Positions 1 through 64,000 of a stretch of 64,000 nucleotides of DNA are shown in pieces (positions within the stretch are counted from its first letter, which is position 1; each line of letters starts with the position of its first letter). The notes under the pieces were generated by a model, which had not been told where the DNA came from, searched no databases, and worked only from the letters and a program-made list of their open reading frames with translations. Position numbers and translations under genes: made by a program. The stretch comes from Bosea sp. RAC05 (GTDB lineage: Bacteria > Pseudomonadota > Alphaproteobacteria > Rhizobiales > Beijerinckiaceae): contig NZ_CP016464.1 in NCBI RefSeq assembly GCF_001713455.1, positions 176,001-240,000 of the forward strand, given 5' to 3'.

Positions 1-219
1 CGAGACCCGCGCCACGAGGTCGACCCGCTTCGCCGCTGCCGTCTGGCCCGTGAGCTCAAGATAGCGCGTCACCGGCCGCGACACCGGCGGCGCCACGCGA
101 ACCTCGGCCGGGGGCGGCGCGGAGGCGGCCGGCTTGTCGTTGCAGGCGGCCAGCGTGGCGGCGAGGCCGAGCAGCACGGGCACAGCCGTCAGCCGTGAGG
201 AGACGAGCGAGGCGATCAT
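1..219 (-). CDS. RND efflux periplasmic adaptor (membrane fusion protein), N-terminal part
   Basis: Only the first 73 codons lie in the window; the gene runs off the left edge. The protein starts with a signal peptide ending in a lipobox (LAATLAAC, Cys at about residue 27), then a Pro/Ala-rich linker and PVSRPVTRYLELTGQTAAA. That is the typical start of an AcrA/MexA-type adaptor that links an inner-membrane RND pump to an outer-membrane channel. The ATG overlaps the stop of the upstream hydrolase gene by four bases (ATGA), so the two are probably translationally coupled. The pump gene would be expected beyond the left edge. The family call rests on the N-terminus only. Confidence 0.75.
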   Translation of the reverse strand, partial: MIASLVSSRLTAVPVLLGLAATLAACNDKPAASAPPPAEVRVAPPVSRPVTRYLELTGQTAAAKRVDLVARVS

Positions 220-1349
220 CGTGATCCTCCCAGGGGTGGGCCGGGAATGAGGGCGTCGCCCAGCAGCGTCACGGAGCGGCCGAAGGTCTCGATGCGCTCG
301 TTCAGGGACGATCTCTCCTGCCGGGCAGACCCCGCACCCTGGGAGATCGCCCGCCCGATCGCGGCAATGGTCGTGCCGTCCCCGAAGGCCTTGTTGTGGT
401 TGCGGCCGAGGCCGCCGGCGACCTGCGACAGATCATGCGCCTCGATGCCGAGCGCGCGGAACTGGCTGAGATCGGTGTTGGCGCCCGCCCGGATCTTGCC
501 GCCGAACAGCCGCCGCGACAGGTCGAGCGCATAGTCGTCGCGCGACGCGTAGAGCACGATGCGGGCGGTCAGCGGCCGCAGCCGCGCGATCTGGGTGCGG
601 AACACGTCCATGTCGATGTCGGGCGCCGCCAGCACGATCGTGCCGAGACGCCCCAGCGTCTTCTGGTCGCCCGCGATCGAGAGCTGCCGCAGCGTCTCCA
701 TCGTCAGCCAGTTGCCCATCGAATGGGCGAAGATGTCGATGCCCTCGATCCCCGGGTCGCGCGCCAGCCGCGCCAGCAGATCGGCCATCGCGTCCCGGCT
801 GAAATTGGCGGAGTCCTTGTCGTAGCCGTAATCCCTGACCTCGCCCCGCGAGGGCCAGCTGAACAGGATCGGCAGGCCGCCATAGCCGGTGTCGTCGACG
901 ATCTGGGCGAGGCGCACGACCGCCTCGTCGAATTGCGTGTTGTAGCCATGGGTGAAGACCAGCGCCCGGCGCCGCGTCTTCAGCTCGGCCCGGGCAAGCC
1001 CGGCGAACTGGGTCGCGTCGAGCTCGCGCGCTTCGACGAGCGCGATATGCTTGTCGGGGTCGGGACTGTCCGCATCGGTCGGAACCGAACCCGGCGCTCG
1101 TCCTTTCGGCAGCGACAGGGTGAGGCTGGCATAGCGCGCCGCGTCGCCGCGCTCGCCCGAGAAGAGATGGCCCGGCGGATCGAGAGCCGGGCCCCGCGTC
1201 GTCACCGCCAGCACGGTGCGGGTCTTCGCCTCGGCCGGCGGCTTCGCCACCGGCACCAGCAGCCCGCGGCCGGGGCCGGCGCAGCCGCCCGCCGCCAGCG
1301 CCAGCCACGCGGCTCCCATCAGGGCGATCCGGCCCAGCCCGCTTCGCAT
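216..1349 (-). CDS. Alpha/beta hydrolase of the DUF900 type, probable lipoprotein
   Basis: 377 residues. The N-terminus has a hydrophobic leader ending in AAGGC, which resembles a lipobox, so the protein is probably exported and anchored to a membrane. The hydrolase core carries HGYNT (about 134-138, oxyanion-hole region), a nucleophile elbow AHSMG (Ser about 210; Ala replaces the usual first Gly), an acid-region motif AAPDID, and a late NHNKAFGD segment that may supply the catalytic His. These match the DUF900 (Pfam PF05990) hydrolases of proteobacteria, whose substrate is unknown. The start was put at MRSGLG because the leader begins there; the frame stays open further upstream but without signal-peptide character. 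It sits directly before, and overlaps, the efflux adaptor gene. Confidence 0.8.
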   Translation of the reverse strand: MRSGLGRIALMGAAWLALAAGGCAGPGRGLLVPVAKPPAEAKTRTVLAVTTRGPALDPPGHLFSGERGDAARYASLTLSLPKGRAPGSVPTDADSPDPDKHIALVEARELDATQFAGLARAELKTRRRALVFTHGYNTQFDEAVVRLAQIVDDTGYGGLPILFSWPSRGEVRDYGYDKDSANFSRDAMADLLARLARDPGIEGIDIFAHSMGNWLTMETLRQLSIAGDQKTLGRLGTIVLAAPDIDMDVFRTQIARLRPLTARIVLYASRDDYALDLSRRLFGGKIRAGANTDLSQFRALGIEAHDLSQVAGGLGRNHNKAFGDGTTIAAIGRAISQGAGSARQERSSLNERIETFGRSVTLLGDALIPGPPLGGSR

Positions 1350-1405
1350 CGGCAATCCCCCTGCCGCTCCCGTCCCCACGCCGCCGGCCGCGCCGGTACG
1401 GGCGA

Positions 1406-1633
1406 TCAGCCGCCGCGCGCCTCGACGACCTTGCGGCAGTCGCTTGAGAGCTTCGCCTTGTTGTCCTTCAGGCAGGCGTTCATCGGCTGCGGCTGGCCGA
1501 TGAAGGAGGCACAGAGTTTCTGCGCGTCCGGGCGGCAGGCCATCTGTTCGGCGCGCGTCGGGCCCGACTGGGCACCGGCGAAGGAGGTGCCCGCGACCAG
1601 GAGGGCGCAGGCGAGCAACAGCGATGTCTTCAT
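1406..1633 (-). CDS. Small secreted protein with a GLG1-type Cys-rich repeat
   Basis: 75 residues. A clear signal peptide (MKTSLLLACALLVAGTSFAGAQ) is followed by one repeat with four Cys: ACRPDAQKLC, then NACLKDNKAKLSSDC. The spacing and the Leu-Ser-x-x-Cys ending match the Cys-rich GLG1 repeat (Pfam PF00839), which also occurs singly in small periplasmic proteins of alphaproteobacteria. Four Cys would allow two disulfides in the periplasm. The start is supported by GAGAGGA a few bases upstream. Function is unknown. A palindrome shared with two other promoters lies about 90 bp upstream. Confidence 0.75.
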   Translation of the reverse strand: MKTSLLLACALLVAGTSFAGAQSGPTRAEQMACRPDAQKLCASFIGQPQPMNACLKDNKAKLSSDCRKVVEARGG

Positions 1634-1722
1634 GGGTCGATCCTCTCGGATGGCAGTCGCCCCCGCGGTCGCACGACCGGAGAGCCCACGGACCATGGCG
1701 CGATGCGCCTCCCCCGCCCATG

Positions 1723-1736
1723 CCATGTTCATGGGG
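1723..1736. promoter_or_regulatory. Palindromic motif CCATGTTCATGGGG, copy 1
   Basis: A 12-bp interrupted palindrome (CCATG-TT-CATGG) in the intergenic region about 90 bp upstream of the small Cys-rich gene. The identical 14-mer occurs at 6821-6834 and a one-mismatch copy at 3736-3747. Each copy lies 87-107 bp upstream of a minus-strand start codon, which suggests an operator or promoter element. The cognate factor is not recognised. Confidence 0.45.
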
Positions 1737-1756
1737 AGCGCTTTCATGGGGAGCCC

Positions 1757-3649
1757 TCACGCGGCGGCCTGGGGCAGGGCGTCCACCACGGGCACGGCAC
1801 TCGAGAGGGCGTCCGTGGCGACGGTCACGCTGCGGCGGATACCGGGAATGGCGAGTTCGTCGATCGCCTCCTCGACCAGTCGCTGGATCAGCGCCCGGCC
1901 GCGCTCGGCGCTCGCGGCACCGATGTTGAAGGCCAACACCAGCGAGGCGCTCTCGCCCTCCGCGGGCTCGTTGAGCTTCGCCGCGATGTCGCCGACGATC
2001 GCCTGGCGGATTGGCGGCTCGCTGCGCAGGGCAGCGGCGGCCTGGCGCGTGAACAGCATGATGTCGTTGCGGTCCGGCGCGCGGTCGAGCGCCACGGTGA
2101 CGCTCAGGCGCACCAGCTTGCGGCTGTGATTGGTGACCGCCCCGAGTTCGCCGAGTGGGATGGTGTGAAGCCGACCGTCTTCCTCGCGCAGGCGGATGCT
2201 GCGCAGGTTGATCTCTTCGACGAGGCCGCGTCGGGTGCCGACCTCGACCGACTCGCCGATCCGGAAGACGTCGTCGACGATGTGGAACACCCCTGAGACG
2301 ATGTCCTTGACCAGGGCCTGCGAGCCGAAGCTGATCGCCAGGCCGACGATTCCGGCACCGGCCATCAGCGGGGTGATGTCGACGCCGAGCGCCGAGAGTC
2401 CGACCAGCGAGAACACCACGCAGATCAGCGTGATCGTGGTCGCGCGCAGGATCGGCAACACCGTCGAGAGCCGGGCCAGGCGCGCATCCCGCTCCTGCGC
2501 CGTGCCGGCGGCTTCCGTCGGCGTCAGCGCCGCCTCGGTCCAGACATGCACGAGGGCGGCGCAGGCGGCTCCCAGCACGAAAACGATCGAGGCGAAGTTC
2601 AGCCGATAGCCGAGCATCTGTGCGCCATCGGCCGGGAGCCAGCCGAAGGCCCCGACCAGCCAGAATTCGAGGCCGATCCGCAGGATCATCACCGCCGCGA
2701 GGCTGTCGATGACCACGCGCAGCACGAAGAGCTGCCGCATCTCGGCCGGCTGGCGCGAATCGCGGATGCTGACGGCCACCGCCCGGTCGAGCGCGAGCGC
2801 CAGCAGCAGCACCACGATCGTCCCCACGGCGCCGTGATAGAGCGCGAAGGCGCCACTCACCCAGCCCCAGAGCCAGAAGACGAGGGCCAGCCCGCTGAGC
2901 CCGATCGCCAGCAGCCTCGCCCCCGCAGCCATGCCGTGGCGCCCCAGCGACACGAACATCTGGACCGCGCCCGCCGTCAGCGCGGCGGCGACGAGGCCGG
3001 AGATCAGCTTGGCGGCCTCGTCGCTCAGGCCCGACCGCTGCGCCGAGGCGAGCAGGACCGCATGCAGATGAGCGATCGCGAACAGGATGGCGAAACGGCG
3101 CACCGCCTTGCGCGCGCCCGCATCATCGACCCGCGTCAGCCGGAAGCGCTTCATCGCCGGCTGGAAGAGGATGATCAGCAGCGTCAGCCCCATCAGCCAG
3201 CGCACCAGCGCGATCACCATGTCGCGCGGCAGCGCCTCGGAGCCCGGCAGGATGCCGAGACCCCGCACCAGCAGCACCCGTCCGGCCAGCGCCGCCGCCA
3301 ACAGCGCGAGGATTTCGAGGCCGGCGAGACCTGCCATCCCGGCGAGCGCGCTTCGGGCCGAACCGGCCCGGAGGCGGGCCTGCGCCAGCCCGCTGCGCGT
3401 CGCGACATAGGCCAGCGCGACGACGAGGCAGACACCGAGCGTCACCGGCAGCGTCGTCGCCGACTCGGGCCAGCCGCGCTCGGCCACCGTCATCAGTTCG
3501 CCCGGCAGGCCGGGCAGGGCCGTCAGGGCCGTGACGACTTCGCGGTCGACGGTCTCGACGAGGCGCCGCATCGCATCGAGCGGCGCGATGCCGCTGCGGA
3601 GGGTTTCCGCCGCCGCCGCGGCGGCAGGCATGGCTGTTTCGCCCGGCAT
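1757..3649 (-). CDS. MscS-family mechanosensitive ion channel
   Basis: 630 residues from the chosen start. The N-terminal two thirds is a long run of hydrophobic segments (about ten predicted by eye), followed by the conserved MscS pore and beta domain near residues 430-530: GIVGLAISFGSQALVKDIVS, then GVFHIVDDVFRIGESVEVG and TIPLGELGAVTNHSRK. The length and extra membrane helices place it with the large, multi-helix MscS channels, inner-membrane valves that release solutes on hypo-osmotic shock. The frame is open to 3745, but the start at 3649 (MPGETAMPAA) has a good GAGCGAGGA ribosome-binding site. With this start the shared palindrome at 3736 falls at about the same distance as in two neighbouring genes. 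Confidence 0.85.
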   Translation of the reverse strand: MPGETAMPAAAAAAETLRSGIAPLDAMRRLVETVDREVVTALTALPGLPGELMTVAERGWPESATTLPVTLGVCLVVALAYVATRSGLAQARLRAGSARSALAGMAGLAGLEILALLAAALAGRVLLVRGLGILPGSEALPRDMVIALVRWLMGLTLLIILFQPAMKRFRLTRVDDAGARKAVRRFAILFAIAHLHAVLLASAQRSGLSDEAAKLISGLVAAALTAGAVQMFVSLGRHGMAAGARLLAIGLSGLALVFWLWGWVSGAFALYHGAVGTIVVLLLALALDRAVAVSIRDSRQPAEMRQLFVLRVVIDSLAAVMILRIGLEFWLVGAFGWLPADGAQMLGYRLNFASIVFVLGAACAALVHVWTEAALTPTEAAGTAQERDARLARLSTVLPILRATTITLICVVFSLVGLSALGVDITPLMAGAGIVGLAISFGSQALVKDIVSGVFHIVDDVFRIGESVEVGTRRGLVEEINLRSIRLREEDGRLHTIPLGELGAVTNHSRKLVRLSVTVALDRAPDRNDIMLFTRQAAAALRSEPPIRQAIVGDIAAKLNEPAEGESASLVLAFNIGAASAERGRALIQRLVEEAIDELAIPGIRRSVTVATDALSSAVPVVDALPQAAA

Positions 3650-3735
3650 GATGTCCTCGCTCCGGCTCGCCGCATCTGCCAGTTCCGATACGTCAGGCCA
3701 TCGCATCACGCCATCGCGGGCGGGGTCCCGCCACC

Positions 3736-3747
3736 CCATCTTCATGG
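3736..3747. promoter_or_regulatory. Palindromic motif CCATCTTCATGG, copy 2
   Basis: This differs by one base from the perfect 12-mer at 1723 and 6821. It lies 87 bp upstream of the preferred start of the MscS-type channel gene. Confidence 0.4.
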
Positions 3748-3846
3748 GATACCGGCGGCGCGCAAAGAGCCCCAGATTGCAGCGACGTCGCGAAAGCGTG
3801 GCCGTCCGGCCAGGCCGCAGACGCGCAATGCAGGGAGCACCAGACG

Positions 3847-4140
3847 ATGGTTCGCATTCCAGGGTTCACGCGCAACGGCCTCGGCCTGGCTGCGCTTTCC
3901 GCGCTGGCGGGCCTGACGCTGGGCGCCGCACCGGCCGAGGCGGTGGTCTATTGCAAGACGGTGGGCGTGCCGAAGGGCTGCATCGTCCGCCCGGCCCCGG
4001 TCGTGGTCGGCGCGCCGGTCGCACGAGCGGCGGTGGCGACACCCTATCGCGGGGTCGGAGCCGGCGCGCGCGGCGTCGGCGTGCGTCCCGGCACGCCGGC
4101 CAATCGCGGCGGCCCGGTCAACCGCGTCGGCCGCCGCTGA
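3847..4140 (+). CDS. Small secreted Gly/Ala/Pro-rich protein of unknown function
   Basis: 97 residues. A signal peptide (about residues 1-32, ending APAEA) precedes the segment VVYCKTVGVPKGCIVRP with two Cys, then a low-complexity Ala/Val/Gly/Arg tail. The YCK-VGVPKGC-VRP signature recurs in short secreted proteins of Hyphomicrobiales; no function is known to me. A ribosome-binding site (GGGAG) lies about ten bases before the ATG. The gene stands alone between the channel gene and the convergent sensor kinase gene. Confidence 0.7.
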   Translation: MVRIPGFTRNGLGLAALSALAGLTLGAAPAEAVVYCKTVGVPKGCIVRPAPVVVGAPVARAAVATPYRGVGAGARGVGVRPGTPANRGGPVNRVGRR

Positions 4141-4147
4141 ACGCGGC

Positions 4148-6067
4148 TCAACGGCCGGGCGCGTCGAGATCGGCGAAGCGGCCCGGAAGGTCGAGCGTCA
4201 CGCGCGTCCCCTCCGGGCCCGAGACGATCGCCAGTTGCGCGCCGCAGCCTTCGGCGCGCCGGCGCATGTTGGCGAGGCCCCGCCCGGCCAAAGGCGGGGC
4301 GGCGCTGCCGGGCTGGGCGTCGAAGCCCCGGCCATCGTCCCGCACGCTGATGCGGCCGCGTTGACCGTCCGCCGCCGCGACGGTCTCGATGTCGACCATG
4401 ATCGTGCCGGCACCGGCATGCTTGACCGCATTGGTCACCGCCTCGTCGAGCAGACGCAGCATCTGGATGACGTGGCCCGGACGCAGTTCGGGATGGACGG
4501 GCAGCCCCTGCGGCGTCAGCACGCGCCACGCCAGCTCGATGCGATGCGCCCGCAACTGGGCCGCGGTCCGCTCCCGCCAGGCCCCGAGCGCCAGCATCAG
4601 ATCCCCGCCGATATCGTCCATGGCGTCGACCACCAGCCGCAGATCCTTCAGCGCGGCCCGCGCCGCCTCGCCGATCGGCGCGGCCTGCTGGCGTTCGCTC
4701 AGCGCGACGATGCTGACGAGCTGGCCGCCGAGCCCGTCATGCAGGTCGCGCATCAGCCGCGTCCGCTCGCCGGCCAGAGCCATCGCCCACGCCCGCTCCT
4801 CGTCCCGCGCCAGGGTCGCACGCAGCTTGTCCTCCGCTTCGCGCACGAGCGTGACCATCCGGCCGGCGAAGCTGTCGACCTGGTTCATGGCACGGGCAAA
4901 GCGCCAGGTCAGACCGATGCCGATCGCGATCACCATGGCCGAGTAGGACAGGCGCGAGAAGAACATCCGCCGGTCGGGCGCGATGTCGAGGATCGACAGG
5001 ATGTCGCGCGCGAAGAAGAACAGCACGACCGTGACCGCGCTGCCGAGCATGAGGCTGGTCGCATCCCGGCGTTGCAGGAAGGCAAGCGCGACCACGACGG
5101 CGATCAGGACCAGGCAGCACGCCACCGTCGCCGGACCGAGCATCAGATAGGCCGTGCGAACCGGGCCGGGGCCGCCGAACAGCCCTGTCGCGGTGATGAT
5201 CAGGCCGGGTACGAAGAGCAGCACGGCGATCCGTCGCAGCTTCATCCCGAGGAACAGGACGAAGAACAGCACCCCGAAAGCGCTCTCCAGCGGCGGCGAG
5301 GCGATCAGCACCGCGTTGAGCCCGGCATAGAGCGACTGGCCGCTCGGCGCCGAGATGAAGGTCTGCATCACGCCGATCGCCATCGAGGCGGCGAGCGCGC
5401 CATATTCCGGCTCGTGGCGTCGCATCAGCCACATCATGCCCAGGATGACCGCGAGGATGCTCTGCCAGGCGGCCAGCACAATCGGCAGCGTCACGAAGAG
5501 CAGGACGCGCTGGTCATGGGCCGGCCGCAGCATGGCGTCCGGACCGACATGGATGCGGTCGAGAAAGCCGGTGAGCGGCCCCCAGACGAAGAGCCTGACC
5601 GTCAGCTCGTTGCGCCCCTCCCGCAGCAGGGAGGACGGAACCACCACGATCTCGGGAGTGCTTCGGTCGGGCCGGTTCGCCGCCGGATTGCGGCGGCTGT
5701 CGAGAATCTCGACGCCGTTGACCGCGACCGCGACACCGTTGGTGAAGCGCGGCAGCAGCACCGACCAGGGCTCCTCCGGCAGGCCGGCAGGCCTGTCGAA
5801 GGCCAGCCCATAGCGGGGCGGAGCCGCCATCGTGAACCGGGCGCTGTGGTGATGCGGCAGGCTGACCATCACGCCCGGCGGCTCCAGCCACGCCTCGGTG
5901 AGCTGCCAGCGCGGCGGGGGCTCCGGCGTCGGCAGGGCCGCGAGCCCGAGACAGCCGACCACGACGAGCGCCTGCAGCGCGAGATAAAGCAGCAGCCGCA
6001 GCGCCAGCCCGGGGGTGCCAAGAGGCGCCACCGGGCGTGATTCCGGCTCGGCCGCCGCCGTGCTCAC
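4148..6067 (-). CDS. NarL-type sensor histidine kinase with jelly-roll-like extracytoplasmic domain and multi-helix membrane region
   Basis: 639 residues, GTG start. One N-terminal helix (about 20-45) is followed by an extracytoplasmic region (about 50-185) with features such as PRFTNGVAVAVNGVEILDS that resemble a beta-sandwich, then about seven membrane helices (190-390). This is the layout of 7TMR-DISM sensors. The cytoplasmic part has a HisKA_3 phospho-acceptor segment (RDLHDGLGGQL, His about 443) and an HATPase domain with N box (DEAVTNAVKHAG, Asn about 546), DDGRGF and GRGLANM. It should autophosphorylate and signal to the LuxR-type regulator encoded just upstream, with which it overlaps by four bases (GTGA). 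The signal is unknown. Confidence 0.88.
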   Translation of the reverse strand: MSTAAAEPESRPVAPLGTPGLALRLLLYLALQALVVVGCLGLAALPTPEPPPRWQLTEAWLEPPGVMVSLPHHHSARFTMAAPPRYGLAFDRPAGLPEEPWSVLLPRFTNGVAVAVNGVEILDSRRNPAANRPDRSTPEIVVVPSSLLREGRNELTVRLFVWGPLTGFLDRIHVGPDAMLRPAHDQRVLLFVTLPIVLAAWQSILAVILGMMWLMRRHEPEYGALAASMAIGVMQTFISAPSGQSLYAGLNAVLIASPPLESAFGVLFFVLFLGMKLRRIAVLLFVPGLIITATGLFGGPGPVRTAYLMLGPATVACCLVLIAVVVALAFLQRRDATSLMLGSAVTVVLFFFARDILSILDIAPDRRMFFSRLSYSAMVIAIGIGLTWRFARAMNQVDSFAGRMVTLVREAEDKLRATLARDEERAWAMALAGERTRLMRDLHDGLGGQLVSIVALSERQQAAPIGEAARAALKDLRLVVDAMDDIGGDLMLALGAWRERTAAQLRAHRIELAWRVLTPQGLPVHPELRPGHVIQMLRLLDEAVTNAVKHAGAGTIMVDIETVAAADGQRGRISVRDDGRGFDAQPGSAAPPLAGRGLANMRRRAEGCGAQLAIVSGPEGTRVTLDLPGRFADLDAPGR

Positions 6068-6714
6068 AGCCGGATCAGGCCCTGCTGCAGCGCCTCGAAC
6101 ACCGCTTCGCCGCGCGTGTTGACCTCGAGCTTGCGGTAGATGTTCTTGATGTGGCCGGGCACCGTCTGCCGCGACAGGCCGAGATGCCCGGCGATGTCGG
6201 CATAGCTGAAGCCCTTGGCGATGCCCCAGAGGATGTCGATCTCGCGAGGCGTCAGCCGCGCCGTGTTGAGCCCCTGCGGGGCCGGGGCCGCGGCGGGCTG
6301 CACCTGCGTGCGCCGCACGATGAAGCGCGCGATCGAGGCCGAGATCGGCGAATGGCCGGCGACGAGGTCGCGCACCGTCGCCGCGATGTCGGTCGGGAAG
6401 GCGTCCTTGAGGAGATAGCCGGTCGCACCCTGGCGGATCGCGGCGATGACGCTCTCCTCATCGCCGAGGATCGAGATCACCATGATCTCCGTCTCGGGAT
6501 GGCGATGGCGCGTCTCCCGGATCAGGTCGAGGCCATGGCCGTCGGGGAGTTGCAGATCGGTCAGCAGCACACGGGGCACCGCCTCGCAGAGATGGGTCCG
6601 GGCCTCAGTGACGGTCGCAACAGCGGTGACGGCGAACTCTCCGGTCGCCCCCAGCGCGTCCTGGAGGCGCCAGCGCGTCGGCGCGTCATCCTCGACGAGC
6701 AGCACCTTGATCAT
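6064..6714 (-). CDS. LuxR/NarL-family response regulator
   Basis: 216 residues. The receiver domain (about 1-120) has the acidic pair EDD at 8-10, phospho-acceptor Asp 53 (LTDLQLPDG) and Lys about 103 (YLLKDAF). The C-terminus is a GerE/LuxR HTH (LTPREIDILWGIAKGFSYAD, then LGLSRQTVPGHIKNIYRKL). It is the DNA-binding partner of the kinase gene that follows and overlaps it. The usual Thr-V-x-x-H-I pattern of the recognition helix reads QTVPGHI here. A palindrome at 6821, about 107 bp upstream, is a candidate operator, possibly autoregulatory. Confidence 0.92.
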   Translation of the reverse strand: MIKVLLVEDDAPTRWRLQDALGATGEFAVTAVATVTEARTHLCEAVPRVLLTDLQLPDGHGLDLIRETRHRHPETEIMVISILGDEESVIAAIRQGATGYLLKDAFPTDIAATVRDLVAGHSPISASIARFIVRRTQVQPAAAPAPQGLNTARLTPREIDILWGIAKGFSYADIAGHLGLSRQTVPGHIKNIYRKLEVNTRGEAVFEALQQGLIRL

Positions 6715-6820
6715 GCGCCGCCTTGCTCCCCCGCCCCGGCTCGCAGGCCGCCGACCCGCGCCCTGGCCCGCCCCCGTCAGGGCTGTCGCATGCTAGCCGC
6801 TGTCGGCCGGCGGCGACAGC

Positions 6821-6834
6821 CCATGTTCATGGGG
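6821..6834. promoter_or_regulatory. Palindromic motif CCATGTTCATGGGG, copy 3
   Basis: Identical over 14 bases to the copy at 1723-1736 and placed 107 bp upstream of the response-regulator start codon. The rest of the 277-bp intergenic region shows no gene. Confidence 0.45.
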
Positions 6835-6991
6835 CACAGCTGCTCCCATCCGGAACGACGCGGCGAGGACCGGCCGTCCGGCCTGCATCTCGACGCAGAT
6901 GGCCGAGTTCCGAAGACCCGGAGGATCGATGTGCCGAGCGCTTGGTCACGGCCGCATGACAGGGAGGACATCGGTCTGCCGAAGCAGCCCT

Positions 6992-8002
6992 TCAAGCGGC
7001 TTTTCGCCAAAGCCCAGGCGATGTTCCGCTCCACCGACGAAAAGCGTGCACGAAGGAACTCGGGGTCGAATAGTCGAGCGTCGCAGCAATGTCCGCGATG
7101 CTCAGATCGCCCAACCTGAGCAGTTCCCTCGCTGCGACCTGACGCACCTCGTCCCTGATCGCGTCGAACGTGGTTCCCTCCGCTCGCAGCCGTCGCCTCA
7201 TGGCGCGCGGGTGCAAGCCAAGCCGCTCGGCCATCTCCGCCATCCTTGCATGGCCCCTCAGCAGGAAGGGGCGCAAGAGATGCCGGACATGCGCGGACAA
7301 GGGGAGCGGTGTCCCATGGCGGACCGAGAGAAGCTGGGCCAGCGCGAGATCATGCTGCGCCCTGTCGGCTGCCGGGAGCGGGAAATCCAGGACCGACGCC
7401 CGCAGGATCACACCCGTCTGGTGCTGGCCAAAGCGAACCGGGCATCGCGCCAGGCGCATGTAGCGGGTTGGATCGCGAGGGGCCGCCCTGGACATCACGA
7501 TTTCCTCTGGCGCAACCTGCCCGCCGGTCAGCTCGGCAATCAGATTGCAACCAACAGCAAGGACCAGATCATAGATCTGGTTCGTGATCGGTGCCGACGT
7601 GTCGTAAACGCCGTACCCCAATATGACGTCGCGGTCCGCCTGCATGATGTAGACCGAGCCGCCCGTCGAGTTGTGGCTCTGGAAGGCGGCAAAATCGCCG
7701 ATCGCCTCGCCCAGCGTAGCGGCATGGCGCAGGACGCGACCCAGCGGGCCAAGCGCAGCGAGTGTCTGGCGCTTCCCAAGCAGGATCCCGATGTCGTCCC
7801 GGCCGGTCAGGCGACATGCGTTGTCGAGGACCGACAGAAAGTCTGCATAAGCCACGAAGGCATCCGGCCGAACCTCAGCGGCCGAAATACCCGTGCCCTC
7901 CAGCACGGACGCCAGGCTGACACCGTGGTCTTCCAGCACGCCTGCCAACGGGACCAGGGCGGCTGCGCGTTGCATCGCCATCTTCGTCGTTGTCGGCGGC
8001 AT
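6992..8002 (-). CDS. AraC-family transcriptional regulator with Arabinose_bd-like N-domain
   Basis: 336 residues. The N-terminal two thirds resembles the ligand-binding region of the OruR/ArgR-type AraC regulators (AAALVPLAGVLEDHG, then FQSHNSTGGSVYIMQADRDV). The C-terminal HTH_18 region (MAERLGLHPRAMRRRLRAEG, LSIADIAATLDYSTPSSFVH, FRRWSGTSP) is a complete double HTH. The start at 8002 has GAGGA at good spacing; the frame extends to 8041 without a ribosome-binding site. The gene is divergent from the DUF1254 gene across 77 bp, so it probably controls that gene, though nothing in the sequence identifies the inducer. Confidence 0.85.
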   Translation of the reverse strand: MPPTTTKMAMQRAAALVPLAGVLEDHGVSLASVLEGTGISAAEVRPDAFVAYADFLSVLDNACRLTGRDDIGILLGKRQTLAALGPLGRVLRHAATLGEAIGDFAAFQSHNSTGGSVYIMQADRDVILGYGVYDTSAPITNQIYDLVLAVGCNLIAELTGGQVAPEEIVMSRAAPRDPTRYMRLARCPVRFGQHQTGVILRASVLDFPLPAADRAQHDLALAQLLSVRHGTPLPLSAHVRHLLRPFLLRGHARMAEMAERLGLHPRAMRRRLRAEGTTFDAIRDEVRQVAARELLRLGDLSIADIAATLDYSTPSSFVHAFRRWSGTSPGLWRKAA

Positions 8003-8079
8003 CGGTGTCCTCAAACCACAACGACCTGCATGCGAGTCCATCTACGGTGCGATCAGGATTGAAGTCGAGGGACCTCATC

Positions 8080-9600
8080 ATGACCATCAAATTGCTGACC
8101 ATCGCCAAAGGCATACTTCTCTGCCTGTACGTCAATGCGTTCGCGCTACCGGCCTCGGCCGACACCTACAAGATGAGGACCGAGATCGCTCCGGGTGTGG
8201 CGACGCCTGACACGCTGGAGACCACGATCGGGACGCTGAAGCTGAATGACGGCTTCCCGACCAAGGAAACGCAGGCGAAGATCTGGGACAACCTCGACCG
8301 CTCGCGCGCGCTGCAGGCCTATCTTCTGGCGATTCCGATCGTGAACCAGGCCGGAATGCGCGACAGTCTGCTGAAGTTCGGCCCGGTCAACAGGACCAAC
8401 GTGATCTGGGAGAACCTTGTCGACCCGCGCACGGTGGAACTGACCGCGAACGACAACACGATCTACAGCTTTATCTGGCTGGATACGAAGGACGGCCCGA
8501 TCGTCATCGAGATTCCCCCCAAGGTCTTGGGGTCGTTCAACGATTTCTGGTACAAATGGGTGGCTGACGTCGGGATCACAGGCGCCGACAAGGGCCAAGG
8601 TGGCAAGTATCTGATCCTGCCACCCGGCTATTCCGGCGACGTGCCGAGCGGCTATATCGTCGTGCGACCGAGCACCTATGGGCTCTGGACCTTCTTCCGG
8701 GCCTTCCTTGTCGATGGCAAGACCGAACCGGGCGTGCAGGGGGTGAGGGACCACCTCAAGATCTACCCGCTGGCCAGGAAGGACACCCCGGCGCCCGCGA
8801 CGCTGGTCAATGCCTCGGGCATCCCGTCCAACTTCGTGATGCCGACGGACTATTCCTTCTGGGGCCTCTTGAACAAGGTCATCCAGGAAGAGCCCCCCGA
8901 GGGGGCAGACCCGACAACGCTGGGGCTCTTCGCTTCGATCGGGATCGAAAAGGGCAAGCCCTTCGCGCCGGACGAGCGCATGAAGGTGATCCTGAGGGAT
9001 GCGGCCAACATCGGCGCGGTGACGGCGCGGGCGCTGGCGCTGGACATCAGGGGGCGCGACGCCTTCTTCTACCCCGACAGCAAGAGCAGTTGGCGGCTGC
9101 CCTTCTTCGGCGGCTACAAGTTCCAGTCGCAGCCGGGTGTGTCCAAACTCGACGGCGCCGTCTTCTACTACATGTTCGCCACAGGCGTGACGCCGGCGAT
9201 GGAAGAGAAGATGGTCGGTCGGGGGTCGCAATACCCCTGGACCGCGCTCGACGCTGACGGCAAGCCGTTCGACGGGAGCAAGACCTATCGGCTGACGTTG
9301 CCCAGGAACATTCCGGTCAAGGATTTCTGGTCGGTCATCGTCTACGACGTTCAGACGAGGTCGATGCTGCAGACCAACCAGCAGCGGCCGAGCGTGTCGA
9401 GCCAGGACAAGGATCTGCAGGTCAATGCCGATGGCTCGGTGGACGTTTACTTCGGGCCGAGCGCCCCCGCGGGCAAGGAAAGCAACTGGGTCCAGACGAT
9501 CCCCGGCAAGGGCTGGTTCACGCTGCTGAGGCTGTATGGCCCGCTGGAGCCGTGGTTCGACAAGAGCTGGAGACCGGGCGAAATCACGGTTGTCCAATAG
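8080..9600 (+). CDS. DUF1254/DUF1214 domain exported protein
   Basis: 506 residues. It begins with a signal peptide (MTIKLLTIAKGILLCLYVNA, cleaved after ASA). The mature protein has the DUF1254 region (about 60-190, ending YLILPPGYSGDVPSGY) and the C-terminal DUF1214 region (YRLTLPRNIPVKDFWSVIVY, then SAPAGKESNWVQTIPGKGWF), both in the usual order and complete. Such proteins are common in proteobacteria and often lie beside AraC regulators, but no enzymatic role is established. The start follows GAGG closely. A strong hairpin lies 17 bases after the stop. Confidence 0.87.
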   Translation: MTIKLLTIAKGILLCLYVNAFALPASADTYKMRTEIAPGVATPDTLETTIGTLKLNDGFPTKETQAKIWDNLDRSRALQAYLLAIPIVNQAGMRDSLLKFGPVNRTNVIWENLVDPRTVELTANDNTIYSFIWLDTKDGPIVIEIPPKVLGSFNDFWYKWVADVGITGADKGQGGKYLILPPGYSGDVPSGYIVVRPSTYGLWTFFRAFLVDGKTEPGVQGVRDHLKIYPLARKDTPAPATLVNASGIPSNFVMPTDYSFWGLLNKVIQEEPPEGADPTTLGLFASIGIEKGKPFAPDERMKVILRDAANIGAVTARALALDIRGRDAFFYPDSKSSWRLPFFGGYKFQSQPGVSKLDGAVFYYMFATGVTPAMEEKMVGRGSQYPWTALDADGKPFDGSKTYRLTLPRNIPVKDFWSVIVYDVQTRSMLQTNQQRPSVSSQDKDLQVNADGSVDVYFGPSAPAGKESNWVQTIPGKGWFTLLRLYGPLEPWFDKSWRPGEITVVQ

Positions 9601-9616
9601 GGACGGCCGTTTTCGA

Positions 9617-9646
9617 CCCCGAGGGGCCAGGCCTCGCCCCTCGGGG
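9617..9646 (+). terminator. Hairpin after the DUF1254 gene
   Basis: Perfect 11-bp stem (CCCCGAGGGGC / GCCCCTCGGGG) with an 8-base loop. There is no T-run, so it may act as a terminator or as an mRNA 3'-end stabiliser. Confidence 0.5.
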
Positions 9647-9765
9647 CTGATCCCGTCTGAATCTCGTTGTGTCCAGTGCGAGGACCAGAGCCTGAAGCGC
9701 AGCCATTGCTCGCAATCGCAGCTCATCGCGATCCGGCGCCGCCGCGCCGGATGCGGCCAAAGCGG

Positions 9766-11436
9766 TTACGTCCCGCGACGCGGCCAGTCCGGCCCATAAG
9801 CGCGAGCCGCCCCCTCCGGCGTGGCGTAGCCCCGTCTGAGATCATCCGTGATCTTGCTGGCCGGCCGCGCTTGCGGGTTGCCGAAGCCCGCGCCGCCGGC
9901 CTCGCGCAGCGTCAGGCGGTCGCCCGGCGCGAGTTCATGCCGCCCTTGCGGCGAGATCGTCGCGCCATTGACCAGATGTTCGCGGCAGGCGCCCGGCTGC
10001 CCGCCGGCGAAGCCCTGCGCCGGAAACTGGGTGCGGTTGGCCATGGAGAAGACGCTGACCGGATAGCCGCTGTCGTTGCGAAGCACGATTTCCTGCCCCG
10101 GACCGCCGCGATAGGCGCCGGCCCCGCCCGAATCCGGCCGCAGGCTCTTGCGCTCGACGACGAGCCCGCTCTCGGGCTCGAACAGCTCCGCCGACATGCC
10201 GCCCATATTCGACGAGCCCGGCGTCGTCGGCTGGCCGTCGAGATCGCTCAATGCGCCGAAGCCGCCCGCCGCGCAGAAGGTCGTGGCCATGCCCGAGCCG
10301 TCCGGCCGGCGGCCCTGCAGGGTGATGAAGTCGATCAGCCCGCTGCCCGCCATCACCCGGTCCGGCACGACCTCGGCCAGTGCGCCAAAAATCAGCGGGG
10401 GAATGAAATGGCCGATCACATGCCGCCCGGCCGACGGTGCCGGCGGCACGGCATTGAGCAGGCAGCCCACGGGCGCGCTGATCGCGATCGGCACGGTGGC
10501 GCCGTCATTGTTGGGCAGCCTCGGCGCGGTGATGCATTTCAGCGTGTAGAGCGCCATCGAGCGCGTATAGGACAGCGGCACATTGATGCCGGCGCCGACG
10601 CAGGGGCCGGTTCCGGCGAAGTCGATCGCCGCCTGGCTGCCGCGCTTGTCGATCCGGCAGACGAGCCGCCGGATATCGCCGAAGGCCTCGACCTCGACCT
10701 CGTTGCGGTAAGCGCCATCGGGAATCGCGACCAGCGCCGCCCTGACGGCGGCCTCGGTCTGGTCGATGATCGACACCGCGAGTTGATCGACATCGGCGAG
10801 CCCCGCTTCGGACAGGAACTCGCCGAGCTGCCGGTCGACAACCTCGAGGCAGCTCACGCTCGCCATGATGTCGCCCAGCACCTGCTCGGGCACCCGGACA
10901 TTCAGCTTGATCAGCTCGATCAGCGTCTCGTCGCGCTGGCCCGCCGCGAAGAGCTTCCAGATCGGCAGCCGCAGACCCTCATGGTAGATTTCGGTCGCGG
11001 CGGCAGAGAAGCCCATGCCGCCGATATCGGGCAGATGCGTGATGCTCATGGCATAGGCGACGATGCGCCCACCCCTGAAGATCGGCTTCATCAGGGCGAG
11101 GTCGAACATATGGCCCGTGCCGATGACGGGGTCGTTGGACGCGACGACATCCCCCGGCGCCAGCGTCTGCGGCGGAAACCGCTTGAGCATATGCGCCATC
11201 GTCACCGGCGCCGTGCCGATGAAGACGGGGATGCATTTGCGGCTCTGCGCGATCAGCCGGCCGCGCGTATCGAAGATCATCACCGAGAGGTCGAAGCCCT
11301 CGCGCACCAGCATCGAGAAGGAGGTGCGGATCAGGGCCGCCGCGCCTTCGTCGGTGATCGAGATCAGCCTGTCCCAGGCGATGGCGAGGTCGATCGGATC
11401 GAGGGTTCGGCGGGATGCCGTGACAGGGCTCGTCAT
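9766..11436 (-). CDS. hyuB: Hydantoinase B / oxoprolinase family subunit
   Basis: 556 residues, a full HyuB domain: DPIDLAIAWDRLISITDEGA at the N-terminus, DVVASNDPVIGTGHMFDLAL, then VNVPLSYT-like and GGQPGACREHLVNG segments near the end. HyuB works with HyuA in ATP-dependent opening of hydantoin or 5-oxoproline rings in the cytoplasm. The start overlaps the hyuA stop by four bases (ATGA), so the subunits are probably made in fixed ratio. With a sarcosine-oxidase-like gene first in the operon, an N-methylhydantoin-type substrate is possible, but this is inference. Confidence 0.9.
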   Translation of the reverse strand: MTSPVTASRRTLDPIDLAIAWDRLISITDEGAAALIRTSFSMLVREGFDLSVMIFDTRGRLIAQSRKCIPVFIGTAPVTMAHMLKRFPPQTLAPGDVVASNDPVIGTGHMFDLALMKPIFRGGRIVAYAMSITHLPDIGGMGFSAAATEIYHEGLRLPIWKLFAAGQRDETLIELIKLNVRVPEQVLGDIMASVSCLEVVDRQLGEFLSEAGLADVDQLAVSIIDQTEAAVRAALVAIPDGAYRNEVEVEAFGDIRRLVCRIDKRGSQAAIDFAGTGPCVGAGINVPLSYTRSMALYTLKCITAPRLPNNDGATVPIAISAPVGCLLNAVPPAPSAGRHVIGHFIPPLIFGALAEVVPDRVMAGSGLIDFITLQGRRPDGSGMATTFCAAGGFGALSDLDGQPTTPGSSNMGGMSAELFEPESGLVVERKSLRPDSGGAGAYRGGPGQEIVLRNDSGYPVSVFSMANRTQFPAQGFAGGQPGACREHLVNGATISPQGRHELAPGDRLTLREAGGAGFGNPQARPASKITDDLRRGYATPEGAARAYGPDWPRRGT

Positions 11437-13529
11437 GGGGTCGCGATCTCCGCAACGAGGCTCATGTCGCCATGCACCGTAGCGCGATCACCCGCGTCGA
11501 GCAGGATCGTCGATTCGGGTTCCTCGACCAGGGCCGGCCCATCCAAGACCATGCCAGGCCGCAGCCGCGAGCGCGCCAGGACGGCGCAGTCGACAAGGCC
11601 GCCGGCGGCCGGGAAATAGGCCTGACGATGGCCCGTCATCGCCTCGCCGCCGTCGTTGTCGTCCACCGGGCTGGTCGAGAACGTGCGCGGAGCCGAAGCG
11701 CTCGCCTCGACCTTGCACCCGACGATCTCGATCGGCTCATCGAGACTGGTGTGGAAGATCTCGCGGTAGCGCGCGATGAAACGCATCCGCAGCGCCTCGC
11801 GAACATCCTCGCAGGCCTCGGGAAGCTCGACCTCGATGTCGTAGTGCTGGCCGCGATAGCGCATGTCGAAGCGCCGGTGCCAGTGCGTGGCTCCGCCGGA
11901 GCCGAGCGGCGCCGCAGCCTCGGCATCGAGCTCGGCGAGAAGGGCCTGGAGCTCGCCCTCCTCGACCGCGTCGAGCCTGCGCCGGAACGCCCGCACCGTC
12001 TCGAAGGACTGTGCGCCCGACAGCATGCCGAAAGCCGACATGACGCCGGCTCCCCGCGGGAAGATCACGCGCGGCACCCGCAGCTTGCGGGCGATCCGCG
12101 CCGCATGCAGCGGCCCGCCGCCGCCGAAGGCCACCATGGCGCAGCCGCGATAGTCGAAACCGCGTTCGGTGGCATGCATGCGGAAGGCCCGCGCAATGTC
12201 CTCATTGGCCATGTCATGAGCCCCCCAGGCGGCGCGCAACGCGTCGACGCCCAGCGGCATGCCGATCTGCGCGCGATAGGCGGCGCCTGCGGCGTCGAGA
12301 TCCAGCGTCATGGTGCCGCCGAGAAAGCTGTCGGGATGGAGGTAGCCGAGCAGAAGATTGGCATCGGTCAACGTCGCGGTCTTGCCGCCACGGCCATAAG
12401 ACACAGGCCCGGGTTCGGCGCCGGCGCTGCGCGGCCCGACCCTGAGCCGGCCGAGCGCATCGGGCGCAACCAGGCTGCCGCCCCCGGTCCCGATCTCGGT
12501 CATGTCGAGGACGGGGATCTGCAGCGGGAGGCCGCTGCCGCTGCGATACTCGTAAGCATGTGCCGCCTCGAAGGAATAGGCGCGAAACGGCCTGCCCTTG
12601 CGGATCAGCGCACCCTTGGCCGTCGTGCCCCCGAGATCGAAGGAGAGCAGGTCGCCTCCCGCGACCGCCGTGCCAATCCGGGCCGCGACGAGCACACCGG
12701 CGGCGGGGCCCGATTCCAGCAGCTTCACCGGATAGCGCCGGGCCATGTCGAGGTTCATGAGACCGCCGCTCGACGCCATGATCCAGAGCCGCCCCCGGAA
12801 GCCGGCCTCGGCCAGGCCCGTCTCCAGCCGGGAGAGATAGCGGTCGACCAGCGGCTGCGAATAGGCATTGGCGCAGGTCGTGGTCCAGCGCTCGAATTCG
12901 CGCGGATAGGGGAAGACATCGGCCGAATGGGAGATGTGCAGCGCCGGATAGAGCGCCCCTGCAATCTCGCGGGCGCGACGTTCGTGACGGTCGTCGACAT
13001 GCGCGTGGAGGAAACAGATCGCCAGCGCCTCGATCCGCTCGTCCTCGACCAGCCGGCGCGTCTGCGCAGCGACGGCTTCCTCGTCCAGCGGCACGAGCAC
13101 GGCGCCGTCATGTTTCAGTCGCTCGGGAATGTCGGCCCGCAACCCTCGCTCGACGATCGGTTCTGCGTAACGCAGCCGCAGATCGAACAGGTCGTAGCGC
13201 TGCTCGCGGCCGATATCGAAGAGGTCGCGGAAGCCTTGCGTGACGAGCATGCCGGTGCGGTCGCCGCGACGCTCGATCAGGGCATTGGTGACCAGCGTCG
13301 TGCCGTGGACGATCTCGACGAGCTCGGACAGGGAGCAGCCGACGGCCTGACAGATCGCGAGCGTGCCTTCGAGCACGGCGTGGGAGGGATCACGCGGCGT
13401 CGTCAGTTGCTTGTGGACGCCGACCCGCGAGCCCAGCGAATCCACCAGGGCGAAATCGGTGAAGGTGCCGCCGATATCGATGCCCAGGCGCAGGCCGCCG
13501 CGTGGGGCGACATCGAGGCCATCATGCAT
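11433..13529 (-). CDS. hyuA: Hydantoinase A / oxoprolinase family subunit
   Basis: 698 residues. The N-terminal acetate/sugar-kinase-like ATPase region carries GIDIGGTFTDFALVD (about 16-30) and VHGTTLVTNALIERRG. The middle Hydantoinase_A domain has FDLGGTTAKGALI and the C-terminal part has MVAFGGGGPLHAARIARKL. It is the ATP-using partner of the adjacent HyuB subunit. It starts within the last eight bases of the upstream FAD oxidoreductase gene and ends overlapping hyuB, so the three genes form one tight operon. The substrate cannot be read from the sequence. Confidence 0.9.
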   Translation of the reverse strand: MHDGLDVAPRGGLRLGIDIGGTFTDFALVDSLGSRVGVHKQLTTPRDPSHAVLEGTLAICQAVGCSLSELVEIVHGTTLVTNALIERRGDRTGMLVTQGFRDLFDIGREQRYDLFDLRLRYAEPIVERGLRADIPERLKHDGAVLVPLDEEAVAAQTRRLVEDERIEALAICFLHAHVDDRHERRAREIAGALYPALHISHSADVFPYPREFERWTTTCANAYSQPLVDRYLSRLETGLAEAGFRGRLWIMASSGGLMNLDMARRYPVKLLESGPAAGVLVAARIGTAVAGGDLLSFDLGGTTAKGALIRKGRPFRAYSFEAAHAYEYRSGSGLPLQIPVLDMTEIGTGGGSLVAPDALGRLRVGPRSAGAEPGPVSYGRGGKTATLTDANLLLGYLHPDSFLGGTMTLDLDAAGAAYRAQIGMPLGVDALRAAWGAHDMANEDIARAFRMHATERGFDYRGCAMVAFGGGGPLHAARIARKLRVPRVIFPRGAGVMSAFGMLSGAQSFETVRAFRRRLDAVEEGELQALLAELDAEAAAPLGSGGATHWHRRFDMRYRGQHYDIEVELPEACEDVREALRMRFIARYREIFHTSLDEPIEIVGCKVEASASAPRTFSTSPVDDNDGGEAMTGHRQAYFPAAGGLVDCAVLARSRLRPGMVLDGPALVEEPESTILLDAGDRATVHGDMSLVAEIATP

Positions 13530-14673
13530 GAGGGGCAGCCAGCGCCGTCCGCGCCAGGCGCAGGAATCCGATGTCGTGCCGGGTCGTGCCGTCTCCGCTG
13601 GCGAGATCGGCGACGATCTCCCCGATCACGCTGCAGAACTTGTAGCCATGCCCCGAGCAGGGCGAGACCAGCACGACCTGTTCATGGGCGGGGTGGCGGT
13701 CGAGAATGAAATGCTCGTCGGGGGTGTTGGTGAACATGCAGCTCCGCAGCGCCATGGTCGGGCCGCTGCCATCAGGGAAATAGCGCTGGCTGAAATCCCG
13801 CAGGAGGCGCTCGTCCTCCGCGTCCGGCTCGCGCCTGACATCGTCGGCACGGCTGGTTTCGCCGCGGTGGTGATAGCGGCCGAACTTGAAGCCCGGCACC
13901 TCGTAGATCGGAAAGCCGTAATAGCGGCCCTCATCGACCTGCAAATTGAAGACCGGGAAGCGATCGAGCGCGAACAGCTCCGGCTTCGCGGGCTGAAGCC
14001 AGGCCAGAACCTGGCGCTCGGGCACCGCGACGGCCCGGAGCGAGGGTTCGAGGTCGCCGATCCAGGCGCCGGCGGTCAGCACCAGCCGCGCGGCCTCGTA
14101 GCGGCCCCGGTCGGTCGTCACGACGACGCCATCGCCGTTGGGTTTCGCCTCCCAGCCGAGCACGGCCTCGCGGGCATGGATCTCCGCGCCATGCGCCTGA
14201 GCGGCGCGGACATGCGCCACGATCGCCCGCTCGCTGGCGATCAGGCCGCCCCGGGCCTGGAACACGGCGCGATGCGACGACGGCAGGCGATAGCCGGGGT
14301 AACGCGCATTGACCTGATCGCCGGTCAAAACCTCATGGGGCAGATCGTGCAGGCGGGCCGAGTTCAGCGCGCCCTGAAACAGCGCATCATCCTCGGGGCT
14401 GGCATCGATCGAGCCGGTGATGACGAGCAGTTCCTCGCCCGTCGCCGCTTCGATCTCGCCCCAGAGCTCATAGGCCCGCCGCAGCAGCGGGACATAGGCC
14501 GGGTCCTCGTAATAGGGCATGCGGATGATCCGGCTGATGCCGTGCGACGAGCCCATGCTGTGGGGGATGTCGAAGCGTTCGAGACCGAGCACCTTCACGC
14601 CCCGCCGGGCGAGATGCCAGGCGGCGGCGCTTCCCATGCCGCCGATCCCGACGACGATCACGTCATAGGCCAT
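13522..14673 (-). CDS. Monomeric sarcosine oxidase / N-methyl-amino-acid oxidase family FAD enzyme
   Basis: 383 residues. It has an N-terminal Rossmann motif (VIVVGIGGMGSAAAWHLARR), the GSSHGISRIIRMPYYED segment typical of monomeric sarcosine oxidase (MSOX) and N-methyltryptophan oxidase, and SCMFTNTPDEHFILDRHP. In MSOX the Cys of this last segment carries the FAD covalently. Expected reaction: oxidation of an N-methylated amino acid to the free amine plus formaldehyde and hydrogen peroxide. The start at 14673 begins directly with the Rossmann strand and follows GGGGGAC; the open extension upstream has no such support. It is the first gene of the hyuA-hyuB operon. Confidence 0.85.
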   Translation of the reverse strand: MAYDVIVVGIGGMGSAAAWHLARRGVKVLGLERFDIPHSMGSSHGISRIIRMPYYEDPAYVPLLRRAYELWGEIEAATGEELLVITGSIDASPEDDALFQGALNSARLHDLPHEVLTGDQVNARYPGYRLPSSHRAVFQARGGLIASERAIVAHVRAAQAHGAEIHAREAVLGWEAKPNGDGVVVTTDRGRYEAARLVLTAGAWIGDLEPSLRAVAVPERQVLAWLQPAKPELFALDRFPVFNLQVDEGRYYGFPIYEVPGFKFGRYHHRGETSRADDVRREPDAEDERLLRDFSQRYFPDGSGPTMALRSCMFTNTPDEHFILDRHPAHEQVVLVSPCSGHGYKFCSVIGEIVADLASGDGTTRHDIGFLRLARTALAAPHA

Positions 14674-15113
14674 TCTCGACACGTCCCCCAACACCCGCCA
14701 CGCCATGGCTTGCGATTCCGACACCCTGCCGGTGCGCCAGTCTACGCAATAACGCGGCCATGGCATCACCAGCCAGTGCTGCGAATCGGCTTGTACCGTG
14801 CGCGATGAGGAACGCGACCGGACAAATGCGCGACCGAGCTTGAACGGAGTCGAGAGCGGCAGTCAGAAGCGGCCAGGTCGGAACAGCTGCGCGCCGATGA
14901 ATGGCAGCCTGTCGGGCAGGCGAGCGCGCCGGCAGGCAAGCGACGACGCATGCGCGATCGAACAGCGGCTGGAACGCCTTCGGAACCCGGGTAGAGAATG
15001 AGAAGACACCGCGCTGGGCGGAGGTGCGCAGCACCTTGGACCTACCCGCCGGCCTCCCCATGGCAAGCCACCCGTCCGAAAACGGTTTGGTGCCGATGAG
15101 TGAGACGGAAGTA
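14674..15113. other. Intergenic region between the oxidase operon and the island end
   Basis: 440 bases upstream of the minus-strand oxidase operon, so its promoter must lie here. No convincing gene, RNA or repeat was seen. Short open frames exist on both strands but lack ribosome-binding sites and recognisable motifs. Confidence 0.4.
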
Positions 15114-15160
15114 AATGGCGCGCCCGAAAGGATTCGAACCTCTGACCCTCAGATTCGTAG
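15114..15160 (-). repeat. Left attachment repeat: displaced 3' half of tRNA-Arg
   Basis: Identical over 47 bases to 45881-45927, covering the encoded CCA, acceptor 3' strand, T arm and part of the anticodon arm on the minus strand. After one mismatch, seven more bases match (to 15168), then identity ends. It cannot form a tRNA. Automated annotation often calls a false protein across this tract. Confidence 0.9.
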
Positions 15161-15195
15161 CCTGATGCAATCCATTGATATTGTTATCGATTTCA

Positions 15196-15256
15196 TGCAA
15201 ACTCGATCCAAATAGACCTGTTTAGTTTCAATGGGTTGCCGTTCGAGGTGCAAACC
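15196..15256. promoter_or_regulatory. Two TGCAAAC sites inside the left island end, possible integrase arm sites
   Basis: TGCAAAC at 15196 and TGCAAACC at 15249 lie within 100 bases of the left repeat, in a local AT-rich tract. The same heptamer occurs twice at the other end (45818-45838). Repeats near both ends of a tyrosine-integrase element fit arm-type binding sites; this is inference from position and sequence. Confidence 0.4.
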
Positions 15257-15350
15257 AAAATCTCGGTGTCAGTCTGGCCGTACCATCTAAGGCGAGCGGC
15301 AAATCTCCGTACGCCTCAACAAAGACCATCGCCCCTATTGCGTCGAGGAC

Positions 15351-18644
<3,294 letters not shown>

Positions 18645-18658
18645 TGTCCCGTTCCCCC

Positions 18659-19954
18659 TCAGATATCCAGGCGGATCTGACGATCCCCGCTCGTGTCGTG
18701 GATCGCGGCTGCCTGCCGCGTCAGCTCAGTCCAATCAGCGATCAGGGCGTTGTAGGCCGTGGCCTCCTTCGCATCCTTCCGCTTGTTGGCACTGATGTCG
18801 TAGAGGCAGTAGGCAAGGTCCTTCACCGCCTCGGCCTTCGCGTCGATCTTCTTCAGAAGCACGGCAGTCTCATGCGAGATGCCGTCCTTTTCGTATTTGC
18901 GAACGAGATGCTGAAGGCACTCCCAGACGGTCAGATGGCCGTCGCCCTCCGGCTCCCAATCATCATCCAGTTCATCGCGCGCCAGGATGCGGACCTTCCC
19001 AGCCGCACTGTCGATGATCCTGGCATGCTTCACGTTCTCCACCGAAATTCCACGGGCGCGCGCAAGGTTGTCAGCCGCGCCGTACTCGCCCCTTGCCATG
19101 CCGTGCTGTTCGAACCACGTGATGGCAAAGCGGGTGTCGGCGTCGAACTCGCCTTGGATGCCGCCGAGGTATTCGTCGAGCTCGCGGTTGATCAGCTGCA
19201 GCGCGGCCTTCACACTCATCGGACTGTCGTCGGATTCCAGCACCGCCTTGTAGCGCGAGAAGACGCCCATGCCTGGGCCGATGGCCGATTGCGGCATATC
19301 GGCCGGAGCAATGTTGGCTGCCTGAAGGTCAGCGATGGCGGGAGGCAACTCCCGTTTCAGGGCTCGGATGAATTCGGCACGCGAAACGACCTCTGCAGTC
19401 GTTTCTCTCTTACGGCAGACTAGGACAACCGAATTGGCAAGCGCATTACTTTCCCGGCCACGCAACCGGTTTGCCAGTTCCGTGCGTACCGGCCAAGTGC
19501 TTACGACAGCATATCCCGCGTCTAGTACAGCCTGCAGAAAAGTTGCCCAGCCGGTCGAACTGACCCCCTCTTGCGCGACTTCGCTCTGCTTGAACGCGTA
19601 GTATATGGTTGCGGGGAAGAGGTTAGATGCCTGTCGCGCCATGTTGGCAATGGCCTCGCGCATCCCGTCAAGGAAGAATGTCTCTGCCGCTTCCCGGCCG
19701 CCCTGCCGATACGGGGCAGCTATTAACTCATCAGCCTTAGGCGTAGCGATAAATGAAAACAAATCAGGATAAATTTCCTTGAGGCTTCTTTTAAGCCAAA
19801 TAAACAAGAAATCAGATAAATCAGCATATCCTATATTGTCGTAATACGGAGGGTCAGTCGAGATGATTTTGTCTTCGGCAATCTTCTGAGATTGGGCATT
19901 TTCTTGTGAAACGGATCCGGTTGTAAATGACGGCAATACTGAGCTTTCGGCCAT
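18659..19954 (-). pseudogene. DUF1156-type adenine-specific DNA methylase, 5' half missing
   Basis: The remaining frame encodes 431 residues, about half the usual length of the family. It keeps the amino-methylase motif IV (STDPPYYDNIGYADLSDF, Asp about 34) and the rest of the C-terminal half (TIYYAFKQSE, GYAVVSTWPVRTE). The N-terminal DUF1156 region is absent. An in-frame TGA stands directly before the first ATG, and the recombinase gene begins only 49 bases beyond. The 5' end of the surviving part is also much more AT-rich (about 19720-19930) than its surroundings. The gene was most likely cut off when the recombinase unit arrived. A short product could still be made but would lack the normal N-terminal half. 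Confidence 0.75.
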
Positions 19955-20002
19955 TCACCGGCCGATCGGGAAAGGCGGAGCAACTCAAGACAGGAAAACC
20001 CC

Positions 20003-21379
20003 ATGAATGAGATCAGAAACGTCGCAGCCGAGACGTCTGCGACTGTGCGGGACTGGAAGAAACCGCGCGCCATTCCGTCGACCTTCTCGACCGCATGCCA
20101 GGCCATCTATACGGCCATGCCAAAGAACCTGAGGACCTATATCAGCCCTCTGTTCCAGTATGCGAGCGACCGCGGGATCGATCCCGCTCAGATCGATGAC
20201 CAGGCGATCGAGCAGTTCCGCAACCAGCTCGCTGTTTGGGGGGTGCAGGACCCGGCACCGTTCATCTCCTGCCTGGTCCGGGACTGGAACGTCATCCGCA
20301 CCATGGAAGGGTGCAGCCACCTGCTTGAATTGACGCCGCCGGTTGGGAAGCGCGCAGCGTCTCGCGCATCGCGTGCCGAGGCGTTTTCCGCTCGCTTCGT
20401 CGAAGAACTCGATCAGGAGTTTGGAACCGCCTCACCGCGTGAAAGCGATGATGCCCATAACCGATACAATGCTCGCAAGCGCATCGAGCGCGTGGCCGAA
20501 ACGATGATCAAGCACGGCCATATGGTCGGCAGCATTGCAGACCTCGCCGACAAAGCGGCGTTGAAGTCGGCCATCGATGAGCTCTACCCCGACATCTTGC
20601 GCACCAAGGCGCGCGACCTCGTCTTACTGGGCATCGAGAGGGCACTCGCAAAGAGCGGACAGGCGGCCAGCCTCGCGAAGGTGGTTCGCGCGGTCCGGTA
20701 TCGCCATCAGCAGGCCGGCATTGACCTCCCTGCCAACACCAAACGGCAGGTTTCTCATTTCACCATGGAAACGGTCTTCGCGATCTTCGACGCTGCGGTG
20801 TTGGAGATGGAGCAGGCGCTGGCGGGCAAGCCGAACTACGACGCACTGGCCCGTGCCCGGGCCTGCATCGCCGTCGGACTCGTCCTGTGGAACCTGTGCC
20901 CTCGGGGCACGATCGAAGGGGCAACGTTCTCGGGCGATCATACCGGCATCCGACACCGGCTGATGGGTCCCCAGAATAGCTCGTCCGTCGACCTCGAGCG
21001 CGATCTTCCCAAGGAAATGGGCGCTAGCATCGATCGATACGTCCTCGCTGTGACCCAGTATCTTGGTCGCACGCCGAGCGCCCTTCTAGATTCAGGCAGG
21101 GATGAGCCGGTGAGCGGCAGCGCCTTGTCCACGGGCGTCAGGCGCTTCTTGACCAGCATCGGCCATGACGACCTGACGCTGCAGCGTCTGCGAGATGGCG
21201 CGAATGCCGCCTATCTCAAAGCCAACCCGAAGATGGCTGAGTGGCTCTCTGACGCGAACGGCTTCCGCTACACCGCAAACTTCAAAGTGCGCTTCCGGGC
21301 CCTGATGGGGATCAACGATGCGCAGCGGCTCGAGGACACCTTCGAGGCAAGCGACGACCGCGAAGGTGCCCGGCTATGA
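20003..21379 (+). CDS. Degenerate tyrosine-recombinase family protein (partner of the next gene)
   Basis: 458 residues. It has a helical N-terminal part (about 1-250) and a C-terminal region aligned by eye with the recombinase catalytic core. Arg 301 (LWNLCPRGTIEGATF) matches the first catalytic Arg. At the position of the His-x-x-Arg box there is Gln 394-x-x-Arg 397 (LQRLRDGA). Where the downstream protein has the second His and the Tyr nucleophile, this one has Arg/Tyr and Phe-rich sequence (FRYTANFKVRF). It is therefore probably a non-catalytic partner. It overlaps the next gene by four bases. AGGA lies seven bases before the ATG. Confidence 0.6.
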   Translation: MNEIRNVAAETSATVRDWKKPRAIPSTFSTACQAIYTAMPKNLRTYISPLFQYASDRGIDPAQIDDQAIEQFRNQLAVWGVQDPAPFISCLVRDWNVIRTMEGCSHLLELTPPVGKRAASRASRAEAFSARFVEELDQEFGTASPRESDDAHNRYNARKRIERVAETMIKHGHMVGSIADLADKAALKSAIDELYPDILRTKARDLVLLGIERALAKSGQAASLAKVVRAVRYRHQQAGIDLPANTKRQVSHFTMETVFAIFDAAVLEMEQALAGKPNYDALARARACIAVGLVLWNLCPRGTIEGATFSGDHTGIRHRLMGPQNSSSVDLERDLPKEMGASIDRYVLAVTQYLGRTPSALLDSGRDEPVSGSALSTGVRRFLTSIGHDDLTLQRLRDGANAAYLKANPKMAEWLSDANGFRYTANFKVRFRALMGINDAQRLEDTFEASDDREGARL

Positions 21380-22446
21380 CATCGTCGCCTCAGAAGAAGC
21401 GCCAGCCTCGGACCCTCGCCAAGGACCGTTGGACTCCCGAACAGCGAAGCATCGTTGCCATCGCAAGCGAAGGATCATTCGACCCCCGCGAGAAGCGCAA
21501 GGAGTTGCGTGAATCGACGCAGCGCAATCTGTCCCAGGTGCTCGGGTTTTTCCTCGGCTACCTCGATCGCCTGCATCCTCACATGGTCAGTCTGCCCCTC
21601 GCGCAGAGCCTCACTCAAGAAGCGCTTGAGGGGTTCCGCAACGATCTCGCGACGACGAACACGCCCCGGTCCGTCCTGACGCTGATGGATCGCCTCAAGA
21701 TGCTGTGTGCGCGAGCGGAGCTGCCCGAAGTGGCAAAGGTCATCGCCACGATCGCAGGATCATCCCCAGGGCGAGCCTACGTACCACCGCCGCGAGCAAG
21801 CGCACGCCAGGTCTACCGCGCGGCCAAAGCCTATTTCCTGCTGCGGGTCCGCGAGATCCGTCGGCTCGGCTTCGGTCGGCGCGAAAAGGCGCGTGAACGA
21901 CGCGCGGCGAGCGAAGCGCTGACGGCGCTCACGATCATGTTTCTGACGCAGCTTCCGTTGCGCATCAAAAACGTGCTGGCGCTGGACCTTGGCGTTCAAA
22001 TCATCATCCACGATGACACGATCGTCCTGCTCCTCCCTGGCGAACAAATGAAAAGCAGGCGGGATTTCGATGCGATCCTTGGGAAAGAGCTGAGTGATTG
22101 TGTCCGTCTCTATTTGCGAATCGTCCGGCCCATCCTCGCCAAGGCCGCGTCCCCAAATGCCCTGCTGCTGGGTGCCAAGGGTGGAAGGCTCGCCTATCCC
22201 ACGGCCTACAGCCGGATCCGAAGGATGACGCAACAACTCGTGGGAGAGCGGATTAACCCACATGCCTTCCGCAGGCTGATGGCGGTCTGGGCTCGCAACG
22301 ACGAACGTTTAGGTCTGGACGTAGCTTGGCGCCAGAACCAGCATGTCGGTCCCAAGGAGACAGACAGGACCTACGCACCGCCCCGTGTCGAAGTCGGCAA
22401 AAGCGTCTATCAGGCAGCCTGGAAGCGCGCGCCGGACCCGACCTGA
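21376..22446 (+). CDS. Tyrosine recombinase (integrase family), catalytic residues present
   Basis: 356 residues. Residues 1-140 form an N-terminal core-binding-like part; the catalytic domain follows. Visible residues: Arg 196 (LPLRIKNVLAL), Lys 226 (GEQMKSRRDF), His 296 and Arg 299 (PHAFRR), His 323 (NQHVG) and Tyr 333 (DRTYAPP). This complete R-K-HxxR-H-Y set predicts DNA strand cleavage and rejoining. Overlap with the preceding degenerate family member implies they act as a pair, as in multi-recombinase transposons. It differs clearly from the island integrase at 44790, so it belongs to a separate mobile unit. Confidence 0.75.
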   Translation: MTSSPQKKRQPRTLAKDRWTPEQRSIVAIASEGSFDPREKRKELRESTQRNLSQVLGFFLGYLDRLHPHMVSLPLAQSLTQEALEGFRNDLATTNTPRSVLTLMDRLKMLCARAELPEVAKVIATIAGSSPGRAYVPPPRASARQVYRAAKAYFLLRVREIRRLGFGRREKARERRAASEALTALTIMFLTQLPLRIKNVLALDLGVQIIIHDDTIVLLLPGEQMKSRRDFDAILGKELSDCVRLYLRIVRPILAKAASPNALLLGAKGGRLAYPTAYSRIRRMTQQLVGERINPHAFRRLMAVWARNDERLGLDVAWRQNQHVGPKETDRTYAPPRVEVGKSVYQAAWKRAPDPT

Positions 22447-22846
22447 CAGGAATGAAGCAAGTTCGCGCTCTGGAGCTCTTCGGAGCCAGCGCGCTTTCGC
22501 ACAGGTTGGAGGGGCACTGTCGCCCGACGTCATCGTGAGAACTGCAGCCATTGCTGCGCCGAGCTGACGAAAGTGCTGATCGTACCGCAAGGCCGGCCAT
22601 GAAGAAAACGCCCGAGCGGGCTACCGCAACCCTCCCTGCTACGTGACACAACCGGCCTTCCAAGCGATTGCGGCAGCAAGTCGTGGCGATTTGGGATCCG
22701 CGCGCCATCGGCCTCGCAGGTGAGGCGCGCATCTCGCCTCAGATCCGACGCTCATGGATTCGCATCAGGCGTAGGCACCAACCTTCAGCGGAAGTTCCGT
22801 TCAACCGACAGAGTTCTTGCCGATAATGAGTAAGGACCCCCACAAC
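22447..22846. other. Non-coding stretch after the recombinase pair
   Basis: About 400 bases with no convincing gene, RNA or repeat. It must hold the promoter of the next gene unless the recombinases are read through. Recombination sites for the pair could lie here, but no inverted or direct repeat was recognised. Confidence 0.35.
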
Positions 22847-23554
22847 ATGTCGAAGCTTTCATATGTCGAATTCAAGGAGGCCATCGCGCAGGCCAGCGCG
22901 CTGGAGCTTACCGGTGTCATCCATCTCGCAACGAACCAACTGCAGTCTCTGCATGCCACGCCAATGGAGGCGCCCTTCAGCTTGCGGGCCGATGCCCGGA
23001 CGATGCCCATCGAAGCGCGAGGCCTGGACGTCACCATCTACCTGGCGGGCTGCACAGGCCTGAGGCAGCGTTCCGTGATTGTCGGCCGCCCGATCTACAA
23101 GATCGGTACAACGACACGGCGCGACGTGGACGGGCGGGTGAATGACCTCTCAAAGGTGCGCTACGCCGGATATGACCCGCATTCCGGCGGGCATTGTGAG
23201 GGTTTCGACGATTACACGCGCATTGCGTTCAAAGAACCCGGTCAGGCGCTCCCGCAGGGTCTGCGACTCCATGATGGATGTCTGGTGGCCGAGCTCCCGC
23301 CCAACTTGTCGCGCAGCCAGTTCGAGGCGCGTTTTCGCCAGGCCCTTATGGCACACTCCGTGTCGGAGTGGGCGCAGTCTGGCGACGGTGAAGCCTGTCT
23401 GTCGACGCGCGGCTTGCACGTTGAGCAGCTTCCAACACTGACGCGGTTCGCCTACGGCGCGGTCAGGGCGAAGGAACTCTATGTGCTTTCTGCGGCCCCG
23501 ATGACAATGATCGTGGCGAAAGCCGCTGCATCGGTCTGCGGCAGAGGTGACTGA
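22847..23554 (+). CDS. Protein with T5orf172/GIY-YIG-like segment, function unknown
   Basis: 235 residues from the chosen ATG. The central segment RPIYKIGTTTRRDVDGRVND, followed by a YAGYD segment, resembles the start of T5orf172/MUG113 domains, a GIY-YIG nuclease relative in which Tyr-x-x-Gly-x-T is followed by a basic helix. No other catalytic residue could be assigned, so nuclease activity is only suggested. The start is uncertain: ATG at 22826 and TTG at 22817 are in frame, and AAGGA lies rather far upstream of 22847. A hairpin terminator follows at 23691. Confidence 0.5.
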   Translation: MSKLSYVEFKEAIAQASALELTGVIHLATNQLQSLHATPMEAPFSLRADARTMPIEARGLDVTIYLAGCTGLRQRSVIVGRPIYKIGTTTRRDVDGRVNDLSKVRYAGYDPHSGGHCEGFDDYTRIAFKEPGQALPQGLRLHDGCLVAELPPNLSRSQFEARFRQALMAHSVSEWAQSGDGEACLSTRGLHVEQLPTLTRFAYGAVRAKELYVLSAAPMTMIVAKAAASVCGRGD

Positions 23555-23690
23555 GGCCATCAACGGCCTCAGGCGCCGACGCAGCGTTCCGGCGGCCAAC
23601 TTCGACACGCGACGGGAGACAACGGTTCTACCATTTGCGGCGTCTTATGGAGCGCTGGCGATCCTGATCTCGTAATTGGGTCAACCAAGA

Positions 23691-23719
23691 GGGCGTCGGC
23701 CACCGGGGCGGCGCCCTTT
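23691..23719 (+). terminator. Probable intrinsic terminator after the T5orf172-like gene
   Basis: GC-rich inverted repeat GGGCG...CGCCC with a long loop, followed by TTTCTC. The stem is short, so strength is uncertain. Confidence 0.4.
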
Positions 23720-23787
23720 CTCATGACCAGGAGGTGAAACGGGACTGCAGCCGCAGCACCCCAGTGAAGCTCAGCCCGGATTCCCCG

Positions 23788-24924
23788 ATGACCACGAAGT
23801 CCAGCCGCCCGCGCAAGAAGCGCGCATCCTCATCGATCTCGTCGCCAAGCCCGGTCGGCCTGCACCTCTTCGACTATCATGATGTCGATCGTCGCCTGCA
23901 TGGCGACGGCATCATGGCCTCAACCAGTGACGACGAGGGCAACGCCCAAGCGAGGCAGCGCGCGCTCTGGCGCCGGCTTTACGAGGACGAGCGCGGCTCC
24001 TGGCGCAGCTTGCTCGTGCCCGATGCCGAGATGATCGCCCGCATCGCCGCGCTCGACCTGACCTGTCCGCAGTTCGCGCCCGTCACTGCTTGGATCTTGC
24101 GCACCGCTACGCTGGCCATGGCCGGAGGCCAGCCGCTTCGTCTCGACCCTTGTGTGCTGCTCGGCGCCCCCGGTGTCGGCAAAACCTACTACGCCCGTCG
24201 CCTCGCCCAGGCTTTTGACGTCATGACGCTGACGATCCCGATGAACTTAATGACGGACAGGGGCACCTGGTTCAGCGGGCTGGCGCCGGTCTGGCGGGCA
24301 AGCGCGCCCGGCAAGGTCGCTCAGCTCTTGCTCGACTCGAACTGCGCCAGCCCCGTCATCGTCATTGATGAAATCGAGAAGGCCAGCCCGCTCAATCCGG
24401 CGGAAACACCGATCAATGTGCTGCATTCCTTGCTCGAACGCGAAAATGCCCAGGCTTTTACCGACGATTTCATCGAAATCGCCCTCAGAGCAGATCACAT
24501 CATCTGGTTAGCGACAGCGAACGACCTATCGCCGCTACCGGCCTCGATCGTCGATAGGCTCATTGCCTTCGAGATCACGCTGGAATCCAGCCAGCTGCTG
24601 GCGATCCAGCGCTCGCTCTTCGACGAGGCCAACGTTGCCACGGGCGGACTGTTCGCTCGGCCGACAGACGCACTCTTCGAGCAGATCATGGCGCAGACGC
24701 CCCGCGCGATGAGCCGGCTCTGGCCCATCGCCTTCGGCTTCGCGTGCATGGAGGGGCGCCGGCACGTGACGCGCGCCGATATCGTCCAGGCTGAAGCAGT
24801 GCTGCGGCTCGATCAGGGCGGCAAGAGCCGGATCGGGTTCCTGAGCGGGTTGCCGGCCAAGGGGGTGAAGACGGATCCGAGCGAGGCCCTGGTCCTGCCC
24901 AAGAGCCCGGAGAGGAAGCGATGA
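23788..24924 (+). CDS. Lon-like AAA ATPase lacking a protease domain
   Basis: 378 residues from the ATG at 23788. The AAA module has Walker A GAPGVGKT (about 126-133), the Lon-type segment MTDRGTWFSGLAPVW, Walker B VIVIDEIEKA (about 190-199), sensor 1 WLATANDLSPLP (about 241-252) and an Arg-finger-like SIVDRL. It ends with a small helical lid and no Ser-Lys protease domain, so it is an ATP-driven remodelling factor rather than a protease. In-frame GTG codons at 23734 and 23764 are alternative starts; a strong AGGAGGTGAA at 23729 suits neither perfectly. The next gene overlaps by four bases, suggesting a working pair. Confidence 0.75.
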   Translation: MTTKSSRPRKKRASSSISSPSPVGLHLFDYHDVDRRLHGDGIMASTSDDEGNAQARQRALWRRLYEDERGSWRSLLVPDAEMIARIAALDLTCPQFAPVTAWILRTATLAMAGGQPLRLDPCVLLGAPGVGKTYYARRLAQAFDVMTLTIPMNLMTDRGTWFSGLAPVWRASAPGKVAQLLLDSNCASPVIVIDEIEKASPLNPAETPINVLHSLLERENAQAFTDDFIEIALRADHIIWLATANDLSPLPASIVDRLIAFEITLESSQLLAIQRSLFDEANVATGGLFARPTDALFEQIMAQTPRAMSRLWPIAFGFACMEGRRHVTRADIVQAEAVLRLDQGGKSRIGFLSGLPAKGVKTDPSEALVLPKSPERKR

Positions 24925-25898
24925 CGAAAGGGAGACAGCGAGGAAGGGGACCGAAGAACCCCCGAGAACCTCAGACGACCTCTTCACCAGAAAGTTACAT
25001 CCACATGACCAAGTCCAACCCGCGAGCGTCCGCTTCGAAGAGCCTCGCCTCCCTGCAGATCGACACGAACCCGCGCGCAGTCATCGACGAAATTTCGGCC
25101 TTACGCCTTCACCGGCCTAGTGCCGTCGACTACGCCGCCTTCGTCAACAATCCCGCTTGTGTCGCCGATATGGTCGAGCGTGCCCGACTGCATGCAGACC
25201 AGGTCGCACGCTTCGTCACGCTTGCGCAGGTGAGCCCGCCCAGCACGGTGACGCAAAATCTCCCCCAGCTCTACGCGCTCGTCCTTCTAAACATGACCGC
25301 CACGGTCGCTGTTGCGATCATGCCGGCCCACAACGGCGCCGATCGGCATGCGCGCTGCCAGCAGGGCGCGGCCTTTCTCCAGAGCTTGGAAAACCCCGAC
25401 GAGAACGAGCTGCGCCATCTTGCCGAGATCGCCTTCGAACTGCCCCATCGTGACGCGCATACCATTGCCCGGGACGCCATTGCCTTCGCCAGCCGTGGCC
25501 ATGGCGAAGAACCTAAGCCCAGCCGCGCTACGATCCACTGGATTGAGGAGAACGCCACACTCCGCAACTGGCTCAAGCGCAGGACAGAGGTCAGCGTGTT
25601 GCTGGCTGAAGCCCGACAGCATGCCATCATGCTGGATCGCTTCGAGGCCTCCTTCGACCAAGACGATCTGCCTCCGATAGCTCGTGACGCGGTCGCCGAG
25701 GCCTGCGAGGGCGCTCTCCACCAGCATGTGCTCGCGCTCGCTGAACTCGCGCTGTCGCCGGTAACTGTCACTACCGACCAAATCCTCGAAGCCGCCCATG
25801 CCAGCGTCACCACCCGCACCAAGCTCCAGGCGGGGCTGCTCATCGCCATCGCGGTCGGACAGCACTACCGCGCCATGCTCGCCGCCAATCCATGCTGA
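24921..25898 (+). CDS. Unknown helical protein coupled to the Lon-like AAA ATPase
   Basis: 325 residues, not recognised. It is mostly alpha-helical by eye, with a Ser/Thr/Pro-rich first 45 residues and Ala/Leu-rich helices later (LAELALSPVTVTTDQILEAA). There is no obvious catalytic motif, signal peptide or membrane helix; one mildly hydrophobic stretch (LYALVLLNMTATVAVAIM) occurs near residue 120. Its ATG overlaps the AAA gene stop (ATGA) and follows AGAGGAAG, so co-translation is likely. A later ATG at 25005 is possible. A substrate adaptor or regulator of the ATPase is a reasonable guess from context only. Confidence 0.6.
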   Translation: MTKGRQRGRGPKNPREPQTTSSPESYIHMTKSNPRASASKSLASLQIDTNPRAVIDEISALRLHRPSAVDYAAFVNNPACVADMVERARLHADQVARFVTLAQVSPPSTVTQNLPQLYALVLLNMTATVAVAIMPAHNGADRHARCQQGAAFLQSLENPDENELRHLAEIAFELPHRDAHTIARDAIAFASRGHGEEPKPSRATIHWIEENATLRNWLKRRTEVSVLLAEARQHAIMLDRFEASFDQDDLPPIARDAVAEACEGALHQHVLALAELALSPVTVTTDQILEAAHASVTTRTKLQAGLLIAIAVGQHYRAMLAANPC

Positions 25899-25974
25899 GA
25901 GGCGCGTATGGCGGGAGCAAGCTCCCCCTGGGACGCGGTTGGCGTTCGCCAGCCGCTGTAATGGACAGGGAAGG

Positions 25975-26000
25975 ACAGGCGCCCTCGCGGCGCCTGTTTC
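25975..26000 (+). terminator. Intrinsic terminator after the AAA gene pair
   Basis: Perfect 9-bp stem ACAGGCGCC / GGCGCCTGT with a 5-base loop, ending in TTTC. It separates the AAA pair from the next gene, which must therefore have its own promoter or rely on readthrough. Confidence 0.65.
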
Positions 26001-26060
26001 GATTCAGGGACTGAGGAGGACGCGCAGCCGATGGGGCTGTACCCACACGAAAGAGCAACC

Positions 26061-27053
26061 ATGACCGATAAGAAGAACCGGGACCTGACAGGTCCCCATG
26101 AAGGCGGGGCCGTCGACCGGCCGGAACTCCGGACCGATCTCGACCCGATCGCAATCGCAACCGAGCTGGTCAGCGACGACCCCTCCGTCGCCGAGCTCGT
26201 CGCCTTCCGCGCGGCGATCCCCGATCTGAAGGAGGCGGCTCGGCAGGCCAAGCGCCTCCTCGACGAGGCAATGCGGGTCAGGTTGACGCCAGGCTTCGAC
26301 GCCGCGCCCCAGATCGCGGTTGGACTGATGCTCATCGGCCAATCCCTCACGGCCCTGACGGCAATCTGGCCGACCGACACCCTCGACTGCGCCGAGGCAA
26401 AGCTGGCCTTGGCCGAGGCGATCGGCCCGTGGGACCGCGATCAGGGGGGCGACTATGTCCCGGCGCTCGCGCCGGCGACGGCGACCCGCATTCGCGTCAA
26501 GCGCGCCGCTCTGAACGTCGGCGAGCTGATGGTGCCGCCTGGACCCGCCGTGCCCTCGGCGCACGATCGAGGCCTCGGCGACTGGCCCCTTAAGCACTAC
26601 GACCTCACCATCCTCGTCGAGCCCCAGGGCGGCCCGCCGATGTTCGTCGACCCCGACGCGCAGCGCTGGATCGAGTTGCTAGCGCAGGCCCCCGATCTTG
26701 GCCGGTTGGCCAAGCGCGTCGAGCGGATGCTCAAGACGGCGGACAAGCTGTTCGCGCTGGCGCGGACCCCGGCCGAAGACGCCACGGAGCTGCGCCGGGC
26801 CGCGGAAGGTGCACAGATCGCGGCCTATATGACGGCCGCACGTGTCGCGGTCTGGCCGGTCGCGAAGGGGTCCGATGGCGTCAAAGCCAAGAAGAGGGTT
26901 GCCAAGGCCATCGATGACCGCGCTTGCCGCGCCGATCCGCTCAACATGCAGGCCGCCATCCGCATGGCCTTTGAGGACGCGTCCTGGCTCTCCAGGCTCG
27001 CCGGAGGCGACCGCATGGCGACGGGCGTGCCGATCTGGATCGAGATCGTCTGA
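26061..27053 (+). CDS. Unknown protein, last large gene of the recombinase unit
   Basis: 330 residues, not recognised. Charged and Ala/Leu-rich segments (DLKEAARQAKRLLDEAMRVR, RLAKRVERMLKTADKLFALA) suggest a soluble helical protein. One hydrophobic stretch (AAPQIAVGLMLIGQSLTALT, about 83-102) may be buried rather than membrane-spanning. There is no motif of known enzymes. The start is uncertain: an in-frame ATG at 26031 has GAGGAGGA ten bases away, whereas 26061 has AAAGAG at five. The stop codon abuts a palindrome cluster (27052-27250), which could be a binding region for this or a neighbouring protein. Confidence 0.55.
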   Translation: MTDKKNRDLTGPHEGGAVDRPELRTDLDPIAIATELVSDDPSVAELVAFRAAIPDLKEAARQAKRLLDEAMRVRLTPGFDAAPQIAVGLMLIGQSLTALTAIWPTDTLDCAEAKLALAEAIGPWDRDQGGDYVPALAPATATRIRVKRAALNVGELMVPPGPAVPSAHDRGLGDWPLKHYDLTILVEPQGGPPMFVDPDAQRWIELLAQAPDLGRLAKRVERMLKTADKLFALARTPAEDATELRRAAEGAQIAAYMTAARVAVWPVAKGSDGVKAKKRVAKAIDDRACRADPLNMQAAIRMAFEDASWLSRLAGGDRMATGVPIWIEIV

Positions 27054-27250
27054 ACGACGTTCGTTGTCATGACGGCGACCTCGAACGTCGTTCGATGATC
27101 GAAAATGCGACGGGTGCCCTCGGCCGCTTTAAATCGATGAACGCAGTGCCATGAGGCATCGCGAAGGCGTCGTCGGAATGACGTAGATGAGCTCGAACGT
27201 CGTTCGGCGGCGCCGGGTGCCACGATCCGATGGACGTCGAACGATGTTCA
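27052..27250. repeat. Four palindromes of the form CGAACGtCGTTCG
   Basis: GAACGACGTTC at 27052-27062, TCGAACGTCGTTCGA at 27081-27095 (perfect 7-bp arms), CGAACGTCGTTCG at 27194-27206 and an imperfect CGAACGATGTTCA at 27238-27250. Four related sites in 200 bp with no gene between them suggest a multi-site protein binding region such as an operator array, iterons or a recombination/partition site. The spacing differs from the alphaproteobacterial LexA box (direct GAAC repeats). Confidence 0.6.
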
Positions 27251-27257
27251 TTCTGGA

Positions 27258-27285
27258 CGGGCGGTGCTGCGGCGCCGCCCGTTTT
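27258..27285 (+). terminator. Intrinsic terminator downstream of the recombinase unit
   Basis: Stem CGGGCGG / CCGCCCG followed by TTTT, on the plus strand, 205 bases after the last large gene and just after the palindrome cluster. Confidence 0.65.
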
Positions 27286-27306
27286 CGCCGATGGTGGTGT
27301 TGAAGT

Positions 27307-27426
27307 GTGATCCGTCCCACGGCGTCGCGCCCATTCAACCTCGTCGATGGTTTCGTGGCCTTCCTGCGCGAACAACTTGCCGAGCTCGCGGCGGACATGA
27401 AGCCGGGAGAAGACGCTCAGCTCTAG
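27307..27426 (+). CDS. Possible 39-residue small protein or 3' gene remnant
   Basis: GTG start to TAG, encoding a short peptide with the plausible helix FVAFLREQLAELAADMKPG. The frame opens just after a terminator and its last bases overlap the convergent MFS gene stop. It has no clear ribosome-binding site. It may be the surviving 3' end of a gene lost at the element boundary. Support is weak. Confidence 0.2.
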   Translation: MIRPTASRPFNLVDGFVAFLREQLAELAADMKPGEDAQL

Positions 27427-28649
27427 AACCGGCGGGACAAATACAGCGTGAAACCGGAAGCCACCACCGTCATCACGCCGGAGGCGATGAAGACGACCGG
27501 CAATGGCAGGACGAGCAGGAGCACCGCGAAGAGACCGGCGGGAACGATCTGCGCCACGTCGCGATATGTGCTGAAGATGGGCGTCATCCGCATGCGCTGA
27601 TGCGGGCGCACCGCACGCAGGAACAGGACATTGCCCATGCCGTCGATGGCACTCATCGCGAGGGCAGCGACGAGTAGCATCGCTGCTGCGCCGTAGGCGC
27701 TAATCGTCGTGAGTGGAGCGACGGCGATCGTGCACAGGCCGCAAAGAGCATAGCCGGACATCAGGACGTTTCGCGTGCCTAATCGACGGGCAAGCCGCCC
27801 CCAGAGCGGTGCGAGCAGCAGCAATGTCGAGCCGAGCGACACGAGCACGCCGCCTGCGGACGGGCCAAGCCCGTAGCTGATGGCGAAAATCGGCGCATAA
27901 ACGAGATACATGCACCACCACGCCGCTCGGGCGACCGCGAGCAGCCATGCCAGGCGCAGACGCGGCTGAGCCCAGAACCGCCCCAGATCGGCCCAGCTCG
28001 GCGCGATCGATGCGGCATGGGCCGAGGGCGTCGGGCCTTGTGGCTTCAGCCGCATAAGCAGGAGCGGCGTCAACAAGGCACAGGCAGCGCTTGTCGCCAA
28101 TGGCAGCCAGGGGCCGGTCGACTGCGCCAGAGAGACGCCGAGCCATGGCCCGATCGCATAGCTCGCACCGGCGAGAAAGATCCGCCTCGGCTCGAATGCG
28201 GAGAGGGTGCGCCGGGGAACATATTGCAGGACATAGAGGCTCATCACGTTCTCAAAGGTCAGCACCATCAGAACATGCAGAACAAGGCCGATGGCCAGTC
28301 CGAAGCCGGAGGCGGTACTCAGCGCCACGGCCGAGCCGACCCCGCTCGCCGCCGCGCCGATCAGGAGCATCGAGCGGCCGAGCCGCGACAAGAGCCAAGG
28401 CAAAGCAACACTCGCGGCGATGCCGAACAGGCTGGCGACGAAATAGAGTTCGCTGACCCGCTGTGCCGTCCCCAGCATCGCATAGGCGACGACCGGGATC
28501 AGCGTGATCACCATCGTGCGCGCCAGGACCGTCAGCGCATAGATGCCGACCAGCCCCCATTCCGAGGGCATGACCGGTTCGGGTCGTGAAGGCGAGCCCT
28601 CCAAGCTGCCGGCCTCCGCGATTAGGGCCGAGGGCCGCGGCCATGGCAC
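27423..28649 (-). CDS. Major facilitator superfamily transporter
   Basis: 408 residues if started at 28649, with about twelve hydrophobic helices and a basic loop after helix 2 (LSRLGRSMLLIG, the MFS motif A position). It is the last gene of the catabolic operon and overlaps the preceding cyclodeaminase-like gene by 28 bases. A shorter start at 28571 (MPSEWGLVG), just before helix 1, is equally likely; neither has a strong ribosome-binding site. It probably moves the pathway substrate or product across the inner membrane; nothing in the sequence shows which. Confidence 0.8.
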   Translation of the reverse strand: MPWPRPSALIAEAGSLEGSPSRPEPVMPSEWGLVGIYALTVLARTMVITLIPVVAYAMLGTAQRVSELYFVASLFGIAASVALPWLLSRLGRSMLLIGAAASGVGSAVALSTASGFGLAIGLVLHVLMVLTFENVMSLYVLQYVPRRTLSAFEPRRIFLAGASYAIGPWLGVSLAQSTGPWLPLATSAACALLTPLLLMRLKPQGPTPSAHAASIAPSWADLGRFWAQPRLRLAWLLAVARAAWWCMYLVYAPIFAISYGLGPSAGGVLVSLGSTLLLLAPLWGRLARRLGTRNVLMSGYALCGLCTIAVAPLTTISAYGAAAMLLVAALAMSAIDGMGNVLFLRAVRPHQRMRMTPIFSTYRDVAQIVPAGLFAVLLLVLPLPVVFIASGVMTVVASGFTLYLSRRF

Positions 28650-29566
28650 AGCTCGGCAGCGACCAGATCCTCCAGCGAGCAGCCGACGGATTTGAACAGC
28701 GTGATGTCGTCGTCGGCCATTCGCCCGGCGACGGCGCCCCGCGTGAGGTCGAAAAGGTCGCCGGCGATGTCCTGGGGGAGGAGAACGCCGCGCGCGATCG
28801 CCTGGACGATCTCGCCGGCCTCCGCTTGCGCGCCCTCGCGCGTATCGACGAAAACGCGCGCACGCTTGATGGCCTCGTCGTCGGCCTCTCGCATCGTCGG
28901 CGTGAAGGCGCCGACGAGATCGAGATGGGCACCGGGCTGTAGCCAGGCACCATGGATCAGGGGCTCGGCGGCCAGCGTCCCGCAGGAGATGATGTCTGCC
29001 TCCTGCACGGCCCGTTCCAGGTCACCGGCGACCGTGGCGCCGAGACCCAGTCCGGCGAGCACGCCGACGATTTCTTCCGCCTTGCCGGGATCGCGTCCCC
29101 AGACCTGCACGCTTTCGATGGGCCTGACTGCGGCGTGGGCTTGTGCGAGCTTCGGCGCGAGCCGGCCGGTCCCGACCACCAGCAAGCTCCGCGACGCTGG
29201 CCGCGACAGAAAGGTCGAGGCCAGGGCGGAGGCCGCGGCGGTCCGCCTCGCGGTCAGTTCGCCGCCGTCGAATGTCGCCGCGATGGCGCCGGTCCGCGCA
29301 TCGATGAGCAGGTAATGTGCGCCGACCGCTGGCAGTCCGCGCATTCCATTGTCCGGGAACACGGTCACCGTTTTCAGGCCGATATACCGGCCCGGGCTCC
29401 ATGCCGGCATCAGCAGCAGGGTCGCATCGCGCTCGCCCGGCACCGGCACCGTATAGTGCGGGCGCGCCGGGCTTGTCGCGCCGCGCCGGAAGCCGTCCCT
29501 GAGCGCCTCGACCAGCGAGGGCCAGTCGAGTGCGTCTGCAACGTCGCTGTCGCTGAAGTGAGGCAT
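28622..29566 (-). CDS. Ornithine cyclodeaminase / mu-crystallin family enzyme
   Basis: 314 residues. The N-terminal dimer part has YIGLKTVTVFPDNG and the family's Lys region; the middle is a Rossmann fold (SLLVVGTGRLAPKLAQAHAA), followed by DIISCGTLAAEPLIHGAWLQPGAHLDLVGAF-type sequence typical of the family. Members are NAD(P)-dependent: ornithine cyclodeaminases, alanine/ketimine reductases or related imine reductases. The substrate here is unknown. In this operon, with CoA-dependent enzymes, reduction of an imine or keto intermediate is a fair guess. The start MPHFSDSDV is the natural family start. Confidence 0.85.
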   Translation of the reverse strand: MPHFSDSDVADALDWPSLVEALRDGFRRGATSPARPHYTVPVPGERDATLLLMPAWSPGRYIGLKTVTVFPDNGMRGLPAVGAHYLLIDARTGAIAATFDGGELTARRTAAASALASTFLSRPASRSLLVVGTGRLAPKLAQAHAAVRPIESVQVWGRDPGKAEEIVGVLAGLGLGATVAGDLERAVQEADIISCGTLAAEPLIHGAWLQPGAHLDLVGAFTPTMREADDEAIKRARVFVDTREGAQAEAGEIVQAIARGVLLPQDIAGDLFDLTRGAVAGRMADDDITLFKSVGCSLEDLVAAELCHGRGPRP

Positions 29567-29583
29567 CGCAAGGCTCCGGACGG

Positions 29584-29994
29584 CTAGGCGATGCGGAAGG
29601 TCGGAAGCGGATAGCGCGCCGCCTCCGGCAATGGCAGCGTCTCGACCTTTGCCTTGCTCTTCACGGCAGCCGGATCTGCCGTGATCACGCGTCCAAGCAG
29701 GCTCGCCCCCTCTTCGAGTGCGATCTCAGCCAGGATGATCGGCACCTCCTCGTTGAAAGAGGGGTGGTTGGGGCGGGTAATCAGCGAGAAGGACACGATC
29801 TCGCCGCGCCCGGAGGCTTCTGTCCAGATCAGGTCCGTGGAGCCAGTATAGGGACAGATCGGGCGCGGATAGAAGAAGGCCGGCCCGCCTTCGCGGCTGC
29901 GCTGCAGGAGAAGTTTGCCTTCGCGCCATCCGGCCAGGAAGGCCGCGTTGTCCTCATCCTCGAAGGGCTGCGGATAGTCGGGTTTCTCGATCAC
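29584..29994 (-). CDS. OB-fold (DUF35) protein with lost zinc ligands, thiolase partner
   Basis: 136 residues. It aligns with Zn-ribbon/OB-fold proteins that accompany SCP2-type thiolases and acyl-CoA hydratases (ChsH2/DUF35). The normal CxxC...CxxC rubredoxin-like knuckles read SREG and CPYT here, so three of four zinc ligands are missing. The OB half (GEIVSFSLITRPNHPSFNEE, PIILAEIALEEGASLLGRV) is intact. It overlaps the thiolase gene by four bases, as such partners often do, and probably forms a complex with that enzyme in the cytoplasm. Confidence 0.8.
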   Translation of the reverse strand: MIEKPDYPQPFEDEDNAAFLAGWREGKLLLQRSREGGPAFFYPRPICPYTGSTDLIWTEASGRGEIVSFSLITRPNHPSFNEEVPIILAEIALEEGASLLGRVITADPAAVKSKAKVETLPLPEAARYPLPTFRIA

Positions 29995-31142
29995 TGTACG
30001 GCCTCCATGATGATGCTGCTGGCCGAAAGGCCATGGCCGTAGCCGACCATGCCATACCCCGCCACGAGCCCGCGCCGGGCGTTGGCGACCTGGCGGCCGT
30101 CCGCCTCGCCACGCAATTGCCGGACGGCCTCAGTGACGCTGAGCAGGCCGCCCGCGATGCCGGCCTGGCCGCAGGAGAGCTGGCCGCCGCCGGTATTCAA
30201 GGGCAGGCTTCCGTCCCATGAAAAGCTGTTCTTCGCGAGGAAGGCGCTGACCTCGCCTTTCTTGCAGAAGCCGAGATCCTCGAGCTGGATCGCAACCATG
30301 ATCGGATAGTCGTCGTAGAGCTGCAGGAGATCCATGTCCTCCGGACCGTATCCAGCGATGTCGTAGAGCTTGCCAGCAAAGGTTTCCCAACCGCCCCGGA
30401 GCGGCGCGACCTCCATCGGCGGATGGTTGTGACGCTCGAAGCCGGAGAGGATCCTGACGCCCTTGCCGGGCGGGGCGCGGTCCAGGGTCGTGACCACCAC
30501 CGCCTCGGCGCCGGCACAAGGCAGCACGCAGTCATAGAGGCAGATCGGATCGGCGATGACGCGCGCATTCATGTAGTCGTCGATCGTCATCGGCCCTCGC
30601 AGCAGGGCGTGTTCGTTCTGCCGGGCGCTGCGGCGCTGGTCCACGGAAATCCTGCCGAGATCTTCCCGGCGCGTGCCATATGTCTCCGCATGCTTGCGCT
30701 GGATGATGCCGAACAGGCCGTTGGCGCCGCCAAATCCGGTCGGCGTGCCGTAATTGCGCAGGCCGCGGCTGAAATTGTCCATCAGCTTGAAATGCCCGCT
30801 GACATCGTAGTTGTCGCCGGCGATGCAGAGGACGGTGGTTGCCTGTCCGCTCTCGATCGCATGTTTGGCGTTGATGACGCTGGCGATCGGGCCAGCGCTG
30901 CCCGCCGTACCGAGATAGGCCCATGAGATCGAAAGGCCGAACTGCTCTGCCGTTGTCACGGTGTTGTCGGGCGGGAGCTCGAAGGACGAGATTGCTAGCC
31001 CGTCGACATCCTTAAAGGTCAGGCCGGCGGAATTCAGAGCGTTCCGCCCGGCCTCCGCCAAGAAGGAGAAAAGCGTGCGGCTGGTCCGCTTCTCATAGGC
31101 CGCGTGGCCGTAGCCAGCTATTCCGATACTGCTCGTCTTCAT
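29991..31142 (-). CDS. SCP2/lipid-transfer-type thiolase
   Basis: 383 residues. The thiolase fold is shown by IGIAGYGHAAYEKRTSRTLF, AYLGTAGSAGPIASVINAKH and the C-terminal NTGGGQLSCGQAGIAGGLLS with GYGMVGYGHGLSASSIIM. The usual His of the C-terminal motif is Gln here, so the chemistry may differ from classic thiolysis or condensation. SCP2-like thiolases cleave or handle acyl-CoA intermediates of steroid, terpene and branched-chain pathways. The start MKTSSIG has GAGGA just upstream; the frame extends further but without support. It is paired with the OB-fold protein that follows. Confidence 0.82.
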   Translation of the reverse strand: MKTSSIGIAGYGHAAYEKRTSRTLFSFLAEAGRNALNSAGLTFKDVDGLAISSFELPPDNTVTTAEQFGLSISWAYLGTAGSAGPIASVINAKHAIESGQATTVLCIAGDNYDVSGHFKLMDNFSRGLRNYGTPTGFGGANGLFGIIQRKHAETYGTRREDLGRISVDQRRSARQNEHALLRGPMTIDDYMNARVIADPICLYDCVLPCAGAEAVVVTTLDRAPPGKGVRILSGFERHNHPPMEVAPLRGGWETFAGKLYDIAGYGPEDMDLLQLYDDYPIMVAIQLEDLGFCKKGEVSAFLAKNSFSWDGSLPLNTGGGQLSCGQAGIAGGLLSVTEAVRQLRGEADGRQVANARRGLVAGYGMVGYGHGLSASSIIMEAVQ

Positions 31143-31153
31143 ATCGTCCTCGG

Positions 31154-32374
31154 TCAGATGATGTTGCCGCGCCGCAGCGCATCCAGTTCGCCCGCGGAGA
31201 GGCCGAGCCAACCGCCAAACACTTCGTCGTTGGCGGCTCCCGGGTCGCGGCCGGTCCAGCGGATCGTGCCGGGGGTTTCGCTCAGCTTGGGTACCGGAGC
31301 CGGCATACGGATCGGGCCCAATTGCTCATCGACCATCGTCCGGATTGCTTCGCGTGCCGCGACATGCGCATCGCCCAACACATCAGCGATGTCGTTGATC
31401 TTGCCGGCGACGACCTTTCTGGCGATCAGTTTGGCGAGCGCCTGTTCGGTCGTCTGCGTCACCATCCAGGCCGCGACTGCGCCGTCGATCGCGTCGCGAT
31501 GGGTCACCCGGTCCGCCATGGTGCCGAAACGCGGATCGGACTTCAGTTCGGGACGCTCCATCGCATCAACGAGGCCCTCATAGATCCGTTGCGACCCGCA
31601 ACTGATCGCGATCGCCCCGCCGTCGGCCGTCGCATAGACGTTGCGCGGCACGTCCTCTTCCATCTGGTTGCCGAGGAGCGGCTTCTTCTGGCCGGTCTGG
31701 TCGAAGCGCACCACGACGGATTCGATTATCCGCAGCAGCGGCTCGTACAGCGCCACATCGACGATCTGGCCCTTGCCGGTCTGTTCGCGTCGATGAATCG
31801 CCGCCATCGCTCCGAATGCACCGAAGATCCCGGCCAGGTAATCCCCCATCGGGAAGGCCGATACGGTGGGCCCCTTGTCTGCATGCCCGGTGAACGAGGC
31901 CAGGCCAGAGAACGCCTCGGCGATCGTGGCATAGCCGCCCTGATCCTTGTTCGGGCCGGTCTGGCCCCAGCCGCTGACGCGGACCCAGACGATACGCGGG
32001 AAGCGTTCGCTCAGCTCAAGCGGCGAGAGCCCCCAGCGCTCAAGCGTGCCGGGACGGAAATTCTCGATGACGATGTCGCTCTCGCCGATGAGCTTGAGGG
32101 CGAGATCGCGCGCCTCGGGCCGCGATATGTCGAGCGTCACGGCGTGCTTGTTGCGCGCCATGGTCTTCCACCACAGGGCCACGTCGTCCTTGTGCGGCGG
32201 CCATTCCCGCAAAGCGTCGGGCTTGCCGGGCTTCTCGACCTTGATAACGCGCGCGCCGAAGTCGCCCAGCATCGAGCCGACGAAGGGGCCCGCAAGCATC
32301 GAGCCCAGTTCAAGGACCTTGAGGTCGGATAGTGCGCCAGTTGGCGCCTGGGCAGAGTTTGTCGTTTGGGTCAT
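31154..32374 (-). CDS. CaiB/BaiF-type (class III) CoA transferase
   Basis: 406 residues, a full family length. Signatures: LKVLELGSMLAGPFVGSMLG, ARVIKVEKPGKPD, RNKHAVTLDI, ENFRPGTLERWGL and, late, WTGRDPGAANDEVFGGWLGL. In many members a catalytic Asp sits in the Y-D-x-x-x-Q-A segment; here the region reads GGYATIAEAFSGL with Ala, as in a subgroup of the family, so the catalytic residue is not obvious. It would move CoA from a donor acyl-CoA to an acid, activating the substrate for the thiolase step. The start at MTQTTNS is at the natural family N-terminus. Confidence 0.85.
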   Translation of the reverse strand: MTQTTNSAQAPTGALSDLKVLELGSMLAGPFVGSMLGDFGARVIKVEKPGKPDALREWPPHKDDVALWWKTMARNKHAVTLDISRPEARDLALKLIGESDIVIENFRPGTLERWGLSPLELSERFPRIVWVRVSGWGQTGPNKDQGGYATIAEAFSGLASFTGHADKGPTVSAFPMGDYLAGIFGAFGAMAAIHRREQTGKGQIVDVALYEPLLRIIESVVVRFDQTGQKKPLLGNQMEEDVPRNVYATADGGAIAISCGSQRIYEGLVDAMERPELKSDPRFGTMADRVTHRDAIDGAVAAWMVTQTTEQALAKLIARKVVAGKINDIADVLGDAHVAAREAIRTMVDEQLGPIRMPAPVPKLSETPGTIRWTGRDPGAANDEVFGGWLGLSAGELDALRRGNII

Positions 32375-32432
32375 GACGGGCCTGAGCGATCGTTGGAATG
32401 GGTTGACGTCAGCGTCGGGCAACGGCGCCGGT

Positions 32433-33242
32433 TTATTTTTGCGAGGCCGCCACGCGGTCGATGCCCACCATGACGTCGAGCAGCACGACGGCGACGATCG
32501 CGACATAGATCGTCGCGGCCGAGATCGCGGCGACCATCGGATCGATGGAGTATTGCACGTAGTTGAACAGCTTCACGGGGATCGGCATCAGCGCCGCCGT
32601 GGTGTTGAAAATGCTCAGTTCGACATTGATCCAGGAGATGATCAGCGCGAACAGAGCGCCTGCGACCAGGCCCGGCTTGATGATAGGCAGCGTCACCAAG
32701 AAGAAGGTGGAGAACCCCGAAGCGCCGAGGTCCAGCGCAGCCTCTTCGAGCGTCCTGTCGAAGCGCGCCAGTGAGGCGAGCACAGTTCGCAGGATGTAGG
32801 GCACGACGATCACGACATGGCCGACGAGCAGCGCCGTGTAGCTGCGTGCAAAGCCGAGGATGCTGGCATATTGCAGCAGCGCCGCGCCTATCACGATCGT
32901 CGGCAGGATGAGCGGGGCCAGAAAGATCGTGTTGACGATGCGCATGCCAGGCAGCGTGCTGCGCGTGATCGCCAGCGCCACGGGCACGCCGATGAGCACT
33001 GCGATGGCCGTCGAGGCGAAGGCGAGCGACGCGCTGAGGCCGATCGAGTCCAAATAGGAGGTGTCGGCAAGGAAGCGCTCATACCAGCGCAGCGTGAAGC
33101 CGACCGGAGGGAAGGTCAGATATTCGGTCTCGGTGAACGAGATGGCGACGATGATGATCAGCGGCAGCGCAAGGAAGGCGAGACCGGCCCAGACCAGCGT
33201 CACCAGCAGAAAGCGGCCGATGCGTTCCGAGAGCGTCATCAT
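32433..33242 (-). CDS. ABC transporter permease, PotC-like
   Basis: 269 residues with about six membrane helices and the EAA-type loop (EEAALDLGASGFSTFFLVTLP) that contacts the ATPase. This is the second permease of a spermidine/putrescine-type importer. It overlaps the preceding permease gene by four bases. The 58 bases between its stop and the CoA-transferase start hold no gene. The transported solute is not shown by the sequence; the catabolic genes around it suggest an organic acid or amine feeding this pathway. Confidence 0.88.
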   Translation of the reverse strand: MMTLSERIGRFLLVTLVWAGLAFLALPLIIIVAISFTETEYLTFPPVGFTLRWYERFLADTSYLDSIGLSASLAFASTAIAVLIGVPVALAITRSTLPGMRIVNTIFLAPLILPTIVIGAALLQYASILGFARSYTALLVGHVVIVVPYILRTVLASLARFDRTLEEAALDLGASGFSTFFLVTLPIIKPGLVAGALFALIISWINVELSIFNTTAALMPIPVKLFNYVQYSIDPMVAAISAATIYVAIVAVVLLDVMVGIDRVAASQK

Positions 33243-34093
33243 CCGTTCATTGCCTGGCGGCCGGAGGGCTGCCGCTCGATGAAGAGAAGGGAGAGCGCGA
33301 TCAAAACCAACGTCACCACGAGGAGCCCGACCGCGAGCGCAGCGCCGAAGTTGAAATCAAAGAGCGAGCCGTATTGCTCGAAGATCGACATCGCCATCAC
33401 CACGGTCCGACCACCGCTCATGATGCTGGGGACAACATAGGCGCTGACGGCCAGGGTGAAGACGATGAGCGATCCTGCAACGACACCGGGCAGGCTGAGT
33501 GGGAACGTGACCCTGGCGAAGGTTGCAAAGCGGCTTGCGCCAAGGTCAAGCGAGGCTTCAACCAGCGACCGGTCGATCGTCTGCAGCACGCCCGCGACCG
33601 TCAGCACCATAAAGGGCACGAGGATATAGGTCAGGCCGATGACGATGCTCAGCTCGGTGAAGAGGATCTGCACTGGCCGCTCGGTCAGTCCGAGCGTCAT
33701 CAGCGTCGTGTTCACCAGCCCCTGCCGCCCGAGCAGGATCATCCAGCCGAAGGAGCGCACGATGTTGCTCGTGAACAACGGCATGATGACGAGGATGTAG
33801 CAGAACCGCCGCGCCGCCCGGCTCTGTACAACGGCTACGATGTAATAGGCGATCGGGTACCCGATCAGGAACGACATCAGAGTTGCCAGGAGAGACAGCT
33901 TGAAGGTGACATAGAGGACATTCGGATAGTAGCTGTCGCCGAGGATGCGCGCGTAATTCGCTAGGCTCCAGGCGCCGGCCTTGTCCTGGAAGCTCGCTAT
34001 CACGACGACGCCAAACGGCACCAGGAAGAATGCGGCCATGAACGCGAGCGGAACGCCGATCAGCAGCGCAGCCCAGAAATTGCGGATCCTCAT
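33239..34093 (-). CDS. ABC transporter permease, PotB-like
   Basis: 284 residues, with six helices beginning near residue 10 and the EAA loop VEASLDLGASRFATFARVTFP before the fifth helix. It is the first permease of the importer, overlapping the ATPase gene upstream and the second permease downstream by four bases each. Together with the ATPase, the second permease and the divergently encoded binding protein it makes a complete PotABCD-type system. Confidence 0.88.
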   Translation of the reverse strand: MRIRNFWAALLIGVPLAFMAAFFLVPFGVVVIASFQDKAGAWSLANYARILGDSYYPNVLYVTFKLSLLATLMSFLIGYPIAYYIVAVVQSRAARRFCYILVIMPLFTSNIVRSFGWMILLGRQGLVNTTLMTLGLTERPVQILFTELSIVIGLTYILVPFMVLTVAGVLQTIDRSLVEASLDLGASRFATFARVTFPLSLPGVVAGSLIVFTLAVSAYVVPSIMSGGRTVVMAMSIFEQYGSLFDFNFGAALAVGLLVVTLVLIALSLLFIERQPSGRQAMNG

Positions 34094-35160
34094 CGGGTCA
34101 GGACCTGACCGCTGTCGCGATGCCAGGAGAGCGTGACCGCGTCGCCGGCCGCAAAGGAGGTCGCGCTGACCGTCGCGGTTTGTTGCGCCACGAACCCGAG
34201 CCCACCCGCCGTCACCGCATAGATGCGCAACGCATTGCCGACGAACACGACATCCGTCACCCTCGCCGTAACGGTGACGGCTCCGGCCGCGGTCGGGAGC
34301 GCCACTGCGCTGACCGTGACGGCCTCGGGTCGCAGCAGATAGGTCACCTGGGCCGCGACCGCTGCCTCGTGCGTAGCCGGCACCGACAGGCCGCCGCGCA
34401 GGTCGAGATCGCCGGTCGCTGCGACCTCCGCTTCGAACAGATTGGCATCGCCGATGAAGTCCGCGACATAGCGTTCGGCCGGGGCATGGTAGATCTCGCG
34501 TCCAGGCCCGATTTGCGCGATGCGGCCGGATTCCATCACGGCAATACGATCGGCCATGACCAGCGCTTCTTCCTGGTCATGCGTCACGAAGATGAAGGTG
34601 ATGCCGAGCCGCTGCTGAAGGGCCTTGAGTTCGATCTGCATCTGCTTGCGCAGCTTCAGGTCGAGCGCCCCGAGCGGCTCGTCGAGCAGAAGGACCTTGG
34701 GCTTGTTGGCGATCGCGCGCGCCAGCGCCACGCGCTGCTGCTGGCCCCCGGACAGCTGGGTCGGAAAGCGCTCCGCATAGGCGCTCATCCCAACTGTGGC
34801 CAGGCATTCCTCCACGATCGCACCCGCGGCGCGAGCGCTGGCGCCGGCCCGGCGCGGGCCGAATGCAACATTCTGAGCCACGGTGAGATGCGGGAACAGC
34901 GCATAGTTCTGGAAGACGGTGTTCACCGGCCGGCGGTTCGGCGGTAGGCGTTTCATCGAGCGTCCGTCGATCAGGATGTCCCCTTCACCAATCTCGACGA
35001 AGCCCGCGATCGAGCGCAGCAGAGTCGTCTTGCCGCACCCGCTAGGCCCTAGCAACGCCAGGAATTCGCCCTCCGCGACATCGAGCGAGATGTCGTTGAG
35101 CACCACCAGATCGCTGTAGCGTTTGGTGAGGTGTTCGACCCTGATGAAGCTGTTCGACAT
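34090..35160 (-). CDS. ABC transporter ATPase, PotA-like
   Basis: 356 residues. Walker [14 protein letters not shown]-loop [10 protein letters not shown], signature [14 protein letters not shown], Walker [13 protein letters not shown] and H-loop THDQEEAL are all present, followed by a C-terminal TOBE-like regulatory domain (about 270-356). It energises import through the two permeases encoded just downstream. The ATG at 35160 is preferred over an in-frame TTG twelve bases upstream. It follows the DUF4387 gene after 12 bases. Confidence 0.92.
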
Positions 35161-35172
35161 GCGTGCCGGCAA

Positions 35173-35496
35173 TCAGGCGATCGGAATCTGGATATTCATC
35201 AGCGGCACGTGCTGCTGGCAGCCATACATGTCGCCTTCGCCGGACGAGCCCTGGGCTCGCGGCCGCTTGATGGTGATCTTGATGGCGTTGGCCATGTCGA
35301 TCTCGAAAAAGGACGAGATCTCGGACACCGGCAGGCCATAGGCCTTGGCGACCGTTTGGGGCGTGATCGCTCCTGATGACCGGATCAGCTCGTAGTTCGC
35401 CTTCTCCTTGCACAGGATGTCGAAGGTGATCCGGAAGGGGCCGGCGTTCTTGCTGCGGACGATATCCGCGATCTCGCGCAGGGGACGGGCGGCCAT
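35173..35496 (-). CDS. DUF4387 protein
   Basis: 107 residues. The DUF4387 pattern is complete: LREIADIVRSKNAGPFRITFDILCKEKANY, followed by KAYGLPVSEISSFFEIDMAN and KITIKRPRAQGSSGEGDMYG. DUF4387 proteins are small cytoplasmic proteins that nearly always accompany, or are fused to, AtuA/DUF1446 proteins; a subunit role is likely but not established. The start lies one base after the AtuA stop, with GAGG in the end of that gene as its ribosome-binding site. Confidence 0.85.
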   Translation of the reverse strand: MAARPLREIADIVRSKNAGPFRITFDILCKEKANYELIRSSGAITPQTVAKAYGLPVSEISSFFEIDMANAIKITIKRPRAQGSSGEGDMYGCQQHVPLMNIQIPIA

Positions 35497-35497
35497 G

Positions 35498-36841
35498 TCA
35501 GAGCTCCTCGATGGTAACGGGGAAAAGTTCGGTCGGCGACGTGACCTTCATCAGGTGGTAGGCGCTGAACTCGTAGACAGGGCCGACATCGAGGTCCGAC
35601 GGCGAATAAGGGAAGGCGAGATTGCCTGAGGGGTTGATAATGCCCTCATAGTGATGGTGCAGCATCGCGCCGCTGATCTGGTGGCAAGCGGCGTGCGCCA
35701 GCTCCTGCGTCGCGGCCGTGACCTCGATCACCAGCCCGACCTCGCGCTGCGGACCGGATTCCCGTTCCAGCTCCTTCATGACACCGTCGCGACCATAGAC
35801 ATGGAACTGGATCGAAATGGGCAGGGGAGCGAAATACGCGTTCGCCCGCCCCTTGAGCTGATCGAGAATGCCGTCCAACGCGGCGATCGTGGTGGGGCAG
35901 CGGATGCCGGCGATCGAGATCGAGCGGTATCCCGCGACGCGGGCGCCTTCGAGTTTGACGTAATAATCCTCGGTTTCGGTCAACTTCGCGCCCCTGACGC
36001 GAACCTGGCGCTCGCCGAGCTGCTCGAACGAACATGCCGACAGGTCGATCTCGTGGCCGGGGCCGCCCTGCTTGAACGGATTTTCGCGTTCATAGAGCGA
36101 ATGCGCCGAAACCGATTTCACCGAGGCGCGCCGGTTAATGCTGCCGGGCTCGAGCACGAAGCTGTCCTCGTGAATCGTTCCAAGCATGACGTCCATGGCG
36201 AATGGCTCAGCCGAAAAGGCTCCGCATTCGAGGATCTTGCCCATATGGATCGCCAAAGCGGGATCGGCGCCTTTCCAGATCGGATAGGCGGCGATCACCG
36301 AATCGTCGCAGGCGCGCCCGGCGATGATGACGTCCGCCCCGGCGTCGAGCGCTGCGCAGATCGGCTCGTGCCCCATTTGGGCGACAAGGGTCACGGTCTC
36401 GTCGAGAGCCTCTTGCGTCAGCGCGTAGCCGGCTTCGAAATCGATGATCTCGCCGCTGGCGACTGCGCGTTTCGCCCGCTCGATCGGAATGTCGGAGCGG
36501 ATCGTGGCAAGCTTCAATGACAGTCCGTTTTCGCGGGCGATCTCGCGGACGAGCGCGGCGGTACGGTCGACCTGAACGCCTGATCCGGCGCCGCCGACGC
36601 TGCCGACGATGACGGGAATGCCCGCGTGCCGGCCGGCACGGATCAGGGACGTCAGCTCTCGCCTGATGCTGACGTCGGAGACCAGCGGCTTGCCGGAGCC
36701 AAGATAATGCGGGCCGGGATCGGTCGAGCCGGCATCGACGGCGATGACCGCCGGATTCAGCGACATGCCGCGCGCCAGTGCTTCGTCGCCGAAGCCATAT
36801 CCCAGCGTCCCAGTCGGCGTGAGTACGGTAATGGCAGTCAT
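35498..36841 (-). CDS. AtuA/DUF1446 family protein (acyclic terpene utilisation family)
   Basis: 447 residues. Family signatures: GYGFGDEALARGM, AVDAGSTDPGPHYLGSGKP, SVGGAGSGVQVDRTAALVRE, ALDAGADVIIAGRACDDSV and the later GQ-VRVRG and AGYRSISIAGIRCP segments. AtuA is needed for citronellol/geraniol use in Pseudomonas, but most family members act in uncharacterised pathways. It is first in the ten-gene operon. The start MTAITVL has GAGG five bases upstream. A LysR-type box lies about 125 bp before the start, so the LysR protein encoded next door probably activates the operon. Confidence 0.85.
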   Translation of the reverse strand: MTAITVLTPTGTLGYGFGDEALARGMSLNPAVIAVDAGSTDPGPHYLGSGKPLVSDVSIRRELTSLIRAGRHAGIPVIVGSVGGAGSGVQVDRTAALVREIARENGLSLKLATIRSDIPIERAKRAVASGEIIDFEAGYALTQEALDETVTLVAQMGHEPICAALDAGADVIIAGRACDDSVIAAYPIWKGADPALAIHMGKILECGAFSAEPFAMDVMLGTIHEDSFVLEPGSINRRASVKSVSAHSLYERENPFKQGGPGHEIDLSACSFEQLGERQVRVRGAKLTETEDYYVKLEGARVAGYRSISIAGIRCPTTIAALDGILDQLKGRANAYFAPLPISIQFHVYGRDGVMKELERESGPQREVGLVIEVTAATQELAHAACHQISGAMLHHHYEGIINPSGNLAFPYSPSDLDVGPVYEFSAYHLMKVTSPTELFPVTIEEL

Positions 36842-36965
36842 CTGAGCCTCGTTCGACGGGCCGCCGATTCTGGAAATGCGCCAGCGCCGCGCCGTGTGTT
36901 GGTTATGCCCGGCCATTGAGGCCGCGACCCGCTGCCAGGGTCAAATCGCTTGTTCGGCGTCAGCC

Positions 36966-36980
36966 ATAACCGGCGGATAT
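36966..36980. promoter_or_regulatory. LysR-type box upstream of the AtuA operon
   Basis: ATAACCGGCGGATAT contains T-N11-A (T 36967, A 36979) and closely matches ATAGCCGGAGGTTAT at 37935. Shared positions are ATAxCCGGxGGxTAT. The spacing to the AtuA start (about 125 bp) suits an activator site. Confidence 0.5.
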
Positions 36981-37015
36981 GTGTGAGCGCCTTCGCGCCA
37001 AAGGCGATGCCGCGC

Positions 37016-37936
37016 TTACGGCTCGTCCCCGATCGATCTCGCCATTTCGGCTAGCTTTGCGGCGAGCTGCAGGCGGACATGGTCGATCAACGCCTGCGTG
37101 GCGAGCGAGGGCTTCCTGAAGCTTGGCGTCAGGACCCAGATGTTGAAATCGACCACCGGGCGGAATGGACGCACGATCAGTTGGTCCCTGCCGAAGCCCT
37201 CAGTGCTCAACGGATCGACGATGGAAACGCCGACACCGCTTGAGACGAAGGAGCAGCAGGCTTCCGTCAGCTGCACCTTGATGACGATGTTGCGCTCCGA
37301 TCCGCTCTCGACGAAGACTTGGTCGATCTGGAGCTGGGCGCGGTCTTCGTCGACCATGCCGACGAAGCGTGCATTGTGCAGGTCACCGGCATGAATGATC
37401 TCTTGCGCCGCCAGCGGGTGATCCGGCGGCAGGACGCAGACGGCCCGCATCGAGCACAGCTTGTCGAAACGGACGCCGGGGCGATCGGGTGCGAACATGC
37501 CGAAGCCGACGTCGTGCCCCTGCGTCGCCATGGTCTCGACGAGGAGCCACGAGTTGCGGCTCGACATTTCGATGCGCAGGCCCGGCCGCGATTTTAGAAA
37601 TCCGCCGAGGATCGGCGGCAGCACACGCGACGCCAACGACGGATAGCAAACGACATTGACCTCACCATAGTCAAAATCCCTGATCGCGCGTGCGCGAGCC
37701 GAAACGGAATCGACGCCGAGAAAGACCCGCTTCACCTCCGAATGGAGCATCTGGCCTTCTGCGGTCGCAATCACGCCGTTCTTCTGCCGATGGAACAGCG
37801 CGAAGCCGCATCGCCGTTCCAGCAGGAAGATCAGCTTGCTAACGGCGGGCTGCGACAGGCCGAGCCTTTCGGCTGCCCTGGTGAAGCTGCCGAGCTCCAT
37901 GATCGCCTTAAAGGCTTCGAGTTGGCGGATATTCAT
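37016..37936 (-). CDS. LysR-family transcriptional regulator of the catabolic operon
   Basis: 306 residues. The N-terminal winged HTH (MNIRQLEAFKAIMELGSFTR, AAERLGLSQPAVSKLIFLLE, FALFHRQKNG) is followed by a LysR substrate-binding domain. It lies between the AtuA operon and the divergent binding-protein gene. A T-N11-A box overlaps its own start codon, and a near-identical one stands before the AtuA operon. This supports autoregulation and control of both units. The inducer is unknown, presumably the transported compound or a CoA derivative. Confidence 0.92.
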   Translation of the reverse strand: MNIRQLEAFKAIMELGSFTRAAERLGLSQPAVSKLIFLLERRCGFALFHRQKNGVIATAEGQMLHSEVKRVFLGVDSVSARARAIRDFDYGEVNVVCYPSLASRVLPPILGGFLKSRPGLRIEMSSRNSWLLVETMATQGHDVGFGMFAPDRPGVRFDKLCSMRAVCVLPPDHPLAAQEIIHAGDLHNARFVGMVDEDRAQLQIDQVFVESGSERNIVIKVQLTEACCSFVSSGVGVSIVDPLSTEGFGRDQLIVRPFRPVVDFNIWVLTPSFRKPSLATQALIDHVRLQLAAKLAEMARSIGDEP

Positions 37937-37949
37937 AGCCGGAGGTTAT
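37935..37949. promoter_or_regulatory. LysR-type box in the lysR/binding-protein intergenic region
   Basis: ATAGCCGGAGGTTAT with T-N11-A spacing (T 37936, A 37948), overlapping the LysR start codon and about 94 bp before the binding-protein ATG. It is nearly identical to the box at 36966. Confidence 0.5.
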
Positions 37950-38042
37950 CTCAGATGCCTTGATTTCAATTTGATGCTGCGCGCCCGGCGCGGCCTGATG
38001 CGTGGACCAGGGGAACGATGCCAAAATGGCGAAGGAGAAGCT

Positions 38043-39098
38043 ATGCCGGGGATGAATTCATACATGCTGTCGAAGGCCGCGCTTGTTGCGCTGCTGGCGG
38101 CTGCGCCGGGCGCCGTCATGGCGCAGGAATCGATCACCGTCGCGACCTATGGCGGCGAGTGGGGCGCTGCGATGCAGGCCTGCATCATCGATCCCTTCAC
38201 GCGCGACACCTCGATCCGCGTCGTGCCCGAGCCAGGCGTGTCCGGGGTAACGCTGAGCAAGCTGCGCCAGCAGAAGGACGCGCCGACCCTCGACGCGGTC
38301 TGGATCGATGGCGGCGTCTCCGAGATTGCAGCTGGCGACGGGGTGATCGCCTCCGTCGATCCGACGAAGGTAACCGCCGTGTCCGGCATGATCCCGGAAG
38401 GCGTCTACAAGGGCGCCGACGGCAAGATCTTCGCGCTCAGCACGGGCTTCTATTCGCTGGGCCTGGCCTACAATGCGCGCGACATCAAGCAGCCGCCGGT
38501 GTCTTGGCTCGATCTGTGGAAGCCCGAATTTGCCGGCGCAGTCACATTCCCCAGTCCCTCCAACGCGATGGGCGTTCCGTTCATCGTGCATCTGGCGGGA
38601 CTGACGGGCGGCAGCATCGACAATGTCACCCCGGCCTTCGAGAAGCTCAAGCAACTCAAGGTCGCCGCTTATTTCGATACGGCAGGGGCAGGCACCAATC
38701 TGTTCCAGAGCGGCGAGGTCGTCGTCGGCGCGCACTATGCGAGTTCGGCCTACGCCCTGCGCGACCAGAAGCTGCCGATCGCCTTCGTCGTGCCGAAAGA
38801 AGGTGCGATCGGCGGCGACATCCGCCTCCATCTCGTCGCCAACAGCAAGAAGCAGGCGCTAGCCGAGAAATTTATGAACTATGCGATCGGCACGACGCCA
38901 GCGCAGTGCATGGCCGAGCGTATCTATGTCGGCCCGGCGACCACAAATGTGACGCTGTCGGAGAACGCCAAGCAGCGCATGCCATGGGGCGCCGACGGCT
39001 CAATCAAGAGCCTCGCCCTCCCGGACTGGGTCAAGATCAACGCCAACCGGGCCGCGATCATCGAGGCTTTCAATCGCACGGTGGTCGCAAAGAAGTAG
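38043..39098 (+). CDS. PotD-like periplasmic substrate-binding protein
   Basis: 351 residues. A signal peptide (hydrophobic ALVALLAAAPGAVMA, cleaved before QESITV) leads into a type-II binding fold: ITVATYGGEWGAAM, PTLDAVWIDGGVSEIA, LWKPEFAGAVTFPSPSNAMG and a C-terminal NANRAAIIEAFNRTV helix. It captures the solute in the periplasm for the PotABC-like importer encoded on the other strand. AAGGAG lies six to seven bases before the ATG. The gene is divergent from lysR and probably under its control. A hairpin follows the stop. Confidence 0.88.
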   Translation: MPGMNSYMLSKAALVALLAAAPGAVMAQESITVATYGGEWGAAMQACIIDPFTRDTSIRVVPEPGVSGVTLSKLRQQKDAPTLDAVWIDGGVSEIAAGDGVIASVDPTKVTAVSGMIPEGVYKGADGKIFALSTGFYSLGLAYNARDIKQPPVSWLDLWKPEFAGAVTFPSPSNAMGVPFIVHLAGLTGGSIDNVTPAFEKLKQLKVAAYFDTAGAGTNLFQSGEVVVGAHYASSAYALRDQKLPIAFVVPKEGAIGGDIRLHLVANSKKQALAEKFMNYAIGTTPAQCMAERIYVGPATTNVTLSENAKQRMPWGADGSIKSLALPDWVKINANRAAIIEAFNRTVVAKK

Positions 39099-39130
39099 GC
39101 GTTTCCGGCCAGGACTGGGGCCTGACAAAT

Positions 39131-39156
39131 GGGCCGCAGCGTTGACGCTGTGGCCC
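39131..39156 (+). terminator. Hairpin after the binding-protein gene
   Basis: 11-bp stem GGGCCGCAGCG / CGCTGTGGCCC (one G-T pair) with a TTGA loop. No T-run follows. Confidence 0.5.
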
Positions 39157-39248
39157 ACGTCCGGTCGTATCCATCGACATGAGAGCGGAGCCGATGCCTG
39201 CTGGATGACGAGCGGTCGCAGGGATTGTGGTAGCTTTCCGCACCGCCG

Positions 39249-39607
39249 CCACCGAAGACGAGGCCGCTGCAAGGCCAGGTGGCGGCCGATGTCGTCATTA
39301 TCGGGGCCGGCTATATCGGGCTGTCGGCTGCACTCCATCTGGCGAAGGGCGGGAGCAAGGTCGTGGTGCTCGAAGCCGCCGAAATCGGCTTCGGCGCGTC
39401 CTTCAGTAATTCTGGCTTCGTCATACGGGGCTTTGGGTCATGCCGGACGACCTGATCGCCACGCTCGGCCCGATCTATGGAAACCGGCCGATCGGTCTGC
39501 TCGGCGAAACGCCGCGCGAGGTTTTCGCGCTGACACAACACTATGGAATGAACTGCCAGGCCGACCATCGCGGCACCTATCACCGCGCCGTCGGCGTTGC
39601 TCTATGA
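39249..39607 (+). pseudogene. FAD-dependent amino-acid-oxidase-like oxidoreductase, frameshifted N-terminal remnant
   Basis: One frame reads ADVVIIGAGYIGLSAALHLA, then VVVLEAAEIGFGASFSNSGF, the start of a DAO-type (OrdL/GbpA-like) enzyme. Near 39435 the reading frame shifts and the homology continues in another frame as MPDDLIATLGPIYGNRPIGL, then PREVFALTQHYGMNCQADHR, before stopping at 39607. The remaining two thirds of the gene are absent. Such an oxidase could have belonged to the catabolic operon. The normal start is also missing. Confidence 0.7.
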
Positions 39608-39939
39608 AGGTTTGGTTGTTGACTACAGCCCTAAGCCCGCAATCGGCAGATTTCGCCCGGGCGAACGGCTGGCGATTTTGGCCCCTAGCCGACCTCTGGA
39701 ACGTCCGCTTCCAGGCAGCTCATTTGTGTGGCGGTCTGGCTGCCGGACGTGGCCCTAGCCGACATCCAGAACGTCCGCTTCAGGTTCGTCGCACCGTCTG
39801 CAGATCGGATCAGCAGAGATTGCAGACGGTAAGTGGCTTCTTAAGCACAGCATCATAGTGGTCGCCGTGCCGCCCAGCATCTGGGCGCTTGCTACTGCCG
39901 GCCTCCATCGACCGCGCCCAGGGAACGTTCCCCGCGGCG
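39608..39939. repeat. Intergenic stretch with a 33-bp imperfect direct repeat
   Basis: The 332-base gap after the oxidoreductase remnant holds no gene. Two copies of a tract beginning CCCTAGCCGAC and ending AACGTCCGCTT plus CAGG lie at 39682-39714 and 39752-39783, 70 bases apart. They probably mark duplication or decay at this junction; no terminal inverted repeats or transposase were seen. Confidence 0.45.
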
Positions 39940-41181
39940 TTACACGGCCAGCTTTGTGCCAACGGTGCCGCCAGGGCCGATCGCGGCAACACGGGTCGGG
40001 CGTGTTCCACCGGGGCCCGCGAGGCGCAGCGCTGCAGGTTGATCCGTAACAGGGATCTGAGAAACCATGGCCTTAACAGGCTCGCTGGGAACGCTCGCGG
40101 TCAAAAGCCCGGCAGCGAAGAACAGGCCCGCAAGGATCGCGACCGCGAGGCAGCCCTTGGGCCGTTTGCCCCCGGCCGGAGCGTCGACTAGGCCCTTCCT
40201 CACGACGCTCTTATAGGTCGGCAGCGCGTCTGGTGCGACACGCTCGCCATCACAGGGCGAGCGCAATGCATCGATCGCCGCCAGACAGGATAGCTTGAGG
40301 CTGGAGTCCGTTTTGGCCTTGATCGGATCGGCCTCGACAGCCGCGCTGGCAAGCGCGAGCGAAATAACCGCCTTGTTATTGTCGATCCGGCGGATCCAGC
40401 CGTCGCCAGGCAGGAAGTCGCGAAGAACCGACGAGAACCGGGCCAACTCTTTGTCGGTCGGTAGAAGTTCGGCTGTCTCATGAACGCAGAGCGCCTTGTC
40501 GGCTCCGTTGATCGTCAGCTTCCAGGCACCCTGCTCATTCAGCAGCGCGAGGCTGAACAACTGCTCCGCTGCGACCGACTTCATCGAGTCGGCCCGCGCC
40601 GCAATGAGCGCCGCCGGACCGGCTTGCAGGCCAAACGCCCCACTGCGAACCTTGGCGGCGAAGTTGGAGAAGAGGTCGTAGGCCAATTTGAAGCGGATGA
40701 CGCAGGACTGGCGGATCTCCTGCTTGCTCCGCCCGAGGAGGCCGGCGAAGCTCTCGGACTCCATTGCGTCCCATTGAAGGTCAGCGAACATGTAAGAGGC
40801 CATGGCGTGGTTCCATGCCCCGGCCGCATCGCTGGCCTCCGCGATATCGATCAGATGGAGCAGAAAGCCCTCGAGGGCGATGGGCGTGCTGCCCTTCCCG
40901 ATCTCCTCGCTGAGGCGGTCATAGGTATCGCGCCAGTACATCTCCAGTGCGATCGCTTCGCGCGGGAGCCCCAGAACTTCCGCCGAGATCGGTAAGATGA
41001 GCAACCGGGTGCGCGCCTGCGGGCTCGAACGCCCCTTCGCGAGGCGCGACAGCGCCCGCTCATCAAGCGACGCAGCCTCCTTCACGGAGGTGGTCGCGAT
41101 CGCGAGCATTTCCTCTTGGGTAAACCCGAGCGCTTTGCCGGCGGCAACGCCGATGTCTTCGGTGCGCATCTTCTTGCCCAT
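39940..41181 (-). CDS. Unknown protein with C-terminal membrane anchor, divergent from a flavin monooxygenase
   Basis: 413 residues, not recognised. The N-terminal part (about 1-70) is helical with ALSRLAKGRSSPQARTRLLI, which could be a DNA- or protein-binding region. The middle (about 90-310) is a soluble alpha-helical domain. Near the C-terminus GCLAVAILAGLFFAAGLLTA (about 343-362) is a clear membrane helix, preceded by a basic segment (GGKRPKG), followed by about 50 extracytoplasmic, Gly/Pro-rich residues. A cytoplasmic domain with a single tail-side anchor is the simplest topology. GGAG lies eight bases before the ATG. It shares a 192-bp divergent promoter region with the flavoprotein gene. 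Confidence 0.6.
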   Translation of the reverse strand: MGKKMRTEDIGVAAGKALGFTQEEMLAIATTSVKEAASLDERALSRLAKGRSSPQARTRLLILPISAEVLGLPREAIALEMYWRDTYDRLSEEIGKGSTPIALEGFLLHLIDIAEASDAAGAWNHAMASYMFADLQWDAMESESFAGLLGRSKQEIRQSCVIRFKLAYDLFSNFAAKVRSGAFGLQAGPAALIAARADSMKSVAAEQLFSLALLNEQGAWKLTINGADKALCVHETAELLPTDKELARFSSVLRDFLPGDGWIRRIDNNKAVISLALASAAVEADPIKAKTDSSLKLSCLAAIDALRSPCDGERVAPDALPTYKSVVRKGLVDAPAGGKRPKGCLAVAILAGLFFAAGLLTASVPSEPVKAMVSQIPVTDQPAALRLAGPGGTRPTRVAAIGPGGTVGTKLAV

Positions 41182-41373
41182 ACCCGTTTCTCCGTTAGCG
41201 TTCGCACGCGAGATGACGACACCGTTCGCCGGTTGCCCACACCGAACTGAAAAATTTTGGTGCGCCGCCGCTCATTTTTTATAGAGCCCCCAAAATCCGA
41301 GAAAGCAGCATCCAGCCCGAGATTTCGGCAGTGCAGGTTTGCCTCCAGCATTTTGGAAGCAGGAGCGCTTGCA

Positions 41374-42960
41374 ATGAAATCAATAGTCAATCTTGGCCGT
41401 GACTTCGCCAATTCTGTGGCGGATCTCTTCGGCCGCGAAGCGGCACAGGTCGAGCCGAAGACATCGCCCGGCCGGCGTCGCATCCTTGTCGTCGGAGGCG
41501 GCCCCGCCGGTCTCGCGTTCGCGACCTCGCTTCACGCCATTGCCGGCGCGCAGCTCGACCTCACCATCGCCGACGCGCGCTGGATCGAGGACGGCCGGGT
41601 CGTGCGGTGGCGCAACGTCCTTGAGGGCGTCAATCGGCGCGAACAAGTCGTGACGATACAGTCCCTGGTGTTTGATCGCTTGGCTGAGCCGGTCCGTTCG
41701 GCGATGTTTCCGGCCGGGGGCTACGCGGAGGTTTGGCCGCTAAGCCGGGAGTCACCGGCGGAGCGCGGGTTTCCGCGCAATGTCCGTATTCGCGATCTCG
41801 AAGATCGGCTGCTTGAGCTGGCTCGCGCCCAAGGACTGCGCCTGCTCGCTAAACGCGTCGAACCGGATGCGCTGCGACTTGAGGATTGGGATCTCGTCGT
41901 TATCGCCGATGGCGCAAACTCGCGCGTCCGGGATCACTTCACCGCAGCGTTCGGGCGCGCCGACCACACTCCCTATGCACTGCGCGGCAGCCAAGTCGTC
42001 GACAACGTCCTCGGCCTCAGAGTGACGTCGTTGATGTCCGAGACATCGAGCGTGATCATGACGATCGCCCAGCAGCGCTACCTGTTCAACGGCATCGGCG
42101 GCGACGGTCTGCTCTATATGAGGCTGACGGACGACGAGGCTGCGGAGGTCCGCGGTCGTGTCGCCGGCAAGTATGAATTCCGTCCGTGTCTGCAAGCTAA
42201 CCCCTGCCAGGTCACCTGGCGGGCCAATAATGTTCGCAAGGGCTTCTACTGTGCGGGCCGCGGTTCGCAGTTCGTGCCTGCGGATGATCCGAATTCCTAT
42301 CTCTGGAAGCGCTTGTTGGAGGGGCTTGCGCTGTTCGGCATTCCGAAGGAGGCGCTCGTGGCGGTGACGACCTTCCCGCTGTCGATGAGCCGCCGCGGCG
42401 CCTTCAGTGCGCAACTCAACCCGATCGGATCCGAGCGGACTGTGTTTGGCGCCCTAATTGGGGACGCCGCTGGCGTGACGCACTTCTGGCCCGGGCGTGG
42501 CCTAAACAGGGGCCTCTCGTCGGCCTATGCGCTGGCAGTGGTCCTGAGCCGCCTTGATCCGGCGGCACCACTGCGGTCGGCGGATTTCGCCGAATTCGAA
42601 GGTATAATGGCCCAGCTCCAGAGCCGCCATCAGGACCGGGCGTGGCGGGCGATGGTTCAGATGCGCGGTGAGCGCGTGCTGCCGATCAAGGAGATCATCC
42701 GCGATGCGATCGCACAGCCGCGCGCCAGCCGTGAAATCTTGATCCGCACCATGCAGGTTCGCGTGGCAGAGTTGGTTTCGGGCCTGACCGATCGGCTTCC
42801 AATCAAGCCCGATCTTACGCAACTGTTTGCCGCGCTCGACCGCGTCGACGACGAGACGCTGGCGGTGCTTGTCGAAAGCCGCGGATGGGAGACACGGGAG
42901 TCGGGAGGCCCAGAGATCGACGTGGAGGCGCTCCTGCGTGTCAGCAAGCGCGAGCCATAA
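41374..42960 (+). CDS. FAD-dependent monooxygenase, MICAL-like
   Basis: 528 residues. A 40-residue basic leader precedes a Rossmann FAD-binding motif (RILVVGGGPAGLAFATSLHA, about 49-68). The second FAD motif is GDAAGVTHFWPGRGLNRGLS (about 350); the F-W-P-G followed by G-x-N/x-x-G pattern resembles MICAL and related group-A flavin monooxygenases. DLVVIADGANSRVRDHF is the DG motif. It should use NAD(P)H and oxygen to hydroxylate a substrate; MICALs oxidise Met on actin, and the bacterial substrate here is unknown. The start follows AGGAG. The gene is divergent from the membrane-anchored unknown, which may be its partner. Confidence 0.75.
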   Translation: MKSIVNLGRDFANSVADLFGREAAQVEPKTSPGRRRILVVGGGPAGLAFATSLHAIAGAQLDLTIADARWIEDGRVVRWRNVLEGVNRREQVVTIQSLVFDRLAEPVRSAMFPAGGYAEVWPLSRESPAERGFPRNVRIRDLEDRLLELARAQGLRLLAKRVEPDALRLEDWDLVVIADGANSRVRDHFTAAFGRADHTPYALRGSQVVDNVLGLRVTSLMSETSSVIMTIAQQRYLFNGIGGDGLLYMRLTDDEAAEVRGRVAGKYEFRPCLQANPCQVTWRANNVRKGFYCAGRGSQFVPADDPNSYLWKRLLEGLALFGIPKEALVAVTTFPLSMSRRGAFSAQLNPIGSERTVFGALIGDAAGVTHFWPGRGLNRGLSSAYALAVVLSRLDPAAPLRSADFAEFEGIMAQLQSRHQDRAWRAMVQMRGERVLPIKEIIRDAIAQPRASREILIRTMQVRVAELVSGLTDRLPIKPDLTQLFAALDRVDDETLAVLVESRGWETRESGGPEIDVEALLRVSKREP

Positions 42961-43205
42961 CCGGCAGCCCCTCCACTGGATGATGCTGGGTGGCGCAGCT
43001 GCTCGATCGGCTCACGAACGCGGTGCGAGAGGTTGCGCTCTCGACGTTGAAGCCCAACGAAATGCGCACTGGCCGTTCTACGACCGACTGATAGCGTCGA
43101 TCCCGCGCGCCCGACACAATTCCGAGCGTCCGCTTCATGGAAGAGCACTAATGTCAGGAGGTGCATCTCGCCCCGGAGCAAGCCCGGCGCGTCTGGAACT
43201 ACGGC

Positions 43206-43997
43206 TCATTTGCGGGGGCGGGCCCACTCGCCGACCGCGGCGTCATCCTCGAAGACGGGTACGTTCAGGGTCCAGCGCGGAATGGTCCGCATATCATTCA
43301 GCCCGGCGAAGACATCTGTGAAGCCGCCTTTCGGCACTGTCTCGCGGAGGGCAGCGTCGATTTCTTCGCCGAAGCCGCGGAATCCTTCCGCGACCACCTC
43401 GCTGAGATGGATCTGGTTCCAGGTTGCGCCGAGTGAGGGATCTTGGAGCAGGACCGCGGCCGTCTCCATCGACCTGAACGTTCCTAGCGTGCCCATGGCG
43501 ACCAGCTTCGCCGCGGCAGGCCCGATGTAGCGGTGCATGATGTCTCGGTAGTCGGCCAGTCGGGAAGGATGCACATCGAGGTACTCGATCGAAGGCCTGC
43601 GGTCCGGGCGATGCGACGAGCCCCTCCAGTTGGTCGGGAACACGAATGAGCCGGGCGTCGTGAGCAGGATTTCCGCCCGCAGAAGCTTCACGCCCGGGAC
43701 CGGAGGCGAACGGACAAGGTGATCGATCACATCACCCGGGATGAAGTCCCGGAAGTAGGTGAACTCGGCATGGCTCCAAACAGCGGCATCGGATTGCCCT
43801 CTGAAGATCGAGCCGTGCCGGTACAGGCCTCGGCCCAGGCAGGTGCTCCCGATTTGGCGCCACGCGATCGCTTCCTGATCGAGTACGCGATCCGCCTGCT
43901 CCGAGGCCGCATGAAGAGTTCGTCCCAGCACGACCCACCGATGGCTGGGCTCGATCGCGATCAGCTGTCTGCCCGTGTCCGCATTCATGGGATTCAT
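43206..43997 (-). CDS. Unknown 263-residue protein, possible dimeric alpha-beta barrel
   Basis: Not securely recognised. The second half (SIEYLDVHPSRLADYRDIMH, then KLVAMGTLGTFRSMETAAVL) has the strand-helix-strand rhythm of NIPSNAP/Dabb-type dimeric alpha-beta barrel proteins, and the first half may be a duplicated copy. No signal peptide or membrane helix. There is a weak ribosome-binding site (CGGGA) before ATG 43997; ATG 43988 is possible. It lies alone, convergent to the flavoprotein gene with 245 non-coding bases between. Confidence 0.55.
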   Translation of the reverse strand: MNPMNADTGRQLIAIEPSHRWVVLGRTLHAASEQADRVLDQEAIAWRQIGSTCLGRGLYRHGSIFRGQSDAAVWSHAEFTYFRDFIPGDVIDHLVRSPPVPGVKLLRAEILLTTPGSFVFPTNWRGSSHRPDRRPSIEYLDVHPSRLADYRDIMHRYIGPAAAKLVAMGTLGTFRSMETAAVLLQDPSLGATWNQIHLSEVVAEGFRGFGEEIDAALRETVPKGGFTDVFAGLNDMRTIPRWTLNVPVFEDDAAVGEWARPRK

Positions 43998-44608
43998 GTT
44001 CCCGTTTATCGTCGGCAGAAGCGCCGAAGTCGGGCGCGGCCACGATCGAAAACGATGGTCGCATCAGCTTAATCCACCGTCCATTGAATCGGCAGCAGGC
44101 CAGCTTGCCGTCAGCTTGGGTTCGTGCTATGTTCCTTCTATCGTGACCTATTCGGGCACCGACTTGAGGCCAGCTAGATTCCACAACACGCGGATACCTA
44201 GCCTCTTCTGATCGCCGAAGGAAAACGGAAGTTGCCCCGCGCACGATAGTCAGGCAACGCCATGCGGCATCCGGGGGCCGATGGTAATAAAACCGGGTGG
44301 TCTTGAGGGTGGCGGTAGTACGTCACCCTGGCGTCGTTGGATCGAAGTAGGGGTCGGCGTAAACAGATCCCGTTGGTAGTAGCGCGAGACCCGCGAAACC
44401 AACCGTGCCGGGCAAGTGCCGTTCCCGGACGAAGTCGAGTGAGGCACGGAACTAATCTTGCCGGTCCACGGCAGGATTGTCCGTGGACTCGACTCGATGA
44501 GCATCTTTTACGCCCTAAATCTTTGTTTTCTTATCGGAACTGATCTGCGGCGATCCTTTAGAAGGCGCTGCGGGTCGGCGTCGGCATGGTTGCAGGTTGA
44601 TCCTGGCC
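43998..44608. other. Non-coding region before the island recombination genes
   Basis: About 610 bases without a convincing gene. It contains an 8-bp inverted repeat GTCCACGG (44464-44471) / CCGTGGAC (44481-44488) and a 6-bp one AGGGTG (44306) / CACCCT (44324). The first lies about 120 bp before the small gene upstream of the integrase and could be an operator or hairpin; the tract after it is AT-rich and promoter-like. Confidence 0.4.
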
Positions 44609-44815
44609 ATGGCTAGGCGAACCCCATTCAGACAAGCCGATGTAAAACGCGCCGTAGCTGGTGTGCTCGCCGCAGGCGTTTCCGTCGGCCAGGTGAAGAT
44701 CACTGGCGACGGGGCGATCGTCATCTCCGCCTCAACCCCTGGTTCCCAGGAACGGCCTTCCACTCCCCTCGATCAGTGGCGTCAGCGTCATGCGCGTGAA
44801 CCTGAAGGGCGTTAA
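44609..44815 (+). CDS. Small basic protein upstream of the integrase
   Basis: 68 residues: MARRTPFRQADVKRAVAGVL, then GQVKITGDGAIVISAS. This kind of short protein commonly precedes tyrosine integrases in alphaproteobacterial islands and prophages. It may be an excisionase-like or directionality factor, but the fold is not shown by the sequence. Its 3' end overlaps the integrase gene by 26 bases, so the two are co-expressed. An in-frame TTG lies twelve bases upstream of the chosen ATG. Confidence 0.6.
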   Translation: MARRTPFRQADVKRAVAGVLAAGVSVGQVKITGDGAIVISASTPGSQERPSTPLDQWRQRHAREPEGR

Positions 44816-45872
44816 TCGCGTCCGAAAGCGTCTCGCCGATGGGACGATTCGGATTTACCACTATCACCGCGCAACCGGCAAAAAGCTGGAAGGCAACCCG
44901 GGCTCGGCGGAGTTCCTGGCGTCCTATTGGGCGGCAGAGAGGGCACCTGCCCAGCGTCACAAGGGAACCTTCAACGGCTTGATCCGCGCCTATACCGGCT
45001 CGGTCGAGTTTGCCAAGCTCGCGGGGTCGACACAGGCCGAGTACAAGCGAATGCTGACCAAAGCGGAGCCGCGTTTTGGCTCTATGCCGATCAGCGCGCT
45101 GAACGATCCTCGCGTGAAAGAGGATTTTCTTGAATGGCGGGACGAAGTGGTCCGATCTTCGGGAGAGCGCGAGGGGGACAACCGGCTCACGATCGTTTCC
45201 GGCATGTTGAGTTGGGCTGTGAGTCGAGGCAAGCTGACTGCCAATCACATCCTCGGTTTTAAACGGCTCTATGCGTCAGACCGCTCTGACATCATCTGGC
45301 TTGAAGCGCACATAAGGGCCTTCATGGCCGTAGCGGCGATCGAGCTGCAGTGGGCACTCATCCTCGCGCTCCATACAGGACAGCGCCAAGGTGATCTGCT
45401 CTCCGTCGCCTGGACCAACTACGACGGGCATGTACTCCGCATCTTTCAGTCGAAAACCCAAAAATGGGTGACCGTTCCGTGCACGAGGGCCCTCAAGGCC
45501 ATGTTGGACGGCATGCCTCGGGTGGCGACAGTCATCCTGACATCGACCACGGGAAAGGCGTGGAAGAAGCGCTACTTCGCGAACCAGTGGAAGGAAGCGA
45601 GCGACTTGGCAGACTTGATTGATCTGCACTTTCATGACCTGCGGGGAACGGCGGTCACGATGCTGGCAGAGGCGGGTTGCACCGTCCCGGAGATCGCGTC
45701 GATCACCGGTCACTCGCTCAAGACGGTCAACACCATCCTCGAGAAGTATCTGAGTCGGACTAGAGCTCTAGCAGAGGCTGCGATGGCGAAATTCGAGAAC
45801 GCCCCAGCAACAGATTTTGCAAACCGCTTGCAAACCGCGGTCAATCCCAAGCCGTCGAAACCGACTAAGTGA
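44790..45872 (+). CDS. int: Tyrosine-type site-specific integrase of the island
   Basis: 360 residues. An N-terminal arm-binding/core-binding part (about 1-165) is followed by a catalytic domain with Arg 199 (HTGQRQGDLL), Lys 222 (QSKTQKW), His 282 and Arg 285 (FHDLRGT), His 308 (ITGHS) and nucleophile Tyr 320 (EKYLSRT). The set is complete, so the enzyme should be active. It ends eleven bases from the 3' end of the tRNA-Arg gene used as attachment site. The two TGCAAACC sequences in its 3' coding end may be its own arm sites. Confidence 0.93.
   Translation: MRVNLKGVNRVRKRLADGTIRIYHYHRATGKKLEGNPGSAEFLASYWAAERAPAQRHKGTFNGLIRAYTGSVEFAKLAGSTQAEYKRMLTKAEPRFGSMPISALNDPRVKEDFLEWRDEVVRSSGEREGDNRLTIVSGMLSWAVSRGKLTANHILGFKRLYASDRSDIIWLEAHIRAFMAVAAIELQWALILALHTGQRQGDLLSVAWTNYDGHVLRIFQSKTQKWVTVPCTRALKAMLDGMPRVATVILTSTTGKAWKKRYFANQWKEASDLADLIDLHFHDLRGTAVTMLAEAGCTVPEIASITGHSLKTVNTILEKYLSRTRALAEAAMAKFENAPATDFANRLQTAVNPKPSKPTK
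45818..45838. promoter_or_regulatory. Tandem TGCAAACCGC sites at the right island end, possible integrase arm sites
   Basis: TTGCAAACCGC occurs twice, 11 bases apart (about one helical turn), inside the 3' end of the integrase gene and about 45-65 bases from the attachment core. The same heptamer occurs twice inside the left end (15196, 15249). Confidence 0.45.
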
Positions 45873-45882
45873 TTGAGAAGAA

Positions 45883-45959
45883 TGGCGCGCCCGAAAGGAT
45901 TCGAACCTCTGACCCTCAGATTCGTAGTCTGATGCTCTATCCAGCTGAGCTACGGGCGC
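45883..45959 (-). tRNA. tRNA-Arg(ACG)
   Basis: 77 nt including an encoded CCA. The acceptor stem GCGCCCG/CGGGCGC pairs fully with discriminator G. D arm has GCTCAGCTGGATAGAGC, the anticodon loop is CTACGAA (anticodon ACG, decoding CGU/CGC), and the T arm has GGTTCGAATCC. It is the attachment site of the island; its 3' half also exists as a displaced copy at 15114-15160. Confidence 0.97.
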
Positions 45960-46133
45960 GTATCGGATCGCGGCGTGCCGCCGCGGCTTCGATGGGGGCG
46001 GAAATAGCCGCTCTCCCCGCGCTTGGCAACCCTCAATGTCGCGGCGCGGCAAAAGTTTTGCCGCCTCGCCTGTCCTCCGGCCGTCTCCGGCGGAGGCCGC
46101 GACCGCGCGACCGGGTCGTTCACGCCCCGCCCG

Positions 46134-46508
46134 TCAGCGCTTCACCGCCAGCAACGGCAGCCCGGCCGGCAGGGTGGGCGCAGCGAGCTTGCCCCGGCCC
46201 TTCGGCAGCTTCTCGGCGATGCCGTGGAGCGCCTCGCGCCGGTCCATCTCGCGCCAGACATCCTCGGGCGCGATGCCCATCGCGCTCCACAGGACGACGA
46301 GGTTGTAGATCAGGTCGGCGCTCTCGCGGATCGCACCGGCGCGATCGCCCTGGACGGCATCCAGACCGACTTCGAACGCCTCTTCGGCCAGCTTCTTGGC
46401 CATCTTCGGCAGGCCCTCGGCGACGAGCCGGGCCGTCCGCGAATGGGCGGGATCGCGGGAACGGGCCGCGAGCACGGCAGCGTGGAGACGGTGGATCGAA
46501 TCAGCCAT
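46134..46508 (-). CDS. Phosphoribosyl-ATP pyrophosphatase-like (HisE/MazG fold) protein
   Basis: 124 residues. The all-alpha NTP-pyrophosphatase metal site is visible: KLAEEAFEV (E-E-x-x-E) and ESADLIYNLV (E-x-x-D), with HSRTARLVAEGLPKMAKKLA and AVQGDRAGAIRE as in HisE. HisE hydrolyses phosphoribosyl-ATP to phosphoribosyl-AMP in histidine synthesis. No other his gene is nearby, so this may be a HisE paralogue acting on another nucleotide rather than the biosynthetic enzyme itself. The last 20 residues are a Pro/Leu-rich extension. Confidence 0.8.
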   Translation of the reverse strand: MADSIHRLHAAVLAARSRDPAHSRTARLVAEGLPKMAKKLAEEAFEVGLDAVQGDRAGAIRESADLIYNLVVLWSAMGIAPEDVWREMDRREALHGIAEKLPKGRGKLAAPTLPAGLPLLAVKR

Positions 46509-46582
46509 CGCGCCAGACTCGGCGCGGCGGATGAGCGTTTTATGACAGCCGCGTGTCGACAGCGTCGCGGCGGGCGCCGGCT

Positions 46583-48403
46583 TCAGTCGGCGATGACCTG
46601 CAGCCGGTGCAGCCGCGCATAGGCACCATCACGCGCGAGCAGCGCCTCGTGGCTGCCGGTCTCGACGATTCTGCCCTCTTCCATCACGACGATGAGGTCC
46701 GCTTCGCGCACCGTCGAGAGCCGGTGGGCGATGACGAGCGTGGTCCGGTTCTTCATCAGCCGGGCCAGCGCCTGCTGAACCAGCCGCTCCGATTCGGCGT
46801 CGAGCGCGCTCGTCGCCTCGTCGAGCAGCAGGATCGGCGCGTCCTTGAGGATCGCACGGGCAATCGCGATGCGCTGGCGCTCGCCGCCCGAGAGCTTCTG
46901 GCCGCGCTCGCCGACGGAGGACTCGTAGCCCTCCGGCATCGCCAGGATGAAATCATGCGCGGCGGCGGCCTTCGCGGCCGCGACGATCTCCTCGTCGCTG
47001 GCGCCCGGCCGTCCGAAGGCGATGTTGGCGCGCACCGTATCGTCGAACAGCACGACATCCTGGCTGACCACGCCGATCTGCGACCGCAGCGACGCCAGCG
47101 TCAGCCCGCGCAGATCCTGTCCGTCGATCTCGATGCGCCCATCTGTCGGGTCGTAGAGCCGCGGCACCAGGGCCAGCAACGTCGACTTGCCCGAGCCCGA
47201 GCGCCCGACGAGTGCGGTGGTCTTGCCGCCCTCGGCGACGAGATCGATGCCCTCGAGCGCGCGCTGGTCGTCGCGGTAGCGGAAGCGCAGCTTTCGGAAG
47301 GCGACCTCGCCCGCGCCGACCACCAGGGGCCTGGCGTCGGCGGCGTCGACGATCCGGGGCTTCTCGTCGAGCAGGGCGTAATAGCGCTTCAGCGAGGCGC
47401 CGGCCTCCTGGACGATGGCGTTGAGGTTGCCCAGCGAACGCATCGGCTGGGCCGCCAGCAGCAGCGCCGAGACATAGCCGGTGAAGTCGCCGACGGTGGA
47501 GCCACCGCCGGTGATGCGCACGCCGATCGCCGCCAGCACGCCGGCCACCGCCATGCCGCCGCCGACCTCGAGCAGCGGATCGAGCCGACCGCGCGCATTG
47601 GCGGCCTTCATCTTGAGCGAGCGGATGGTCTCGAAGGCGCTCGCCGCCCGCCGTTCGAGATAGGGCTCGAGCGTGTCGGTCTTGGCGGCGCGTGCGCCCT
47701 GCAGGCTCTCGGTGACGAGGCTGGCCATCAGCCCGGTCTGCTCTTGCTGCGAGGTCGCCATGCGGCGCAGCTTCCGGCCGATCTTGCCGATCGGATGCGC
47801 CACAATCGGCGCGACCAGCATGACGACGAGCGTCATCTGCCAGTCGATCCAGAACATCGCGCCCACCAGCGCGATCGCGGTCAGCACATCGCGCACCGCG
47901 ATGTTGATCAACCGGGTCAGCGCCTCCTTGACGAAGGTGAAATCGGTGGTGAAGCGCTGTGTCAGCGAGGCCGGGTTCTCGCGGTGGAGCTGGGCGAGGT
48001 CGGCCCGGATCAGATGCGTGTAGAGCGCCGTCTGCATGTCCGCCTCGATGCGGCTGACGACACTGTTGGTCATCACCGTCTGGGCCAGCAGCGAGAACCC
48101 CTTCACTGCCGTGACGATGACGACGACGACGGCGACCGCATTGACGACGCCGATCTCGATGCCGAGCGATTTCGAGACCAGCCGCTCCATGCGCCGGACG
48201 AAGCCGGTCGCCTCCGCCGTCATCGGGTCGGCGAAGGCGTCGAAGGCCGCCTTGATCAGCAGCGGGTAGAAGCTCGTCGTCGCCGCGATCACCACGACGA
48301 GGCCGAGGATCATCGCCATCTGCGGCAGATAGGCTTTGACCTGCTCGCGCCAGACGCGGAGGAGAAGCGCGAACGTATCGTCGGTGACGCGGCCAATCTT
48401 CAT
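46583..48403 (-). CDS. MsbA-like ABC exporter (fused membrane and ATPase domains)
   Basis: 606 residues. The N-terminal ABC membrane domain (six helices, about 25-320) carries [20 protein letters not shown]. The ATPase domain has Walker [14 protein letters not shown]-loop [13 protein letters not shown], signature [14 protein letters not shown], Walker [13 protein letters not shown] and H-loop IAHRLSTV. It works as a homodimer in the inner membrane. The family includes the lipid A/phospholipid flippase MsbA and multidrug exporters; the sequence does not separate these. The ATG lies just before the first basic segment. Confidence 0.9.
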
Positions 48404-48515
48404 GGCGCGCGACCTATCACGGCGCCGGAGCGAGCGCTACGGCCGGCCGGGTCTTGCTCCGGACAAGAAGCTGGCGTCCCATGGGCGCGACCGATTCAGG
48501 AAAGCGCTACAGCCC

Positions 48516-49652
48516 ATGCCCCTGCACCCGCCGGCCCAGCCCGGCCAGAGTTTCGCCGAGATCGACACGCCGGCCCTGATCCTCGATCTCGACGCCTTCG
48601 AGCGCAACCTCGTCACCATGGCGGCCTATACGCAGGGACACGGCGTCCGGCTGCGGCCCCACGCCAAAACCCACAAGAGCCCGGAGATCGCGCTGCGCCA
48701 GATCGCCCATGGCGCGGTCGGTCAGTGCGTCCAGAAGGTCTCCGAGGCGGAAGTCCTGGTCGAAGGCGGCGTCACCGACGTGCTCGTCAGCAACGAGATC
48801 ACCGGCGCCGCCAAGCTCGACCGGCTGGCGAAGCTCGCGCGCCAGGCCAGGATCGGGCTCTGCGTCGATCATCTCGACGGCATCCGCGAGGCGGCCGAGG
48901 CCGCCGCCCGCCACGACGTCGTGCTCGATGTGCTCGTCGAGATCGATGTCGGCGGCCGCCGCTGCGGCGTCGCGCCCGGCGAGACGGCGGTGCGGCTGGC
49001 GGAGGCGATCGCCCGCAGCAACACACTGCGCTTCGGCGGCCTGCAGGCCTATCACGGCACCGCCCAGCACATGCGCTCGATCGACGAGCGCCGCGAGGCG
49101 ATCGAGCGCGCCGCGCTCGGCACGCGCAACACGGTGGAGCGGCTGCAGCAGGCCGGCCTCGCCTGCGCCGTGGTCGGAGGGGCCGGCACCGGCACTTTCG
49201 AGATCGAAAGCCAGTCCGGCATCTGGAACGAGATCCAGGCCGGGTCGTACATCTTCATGGACGCCGACTATGCCCGAAACCGCCAGGCCGACGGCACGCC
49301 CTTCCGCACCTTCGAGCATGCGCTGTTCGTCCTCACCGGGGTGATGAGCAAGCCGGTACCGGACCGAGCCGTCGTCGATGCCGGCCACAAGGCGGCCTCG
49401 GTCGATTCCGGCATGCCGATGCCGTTCCGGCGCGAGGGCGTGATCTACACCAAGCCCTCCGACGAGCATGGCGTGCTGACGGGCGATCCGATCGCCCTGC
49501 CGCATCGCGGCGACCGGTTGCTGCTGATCCCGGGCCATTGCGACCCCACGGTGAACCTGCATGATTGGTATGTTGGTGTGCGCGGCCTCCACACGCCGGA
49601 CGCCCATGTCGAGGCGCTCTGGCCGATCGCGGGACGTGGCGCCCTGACCTGA
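48516..49652 (+). CDS. PLP-dependent D-threonine aldolase / DSD1-family enzyme
   Basis: 378 residues. Fold III: IDTPALILDLDAFERN at the start, the PLP Lys in RPHAKTHKSPEIA (about residue 56), VVGGAGTGTFEIE (phosphate binding) and the metal site His and Cys in IPGHCDPTVNLHDWYVG. These match D-threonine aldolase, D-serine dehydratase (DSD1) and 3-hydroxy-D-aspartate aldolase, which use PLP plus a divalent metal. The exact substrate is open. The start MPLHPPAQ was chosen because family homology begins just after it; the frame is open much further upstream, over the divergent exporter promoter. Confidence 0.85.
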   Translation: MPLHPPAQPGQSFAEIDTPALILDLDAFERNLVTMAAYTQGHGVRLRPHAKTHKSPEIALRQIAHGAVGQCVQKVSEAEVLVEGGVTDVLVSNEITGAAKLDRLAKLARQARIGLCVDHLDGIREAAEAAARHDVVLDVLVEIDVGGRRCGVAPGETAVRLAEAIARSNTLRFGGLQAYHGTAQHMRSIDERREAIERAALGTRNTVERLQQAGLACAVVGGAGTGTFEIESQSGIWNEIQAGSYIFMDADYARNRQADGTPFRTFEHALFVLTGVMSKPVPDRAVVDAGHKAASVDSGMPMPFRREGVIYTKPSDEHGVLTGDPIALPHRGDRLLLIPGHCDPTVNLHDWYVGVRGLHTPDAHVEALWPIAGRGALT

Positions 49653-49661
49653 CGGGCGCCC

Positions 49662-50558
49662 TCAACGATTGAGCCGCACCGCACCGCTGCGCGACAGATC
49701 ATAGCCGCCGAGTTCGCGCGCCCGGGCTGCCATCGCCGTGCCGCGCATCCAGCCCAGCAGCATCTGCGTCGCCGGCTCGAAATAGGTCCGGCGGCGCATC
49801 ACCAGATCGACATGCTCCCAGACCAGCGGCAGGAAATCGAGCCCGAAGGCGCTGGCGATCGCCCGCGAGGCGATGCCGCAATCGGCGCGCCCGGTGCGGA
49901 TGGCGAGCGCGAGATCCTGGCCCGTGGCGCAGATTCCCTCCGTCAGGACCATCGCCGTCGCGGGCAGCGCCTCGCGCTCGACCAGGCTGTTGAGAAGGAG
50001 CTGCGCGCCCGCGCCCGCCTGGCGCCGCGCAAACCGTGCCTGCTGGGTGACCGCCGACGCCAGGCCGGACAGGCCCAGCGGATTGCCGGGCGCAACCAGC
50101 AGGCCCTGCTCGCGCCGCGCGAAGCCGATCACCACCGCATCGAACAGCCCGGGCTCCGCCAGGATCGCCGCGGGATTGGCCTCGTCATCGTCGGGCGTGG
50201 CATGGAGATGGATGGCCGCGATCGCGACCTCGCCGCGCACCAGCCGGTCGAGCCCGGCCTGTGAGCCTTCAGCCAGCAGGGCCAGCCCGCAGGCGGAGTC
50301 GCGCACCGCCACCTCAAGCAGCGAATCCTGGCTGCCGCCGATGATCGGCGGCGGGGACACCGACTGCATCCCCTCGGGCCGCGAGAGACCAGCTTCGAGC
50401 CAGCGGTCGAGCGCGGCGCGCGGAAACAGCCATTTTCCGCTGACCTTGGTGCAGGGCACGGCGCCGCTGGCGACGAGGTCATAGAGCTTGCGCTCCTTCA
50501 GCCGCAGGTAACCCGCAGCCTCCTCGGTCGTCAGATAGATCTGATCCTGCACTGACAT
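49662..50558 (-). CDS. Excisionase-type HTH plus periplasmic-binding-like regulator, probable tungstate/molybdate regulator
   Basis: 298 residues. The N-terminal DNA-binding domain (IYLTTEEAAGYLRLKERKLY, GKWLFPRAALDRWLE) is of the excisionase/MerR-like HTH_17 type. The rest is a PBP-like domain (about 70-298: LVAPGNPLGL, RQAGAGAQLLLNSLVER, ADCGIASRAIASAFGLDFLP) like that found in molybdate-linked regulators. It is divergent from the tupBCA operon across 99 bp that contain a 6+6 inverted repeat. It therefore probably senses tungstate or molybdate and controls that operon. An in-frame ATG at 50600 is an alternative start without a ribosome-binding site. Confidence 0.8.
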   Translation of the reverse strand: MSVQDQIYLTTEEAAGYLRLKERKLYDLVASGAVPCTKVSGKWLFPRAALDRWLEAGLSRPEGMQSVSPPPIIGGSQDSLLEVAVRDSACGLALLAEGSQAGLDRLVRGEVAIAAIHLHATPDDDEANPAAILAEPGLFDAVVIGFARREQGLLVAPGNPLGLSGLASAVTQQARFARRQAGAGAQLLLNSLVEREALPATAMVLTEGICATGQDLALAIRTGRADCGIASRAIASAFGLDFLPLVWEHVDLVMRRRTYFEPATQMLLGWMRGTAMAARARELGGYDLSRSGAVRLNR

Positions 50559-50611
50559 GCACTGACCTGCGCTGGTTCCATGGTTGGCGTTTGGTCGCAT
50601 TGAATTCTAAG

Positions 50612-50625
50612 AAAGACAAGTCTTT
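50612..50625. promoter_or_regulatory. Inverted repeat AAAGAC-aa-GTCTTT between regulator and tupB
   Basis: Perfect 6-bp arms with a 2-base centre, in the divergent intergenic region 33-46 bases before the tupB start and 54 bases upstream of the regulator start. Its position suits an operator for the HTH/PBP-like regulator. Confidence 0.5.
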
Positions 50626-50657
50626 GCAGGAAACCAACATCCAGGGAGCGGGCCGGC

Positions 50658-51359
50658 TTGGACTTCGGAGCGATCTTTTCGGCCGCCTTCGCCCTGATCG
50701 TCGGGCTCGATCCGGCGTTCCTCGCGATCGTCGGCCTGTCGCTGCGGGTCACGCTGACGGCGGTCCTGATCGCGGCTCTGATCGGCCTGCCGCTGGGTGC
50801 CGCGCTCGCTCTGGCGCGCTTCCGCGGCCGCTCTGCGGTGATCGTCTGCCTCAATGCGCTGATGGGCCTTCCGCCCGTCGTCGCCGGCCTCGTCGTCTTC
50901 CTGATGCTCTCGCGCTCGGGGCCGCTCGGGCCGCTCGGGCTGCTGTTCACGCCGACGGCGATGATCCTGGCACAGGTCCTCCTCGTGCTGCCGATCGTCA
51001 TCGCGCTGACCCGCCAGACCGTCGAGGATCTCTGGGGCGAGTATCGCGACCATCTCCGCTCTGTCGGGCTTGAAGGCGTCCGCGCCATCCCCACCCTGCT
51101 CTTCGACGGACGCTTCGCGCTGGCCACCGCCCTGCTAGCGGGCTTCGGCCGCGCCAGCGCCGAGGTCGGCGCCGTGCTGATCGTCGGCGGCAACATCGCC
51201 GGCTACACCCGCACCATGACCACGGCGATCACGCTCGAAACCTCCAAGGGCGACCTCCCGCTGGCGCTCGGACTCGGCCTCGTCCTGATCGCCCTGACGC
51301 TCGCCATCAACGCCATCGCCTTCGGCGCCAGCCGCATCGGCGCACGTTATGCGGGATGA
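50658..51359 (+). CDS. tupB: Tungstate ABC transporter permease
   Basis: 233 residues, TTG start with GGGAG upstream. About five to six helices; the ATPase-contact loop reads EYRDHLRSVGLEGVRAIPTL, and ASAEVGAVLIVGGNIAGYTR, typical of TupB-type permeases, follows. It forms the inner-membrane channel of a high-affinity oxyanion importer. The TGA stop overlaps the ATPase gene start (ATGA). Sulfate/molybdate permeases are related, but the neighbouring binding protein points to tungstate. Confidence 0.85.
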   Translation: MDFGAIFSAAFALIVGLDPAFLAIVGLSLRVTLTAVLIAALIGLPLGAALALARFRGRSAVIVCLNALMGLPPVVAGLVVFLMLSRSGPLGPLGLLFTPTAMILAQVLLVLPIVIALTRQTVEDLWGEYRDHLRSVGLEGVRAIPTLLFDGRFALATALLAGFGRASAEVGAVLIVGGNIAGYTRTMTTAITLETSKGDLPLALGLGLVLIALTLAINAIAFGASRIGARYAG

Positions 51360-52087
51360 CGCGCATGCGTGATGTCGCCTCGATCCTGCCGCTCGACGTC
51401 CGCGCCGTCGCCTTCCATGGCGACGGGCGCCGCCTCGTCGACGGCATCAGCTTCCAGCTTCCGGCCGGCGGATTGACCGTGATTCTCGGTCCCAACGGTG
51501 CCGGCAAGTCGCTGACGCTGCGGCTCTGTCACGGCCTGCTGACGCCAAGCGAGGGCAGGATCGCCTGGGCGCAGGGCGCGGCGGGGCGCAACCGGCGCCA
51601 CGCCATGGTCTTCCAGAAGCCGATCATGCTGCGCCGCTCGGTCGAGGCGAATGTGCTGCACGCGCTGGCGGCGGCGGGTGTCGCCGGTTCCGAACGTCGC
51701 GAGCGCTGCCGCACCGCGCTCGAACGCTTCGGCCTCAGCGAGCGCGCCGGCCAGGCGGCGCGGCTGCTCTCCGGCGGTGAGCAGCAGCGCCTCGCTATCG
51801 CCCGGGCCTGGGCGCTGCGCCCGGAACTGCTGTTCTTGGACGAGCCGACCTCGCAGCTCGACCCCGCCGCCACCCGCCAGATCGAGCAACTGCTCTCCGG
51901 CCTCGTGGCCGAGGGCATCACGGTGCTGATGTCGACGCATGATCTCGGCCAGGCGCGGCGGCTGGCCTCGCGCGTGCTCTTCCTGCATCGCGGGCGGCTG
52001 ATCGCGGATGCGCCCGCCGCCGACTTCTTCGCTGGCCCGGCCTCGCCCGAGGCGCGCGCCTTTCTCGCCGGAGAGCTGCTCTGGTGA
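51356..52087 (+). CDS. tupC: Tungstate ABC transporter ATPase
   Basis: 243 residues. Walker A LGPNGAGKSLTLR, Q-loop VFQKPIMLRRSV, signature LSGGEQQRLAIARA, Walker B LLFLDEPTSQLD and H-loop STHDLGQA are all present. No C-terminal TOBE domain is seen, unlike ModC. The stop overlaps the next gene's possible GTG (GTGA), although the binding-protein start is placed a little downstream. Confidence 0.88.
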   Translation: MTRMRDVASILPLDVRAVAFHGDGRRLVDGISFQLPAGGLTVILGPNGAGKSLTLRLCHGLLTPSEGRIAWAQGAAGRNRRHAMVFQKPIMLRRSVEANVLHALAAAGVAGSERRERCRTALERFGLSERAGQAARLLSGGEQQRLAIARAWALRPELLFLDEPTSQLDPAATRQIEQLLSGLVAEGITVLMSTHDLGQARRLASRVLFLHRGRLIADAPAADFFAGPASPEARAFLAGELLW

Positions 52088-52125
52088 CCCCTGCCATGCC
52101 CCACAAGAAGCCCAAGGAGACGATG

Positions 52126-53004
52126 ATGACCACGACCCGACGCCTGCTCCTCGCCACGGGCTTCTCTGTCGCCCTGACCGGCCTCGCCTTCGCCCAGGCC
52201 ACCACCGCCACACCGCCGACCGCCTCGGCACCGGCCGCGGCCGGCACCCGCTTCATCACGGTGTCTTCGACCACCTCGACCCAGGATTCCGGCCTGTTCG
52301 GCCATATCCTGCCGCTGTTCAGGGCGAAGACCGGCATCGAGGTCCGCGTCGTCTCGCAGGGCACGGGCCAGGCGCTCGACACCGGCCGGCGCGGCGATGC
52401 CGACGTCGTCTTCGTCCATGCCAAGGCGCAGGAGGAGAAGTTCGTCGCCGACGGCTTCGGGCTCGAGCGCAAGCCCGTCATGTACAACGACTTCGTCCTG
52501 ATCGGCCCGAAGGGCGACCCGGCCGGCATCAGTGGCTCGAAGGATATCGCTGCCGCGCTGGTGAAGATCGCCGAGAAGGGCGCGCCCTTCGTCTCGCGCG
52601 GCGACAAGTCGGGCACGCATTCGGCCGAACTCGCGCTCTGGAAGGTCGCGGGCGTCGATCTCGAGGCCAAGAAGGGCGCCTGGTACCGCGAGATCGGCCA
52701 GGGCATGGGGGCCGCGCTCAACACCGCCGGCAGCATGGGCGCCTATGTGCTGGCCGACCGCGGCACCTGGATCTCCTTCAAGAACCGCGGCGATCTCGCC
52801 ATTGCGGTCGAAGGCGACCGTCGCCTGTTCAACCAGTACGGCGTCATCGCGGTGAACCCGGCCAAGCATCCCCATGTGAAGATCAACGACGGGCAGGCCT
52901 TCGTGAACTGGCTGGTCAGCCCGGAGGGCCAGAAGGCCATCGCCGACTACAAGATCGAGGGGCAGCAGCTCTTCTTCCCCAATGCGACGCAGGCGGGCGC
53001 GTGA
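52126..53004 (+). CDS. tupA: Tungstate-binding periplasmic protein
   Basis: 292 residues. A signal peptide (MTTTRRLLLATGFSVALTGL, cleaved after FAQA) and an Ala/Thr/Pro linker precede the binding fold. The mature start TVSSTTSTQDSGLFGHILPL contains the TTST motif that binds the oxyanion in TupA proteins; SRGDKSGTHSAEL forms the second binding loop. Together with TupB and TupC it imports tungstate, and possibly molybdate, for pterin cofactors. The ATG at 52126 is six bases after AAGGAG; another ATG directly before it and a GTG at 52084 are alternatives. Confidence 0.88.
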   Translation: MTTTRRLLLATGFSVALTGLAFAQATTATPPTASAPAAAGTRFITVSSTTSTQDSGLFGHILPLFRAKTGIEVRVVSQGTGQALDTGRRGDADVVFVHAKAQEEKFVADGFGLERKPVMYNDFVLIGPKGDPAGISGSKDIAAALVKIAEKGAPFVSRGDKSGTHSAELALWKVAGVDLEAKKGAWYREIGQGMGAALNTAGSMGAYVLADRGTWISFKNRGDLAIAVEGDRRLFNQYGVIAVNPAKHPHVKINDGQAFVNWLVSPEGQKAIADYKIEGQQLFFPNATQAGA

Positions 53005-53135
53005 TAGATCACGGCCGAGCCGTTGGGCCGAGTAGCGGCGGAGAGCCACACCTCGCCAAACGCCGGCCGTGCCACCATGTTCAATCCCGCGCGGGACGGG
53101 TCGTCCCGCGCGAAGGCGGCTGACCGGAGACCCCC

Positions 53136-53615
53136 ATGGACTGGCAGGCGACGCGACCGGGCGAAACCAGCGCGCCCCTGCCCGACCGGCGGGACGCGCA
53201 TCTCGTCTTCATCGGCCGCCTGCGTACGCCCTTCACCACGCGCGACCAGTGCCCGCGCCAGGGCGATGCCGAGAACGGCCCGGTCTGCCGCGCCGAGATC
53301 GACGCGCCCTGGAAGGCCGCGCTCGCCGGCATCGAGGGCTTCGCCTGGCTCGACCTGCTCTACTGGATGCATCAGGCGCGGCGCGACCTCGTCACGCAGA
53401 CGCCGCGGGGCGGCGAACCGCTCGGGACCTTTGCGCTGCGTTCGCCGGTCCGGCCGAATCCGATCGCGCTGTCGCGCGTGCGGCTGCTCGGCGTCGAGGA
53501 CGGTGCGCTGCTGGTGCGCGGGCTCGACTGCCTCGACGGCACGCCGCTGCTCGACATCAAGCCGCATCGCTGCCTGCACAGTGCCAGACCGGAGCCCGGC
53601 CATGCCCCGTCCTGA
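53136..53615 (+). CDS. TrmO/TsaA-like SAM-dependent methyltransferase
   Basis: 159 residues. The TrmO (YaeB/VirR) beta-barrel signature is present: LVFIGRLRTPFTTRDQCPRQ, GIEGFAWLDLLYWMHQARR, then FALRSPVRPNPIALSRVRLL and DCLDGTPLLDIKPH. Canonical TrmO N6-methylates the t6A37 base of certain tRNAs. This short, single-domain version lies inside a metal-oxyanion uptake region and overlaps the next transporter gene by 14 bases, so a role linked to molybdenum/tungsten use is possible but unproven. Confidence 0.8.
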   Translation: MDWQATRPGETSAPLPDRRDAHLVFIGRLRTPFTTRDQCPRQGDAENGPVCRAEIDAPWKAALAGIEGFAWLDLLYWMHQARRDLVTQTPRGGEPLGTFALRSPVRPNPIALSRVRLLGVEDGALLVRGLDCLDGTPLLDIKPHRCLHSARPEPGHAPS

Positions 53616-54633
53616 CCGCCGCGCCCTGCTGACCGGCCTTGCCGCGCTCGCCGCTTGGCGGCGCCCGGCCTGGGCAGCGACCGTGCGCGACGGCGCGGGC
53701 CGCGACGTCGCCGTCCCCGCCACCGTCACGCGCGTCTTTCCCGCCGGGCCGCCTGCCGCGATCCAGCTCTACACGCTCGCGCCCGATCTGCTGCTGGGCT
53801 GGCCGCGCGCCAACCGGCCCGAGGAGCGCGAATTCCTGCTGCCGGGCATCGGCGACCGCCCCGAGATCGGCCGCATCACCGGGCGCGGCAACAGCGCCAA
53901 TCTCGAAGCCGTGCTCCAGCTCAAGCCCGACCTGATCGTCGATGCCGGCTCCACGGGGCGCACCTATGTCGAGCTGGCCGAGCGGGTGCAGGGCCAGACC
54001 GGCATCCCCTATGCGCTGCTCGATGGCCGTTTCAGCGCGATCCCGGAGAGCTATCGCATCCTCGGCCGCCTGACGGGCCGCAGCGCGCGCGCCGAGACGC
54101 TCGCGACCTGGTGCGAGACCGCGATGGCGACGATCCGCGGCCGTATCGCCGGCATTGCGCCCGAGCAGCGTCCCTCCGTCTACTACGCCCGCGGGCCGCG
54201 CGGTCTCGAGACGGGGCTGGGCGGCTCGATCAATGTCGAGACGCTCTCCTTCCTCGGCGCCCGCAACGTCGCCGACCAGCCGGGCAGCGGGCTGGCGCAG
54301 GTCTCGCTCGAACAGGTCCTGGCCTGGGATCCGGAGGTGATCGTCACCATCGACCTCGCCTTCTCGGAAAGCGGGCGCCGCGATCCCGCCTGGGCCGGTG
54401 TGCGGGCCGTGAAGGCCGGCCGCGTCCATCTCTCGCCCAAGATCCCCTTCGGCTGGGTCGATTTCCCGCCCTCGGTCAACCGCATGGTCGGGCTCTGGTG
54501 GCTGGCGAAGCTGCTCTATCCGCAAGCTTTCCCGGAAGACATCCGGGCCATCGCGCGCGACTTCCACACGCTGTTCTACCAGGTCACGCCGAGCGAGCCG
54601 CAGCTCGACCGCATCCTCGCGGGGCGGGGGTGA
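53602..54633 (+). CDS. FecB/MolA-like ABC transporter substrate-binding protein
   Basis: 343 residues. The N-terminus has a Tat-like twin-Arg leader (DRRALLTGLAALAAW). The mature part is a helical-backbone (class III) binding protein with VTRVFPAGPPAAIQLYTLAP, ANLEAVLQLKPDLIVDAGST and PFGWVDFPPSVNRMVGLWWL. Such proteins bind iron-siderophores, cobalamin, or, in MolA, molybdate/tungstate directly. The tupBCA operon just upstream favours an oxyanion. The start overlaps the TrmO-like gene, with GGAG in that gene's end. Confidence 0.8.
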   Translation: MPRPDRRALLTGLAALAAWRRPAWAATVRDGAGRDVAVPATVTRVFPAGPPAAIQLYTLAPDLLLGWPRANRPEEREFLLPGIGDRPEIGRITGRGNSANLEAVLQLKPDLIVDAGSTGRTYVELAERVQGQTGIPYALLDGRFSAIPESYRILGRLTGRSARAETLATWCETAMATIRGRIAGIAPEQRPSVYYARGPRGLETGLGGSINVETLSFLGARNVADQPGSGLAQVSLEQVLAWDPEVIVTIDLAFSESGRRDPAWAGVRAVKAGRVHLSPKIPFGWVDFPPSVNRMVGLWWLAKLLYPQAFPEDIRAIARDFHTLFYQVTPSEPQLDRILAGRG

Positions 54634-54666
54634 GCGCCGTGACGCCGTCTGGGCGGCTCTGACCCC

Positions 54667-55680
54667 ATGCGCCCCTCGCTCCTGCGCGGCAACGCCATCG
54701 CGCTCGCTCTGCTGGCGCTGGCGATCCTGCTCGCCTTCGGGGTCGGGCGCTTCCCGGTCGCGCCCGGTGATCTCGCGCGCATCCTCTGGTCGGGCCTGAG
54801 CGGCCAGCCCTCCGGCCTGTCGCCCCAGGTCGAGACGGTGATCTGGAACATCCGTGGCCCGCGCGTGCTGGCCGCGCTGCTCTGCGGCGCCGCGCTGGCG
54901 GTGGCGGGCACCGCCTTCCAGGGCCTGTTCCGCAACCCGCTGGTCTCGCCGGACATCCTCGGCGCCTCCTCGGGGGCGGCGCTGGGAGCGGTCCTTGGCA
55001 TCTATCTCTCGCTCGGGCTCTTCGCGATCCAGCTCGCCGCCTTCGCCGGTGGGCTGCTGGCGGTAGGCGCCGTCTATGCGGTCGGCTCGACGATCCGGCG
55101 CGGCGACCCCGTCCTCGTCCTCGTCCTGACCGGTGTGGTCGTCGGCTCGCTGCTCGGCGCCGGCATCGGGCTGATCAAATACTGGGCCGACCCCTACAAC
55201 CAGCTGCCGGCCATGACCTTCTGGCTTCTCGGCAGCCTCGCCGGCACCGACCGCAGCGATCTCGTGCCGCTGCTGGGTCCGGTCCTGGCGGGCTCGGCGG
55301 TGCTCATGGCGTTACGCTGGCGCATGAACGCGATGTCGCTGCCGGAGGAGGAGGCCCGCGCGCTCGGCCTGCGCACGGGACCCTTGCGGTTGGCCATCGT
55401 CGTCGCCGCTACGCTGGTGACGGCGGCGAGCGTCGCAGCCGCCGGCATCATCGGCTGGGTCGGGCTCGTCGTACCCCACCTCGCCCGCTTCCTCGTCGGG
55501 CCCGACTTCAGCCGCCTGCTGCCGACGGCGGCCGTGCTCGGCGGCGGCTATCTGCTGGTCATCGACACGCTGGCGCGCACGGCCGGCCCGGTCGAGACGC
55601 CGCTCGGGATCCTCACGGCCGTGATCGGCACGCCCTTCTTCATCTGGCTGCTCGCCTCGGCCCGCGGAGGCTGGTCGTGA
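54667..55680 (+). CDS. FecCD/BtuC-type ABC transporter permease
   Basis: 337 residues with about ten helices. Typical motifs: RGPRVLAALLCGAALAVAGT, FQGLFRNPLVSPDILGASSG, and the late GIIGWVGLVVPHLARFLVGP with a DTLARTA segment. It is the homodimeric channel of the importer whose binding protein and ATPase flank it. The stop overlaps the ATPase gene's GTG by four bases (GTGA). Confidence 0.9.
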   Translation: MRPSLLRGNAIALALLALAILLAFGVGRFPVAPGDLARILWSGLSGQPSGLSPQVETVIWNIRGPRVLAALLCGAALAVAGTAFQGLFRNPLVSPDILGASSGAALGAVLGIYLSLGLFAIQLAAFAGGLLAVGAVYAVGSTIRRGDPVLVLVLTGVVVGSLLGAGIGLIKYWADPYNQLPAMTFWLLGSLAGTDRSDLVPLLGPVLAGSAVLMALRWRMNAMSLPEEEARALGLRTGPLRLAIVVAATLVTAASVAAAGIIGWVGLVVPHLARFLVGPDFSRLLPTAAVLGGGYLLVIDTLARTAGPVETPLGILTAVIGTPFFIWLLASARGGWS

Positions 55681-56441
55681 GCCTGGCCGCGTCCGATCTG
55701 GTCTACGGCTATCGCGAGCGCGTCATCGGCCGCGACATCGCCTTGTCGCTCGCCCGCGGCGAGGTTCTGGCCCTGCTCGGCCCCAATGGCAGCGGCAAGA
55801 CCACGCTGCTCAAGACCCTGCTCGGGCTGCTGCCGGCGCGCGGCGGGACGCTGCTGCTCGACGACCGCCCCGTTTCCGCGCTCTCGCCGCCGGAACGGGC
55901 GCGGGCGCTCGGTTATGTCCCGCAGGCCCATGCCGGCACCTTCGCCTTCACCGTCGAGACCGTGGTGCTGATGGGCCGCAGCGCCCATGCCGGGCTCTTC
56001 GCCGCGCCCTCGCCTCGCGACCATGCCGTCGCCGCCGCCATGCTGGAGCGCCTCGGCATCGCCCGGCTGGCGCAGCGGCCCTATACGGAGATTTCCGGCG
56101 GAGAGCGCCAGCTCGTGCTCATCGCCCGCGCGCTCGCGCAGGAGCCGGCCTATGTCGTGCTCGACGAGCCGACCGCGAGCCTCGATTTCGGCAATCAGGG
56201 CCGGGTGATGCAGGAGATCCGCCGGCTCGCGGCGGAAGGGCTCGGCGTGTTGTTCACGACGCATGATCCCAACCAGGCGCTGCGCCATGCCGATCGCGTC
56301 ATGATGATCCGTGACGGGCAGGCCATCGCCAGCGGGGCAGCCACGGATCTGCTCACGCCCGGGCGGCTGCAGCAGCTCTACGGCGTGCCGATCGAGACGG
56401 TGCGGGACGGCGACGGCCGCATCGCCTTCCTGCCCGGCTAG
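55677..56441 (+). CDS. FecE/BtuD-type ABC transporter ATPase
   Basis: 254 residues, GTG start. Walker A GPNGSGKTTLLK, Q-loop YVPQAHAGTFAF, signature ISGGERQLVLIARA, Walker B YVVLDEPTASLD and H-loop TTHDPNQAL are complete. It is the last gene of the tup/TrmO/FecBCD-like run and powers the second importer. The family covers siderophore, haem, cobalamin and molybdate (MolC) systems. Confidence 0.9.
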   Translation: MSLAASDLVYGYRERVIGRDIALSLARGEVLALLGPNGSGKTTLLKTLLGLLPARGGTLLLDDRPVSALSPPERARALGYVPQAHAGTFAFTVETVVLMGRSAHAGLFAAPSPRDHAVAAAMLERLGIARLAQRPYTEISGGERQLVLIARALAQEPAYVVLDEPTASLDFGNQGRVMQEIRRLAAEGLGVLFTTHDPNQALRHADRVMMIRDGQAIASGAATDLLTPGRLQQLYGVPIETVRDGDGRIAFLPG

Positions 56442-56473
56442 CAGGGGGCTGAAACGCGGCGGACAGCCCGCCG

Positions 56474-56704
56474 TCAGAAGTCGCTGGTCAGGCCCTTCAC
56501 TTCCCAGTCGTTGTAGCGCACGGGCTCGAGCCCGCCGCGGCCGTCGATTTCCTTGCGGCTGGCGACATCGGCTGCGCGCGCATCGATCTCGGCCCGTCTG
56601 GCCTGCGCCTCGGCCAGCGCGCGCTGCGCCGCCGGCGACAGCACCCGCGGCGCATCTTCGCCGCTGTCCGGACCGATCGGCTTGGGATCGTTCGCCTCGC
56701 TCAT
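56474..56704 (-). CDS. DUF1674 protein (succinate dehydrogenase assembly factor 4 family)
   Basis: 76 residues. The C-terminal signature GRGGLEPVRYNDWEVKGLTS is the conserved core of DUF1674/SDHAF4; the N-terminal part is Ala/Glu-rich and probably disordered. In eukaryotes SDHAF4 aids flavinated SdhA maturation. The frame is open to 56821, but the start MSEANDPKP, preceded by AAGGCGG, gives the usual length. It is divergent from htpX. Confidence 0.8.
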   Translation of the reverse strand: MSEANDPKPIGPDSGEDAPRVLSPAAQRALAEAQARRAEIDARAADVASRKEIDGRGGLEPVRYNDWEVKGLTSDF

Positions 56705-56859
56705 AGCCGCCTTCTCTCGCCCGAAACTGTCTTTTGGCCCGTTCTCTTGCACACAGTTCTCTTGCAGGATCGAAGGCACCTTCACCACATAAGCCTGCGA
56801 ACCGCATCCGGGGAGTGGCATGTCGCCGCGAGCCGCGATGGCGCCTGATGGGGATGACG

Positions 56860-57786
56860 ATGAACTATGTCCGCACCGGCATGCTGATGGCCGGTCTCAC
56901 CGCGCTCTTCGGCGCGGTCGGCTACCTGCTCGGCGGCGGCGGCGGCATGCTGATGGCGCTGGGCTTCGCCGCCGTCACCAACCTGTTCAGCTACTGGAAC
57001 TCGGACCGGCTGGCGCTCGCCGCCCACAATGCCCATGAGGTCGACGAGCGGAGCGCGCCGGAGCTCTACGGCATGGTCCGCGATCTCGCGGCCCGGGCCA
57101 ACATGCCGATGCCGCGCGTCTACCTCATCGAGGAAGACCAGCCCAACGCCTTCGCCACCGGCCGCAACCCGGAGAACGCCGCCGTCGCGGCCACGACCGG
57201 CATCATGCGCACGCTGAGCTATGAGGAGCTGGCGGGCGTGATGGCCCACGAGCTCGCCCACATCAAGAACCACGACACGCTGACGATGACGATCACCGCC
57301 ACGATGGCCGGCGCGATCTCCTCGCTCGTGACCTTCGGCATGATGTTCGGCTCGCGCGAGAACCGGCCGAACCTGATCGTGCAGATCCTGCTCTCGATCC
57401 TGGCACCGATGGCGGCGATGATCATCCAGATGGCGATTTCGCGGTCGCGCGAATACGAGGCCGACAAGCTCGGGGCCGAGATCTGCGGCAATCCGGTCTG
57501 GCTCGCCGATGCGCTGGCGAAGATCGCGGGCGGCGTCGCCCATACGCCGAACGAGACGGCGGAGGCGAAGCCTGCTACGGCCCACATGTTCATCATCAAT
57601 CCCCTCACGGCTGGCGGCATGGATTCCCTGTTCTCGACCCACCCCGATACCGGCAACCGCATTGCCGCGCTGATGGAGCAGGCCCGCGCCATGGGCATCG
57701 GCCGCAGTGGCGGCGGCTTCATGAGCCAGGCAGCCCAGAGCCCCTGGAGCGGCGGAGCCGGCCGCCAGCCCGGGCCCTGGGGCTGA
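56860..57786 (+). CDS. htpX: Zinc metalloprotease HtpX
   Basis: 308 residues. Two N-terminal helices (about 8-45), the zinc site HELAH (130-134) with the downstream Glu in [10 protein letters not shown] (about 198-200), and two further helices between them. It is an M48-family inner-membrane protease for quality control of membrane proteins. The start [17 protein letters not shown] matches family N-termini and has GGGG six bases upstream; nearer in-frame ATGs at 56848 and 56854 add only four residues. Confidence 0.95.
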
Positions 57787-57790
57787 TCCG

Positions 57791-59161
57791 GTGGCGAAGG
57801 GACAGAAGGCGGACGATGTCCACGACGACGCCAGCGAGCCTGCCGACAGCGGCGCCGGTTCGGCGCCGGGCCTGCCGGCCCGCAAGCTCGCCGCGGCCGT
57901 CATCGACGAGGTGCTGCGGGCGAAGCTGTCGCTCGACGATACCCATGAGCGGCTGGCGCCGGCCTATCGGCTGGACGCCGCCGACAGCGCGCTGGCACGG
58001 GCGATCGCGATCACCGCCTTTCGCCGGCTGGGCACGATCCAGGAGGCGATCAACGCCAGGCTGGAGCGCGGCAGCCCGCGCAATTCCGGGCCCTTCGAGC
58101 CGATCATGGTGGTGGCCGCCGCGCAGATCCTGTTTCTCGACGTGCCCGACCATGCCGCCGTCGACCTCGCCATCCGCCAGCTCCACGAGGATGCGCGCTC
58201 CTCGCGCTATGTCTCGCTGGGCAATGCGCTGCTGCGGCGGCTCGCCCGCGAACGCGAGGCCATCCTCGCCGAGGCCGTCGACCCCTTCCTCGACACGCCC
58301 GAATGGCTCGCCGAGAGCTGGATGGAAAGCTATGGCGAGGAGACCGCCGCCGCCATCGCGGAGAGCCACCGCGACGAGCCGCCGCTCGACATCTCCGTGA
58401 AATCCGATCCCGAGGGCTGGACGGAGAAGCTCGACGGCCTCCTCCTGCCGACGGGCTCGATCCGCCTGCGCGAGCGCGGCGGCATCACAGGCCTGCCCGG
58501 CTTCGACGAGGGCGCCTGGTGGGTCCAGGACGCCGCCGCGGCGCTTCCCGTCCGCCTGCTCGCGCCCAAGCCCGGCGAGCGCATCGCCGATCTCTGCGCC
58601 GCGCCGGGCGGCAAGACCGCCCAGCTCGCCGCGATCGGAGCCGCCGTCACGGCCGTCGACCGCTCGGGACCGCGCCTGCGTCGTCTGCGCGCCAATCTGG
58701 AGCGGCTCGGCCTGTCGGCGGAGATCGTCACCAAGGACGCGACCCTCTGGGACGCTGAACCCTTCGACGCCGTTCTGCTCGACGCCCCCTGCAGCGCCAC
58801 CGGCACCATCCGCCGCCACCCCGACGTCGCCTGGACCAAGTCTCCGGACGACCGCGACAAGCTCGTGGCCCTTCAGGCGCGGCTGCTCGAGGCCGCCGCC
58901 CGGTTGACGAAGCCAGGCGGGAGGCTGGTCTACTGCACCTGCTCGCTCGAGCCGCAGGAGGGCGAGGCCCAGATCGAATCCTTCCTGAAGGCCCATCCCG
59001 ATTTCGTCAGAAAGCCGATCGAAGCGGCAGAAATCGGCGGTCTCGGCGAGGCCATCGACCGCAACGGCGATCTGCGGACGCTGCCACACCAGCTCCGTAA
59101 CGACACGCCGCGGCTCTCCGGATGGAGTGGATTTTACGCAACCCGCCTGATCAGGCTATGA
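57791..59161 (+). CDS. rsmB: RsmB-like rRNA cytosine-C5 methyltransferase
   Basis: 456 residues, GTG start four bases after the htpX stop. A NusB-like RNA-binding domain (about 35-165) precedes the SAM methyltransferase: motif I LCAAPGGKTAQLAA, DAPCSATGTIRRHPD (motif IV Cys) and YCTCSLEPQEGE (motif VI catalytic Cys). These two Cys are hallmarks of RNA m5C enzymes. RsmB methylates C967 of 16S rRNA; whether this is the exact target is inferred from the NusB fusion. Confidence 0.9.
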   Translation: MAKGQKADDVHDDASEPADSGAGSAPGLPARKLAAAVIDEVLRAKLSLDDTHERLAPAYRLDAADSALARAIAITAFRRLGTIQEAINARLERGSPRNSGPFEPIMVVAAAQILFLDVPDHAAVDLAIRQLHEDARSSRYVSLGNALLRRLAREREAILAEAVDPFLDTPEWLAESWMESYGEETAAAIAESHRDEPPLDISVKSDPEGWTEKLDGLLLPTGSIRLRERGGITGLPGFDEGAWWVQDAAAALPVRLLAPKPGERIADLCAAPGGKTAQLAAIGAAVTAVDRSGPRLRRLRANLERLGLSAEIVTKDATLWDAEPFDAVLLDAPCSATGTIRRHPDVAWTKSPDDRDKLVALQARLLEAAARLTKPGGRLVYCTCSLEPQEGEAQIESFLKAHPDFVRKPIEAAEIGGLGEAIDRNGDLRTLPHQLRNDTPRLSGWSGFYATRLIRL

Positions 59162-59200
59162 CATGATGGGGAATCGGACAGGCGGTCGACGCCGGGTGTC

Positions 59201-60970
59201 GTGAGTACGGGGCATATCGGGGCATTGAACGGCTGGTCTGAGCGCAGGGGTTTGGCGCAGGCCGCGATCGGACGGGCGGCCCGGAGAACGCGTGGTCAGC
59301 TCGTCGGCATCGCGCGTCGCCTCTGGCCGTTCGGCCGCTCGGCCGCCACCCGCCTGCTGTTTGCCCCGCATGACCTGCGCACCGCCGATCCGACCACGGC
59401 CGGCGACATCTATGCCGGCTACTACGCCTTCGCCGGCCGCACGCTGCGCACCCATGGCGAGTCGCCCTTCGACAGTGAACCCCCGAGCGAGGCCTGGGCC
59501 GAGGCGCTGCATGGGTTCGGCTGGCTGCGCCACATGCACGCCGCCGACACGGCCATCGCCCGGGCCAATGCCCGCGCCCTCGTCGAGGATTTCATCGGCC
59601 GCAAGCGCGAGCGGGGCGAGATCGCCCGCAGGCCCACCGTGGCGGCGCGGCGGCTGATCTCGCTGCTCTCGCACTCGCCGCTGCTGCTGCAAGGCGCCGA
59701 CCATGCCTTCTACGAACGATTCCTGCGGCATCTCTCGCGGCTGGCGGAGCGGCTCGACCTGGCTCTGGCGGGAGCGGTCGAGGGCGGTGCACGCCTCAAC
59801 GGCCTGATCGCGGTCACCTTCGCGGCGGTCTGCCTCGACGCGCCCGATGGCCGGCGGCGCCGGCTGGAATACGCGCTCTCCGACGAGCTCGACCGCCAGA
59901 TCCTGCCCGATGGCGGCCATCTCAGCCGCAACCCGCGGATCCTGATCGAGTTGCTGCTCGACCTGCTGCCACTGCGCGAGACCTTCCTCGCCCGCGGGAT
60001 CGAGCCGCCCCGCGGCGTCCTGATGGCGATCGAGCGGATGATGCCGCATCTGCGCCTGTTCCGGCACGGCGACGGGGCGCTCGCCCTGTTCAACGGCATG
60101 GGCACGACCCCGCCCGACGTGATGGCGACGCTCGCCGCCTATGACGACGCCCGCGCGCGCCCCATCGAGCAAGCCACCTATTCGGGCTACAGCCGGCTTA
60201 CCGGCGAGCGCGGCATCGTCGTGATCGACGCCGGCGCGCCGCCGCGTGGCGCCCATTCGGTCGAGGCCCATGCGGGCTGCCTGTCCTTCGAGTTCTCCAG
60301 CGGCGCCCAGCGTCTCGTGGTCAATTGCGGCACGAGCCGCTTCGGCTCCGACGCCTTGCGTCTTGCCGCCCGCAGCACGGCGGCTCACTCGACGCTGACG
60401 CTCGACGACCGGTCCAGCGCGACCTTCGGCCGGGTCCTTGGCGAAATGCGTGTCGTGGCCGGCCCATCGGATGTCCGCGTCGCCCGGCAGGAGCGCGAGG
60501 AGGGCCAGGAATGGGTCGGCAGCCATGATGGCTACAGCCGCGCGCTCGGCGCGGTGCATACCCGCCGCCTGCTGCTCGCCCGCGACGGCGCCACCCTGAC
60601 CGGCGAGGACGAGATCGCGCTCGATGCGGCCCGCGCGACCCTGCCGGCGGTGGTGCGGTTCCACCTGCATCCTGCCGTCAGGCCGAGCCTGATCCGCGAG
60701 GGGCAAGGCGCGATGCTGGCGCTGCCCAATGGCGAGGTCTGGGCTTTCGAGGCCTCGGGGCTGGTCGTCTCGATCGAGGAGAGTATTTTCCTCGCCGGAG
60801 CCGCGGGCGGGCGGCGCACCGAGCAGCTCAGCGTCGCCTTCGACGCCGCCGTCACGCCCCAGATCACCTGGCGTCTCAGCCGGGTCGGTGCCGCGGCTCC
60901 CACCACCGCGCGCTTCCGCCCGCCGCCCGGGCCGGATCCCTCCGCACCGGAATCCACACCCGACGCCTGA
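59201..60970 (+). CDS. Heparinase II/III family protein
   Basis: 589 residues, GTG start. The N-terminal alpha-helical toroid (about 50-330) includes LRHMHAADTAIARANARALV and LPDGGHLSRNPRILIELLLD. The C-terminal beta-sandwich (about 335-560) has the Hepar_II_III signature AHSVEAHAGCLSFEFSSGAQ and STAAHSTLTLDDRSS. In Hyphomicrobiales this gene is found between rsmB and purH, as here. No signal peptide is apparent. The polysaccharide substrate is unknown. Confidence 0.87.
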   Translation: MSTGHIGALNGWSERRGLAQAAIGRAARRTRGQLVGIARRLWPFGRSAATRLLFAPHDLRTADPTTAGDIYAGYYAFAGRTLRTHGESPFDSEPPSEAWAEALHGFGWLRHMHAADTAIARANARALVEDFIGRKRERGEIARRPTVAARRLISLLSHSPLLLQGADHAFYERFLRHLSRLAERLDLALAGAVEGGARLNGLIAVTFAAVCLDAPDGRRRRLEYALSDELDRQILPDGGHLSRNPRILIELLLDLLPLRETFLARGIEPPRGVLMAIERMMPHLRLFRHGDGALALFNGMGTTPPDVMATLAAYDDARARPIEQATYSGYSRLTGERGIVVIDAGAPPRGAHSVEAHAGCLSFEFSSGAQRLVVNCGTSRFGSDALRLAARSTAAHSTLTLDDRSSATFGRVLGEMRVVAGPSDVRVARQEREEGQEWVGSHDGYSRALGAVHTRRLLLARDGATLTGEDEIALDAARATLPAVVRFHLHPAVRPSLIREGQGAMLALPNGEVWAFEASGLVVSIEESIFLAGAAGGRRTEQLSVAFDAAVTPQITWRLSRVGAAAPTTARFRPPPGPDPSAPESTPDA

Positions 60971-61054
60971 GCCGGTGACGGCCGCGCGCTTTGCTTTGCG
61001 CGCCGCAGCATGATAGCTCGCGCCGACCGTCTCGATGATCCTGGACCCTTCCCG

Positions 61055-62647
61055 ATGCCGACCGAGCTCCGCCGCGTCGAACGCGCGCTCCTTTCCGTTT
61101 CCGACAAGACCGGTCTGGTCGAGTTTGCCCGCGCCCTGAACCGGCTCGGCATCGCCCTGGTCTCCACCGGCGGCACGGCCAAGGCGCTCGCCGACGCGGG
61201 CCTGCCGGTGACCGACGTTTCCGATCTGACCGGCTTCCCGGAGATGATGGACGGGCGCGTCAAGACCCTGCACCCCAAGGTCCATGGCGGCCTGCTCGCC
61301 ATCCGCTCCCATCCCGAGCATCAGGCCTCGATGCTCGGCCACGGCATCGCGCCGATCGACCTGCTCGTCGTCAATCTCTACCCCTTCGAGGCGACGGTCG
61401 CGGCCGGCAAGCCCTATGACGACTGCATCGAGAACATCGATATCGGCGGGCCGGCGATGATCCGCGCCGCCGCGAAGAACCACAACGACGTCGCCGTGGT
61501 GGTCGAACCCTCCGACTACGCGGCCGTGCTCGCCGATCTCGAGGCCCAGAGGGGCGCGACGACCCTGACCCTGCGCCGCAAACTCGCGCAGAAGGCCTAT
61601 GCCCGCACGGCGGCCTATGACGCCGCGATCTCGAACTGGTTCGCCCATGAGCTGGGTGACACCGCGCCGGCCTATCGCGCGCTCGGCGGCCAGCTCGCCG
61701 AGACGATGCGCTATGGCGAGAACCCGCATCAATGGGCCGCCTTCTACCGCACGCCCGGCAGCCGGCCCGGCGTATCGACCGCCCGCCAGGTCCAGGGCAA
61801 GCAGCTCTCCTTCAACAACATCAACGACACCGACGCCGCCTTCGAATGCGTCGCCGAGTTCGACCCCGCGACGGCGGCCGCCTGCGTCATCGTCAAGCAC
61901 GCCAATCCCTGCGGCGTCGCCACCGGCCCCTCGCTGCTCGCCGCCTATGAGCGCGCGCTGGCCTGCGATCCCGTCTCGGCCTTCGGCGGCATCGTCGCGC
62001 TCAACCGCAGGCTCGATGCCGAGGCCGCCCGCAAGATCGTCGAGATCTTCACCGAGGTGATCATCGCGCCCGAGGCGGACGAGGAGGCGATCGGCCTCAT
62101 CGCCGCCAAGAAGAACTTGCGTCTGCTGCTCACCGGCGGCCTGCCGGATGTGCGCGCGCCCGGCCTCTCGCTGCGCACCGTCTCGGGCGGATTCCTGGCC
62201 CAGGCGCGCGACAACGCCGTCGTCGACGACATGGAGCTCAAGGTCGTGACCAAGCGCCAGCCGAGCGCAGCCGAGCTCGCCGATCTGCGCTTCGCCTTCC
62301 GCGTCGCCAAGCACGTCAAGTCGAACGCGATCGTCTATGTGAAGGACGGCGCAACCGTCGGCATCGGCGCCGGCCAGATGAGCCGGGTCGATTCCTCCCG
62401 CATCGCCGCCTGGAAGGCAGCGGAAGCCGCGAAGGCCGCTGGCTTGCCGGAGACGCTCGCCCGGGGTTCGGTCGTGGCATCGGATGCCTTCTTCCCCTTC
62501 GCCGACGGCCTGCTGGCCGCGGCTGAAGCCGGCGCCACGGCGGTGATCCAGCCCGGCGGCTCGATGCGCGACGACGAGGTCATCAAGGCCGCCGACGAGG
62601 CCGGCCTCGCCATGGTCTTCACTGGCCACCGCCATTTCCGCCACTGA
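61055..62647 (+). CDS. purH: Bifunctional AICAR formyltransferase / IMP cyclohydrolase
   Basis: 530 residues. The N-terminal MGS-like cyclohydrolase domain ([58 protein letters not shown]) and the C-terminal AICARFT domain ([45 protein letters not shown]) are complete. It carries out the last two steps of IMP synthesis. The start at 61055 is close to family homology; an in-frame ATG at 61010 is possible. Confidence 0.97.
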
Positions 62648-62674
62648 GCGCAGGCACGGGCAGAGGGTCGCCGG

Positions 62675-62941
62675 ATGCACACGCTGAAGCTGATCGCCGC
62701 CGGTTTCGCCCTGCTGGGCGCGCTGCATTTCCTCGCGCGCCGGCTGAAGCTCGGCGCTGGCGACCCGACCGGCTTCGCGGTGAAGCTGTTCCTGCCGCTT
62801 TGGCTCGTCGCCGCGCTGGTCAATCTCTGGGTCGGCGTCAACCGCGCCGGCTACACGCTGCTGCAGGAGATGCCGTTCTTTTCGCTGGTCTTCGGCCTGC
62901 CGGCGGCCTTCGCGCTGCTTCTCTTCCTCCGGTTCCGGTGA
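62675..62941 (+). CDS. Small integral membrane protein of unknown function
   Basis: 88 residues with three hydrophobic segments (about 5-20, 36-56, 65-86) separated by short basic loops ([11 protein letters not shown]). It follows purH after 27 bases and precedes the YbaK-like gene after 4, so it belongs to the same transcript. No family was recognised. Confidence 0.7.
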
Positions 62942-62945
62942 TGCG

Positions 62946-63425
62946 ATGAGCCTGGACTCCGTCCGCGCCTTCTTTGCCGCCCATGCGCCCGACATCGCCG
63001 TGATCGAGACGGACGACAGCAGCGCCACCGTGGCGCTCGCTGCGGCCGCCCATGGCGTCGAGCCGGCCCGCATCGCCAAGACGCTGTCCCTTCGCGTCGG
63101 CGAGCGCGTCGTGCTGGTGGTGGCGCGCGGCGACGCCCGCCTCGACAACCGCAAGGCCAAGGCGGTGCTTGGCGGCAAGCCGCGCATGCTGGATGCGACA
63201 GAGGTCGAGGCGTTGACCGGCCACCCCGTCGGCGGCGTCTGCCCCTTCGGCCTGGCGACGCCGCTGCCGGTCTATTGCGACATCTCGCTCAAGGCTTTCG
63301 ACGAGGTCGTGCCCGCCGCCGGCTCGACGCGCAGTGCGGTGCGGATCGCACCCGAGCGGATGCTGGCGCTGACCGGAGGCGAGTGGGTCGATGTCTGCCA
63401 GGACATTGGGACCCCGGAGGGCTGA
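62946..63425 (+). CDS. YbaK/ProX-type aminoacyl-tRNA deacylase
   Basis: 159 residues. The YbaK fold is shown by IAKTLSLRVGERVVLVVARG, the substrate-Lys segment LDNRKAKAVLGGKPRMLD, then PVGGVCPFGL and CDISLKAFDEVVPAAGSTRS with the family's G-S-T loop. Members hydrolyse mischarged tRNAs (Cys- or Ala-tRNA-Pro, or other errors). The length is normal for a free-standing editing protein. Confidence 0.88.
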   Translation: MSLDSVRAFFAAHAPDIAVIETDDSSATVALAAAAHGVEPARIAKTLSLRVGERVVLVVARGDARLDNRKAKAVLGGKPRMLDATEVEALTGHPVGGVCPFGLATPLPVYCDISLKAFDEVVPAAGSTRSAVRIAPERMLALTGGEWVDVCQDIGTPEG

Positions 63426-63434
63426 GCGACCGCC

Positions 63435-64000
63435 TCAGTCGGAATTCGCCAGCCGCCGCGTCAGCGCGATCGCCGCGGCGGGATTGCGCACCTTGGCGCC
63501 GCTGATCACGTAGAGGAAGACATCGCGCGGCCCGGCCTCGGCCGCATCGGTCGATATCTTGGCCAGATCGCCGGGCACCTCGCCGTGAGACCAGGCCTGC
63601 GCTCGCTGTACCCATCGATCGAGGTCGGCGGCGGCATAGCCTTCCGGCTCCGTTTCGCTGGTCCCCATGATGCGGGCATAGACGAAGGGCGCCGTCACAT
63701 CGGCGATCTGCGGATAATCCGAATCTGCCGCCGTGATCGCAGCCACCCCATATTCGCGCAGCAGGGCGATGAAGTCCGACGTGCGGAAGCTGTCATGGCG
63801 GACCTCGACGGCATGGCGGATCGCGACGCCGTCGACGCTGCGCGGCAGGAGCTTCAGGAAGGCCTCGAAATCGGCGGGGTCGAAGGCCTTGGTCGGCATG
63901 AACTGCCAGTTGATCGGGCCGAGCTTCTCCTTGAGCTCCATCACGCCACCGAAGAAGAATTTCTCGATCGAGGGCGCGGCCTCTGCGAGCACACGACGGC
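63435..64000 (-). CDS. DUF72 family protein, C-terminal part
   Basis: The 3' 188 codons lie in the window; the gene continues past the right edge. The TIM-barrel-like DUF72 signatures LKEKLGPINWQFMPTKAFDP, HAVEVRHDSFRTSDFIALLR, PFVYARIMGTSETEPEGYAA and DVFLYVISGAKVRNPAAAIA (family: an Asn/His-rich segment near the end) are present. The frame is open to the end of the window, so the apparent GTG at 63992 is not the true start. The biochemical function of DUF72 is not established. Confidence 0.88.
   Translation of the reverse strand, partial: RRVLAEAAPSIEKFFFGGVMELKEKLGPINWQFMPTKAFDPADFEAFLKLLPRSVDGVAIRHAVEVRHDSFRTSDFIALLREYGVAAITAADSDYPQIADVTAPFVYARIMGTSETEPEGYAAADLDRWVQRAQAWSHGEVPGDLAKISTDAAEAGPRDVFLYVISGAKVRNPAAAIALTRRLANSD

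Follow-up and report, generated by a model that had tools for sequence, protein, structure and literature searches.

A rearranged copy of an undescribed, island-borne gene set lies within a six-gene run next to a truncated hmaB gene in Bosea sp. RAC05

The window analysed here, a 64,000-nt stretch of the Bosea sp. RAC05 contig NZ_CP016464.1 (positions 176,001 to 240,000), carries six open reading frames, A to F, in an island at tRNA-Arg(acg) (Table 1). All six are real, lie on the same strand, as had been stated in the preliminary description, and are closely packed. They stand next to the 3′ half of hmaB. Both the PADLOC model and tblastn with the complete gene, present elsewhere in the same genome, indicated that about the first 530-548 residues of the window copy are missing, which bears out the earlier claim of a lost 5′ half, and tblastn placed the break near 19955-19970, about 33-48 bases upstream of A. 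The HmaC-type neighbour has an N-terminal Swt1-like HEPN domain (HEPN_Swt1, 90.8 bits). Among the eight proteins scanned, the Hma system (helicase, methylase and ATPase) was represented by HmaC and the half HmaB, and PADLOC Hma models matched none of A-F. An Rfam scan at gathering scores returned tRNA as the sole match.

Table 1. Features in and around the six-gene run (window coordinates)
Feature	Position	Strand	Description
Left 47-nt repeat	15114..15160		tRNA-Arg(acg) 3′ end; the island's outer end; direct repeat identical to 45881-45927
HmaC-type DUF499 ATPase	15351..18644	-	Left neighbour; PADLOC HmaC 946.6 bits
hmaB (adenine methylase), 3′ half only	18659..19954	-	PADLOC HmaB model positions 548-959 of 967
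A	20003-21379	+	Recombinase-like, very rare; no catalytic motifs could be recognised
B	21376-22446	+	Candidate tyrosine recombinase; shares 4 bases with A; TIGR02224 E 3.9e-6 (below cut-off), R/K/HxxR/H/Y by eye
C′	22847-23554 (ORF start 22817 possible)	+	T5orf172/GIY-YIG-like; belongs to the module's C family as a short subtype
D	23734-24924 (likelier start ATG 23788)	+	Lon-type AAA ATPase without protease
E	24921-25898	+	Orphan family, E-type clade
F	26031-27053 (start may be 26061)	+	Orphan protein of the F-type clade; distantly paralogous to E
Palindrome array GAAC-N3-GTTC	27052..27249		Sites at 27052, 27083, 27195 and 27239; 27139 with one mismatch
Island integrase (tyrosine)	44790..45872	+	Phage_integrase 53.4 bits; same cluster (c19/intR) as the module-adjacent integrase of L037
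Right 47-nt repeat copy	45881..45927		Overlaps tRNA-Arg(acg) 45883-45959

A and B had been taken for a pair of overlapping tyrosine recombinases. The overlap and the likeness of B to such enzymes stand: B reached 26.5 bits with the XerC model, below that model's cut-off, and its R-K-HxxR-H/W-Y catalytic residues are present as judged by eye. The assignment was not confirmed for A, which had no above-cut-off match in Pfam, NCBIfam, PADLOC or PHROGs and no PDB match under E 0.1, and in which HxxR and the catalytic tyrosine could not be recognised in alignment A4. The sole tie of A to recombinases is a distant relative at L089 (E 1e-9), the larger partner of recombinase pairs, which scored 25.7 bits against Phage_integrase (cut-off 27.1). 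Six proteins of the A family were found, window A included. Of 397 genomes sampled from the order, only its own contained a match at E ≤ 1e-10, and the remaining 396 had none; two of the 61 genomes searched gave matches, the second one partial and weak. In their position, A and B resemble the GInts and recombinase-in-trio elements, with overlapping tyrosine recombinases at one end, cargo behind and a gene truncated on its 5′ side adjoining. These elements are described as carrying tyrosine recombinases in runs of three, with ginD in addition in GInts, whose ends are direct repeats of 10-17 nt (PMC5385486). The window differs in having two recombinase-like frames followed by C′, with A degenerate and no fourth GinD-like gene recognised, and no convincing pair of such repeats was seen in 19400-28200 among the 20 largest repeat families.

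The GIY-YIG-like segment reported earlier for C′ could be followed as a weak likeness to T5orf172 (PF10544) that stays under the curated cut-off (14 bits vs. 20). Its relative P0109 scored 16 bits, no T5orf172 match was listed at E up to 1 for four other C′ relatives, and the C proteins of L021, L033 and L037 gave none. Read by eye, the motif order IYLAG ... YKIGTT ... R ... E ... EW is similar to that of T5orf172/GIY-YIG-like nucleases such as ICP1 Gp88; phage ICP1 is reported to use a T5orf172-domain nuclease to combat a satellite (PMC8263062). Unlike T5orf172/GIY-YIG nucleases, C′ falls below the Pfam cut-off and several C proteins lack the YIG tyrosine and glycine; several of the ten aligned sequences have HKVS or HKIS in place of YIG. 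On this evidence, the active-site residues of C are questionable. Searches of PDB with C gave nothing convincing (best E 0.13). C′ represents a subtype within which it has six relatives (P0103, P0105-P0109), and C-family matches occur in 25 of the 67 genomes of the genus, with a maximum of five in one genome.

The claim that D is an AAA motor without protease was confirmed. The NCBIfam lon model (TIGR00763) matched D with 64.5 bits in the AAA part only (residues 141-281), its protease domain found no counterpart, and D has 396 residues compared with 795 in the model. D is like Lon in the AAA part, where it also matches Lon AAA structures in PDB (E 3.8e-35) and conserves Walker A, Walker B and the ATAN motif (alignment A3), but differs from Lon protease, an AAA fused to a serine-lysine protease, and stands in an operon with E/F. 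BREX includes the Lon-like protein BrxL; a PADLOC scan of A-F and two neighbours did not detect this system (PglZ, PglX, BrxC/L). A class-wide AAA search matched 263 of 289 genomes at E ≤ 1e-25 and was uninformative on the gene set because it was flooded by Lon-like matches. In IMG/VR, A and C′ found no match and the AAA two weak ones; among the module profiles, that of the AAA alone gave a match.

E and F are distant paralogues that form separate E-type and F-type clades (alignment A1 and tree; F also in A5). Compared pairwise they appear unrelated, and they are joined only in the larger sequence set. Neither had an above-cut-off match in Pfam, NCBIfam or PADLOC; PDB gave nothing convincing (best E 0.021, for E, to a designed protein), and tblastn with F found no match in plasmids or phages. 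Outside the genus, E/F proteins were found in one other genus only, amounting to 4 of 199 family genomes in all, and in the phylum sample they were present in 1 of 299 genomes, the own genome.

Downstream of F, the palindromes noted previously were recovered as four strict sites and one with a single mismatch, the first overlapping the F stop codon. The announced terminator was not: the scan found none on the + strand, and promoter-like and terminator-like sites showed no excess over chance. Near 27262-27290, a GC hairpin and a brief run of T can nevertheless be made out. GAAC-N3-GTTC arrays occur in eight loci, window included, and 12 of the 21 strict sites of the own genome fall within two module arrays. 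In six pooled arrays (L025 and L129 being left out as near copies of L024), the palindromes are spaced at approximately whole numbers of helix turns (R 0.52 at 10.5 bp); the observed maximum was not attained in any of 5000 random sets. The window array, with spacings of 31, 112 and 44, is poorly phased.

Comparison with related loci demonstrated that D-E-F and the C-family protein represent a remodelled version of an operon that is conserved on islands of Bosea and its close relatives, referred to here as the module. Its commonest order is c4, exonuclease I (ExoI), one to five E/F copies, AAA and C. Across 42 loci, C was found in 42, AAA in 41, at least one E/F in 41, and ExoI and c4 in 37 each, and no member was antisense. 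In this count L028 and L029 are one locus, as are L132 and L133 (L132 holding two tandem modules), L032 is left out since its contig ends before AAA/C, and the C-family matches G020:C421 and G034:C229 were not retrieved at full length. Relatives of E and C occupy the identical 16 of 61 genomes searched. The c2 protein of related loci is full-length ExoI (PDB E 5.5e-64 over 4-449; Exonuc_X-T_C 49.8 bits), and the residues that we take to be its DEDDh positions are invariant in 11 of 11 aligned sequences. It is like SbcB and the PADLOC system RTasSbcB in this respect; unlike there, the window copy has no ExoI, and no reverse transcriptase was found in the ten neighbours scanned. PDB searches with c4 gave nothing convincing (best E 0.95). 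In agreement with the earlier statement that the genes after the recombinases match no recognised mobile element or defence system, no Pfam, NCBIfam or PADLOC model describes it, and PADLOC has none for E, F, C or c4. Searches by title and abstract, with subscription papers outside their scope, did not retrieve a description of the operon; the E/F family and the operon remain undescribed.

The window copy aligns with L021 as one D-E-F block of 75% DNA identity (23688-27058 vs. 5019-8353), for which dN/dS, averaged over the whole branch, is 0.16 for D, 0.24 for E and 0.37 for F. At L021, neither A nor B was found. In the window ExoI and c4 are absent, and A, B and C′ stand in their place. The six genes had been proposed as one undescribed element, to be recognised by their co-occurrence in the same order. 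The outcome named at the outset as refuting this proposal is the one observed, in that homologues of the four downstream genes are regularly present where the recombinases are not. Because of this, and because the homology block stops between C′ and D, we reject the six-gene element. The six window genes are a patchwork, in which three or four represent, in rearranged form, an undescribed gene set that recurs next to the integration genes of genomic islands in the genus. The example illustrates that a run of genes looking like one element can be composite in origin.

A recombinase was recognised in 35 loci. In 34 of them its distance from the module is no more than 5 kb (no more than 1 kb in 23 and 200 bp in 14), and it always stands on the module's 3′ side. 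A 422-aa candidate integrase at L129 had no family match and was excluded from this count. These recombinases fall into unrelated groups, namely members of the intL cluster (the single one scanned having DUF6538), the c19 type, other tyrosine recombinases and five large serine recombinases. Among the best 23 relatives of intL (E < 1e-150, 67 genomes), 18 adjoin a module and five do not; the profile derives from integrases already linked to modules and is biased towards linkage. Relaxases were detected near the module in 6 of 42 loci, in the stretches examined and with profiles from four relaxases only, and make up three of the ten neighbours scanned.

The gene set probably attacks foreign DNA or looks after the island. 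We prefer the former, at a probability of about 0.45: the module would be an assembly of several subunits that acts on foreign DNA, whether of a phage or of a competing mobile element, and a candidate exclusion or defence system. The return of the gene set in a preferred order at 42 loci, with no antisense member, the shared distribution of E and C, the spread of the C family through the genus, the full-length ExoI, the two E/F clades with their one to five copies per locus, the defence genes next to several copies, the dN/dS values and the ICP1 nuclease are consistent with it. E and F may supply variable subunits for recognition or as adaptors, driven by a hexamer of the Lon-type AAA, C may nick or bind DNA via its GIY-YIG-like domain, and ExoI would degrade exposed 3′ ends. 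The palindrome array, as a putative binding site, would let the module control its own distal genes; the window copy could be an ExoI-less variant using C′, and the system may have become a standard part of Bosea islands. The cargo defence module suggested at the outset is thereby retained as the preferred reading, detached from the six-gene element. Against it speak the missing PADLOC models, the relaxases among the neighbours, the doubtful residues of C, the lack of ExoI in the window and the narrow spread of E/F beyond the genus; proven defence systems are usually more widespread. The fixed place of the module on the recombinase side is also easier to reconcile with an island backbone than with cargo that moves freely. 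It is possible, if tentative, that the module serves the island itself, in excision control, circle processing, replication, partition or transfer, with recombinases swapped and the module kept, and that a protein of the module binds the array as a centromere- or origin-like site. Proximity to recombinases of unrelated types, the intL relatives, the relaxases in six loci and the helix phasing of the pooled arrays argue for such a role, but the relaxase profiles match few loci, ExoI and c4 are missing from 5 of 42, arrays are confined to eight loci with the window's poorly phased, and the intL figures carry the bias mentioned above.

Arrival of A-F as a single unit driven by A and B is very unlikely. 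Its tight, co-oriented packing, the cut in hmaB just upstream of A and the fact that only in the window do recombinase-like genes lie directly on the 5′ side of a module would agree with it; the rarity of A, the end of homology between C′ and D, the lack of convincing end repeats round 19955-27430 and the separation of C′ relatives from those of A (P0049-P0053), which share no contig among the longest contigs listed, do not. We give equally little credence to a dying copy, left inactive in the tRNA-Arg island after recombination of the A/B pair with an old module. The loss of ExoI and c4, the moved C′, the truncated hmaB and the 17.7 kb between module and island integrase point that way, as does a 380-bp stretch that lies 3′ of the module in L037 and L143 and survives alone beside the window integrase (44120-44499); yet all six frames are open, the dN/dS values, averaged as they are over the whole branch, are 0.16-0.37 and C′ has its own relatives. 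A broader proposal, which we consider possible but less likely than not, is that the operon is the long-lived core of Bosea integrative islands, in which AAA motor, E/F stacks, ExoI and the C nuclease would act on the palindromes as an island-survival machine independent of the recombinase, also excluding competing islands, while tyrosine and serine recombinases were replaced several times. With up to five per genome, and near a recombinase whatever its type, the unnamed operon would amount to a novel defence system or to a component of integrative elements that has gone unnoticed.

On plasmids, distant AAA matches amounted to 103 records, with about 24-34% identity for the best 20 of 103. Their regions were rejected as module copies: in the eight examined (H15 unannotated) profiles matched the AAA, and none of E/F, C, ExoI or c4. 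A gene named GIY-YIG nuclease is present in four of these eight (H1, H2, H12, H17), which the C profiles do not match. Long attachment repeats were absent from five of six islands of nearly closed genomes and present in one (G009, 50 nt). Defence or candidate defence genes neighbour the module at several loci: Hma in the window and, among the ten neighbours scanned, ABC-3C/PDC-M68 at L023, E2-ThiF-JAB at L035 and a UvrD/GajB-like helicase at L030.

The six co-oriented ORFs (A, B, C′, D, E and F) lie where the preliminary description had placed them, and D, E and F belong to an island-borne operon, the module, whose commonest order is c4 (a protein fitting no PADLOC model), exonuclease I (ExoI), the E/F genes, an AAA ATPase gene and a gene of the C family (T5orf172/GIY-YIG-like). 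Altogether 43 loci, including the window and the comparison locus L021, were annotated with profiles and 42 were counted, L032 being left out as its module is interrupted by the contig end. These loci come from one genus and are not mutually independent; the counts express recurrence, not probabilities. C was found in 42 loci, AAA and E/F in 41 each, and c4 and ExoI in 37 each, the ExoI relatives being complete exonuclease I. The number of E/F copies per locus varies from one to five (most commonly two), with some placed after the first AAA gene in 11/42 loci, including the window and one tandem pair, and no antisense module genes were detected in the 42 loci. In L132 (G1154:C21) two tandem modules precede one integrase at tRNA-Met, the second being E/F-E/F-AAA-C without ExoI. 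The C-family gene of L139 lies in a 19.9-kb stretch in which AAA, E/F and ExoI were not found. An unknown protein of 500-560 aa (cluster c14) recurs in or beside the module in L024 and L026; the L024 copy, when scanned, matched neither Pfam nor PADLOC.

The D-E-F block (23688-27058) shows 75% identity to L021 5019-8353, beginning on the L021 side right behind the ExoI stop. In the window copy c4 and ExoI are missing and their place is taken by A, B and C′. The latter is a short subtype of C with six relatives (52-84% identity); the usual position of C is behind AAA or F. Values of dN/dS against L021 (0.16 for D, 0.24 for E, 0.37 for F) indicate that the three genes are under purifying selection. 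In L037 and L143 a 380-bp stretch separates the module from the integrase. Since it is retained in the window next to the integrase, the window island is kin to islands with the module at its usual place. This stretch, 70% conserved and with no called gene, is located in tRNA-Arg islands between integrase and module or cargo; it may encode an RNA or serve as an origin or regulatory region.

The island holding A-F is 30.8 kb long and is flanked by exact 47-nt copies of the tRNA-Arg(acg) terminus (15114 and 45881). To the right of the six genes lies an MFS transporter gene, to the left HmaC and what remains of hmaB, its 3′ half. The reported loss of the 5′ half of a methylase gene was borne out, since hmaB lacks ~530 N-terminal residues relative to the full gene at a second locus of the same genome, and homology to the latter stops at ~19955-19970, 33-48 bases ahead of A. 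The protein of this complete gene is ~47% identical to the truncated copy. The HmaC-type DUF499 ATPase of the window carries an N-terminal Swt1-like HEPN domain (residues 12-121), a possible RNase fused to a defence ATPase.

Coordinates of features in the window and in compared loci
Feature	Locus	Position	Remark
A	window	20003-21379	(+)
B	window	21376-22446	(+)
C′	window	22847-23554	(+)
D	window	23734-24924	(+)
E	window	24921-25898	(+)
F	window	26031-27053	(+)
GAAC-N3-GTTC palindromes	window	27052, 27083, 27195, 27239	3′ of F
Island tyrosine integrase	window	44790-45872	Phage_integrase-type gene of the tRNA-Arg(acg) island itself
~380-bp stretch	window	44120-44499	
~380-bp stretch	L037	15318-15708	
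~380-bp stretch	L143	6557-6167	
HmaC-type ATPase	window	15351-18644	
Complete HmaB gene	L152	G000:C2:854622-857474	
C-family gene	L139	12547-13467	
c14 protein	L024	2856-4538	
c14 protein	L026	3925-5433	
RepA-like AAA_25 ATPase	L129	3268-4500	Pfam scan
RepA-like AAA_25 ATPase	L142	5743-6882	Pfam scan
RepA-like AAA_25 ATPase	L149	12214-13416	judged by eye
ABC-three-component / PDC-M68 pair	L023	14635-17584	by scan
ABC-three-component / PDC-M68 pair	L025	1392-4302	by clustering

D is indeed an AAA ATPase nearest Lon, with the protease match absent. Of the proposed recombinase pair B held weakly (a weak XerC-type match); A had no match above cut-off, and its sole link to recombinases is a distant relationship to the larger partner within recombinase gene pairs elsewhere in the order. 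No D, E or F was found next to those pairs in the stretches examined. Overlapping tyrosine-recombinase-like gene pairs (~550-640 and 350-380 aa) are present in L089, L090, L091, L092 (shorter) and L093, directly adjoining serine-recombinase-like genes in L089 and L090. C′, described as T5orf172-like, scored close to that family but under its cut-off. E and F, described as orphans, match no family and gave nothing convincing in PDB (best E 0.021), yet their relatives link them, without direct mutual detection, as the E-type and F-type clades of a single family. Pfam, NCBIfam and PADLOC hold no model covering the set, and literature searches showed no description of it among the titles and abstracts listed; membership of A-F in Lon, BREX or Hma fails. 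Recombinase-in-trio elements have three recombinases. A-F differ from these, and from GInts, in which a fourth gene accompanies three recombinases (PMC5385486), in having two recombinase-like genes, one of them (A) degenerate.

Relatives of E occur in 16/61 genomes searched, every one of the same genus, and C relatives in the identical 16. The C family reaches 25/67 genomes of a genus sample (≤5 hits per genome), and the E/F profile 4/199 family genomes, one of another genus, and 1/299 phylum genomes, namely the own genome. Close protein relatives carry the names Bosea, Beijerinckiaceae and, once, Methylobacterium. A was matched in 2/61 relatives (one partial and weak, E 3.3e-6) and, at E ≤ 1e-10, in 1/397 genomes of the order, its own; six A proteins, including its own, were found among the best 8000 candidates, the number scored in each homology search of a large protein set. 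D-type AAA relatives stand alone on a Variovorax (L041) and a Thioclava (L040) plasmid. On both, a gene named as a GIY-YIG nuclease lies at a distance of a few kb, possibly a looser form of the AAA-C pairing.

Recombinases were identified at 35 loci. In 34 of them the recombinase lies 3′ of the module at a distance of ≤5 kb, which shrinks to ≤1 kb in 23 and to ≤200 bp in 14. The lone exception is the window, with the island integrase 17.7 kb away (A/B excluded from the count). In the other eight annotated loci, several at contig ends, no recombinase was recognised. Five are large serine recombinases. Among the tyrosine integrases are members of the intL cluster (the only one scanned, from L022, has DUF6538), the c19 type and additional kinds, of which two out of three fell under the Pfam cut-off. 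By coordinate comparison, the module adjoins 18 of the 23 best intL relatives (E < 1e-150, 67 genomes) and is absent beside five, a figure biased toward linkage by a profile built from module-linked integrases. The flanks carry various tRNA genes; only two islands, that of the window and one of genome G009, were shown to have a long attachment repeat. RepA-like AAA_25 ATPases lie between module and recombinase in three loci, a hint of autonomous replication. In two others a candidate defence pair (ABC-three-component / PDC-M68) lies between module and integrase.

We favour, with a probability of roughly 0.45, an exclusion or defence system. Nucleases and a motor within the module would suit such a role, as would the varying E/F paralogue number, the patchy distribution and the known or candidate defence genes close by in several islands. 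A T5orf172-domain nuclease is reported to be a phage weapon against its satellite (PMC8263062), which we count for exclusion or defence. A role in the island backbone, only somewhat less probable, is suggested by the constant place and direction next to unrelated recombinases and by relaxases close to the module in six loci. The presence of ExoI cannot settle between the two, because ExoI is also reported as a host enzyme tempering the reverse-transcriptase defence DRT9 (PMC12483538).

Clusters of 4-8 GAAC-N3-GTTC palindromes were found in eight loci (window, L022, L024, L025, L027, L028, L129, L140), mostly in intra-module gaps ahead of AAA or C; the window array sits behind F because C has moved. 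The remaining loci have 0-2 each, and 436 kb of control DNA (22 stretches) has five. For the stricter GAACGNYGTTC, the own genome holds 21 distinct sites, 12 of them inside two module arrays, and a third module locus there has none; the control, in which the pattern was reversed, had three forward matches and as many reverse ones. The 27 spacings in six arrays cluster near helix-turn multiples (R 0.52 at 10.5 bp, Rayleigh ~6e-4), the best of the periods tested being the boundary value, 11, and the window's own spacings phasing poorly. None of 5000 random sets attained the observed maximum at periods of 10-11 bp. The palindromes are likely binding sites of a module protein, and perhaps control the module's distal genes.
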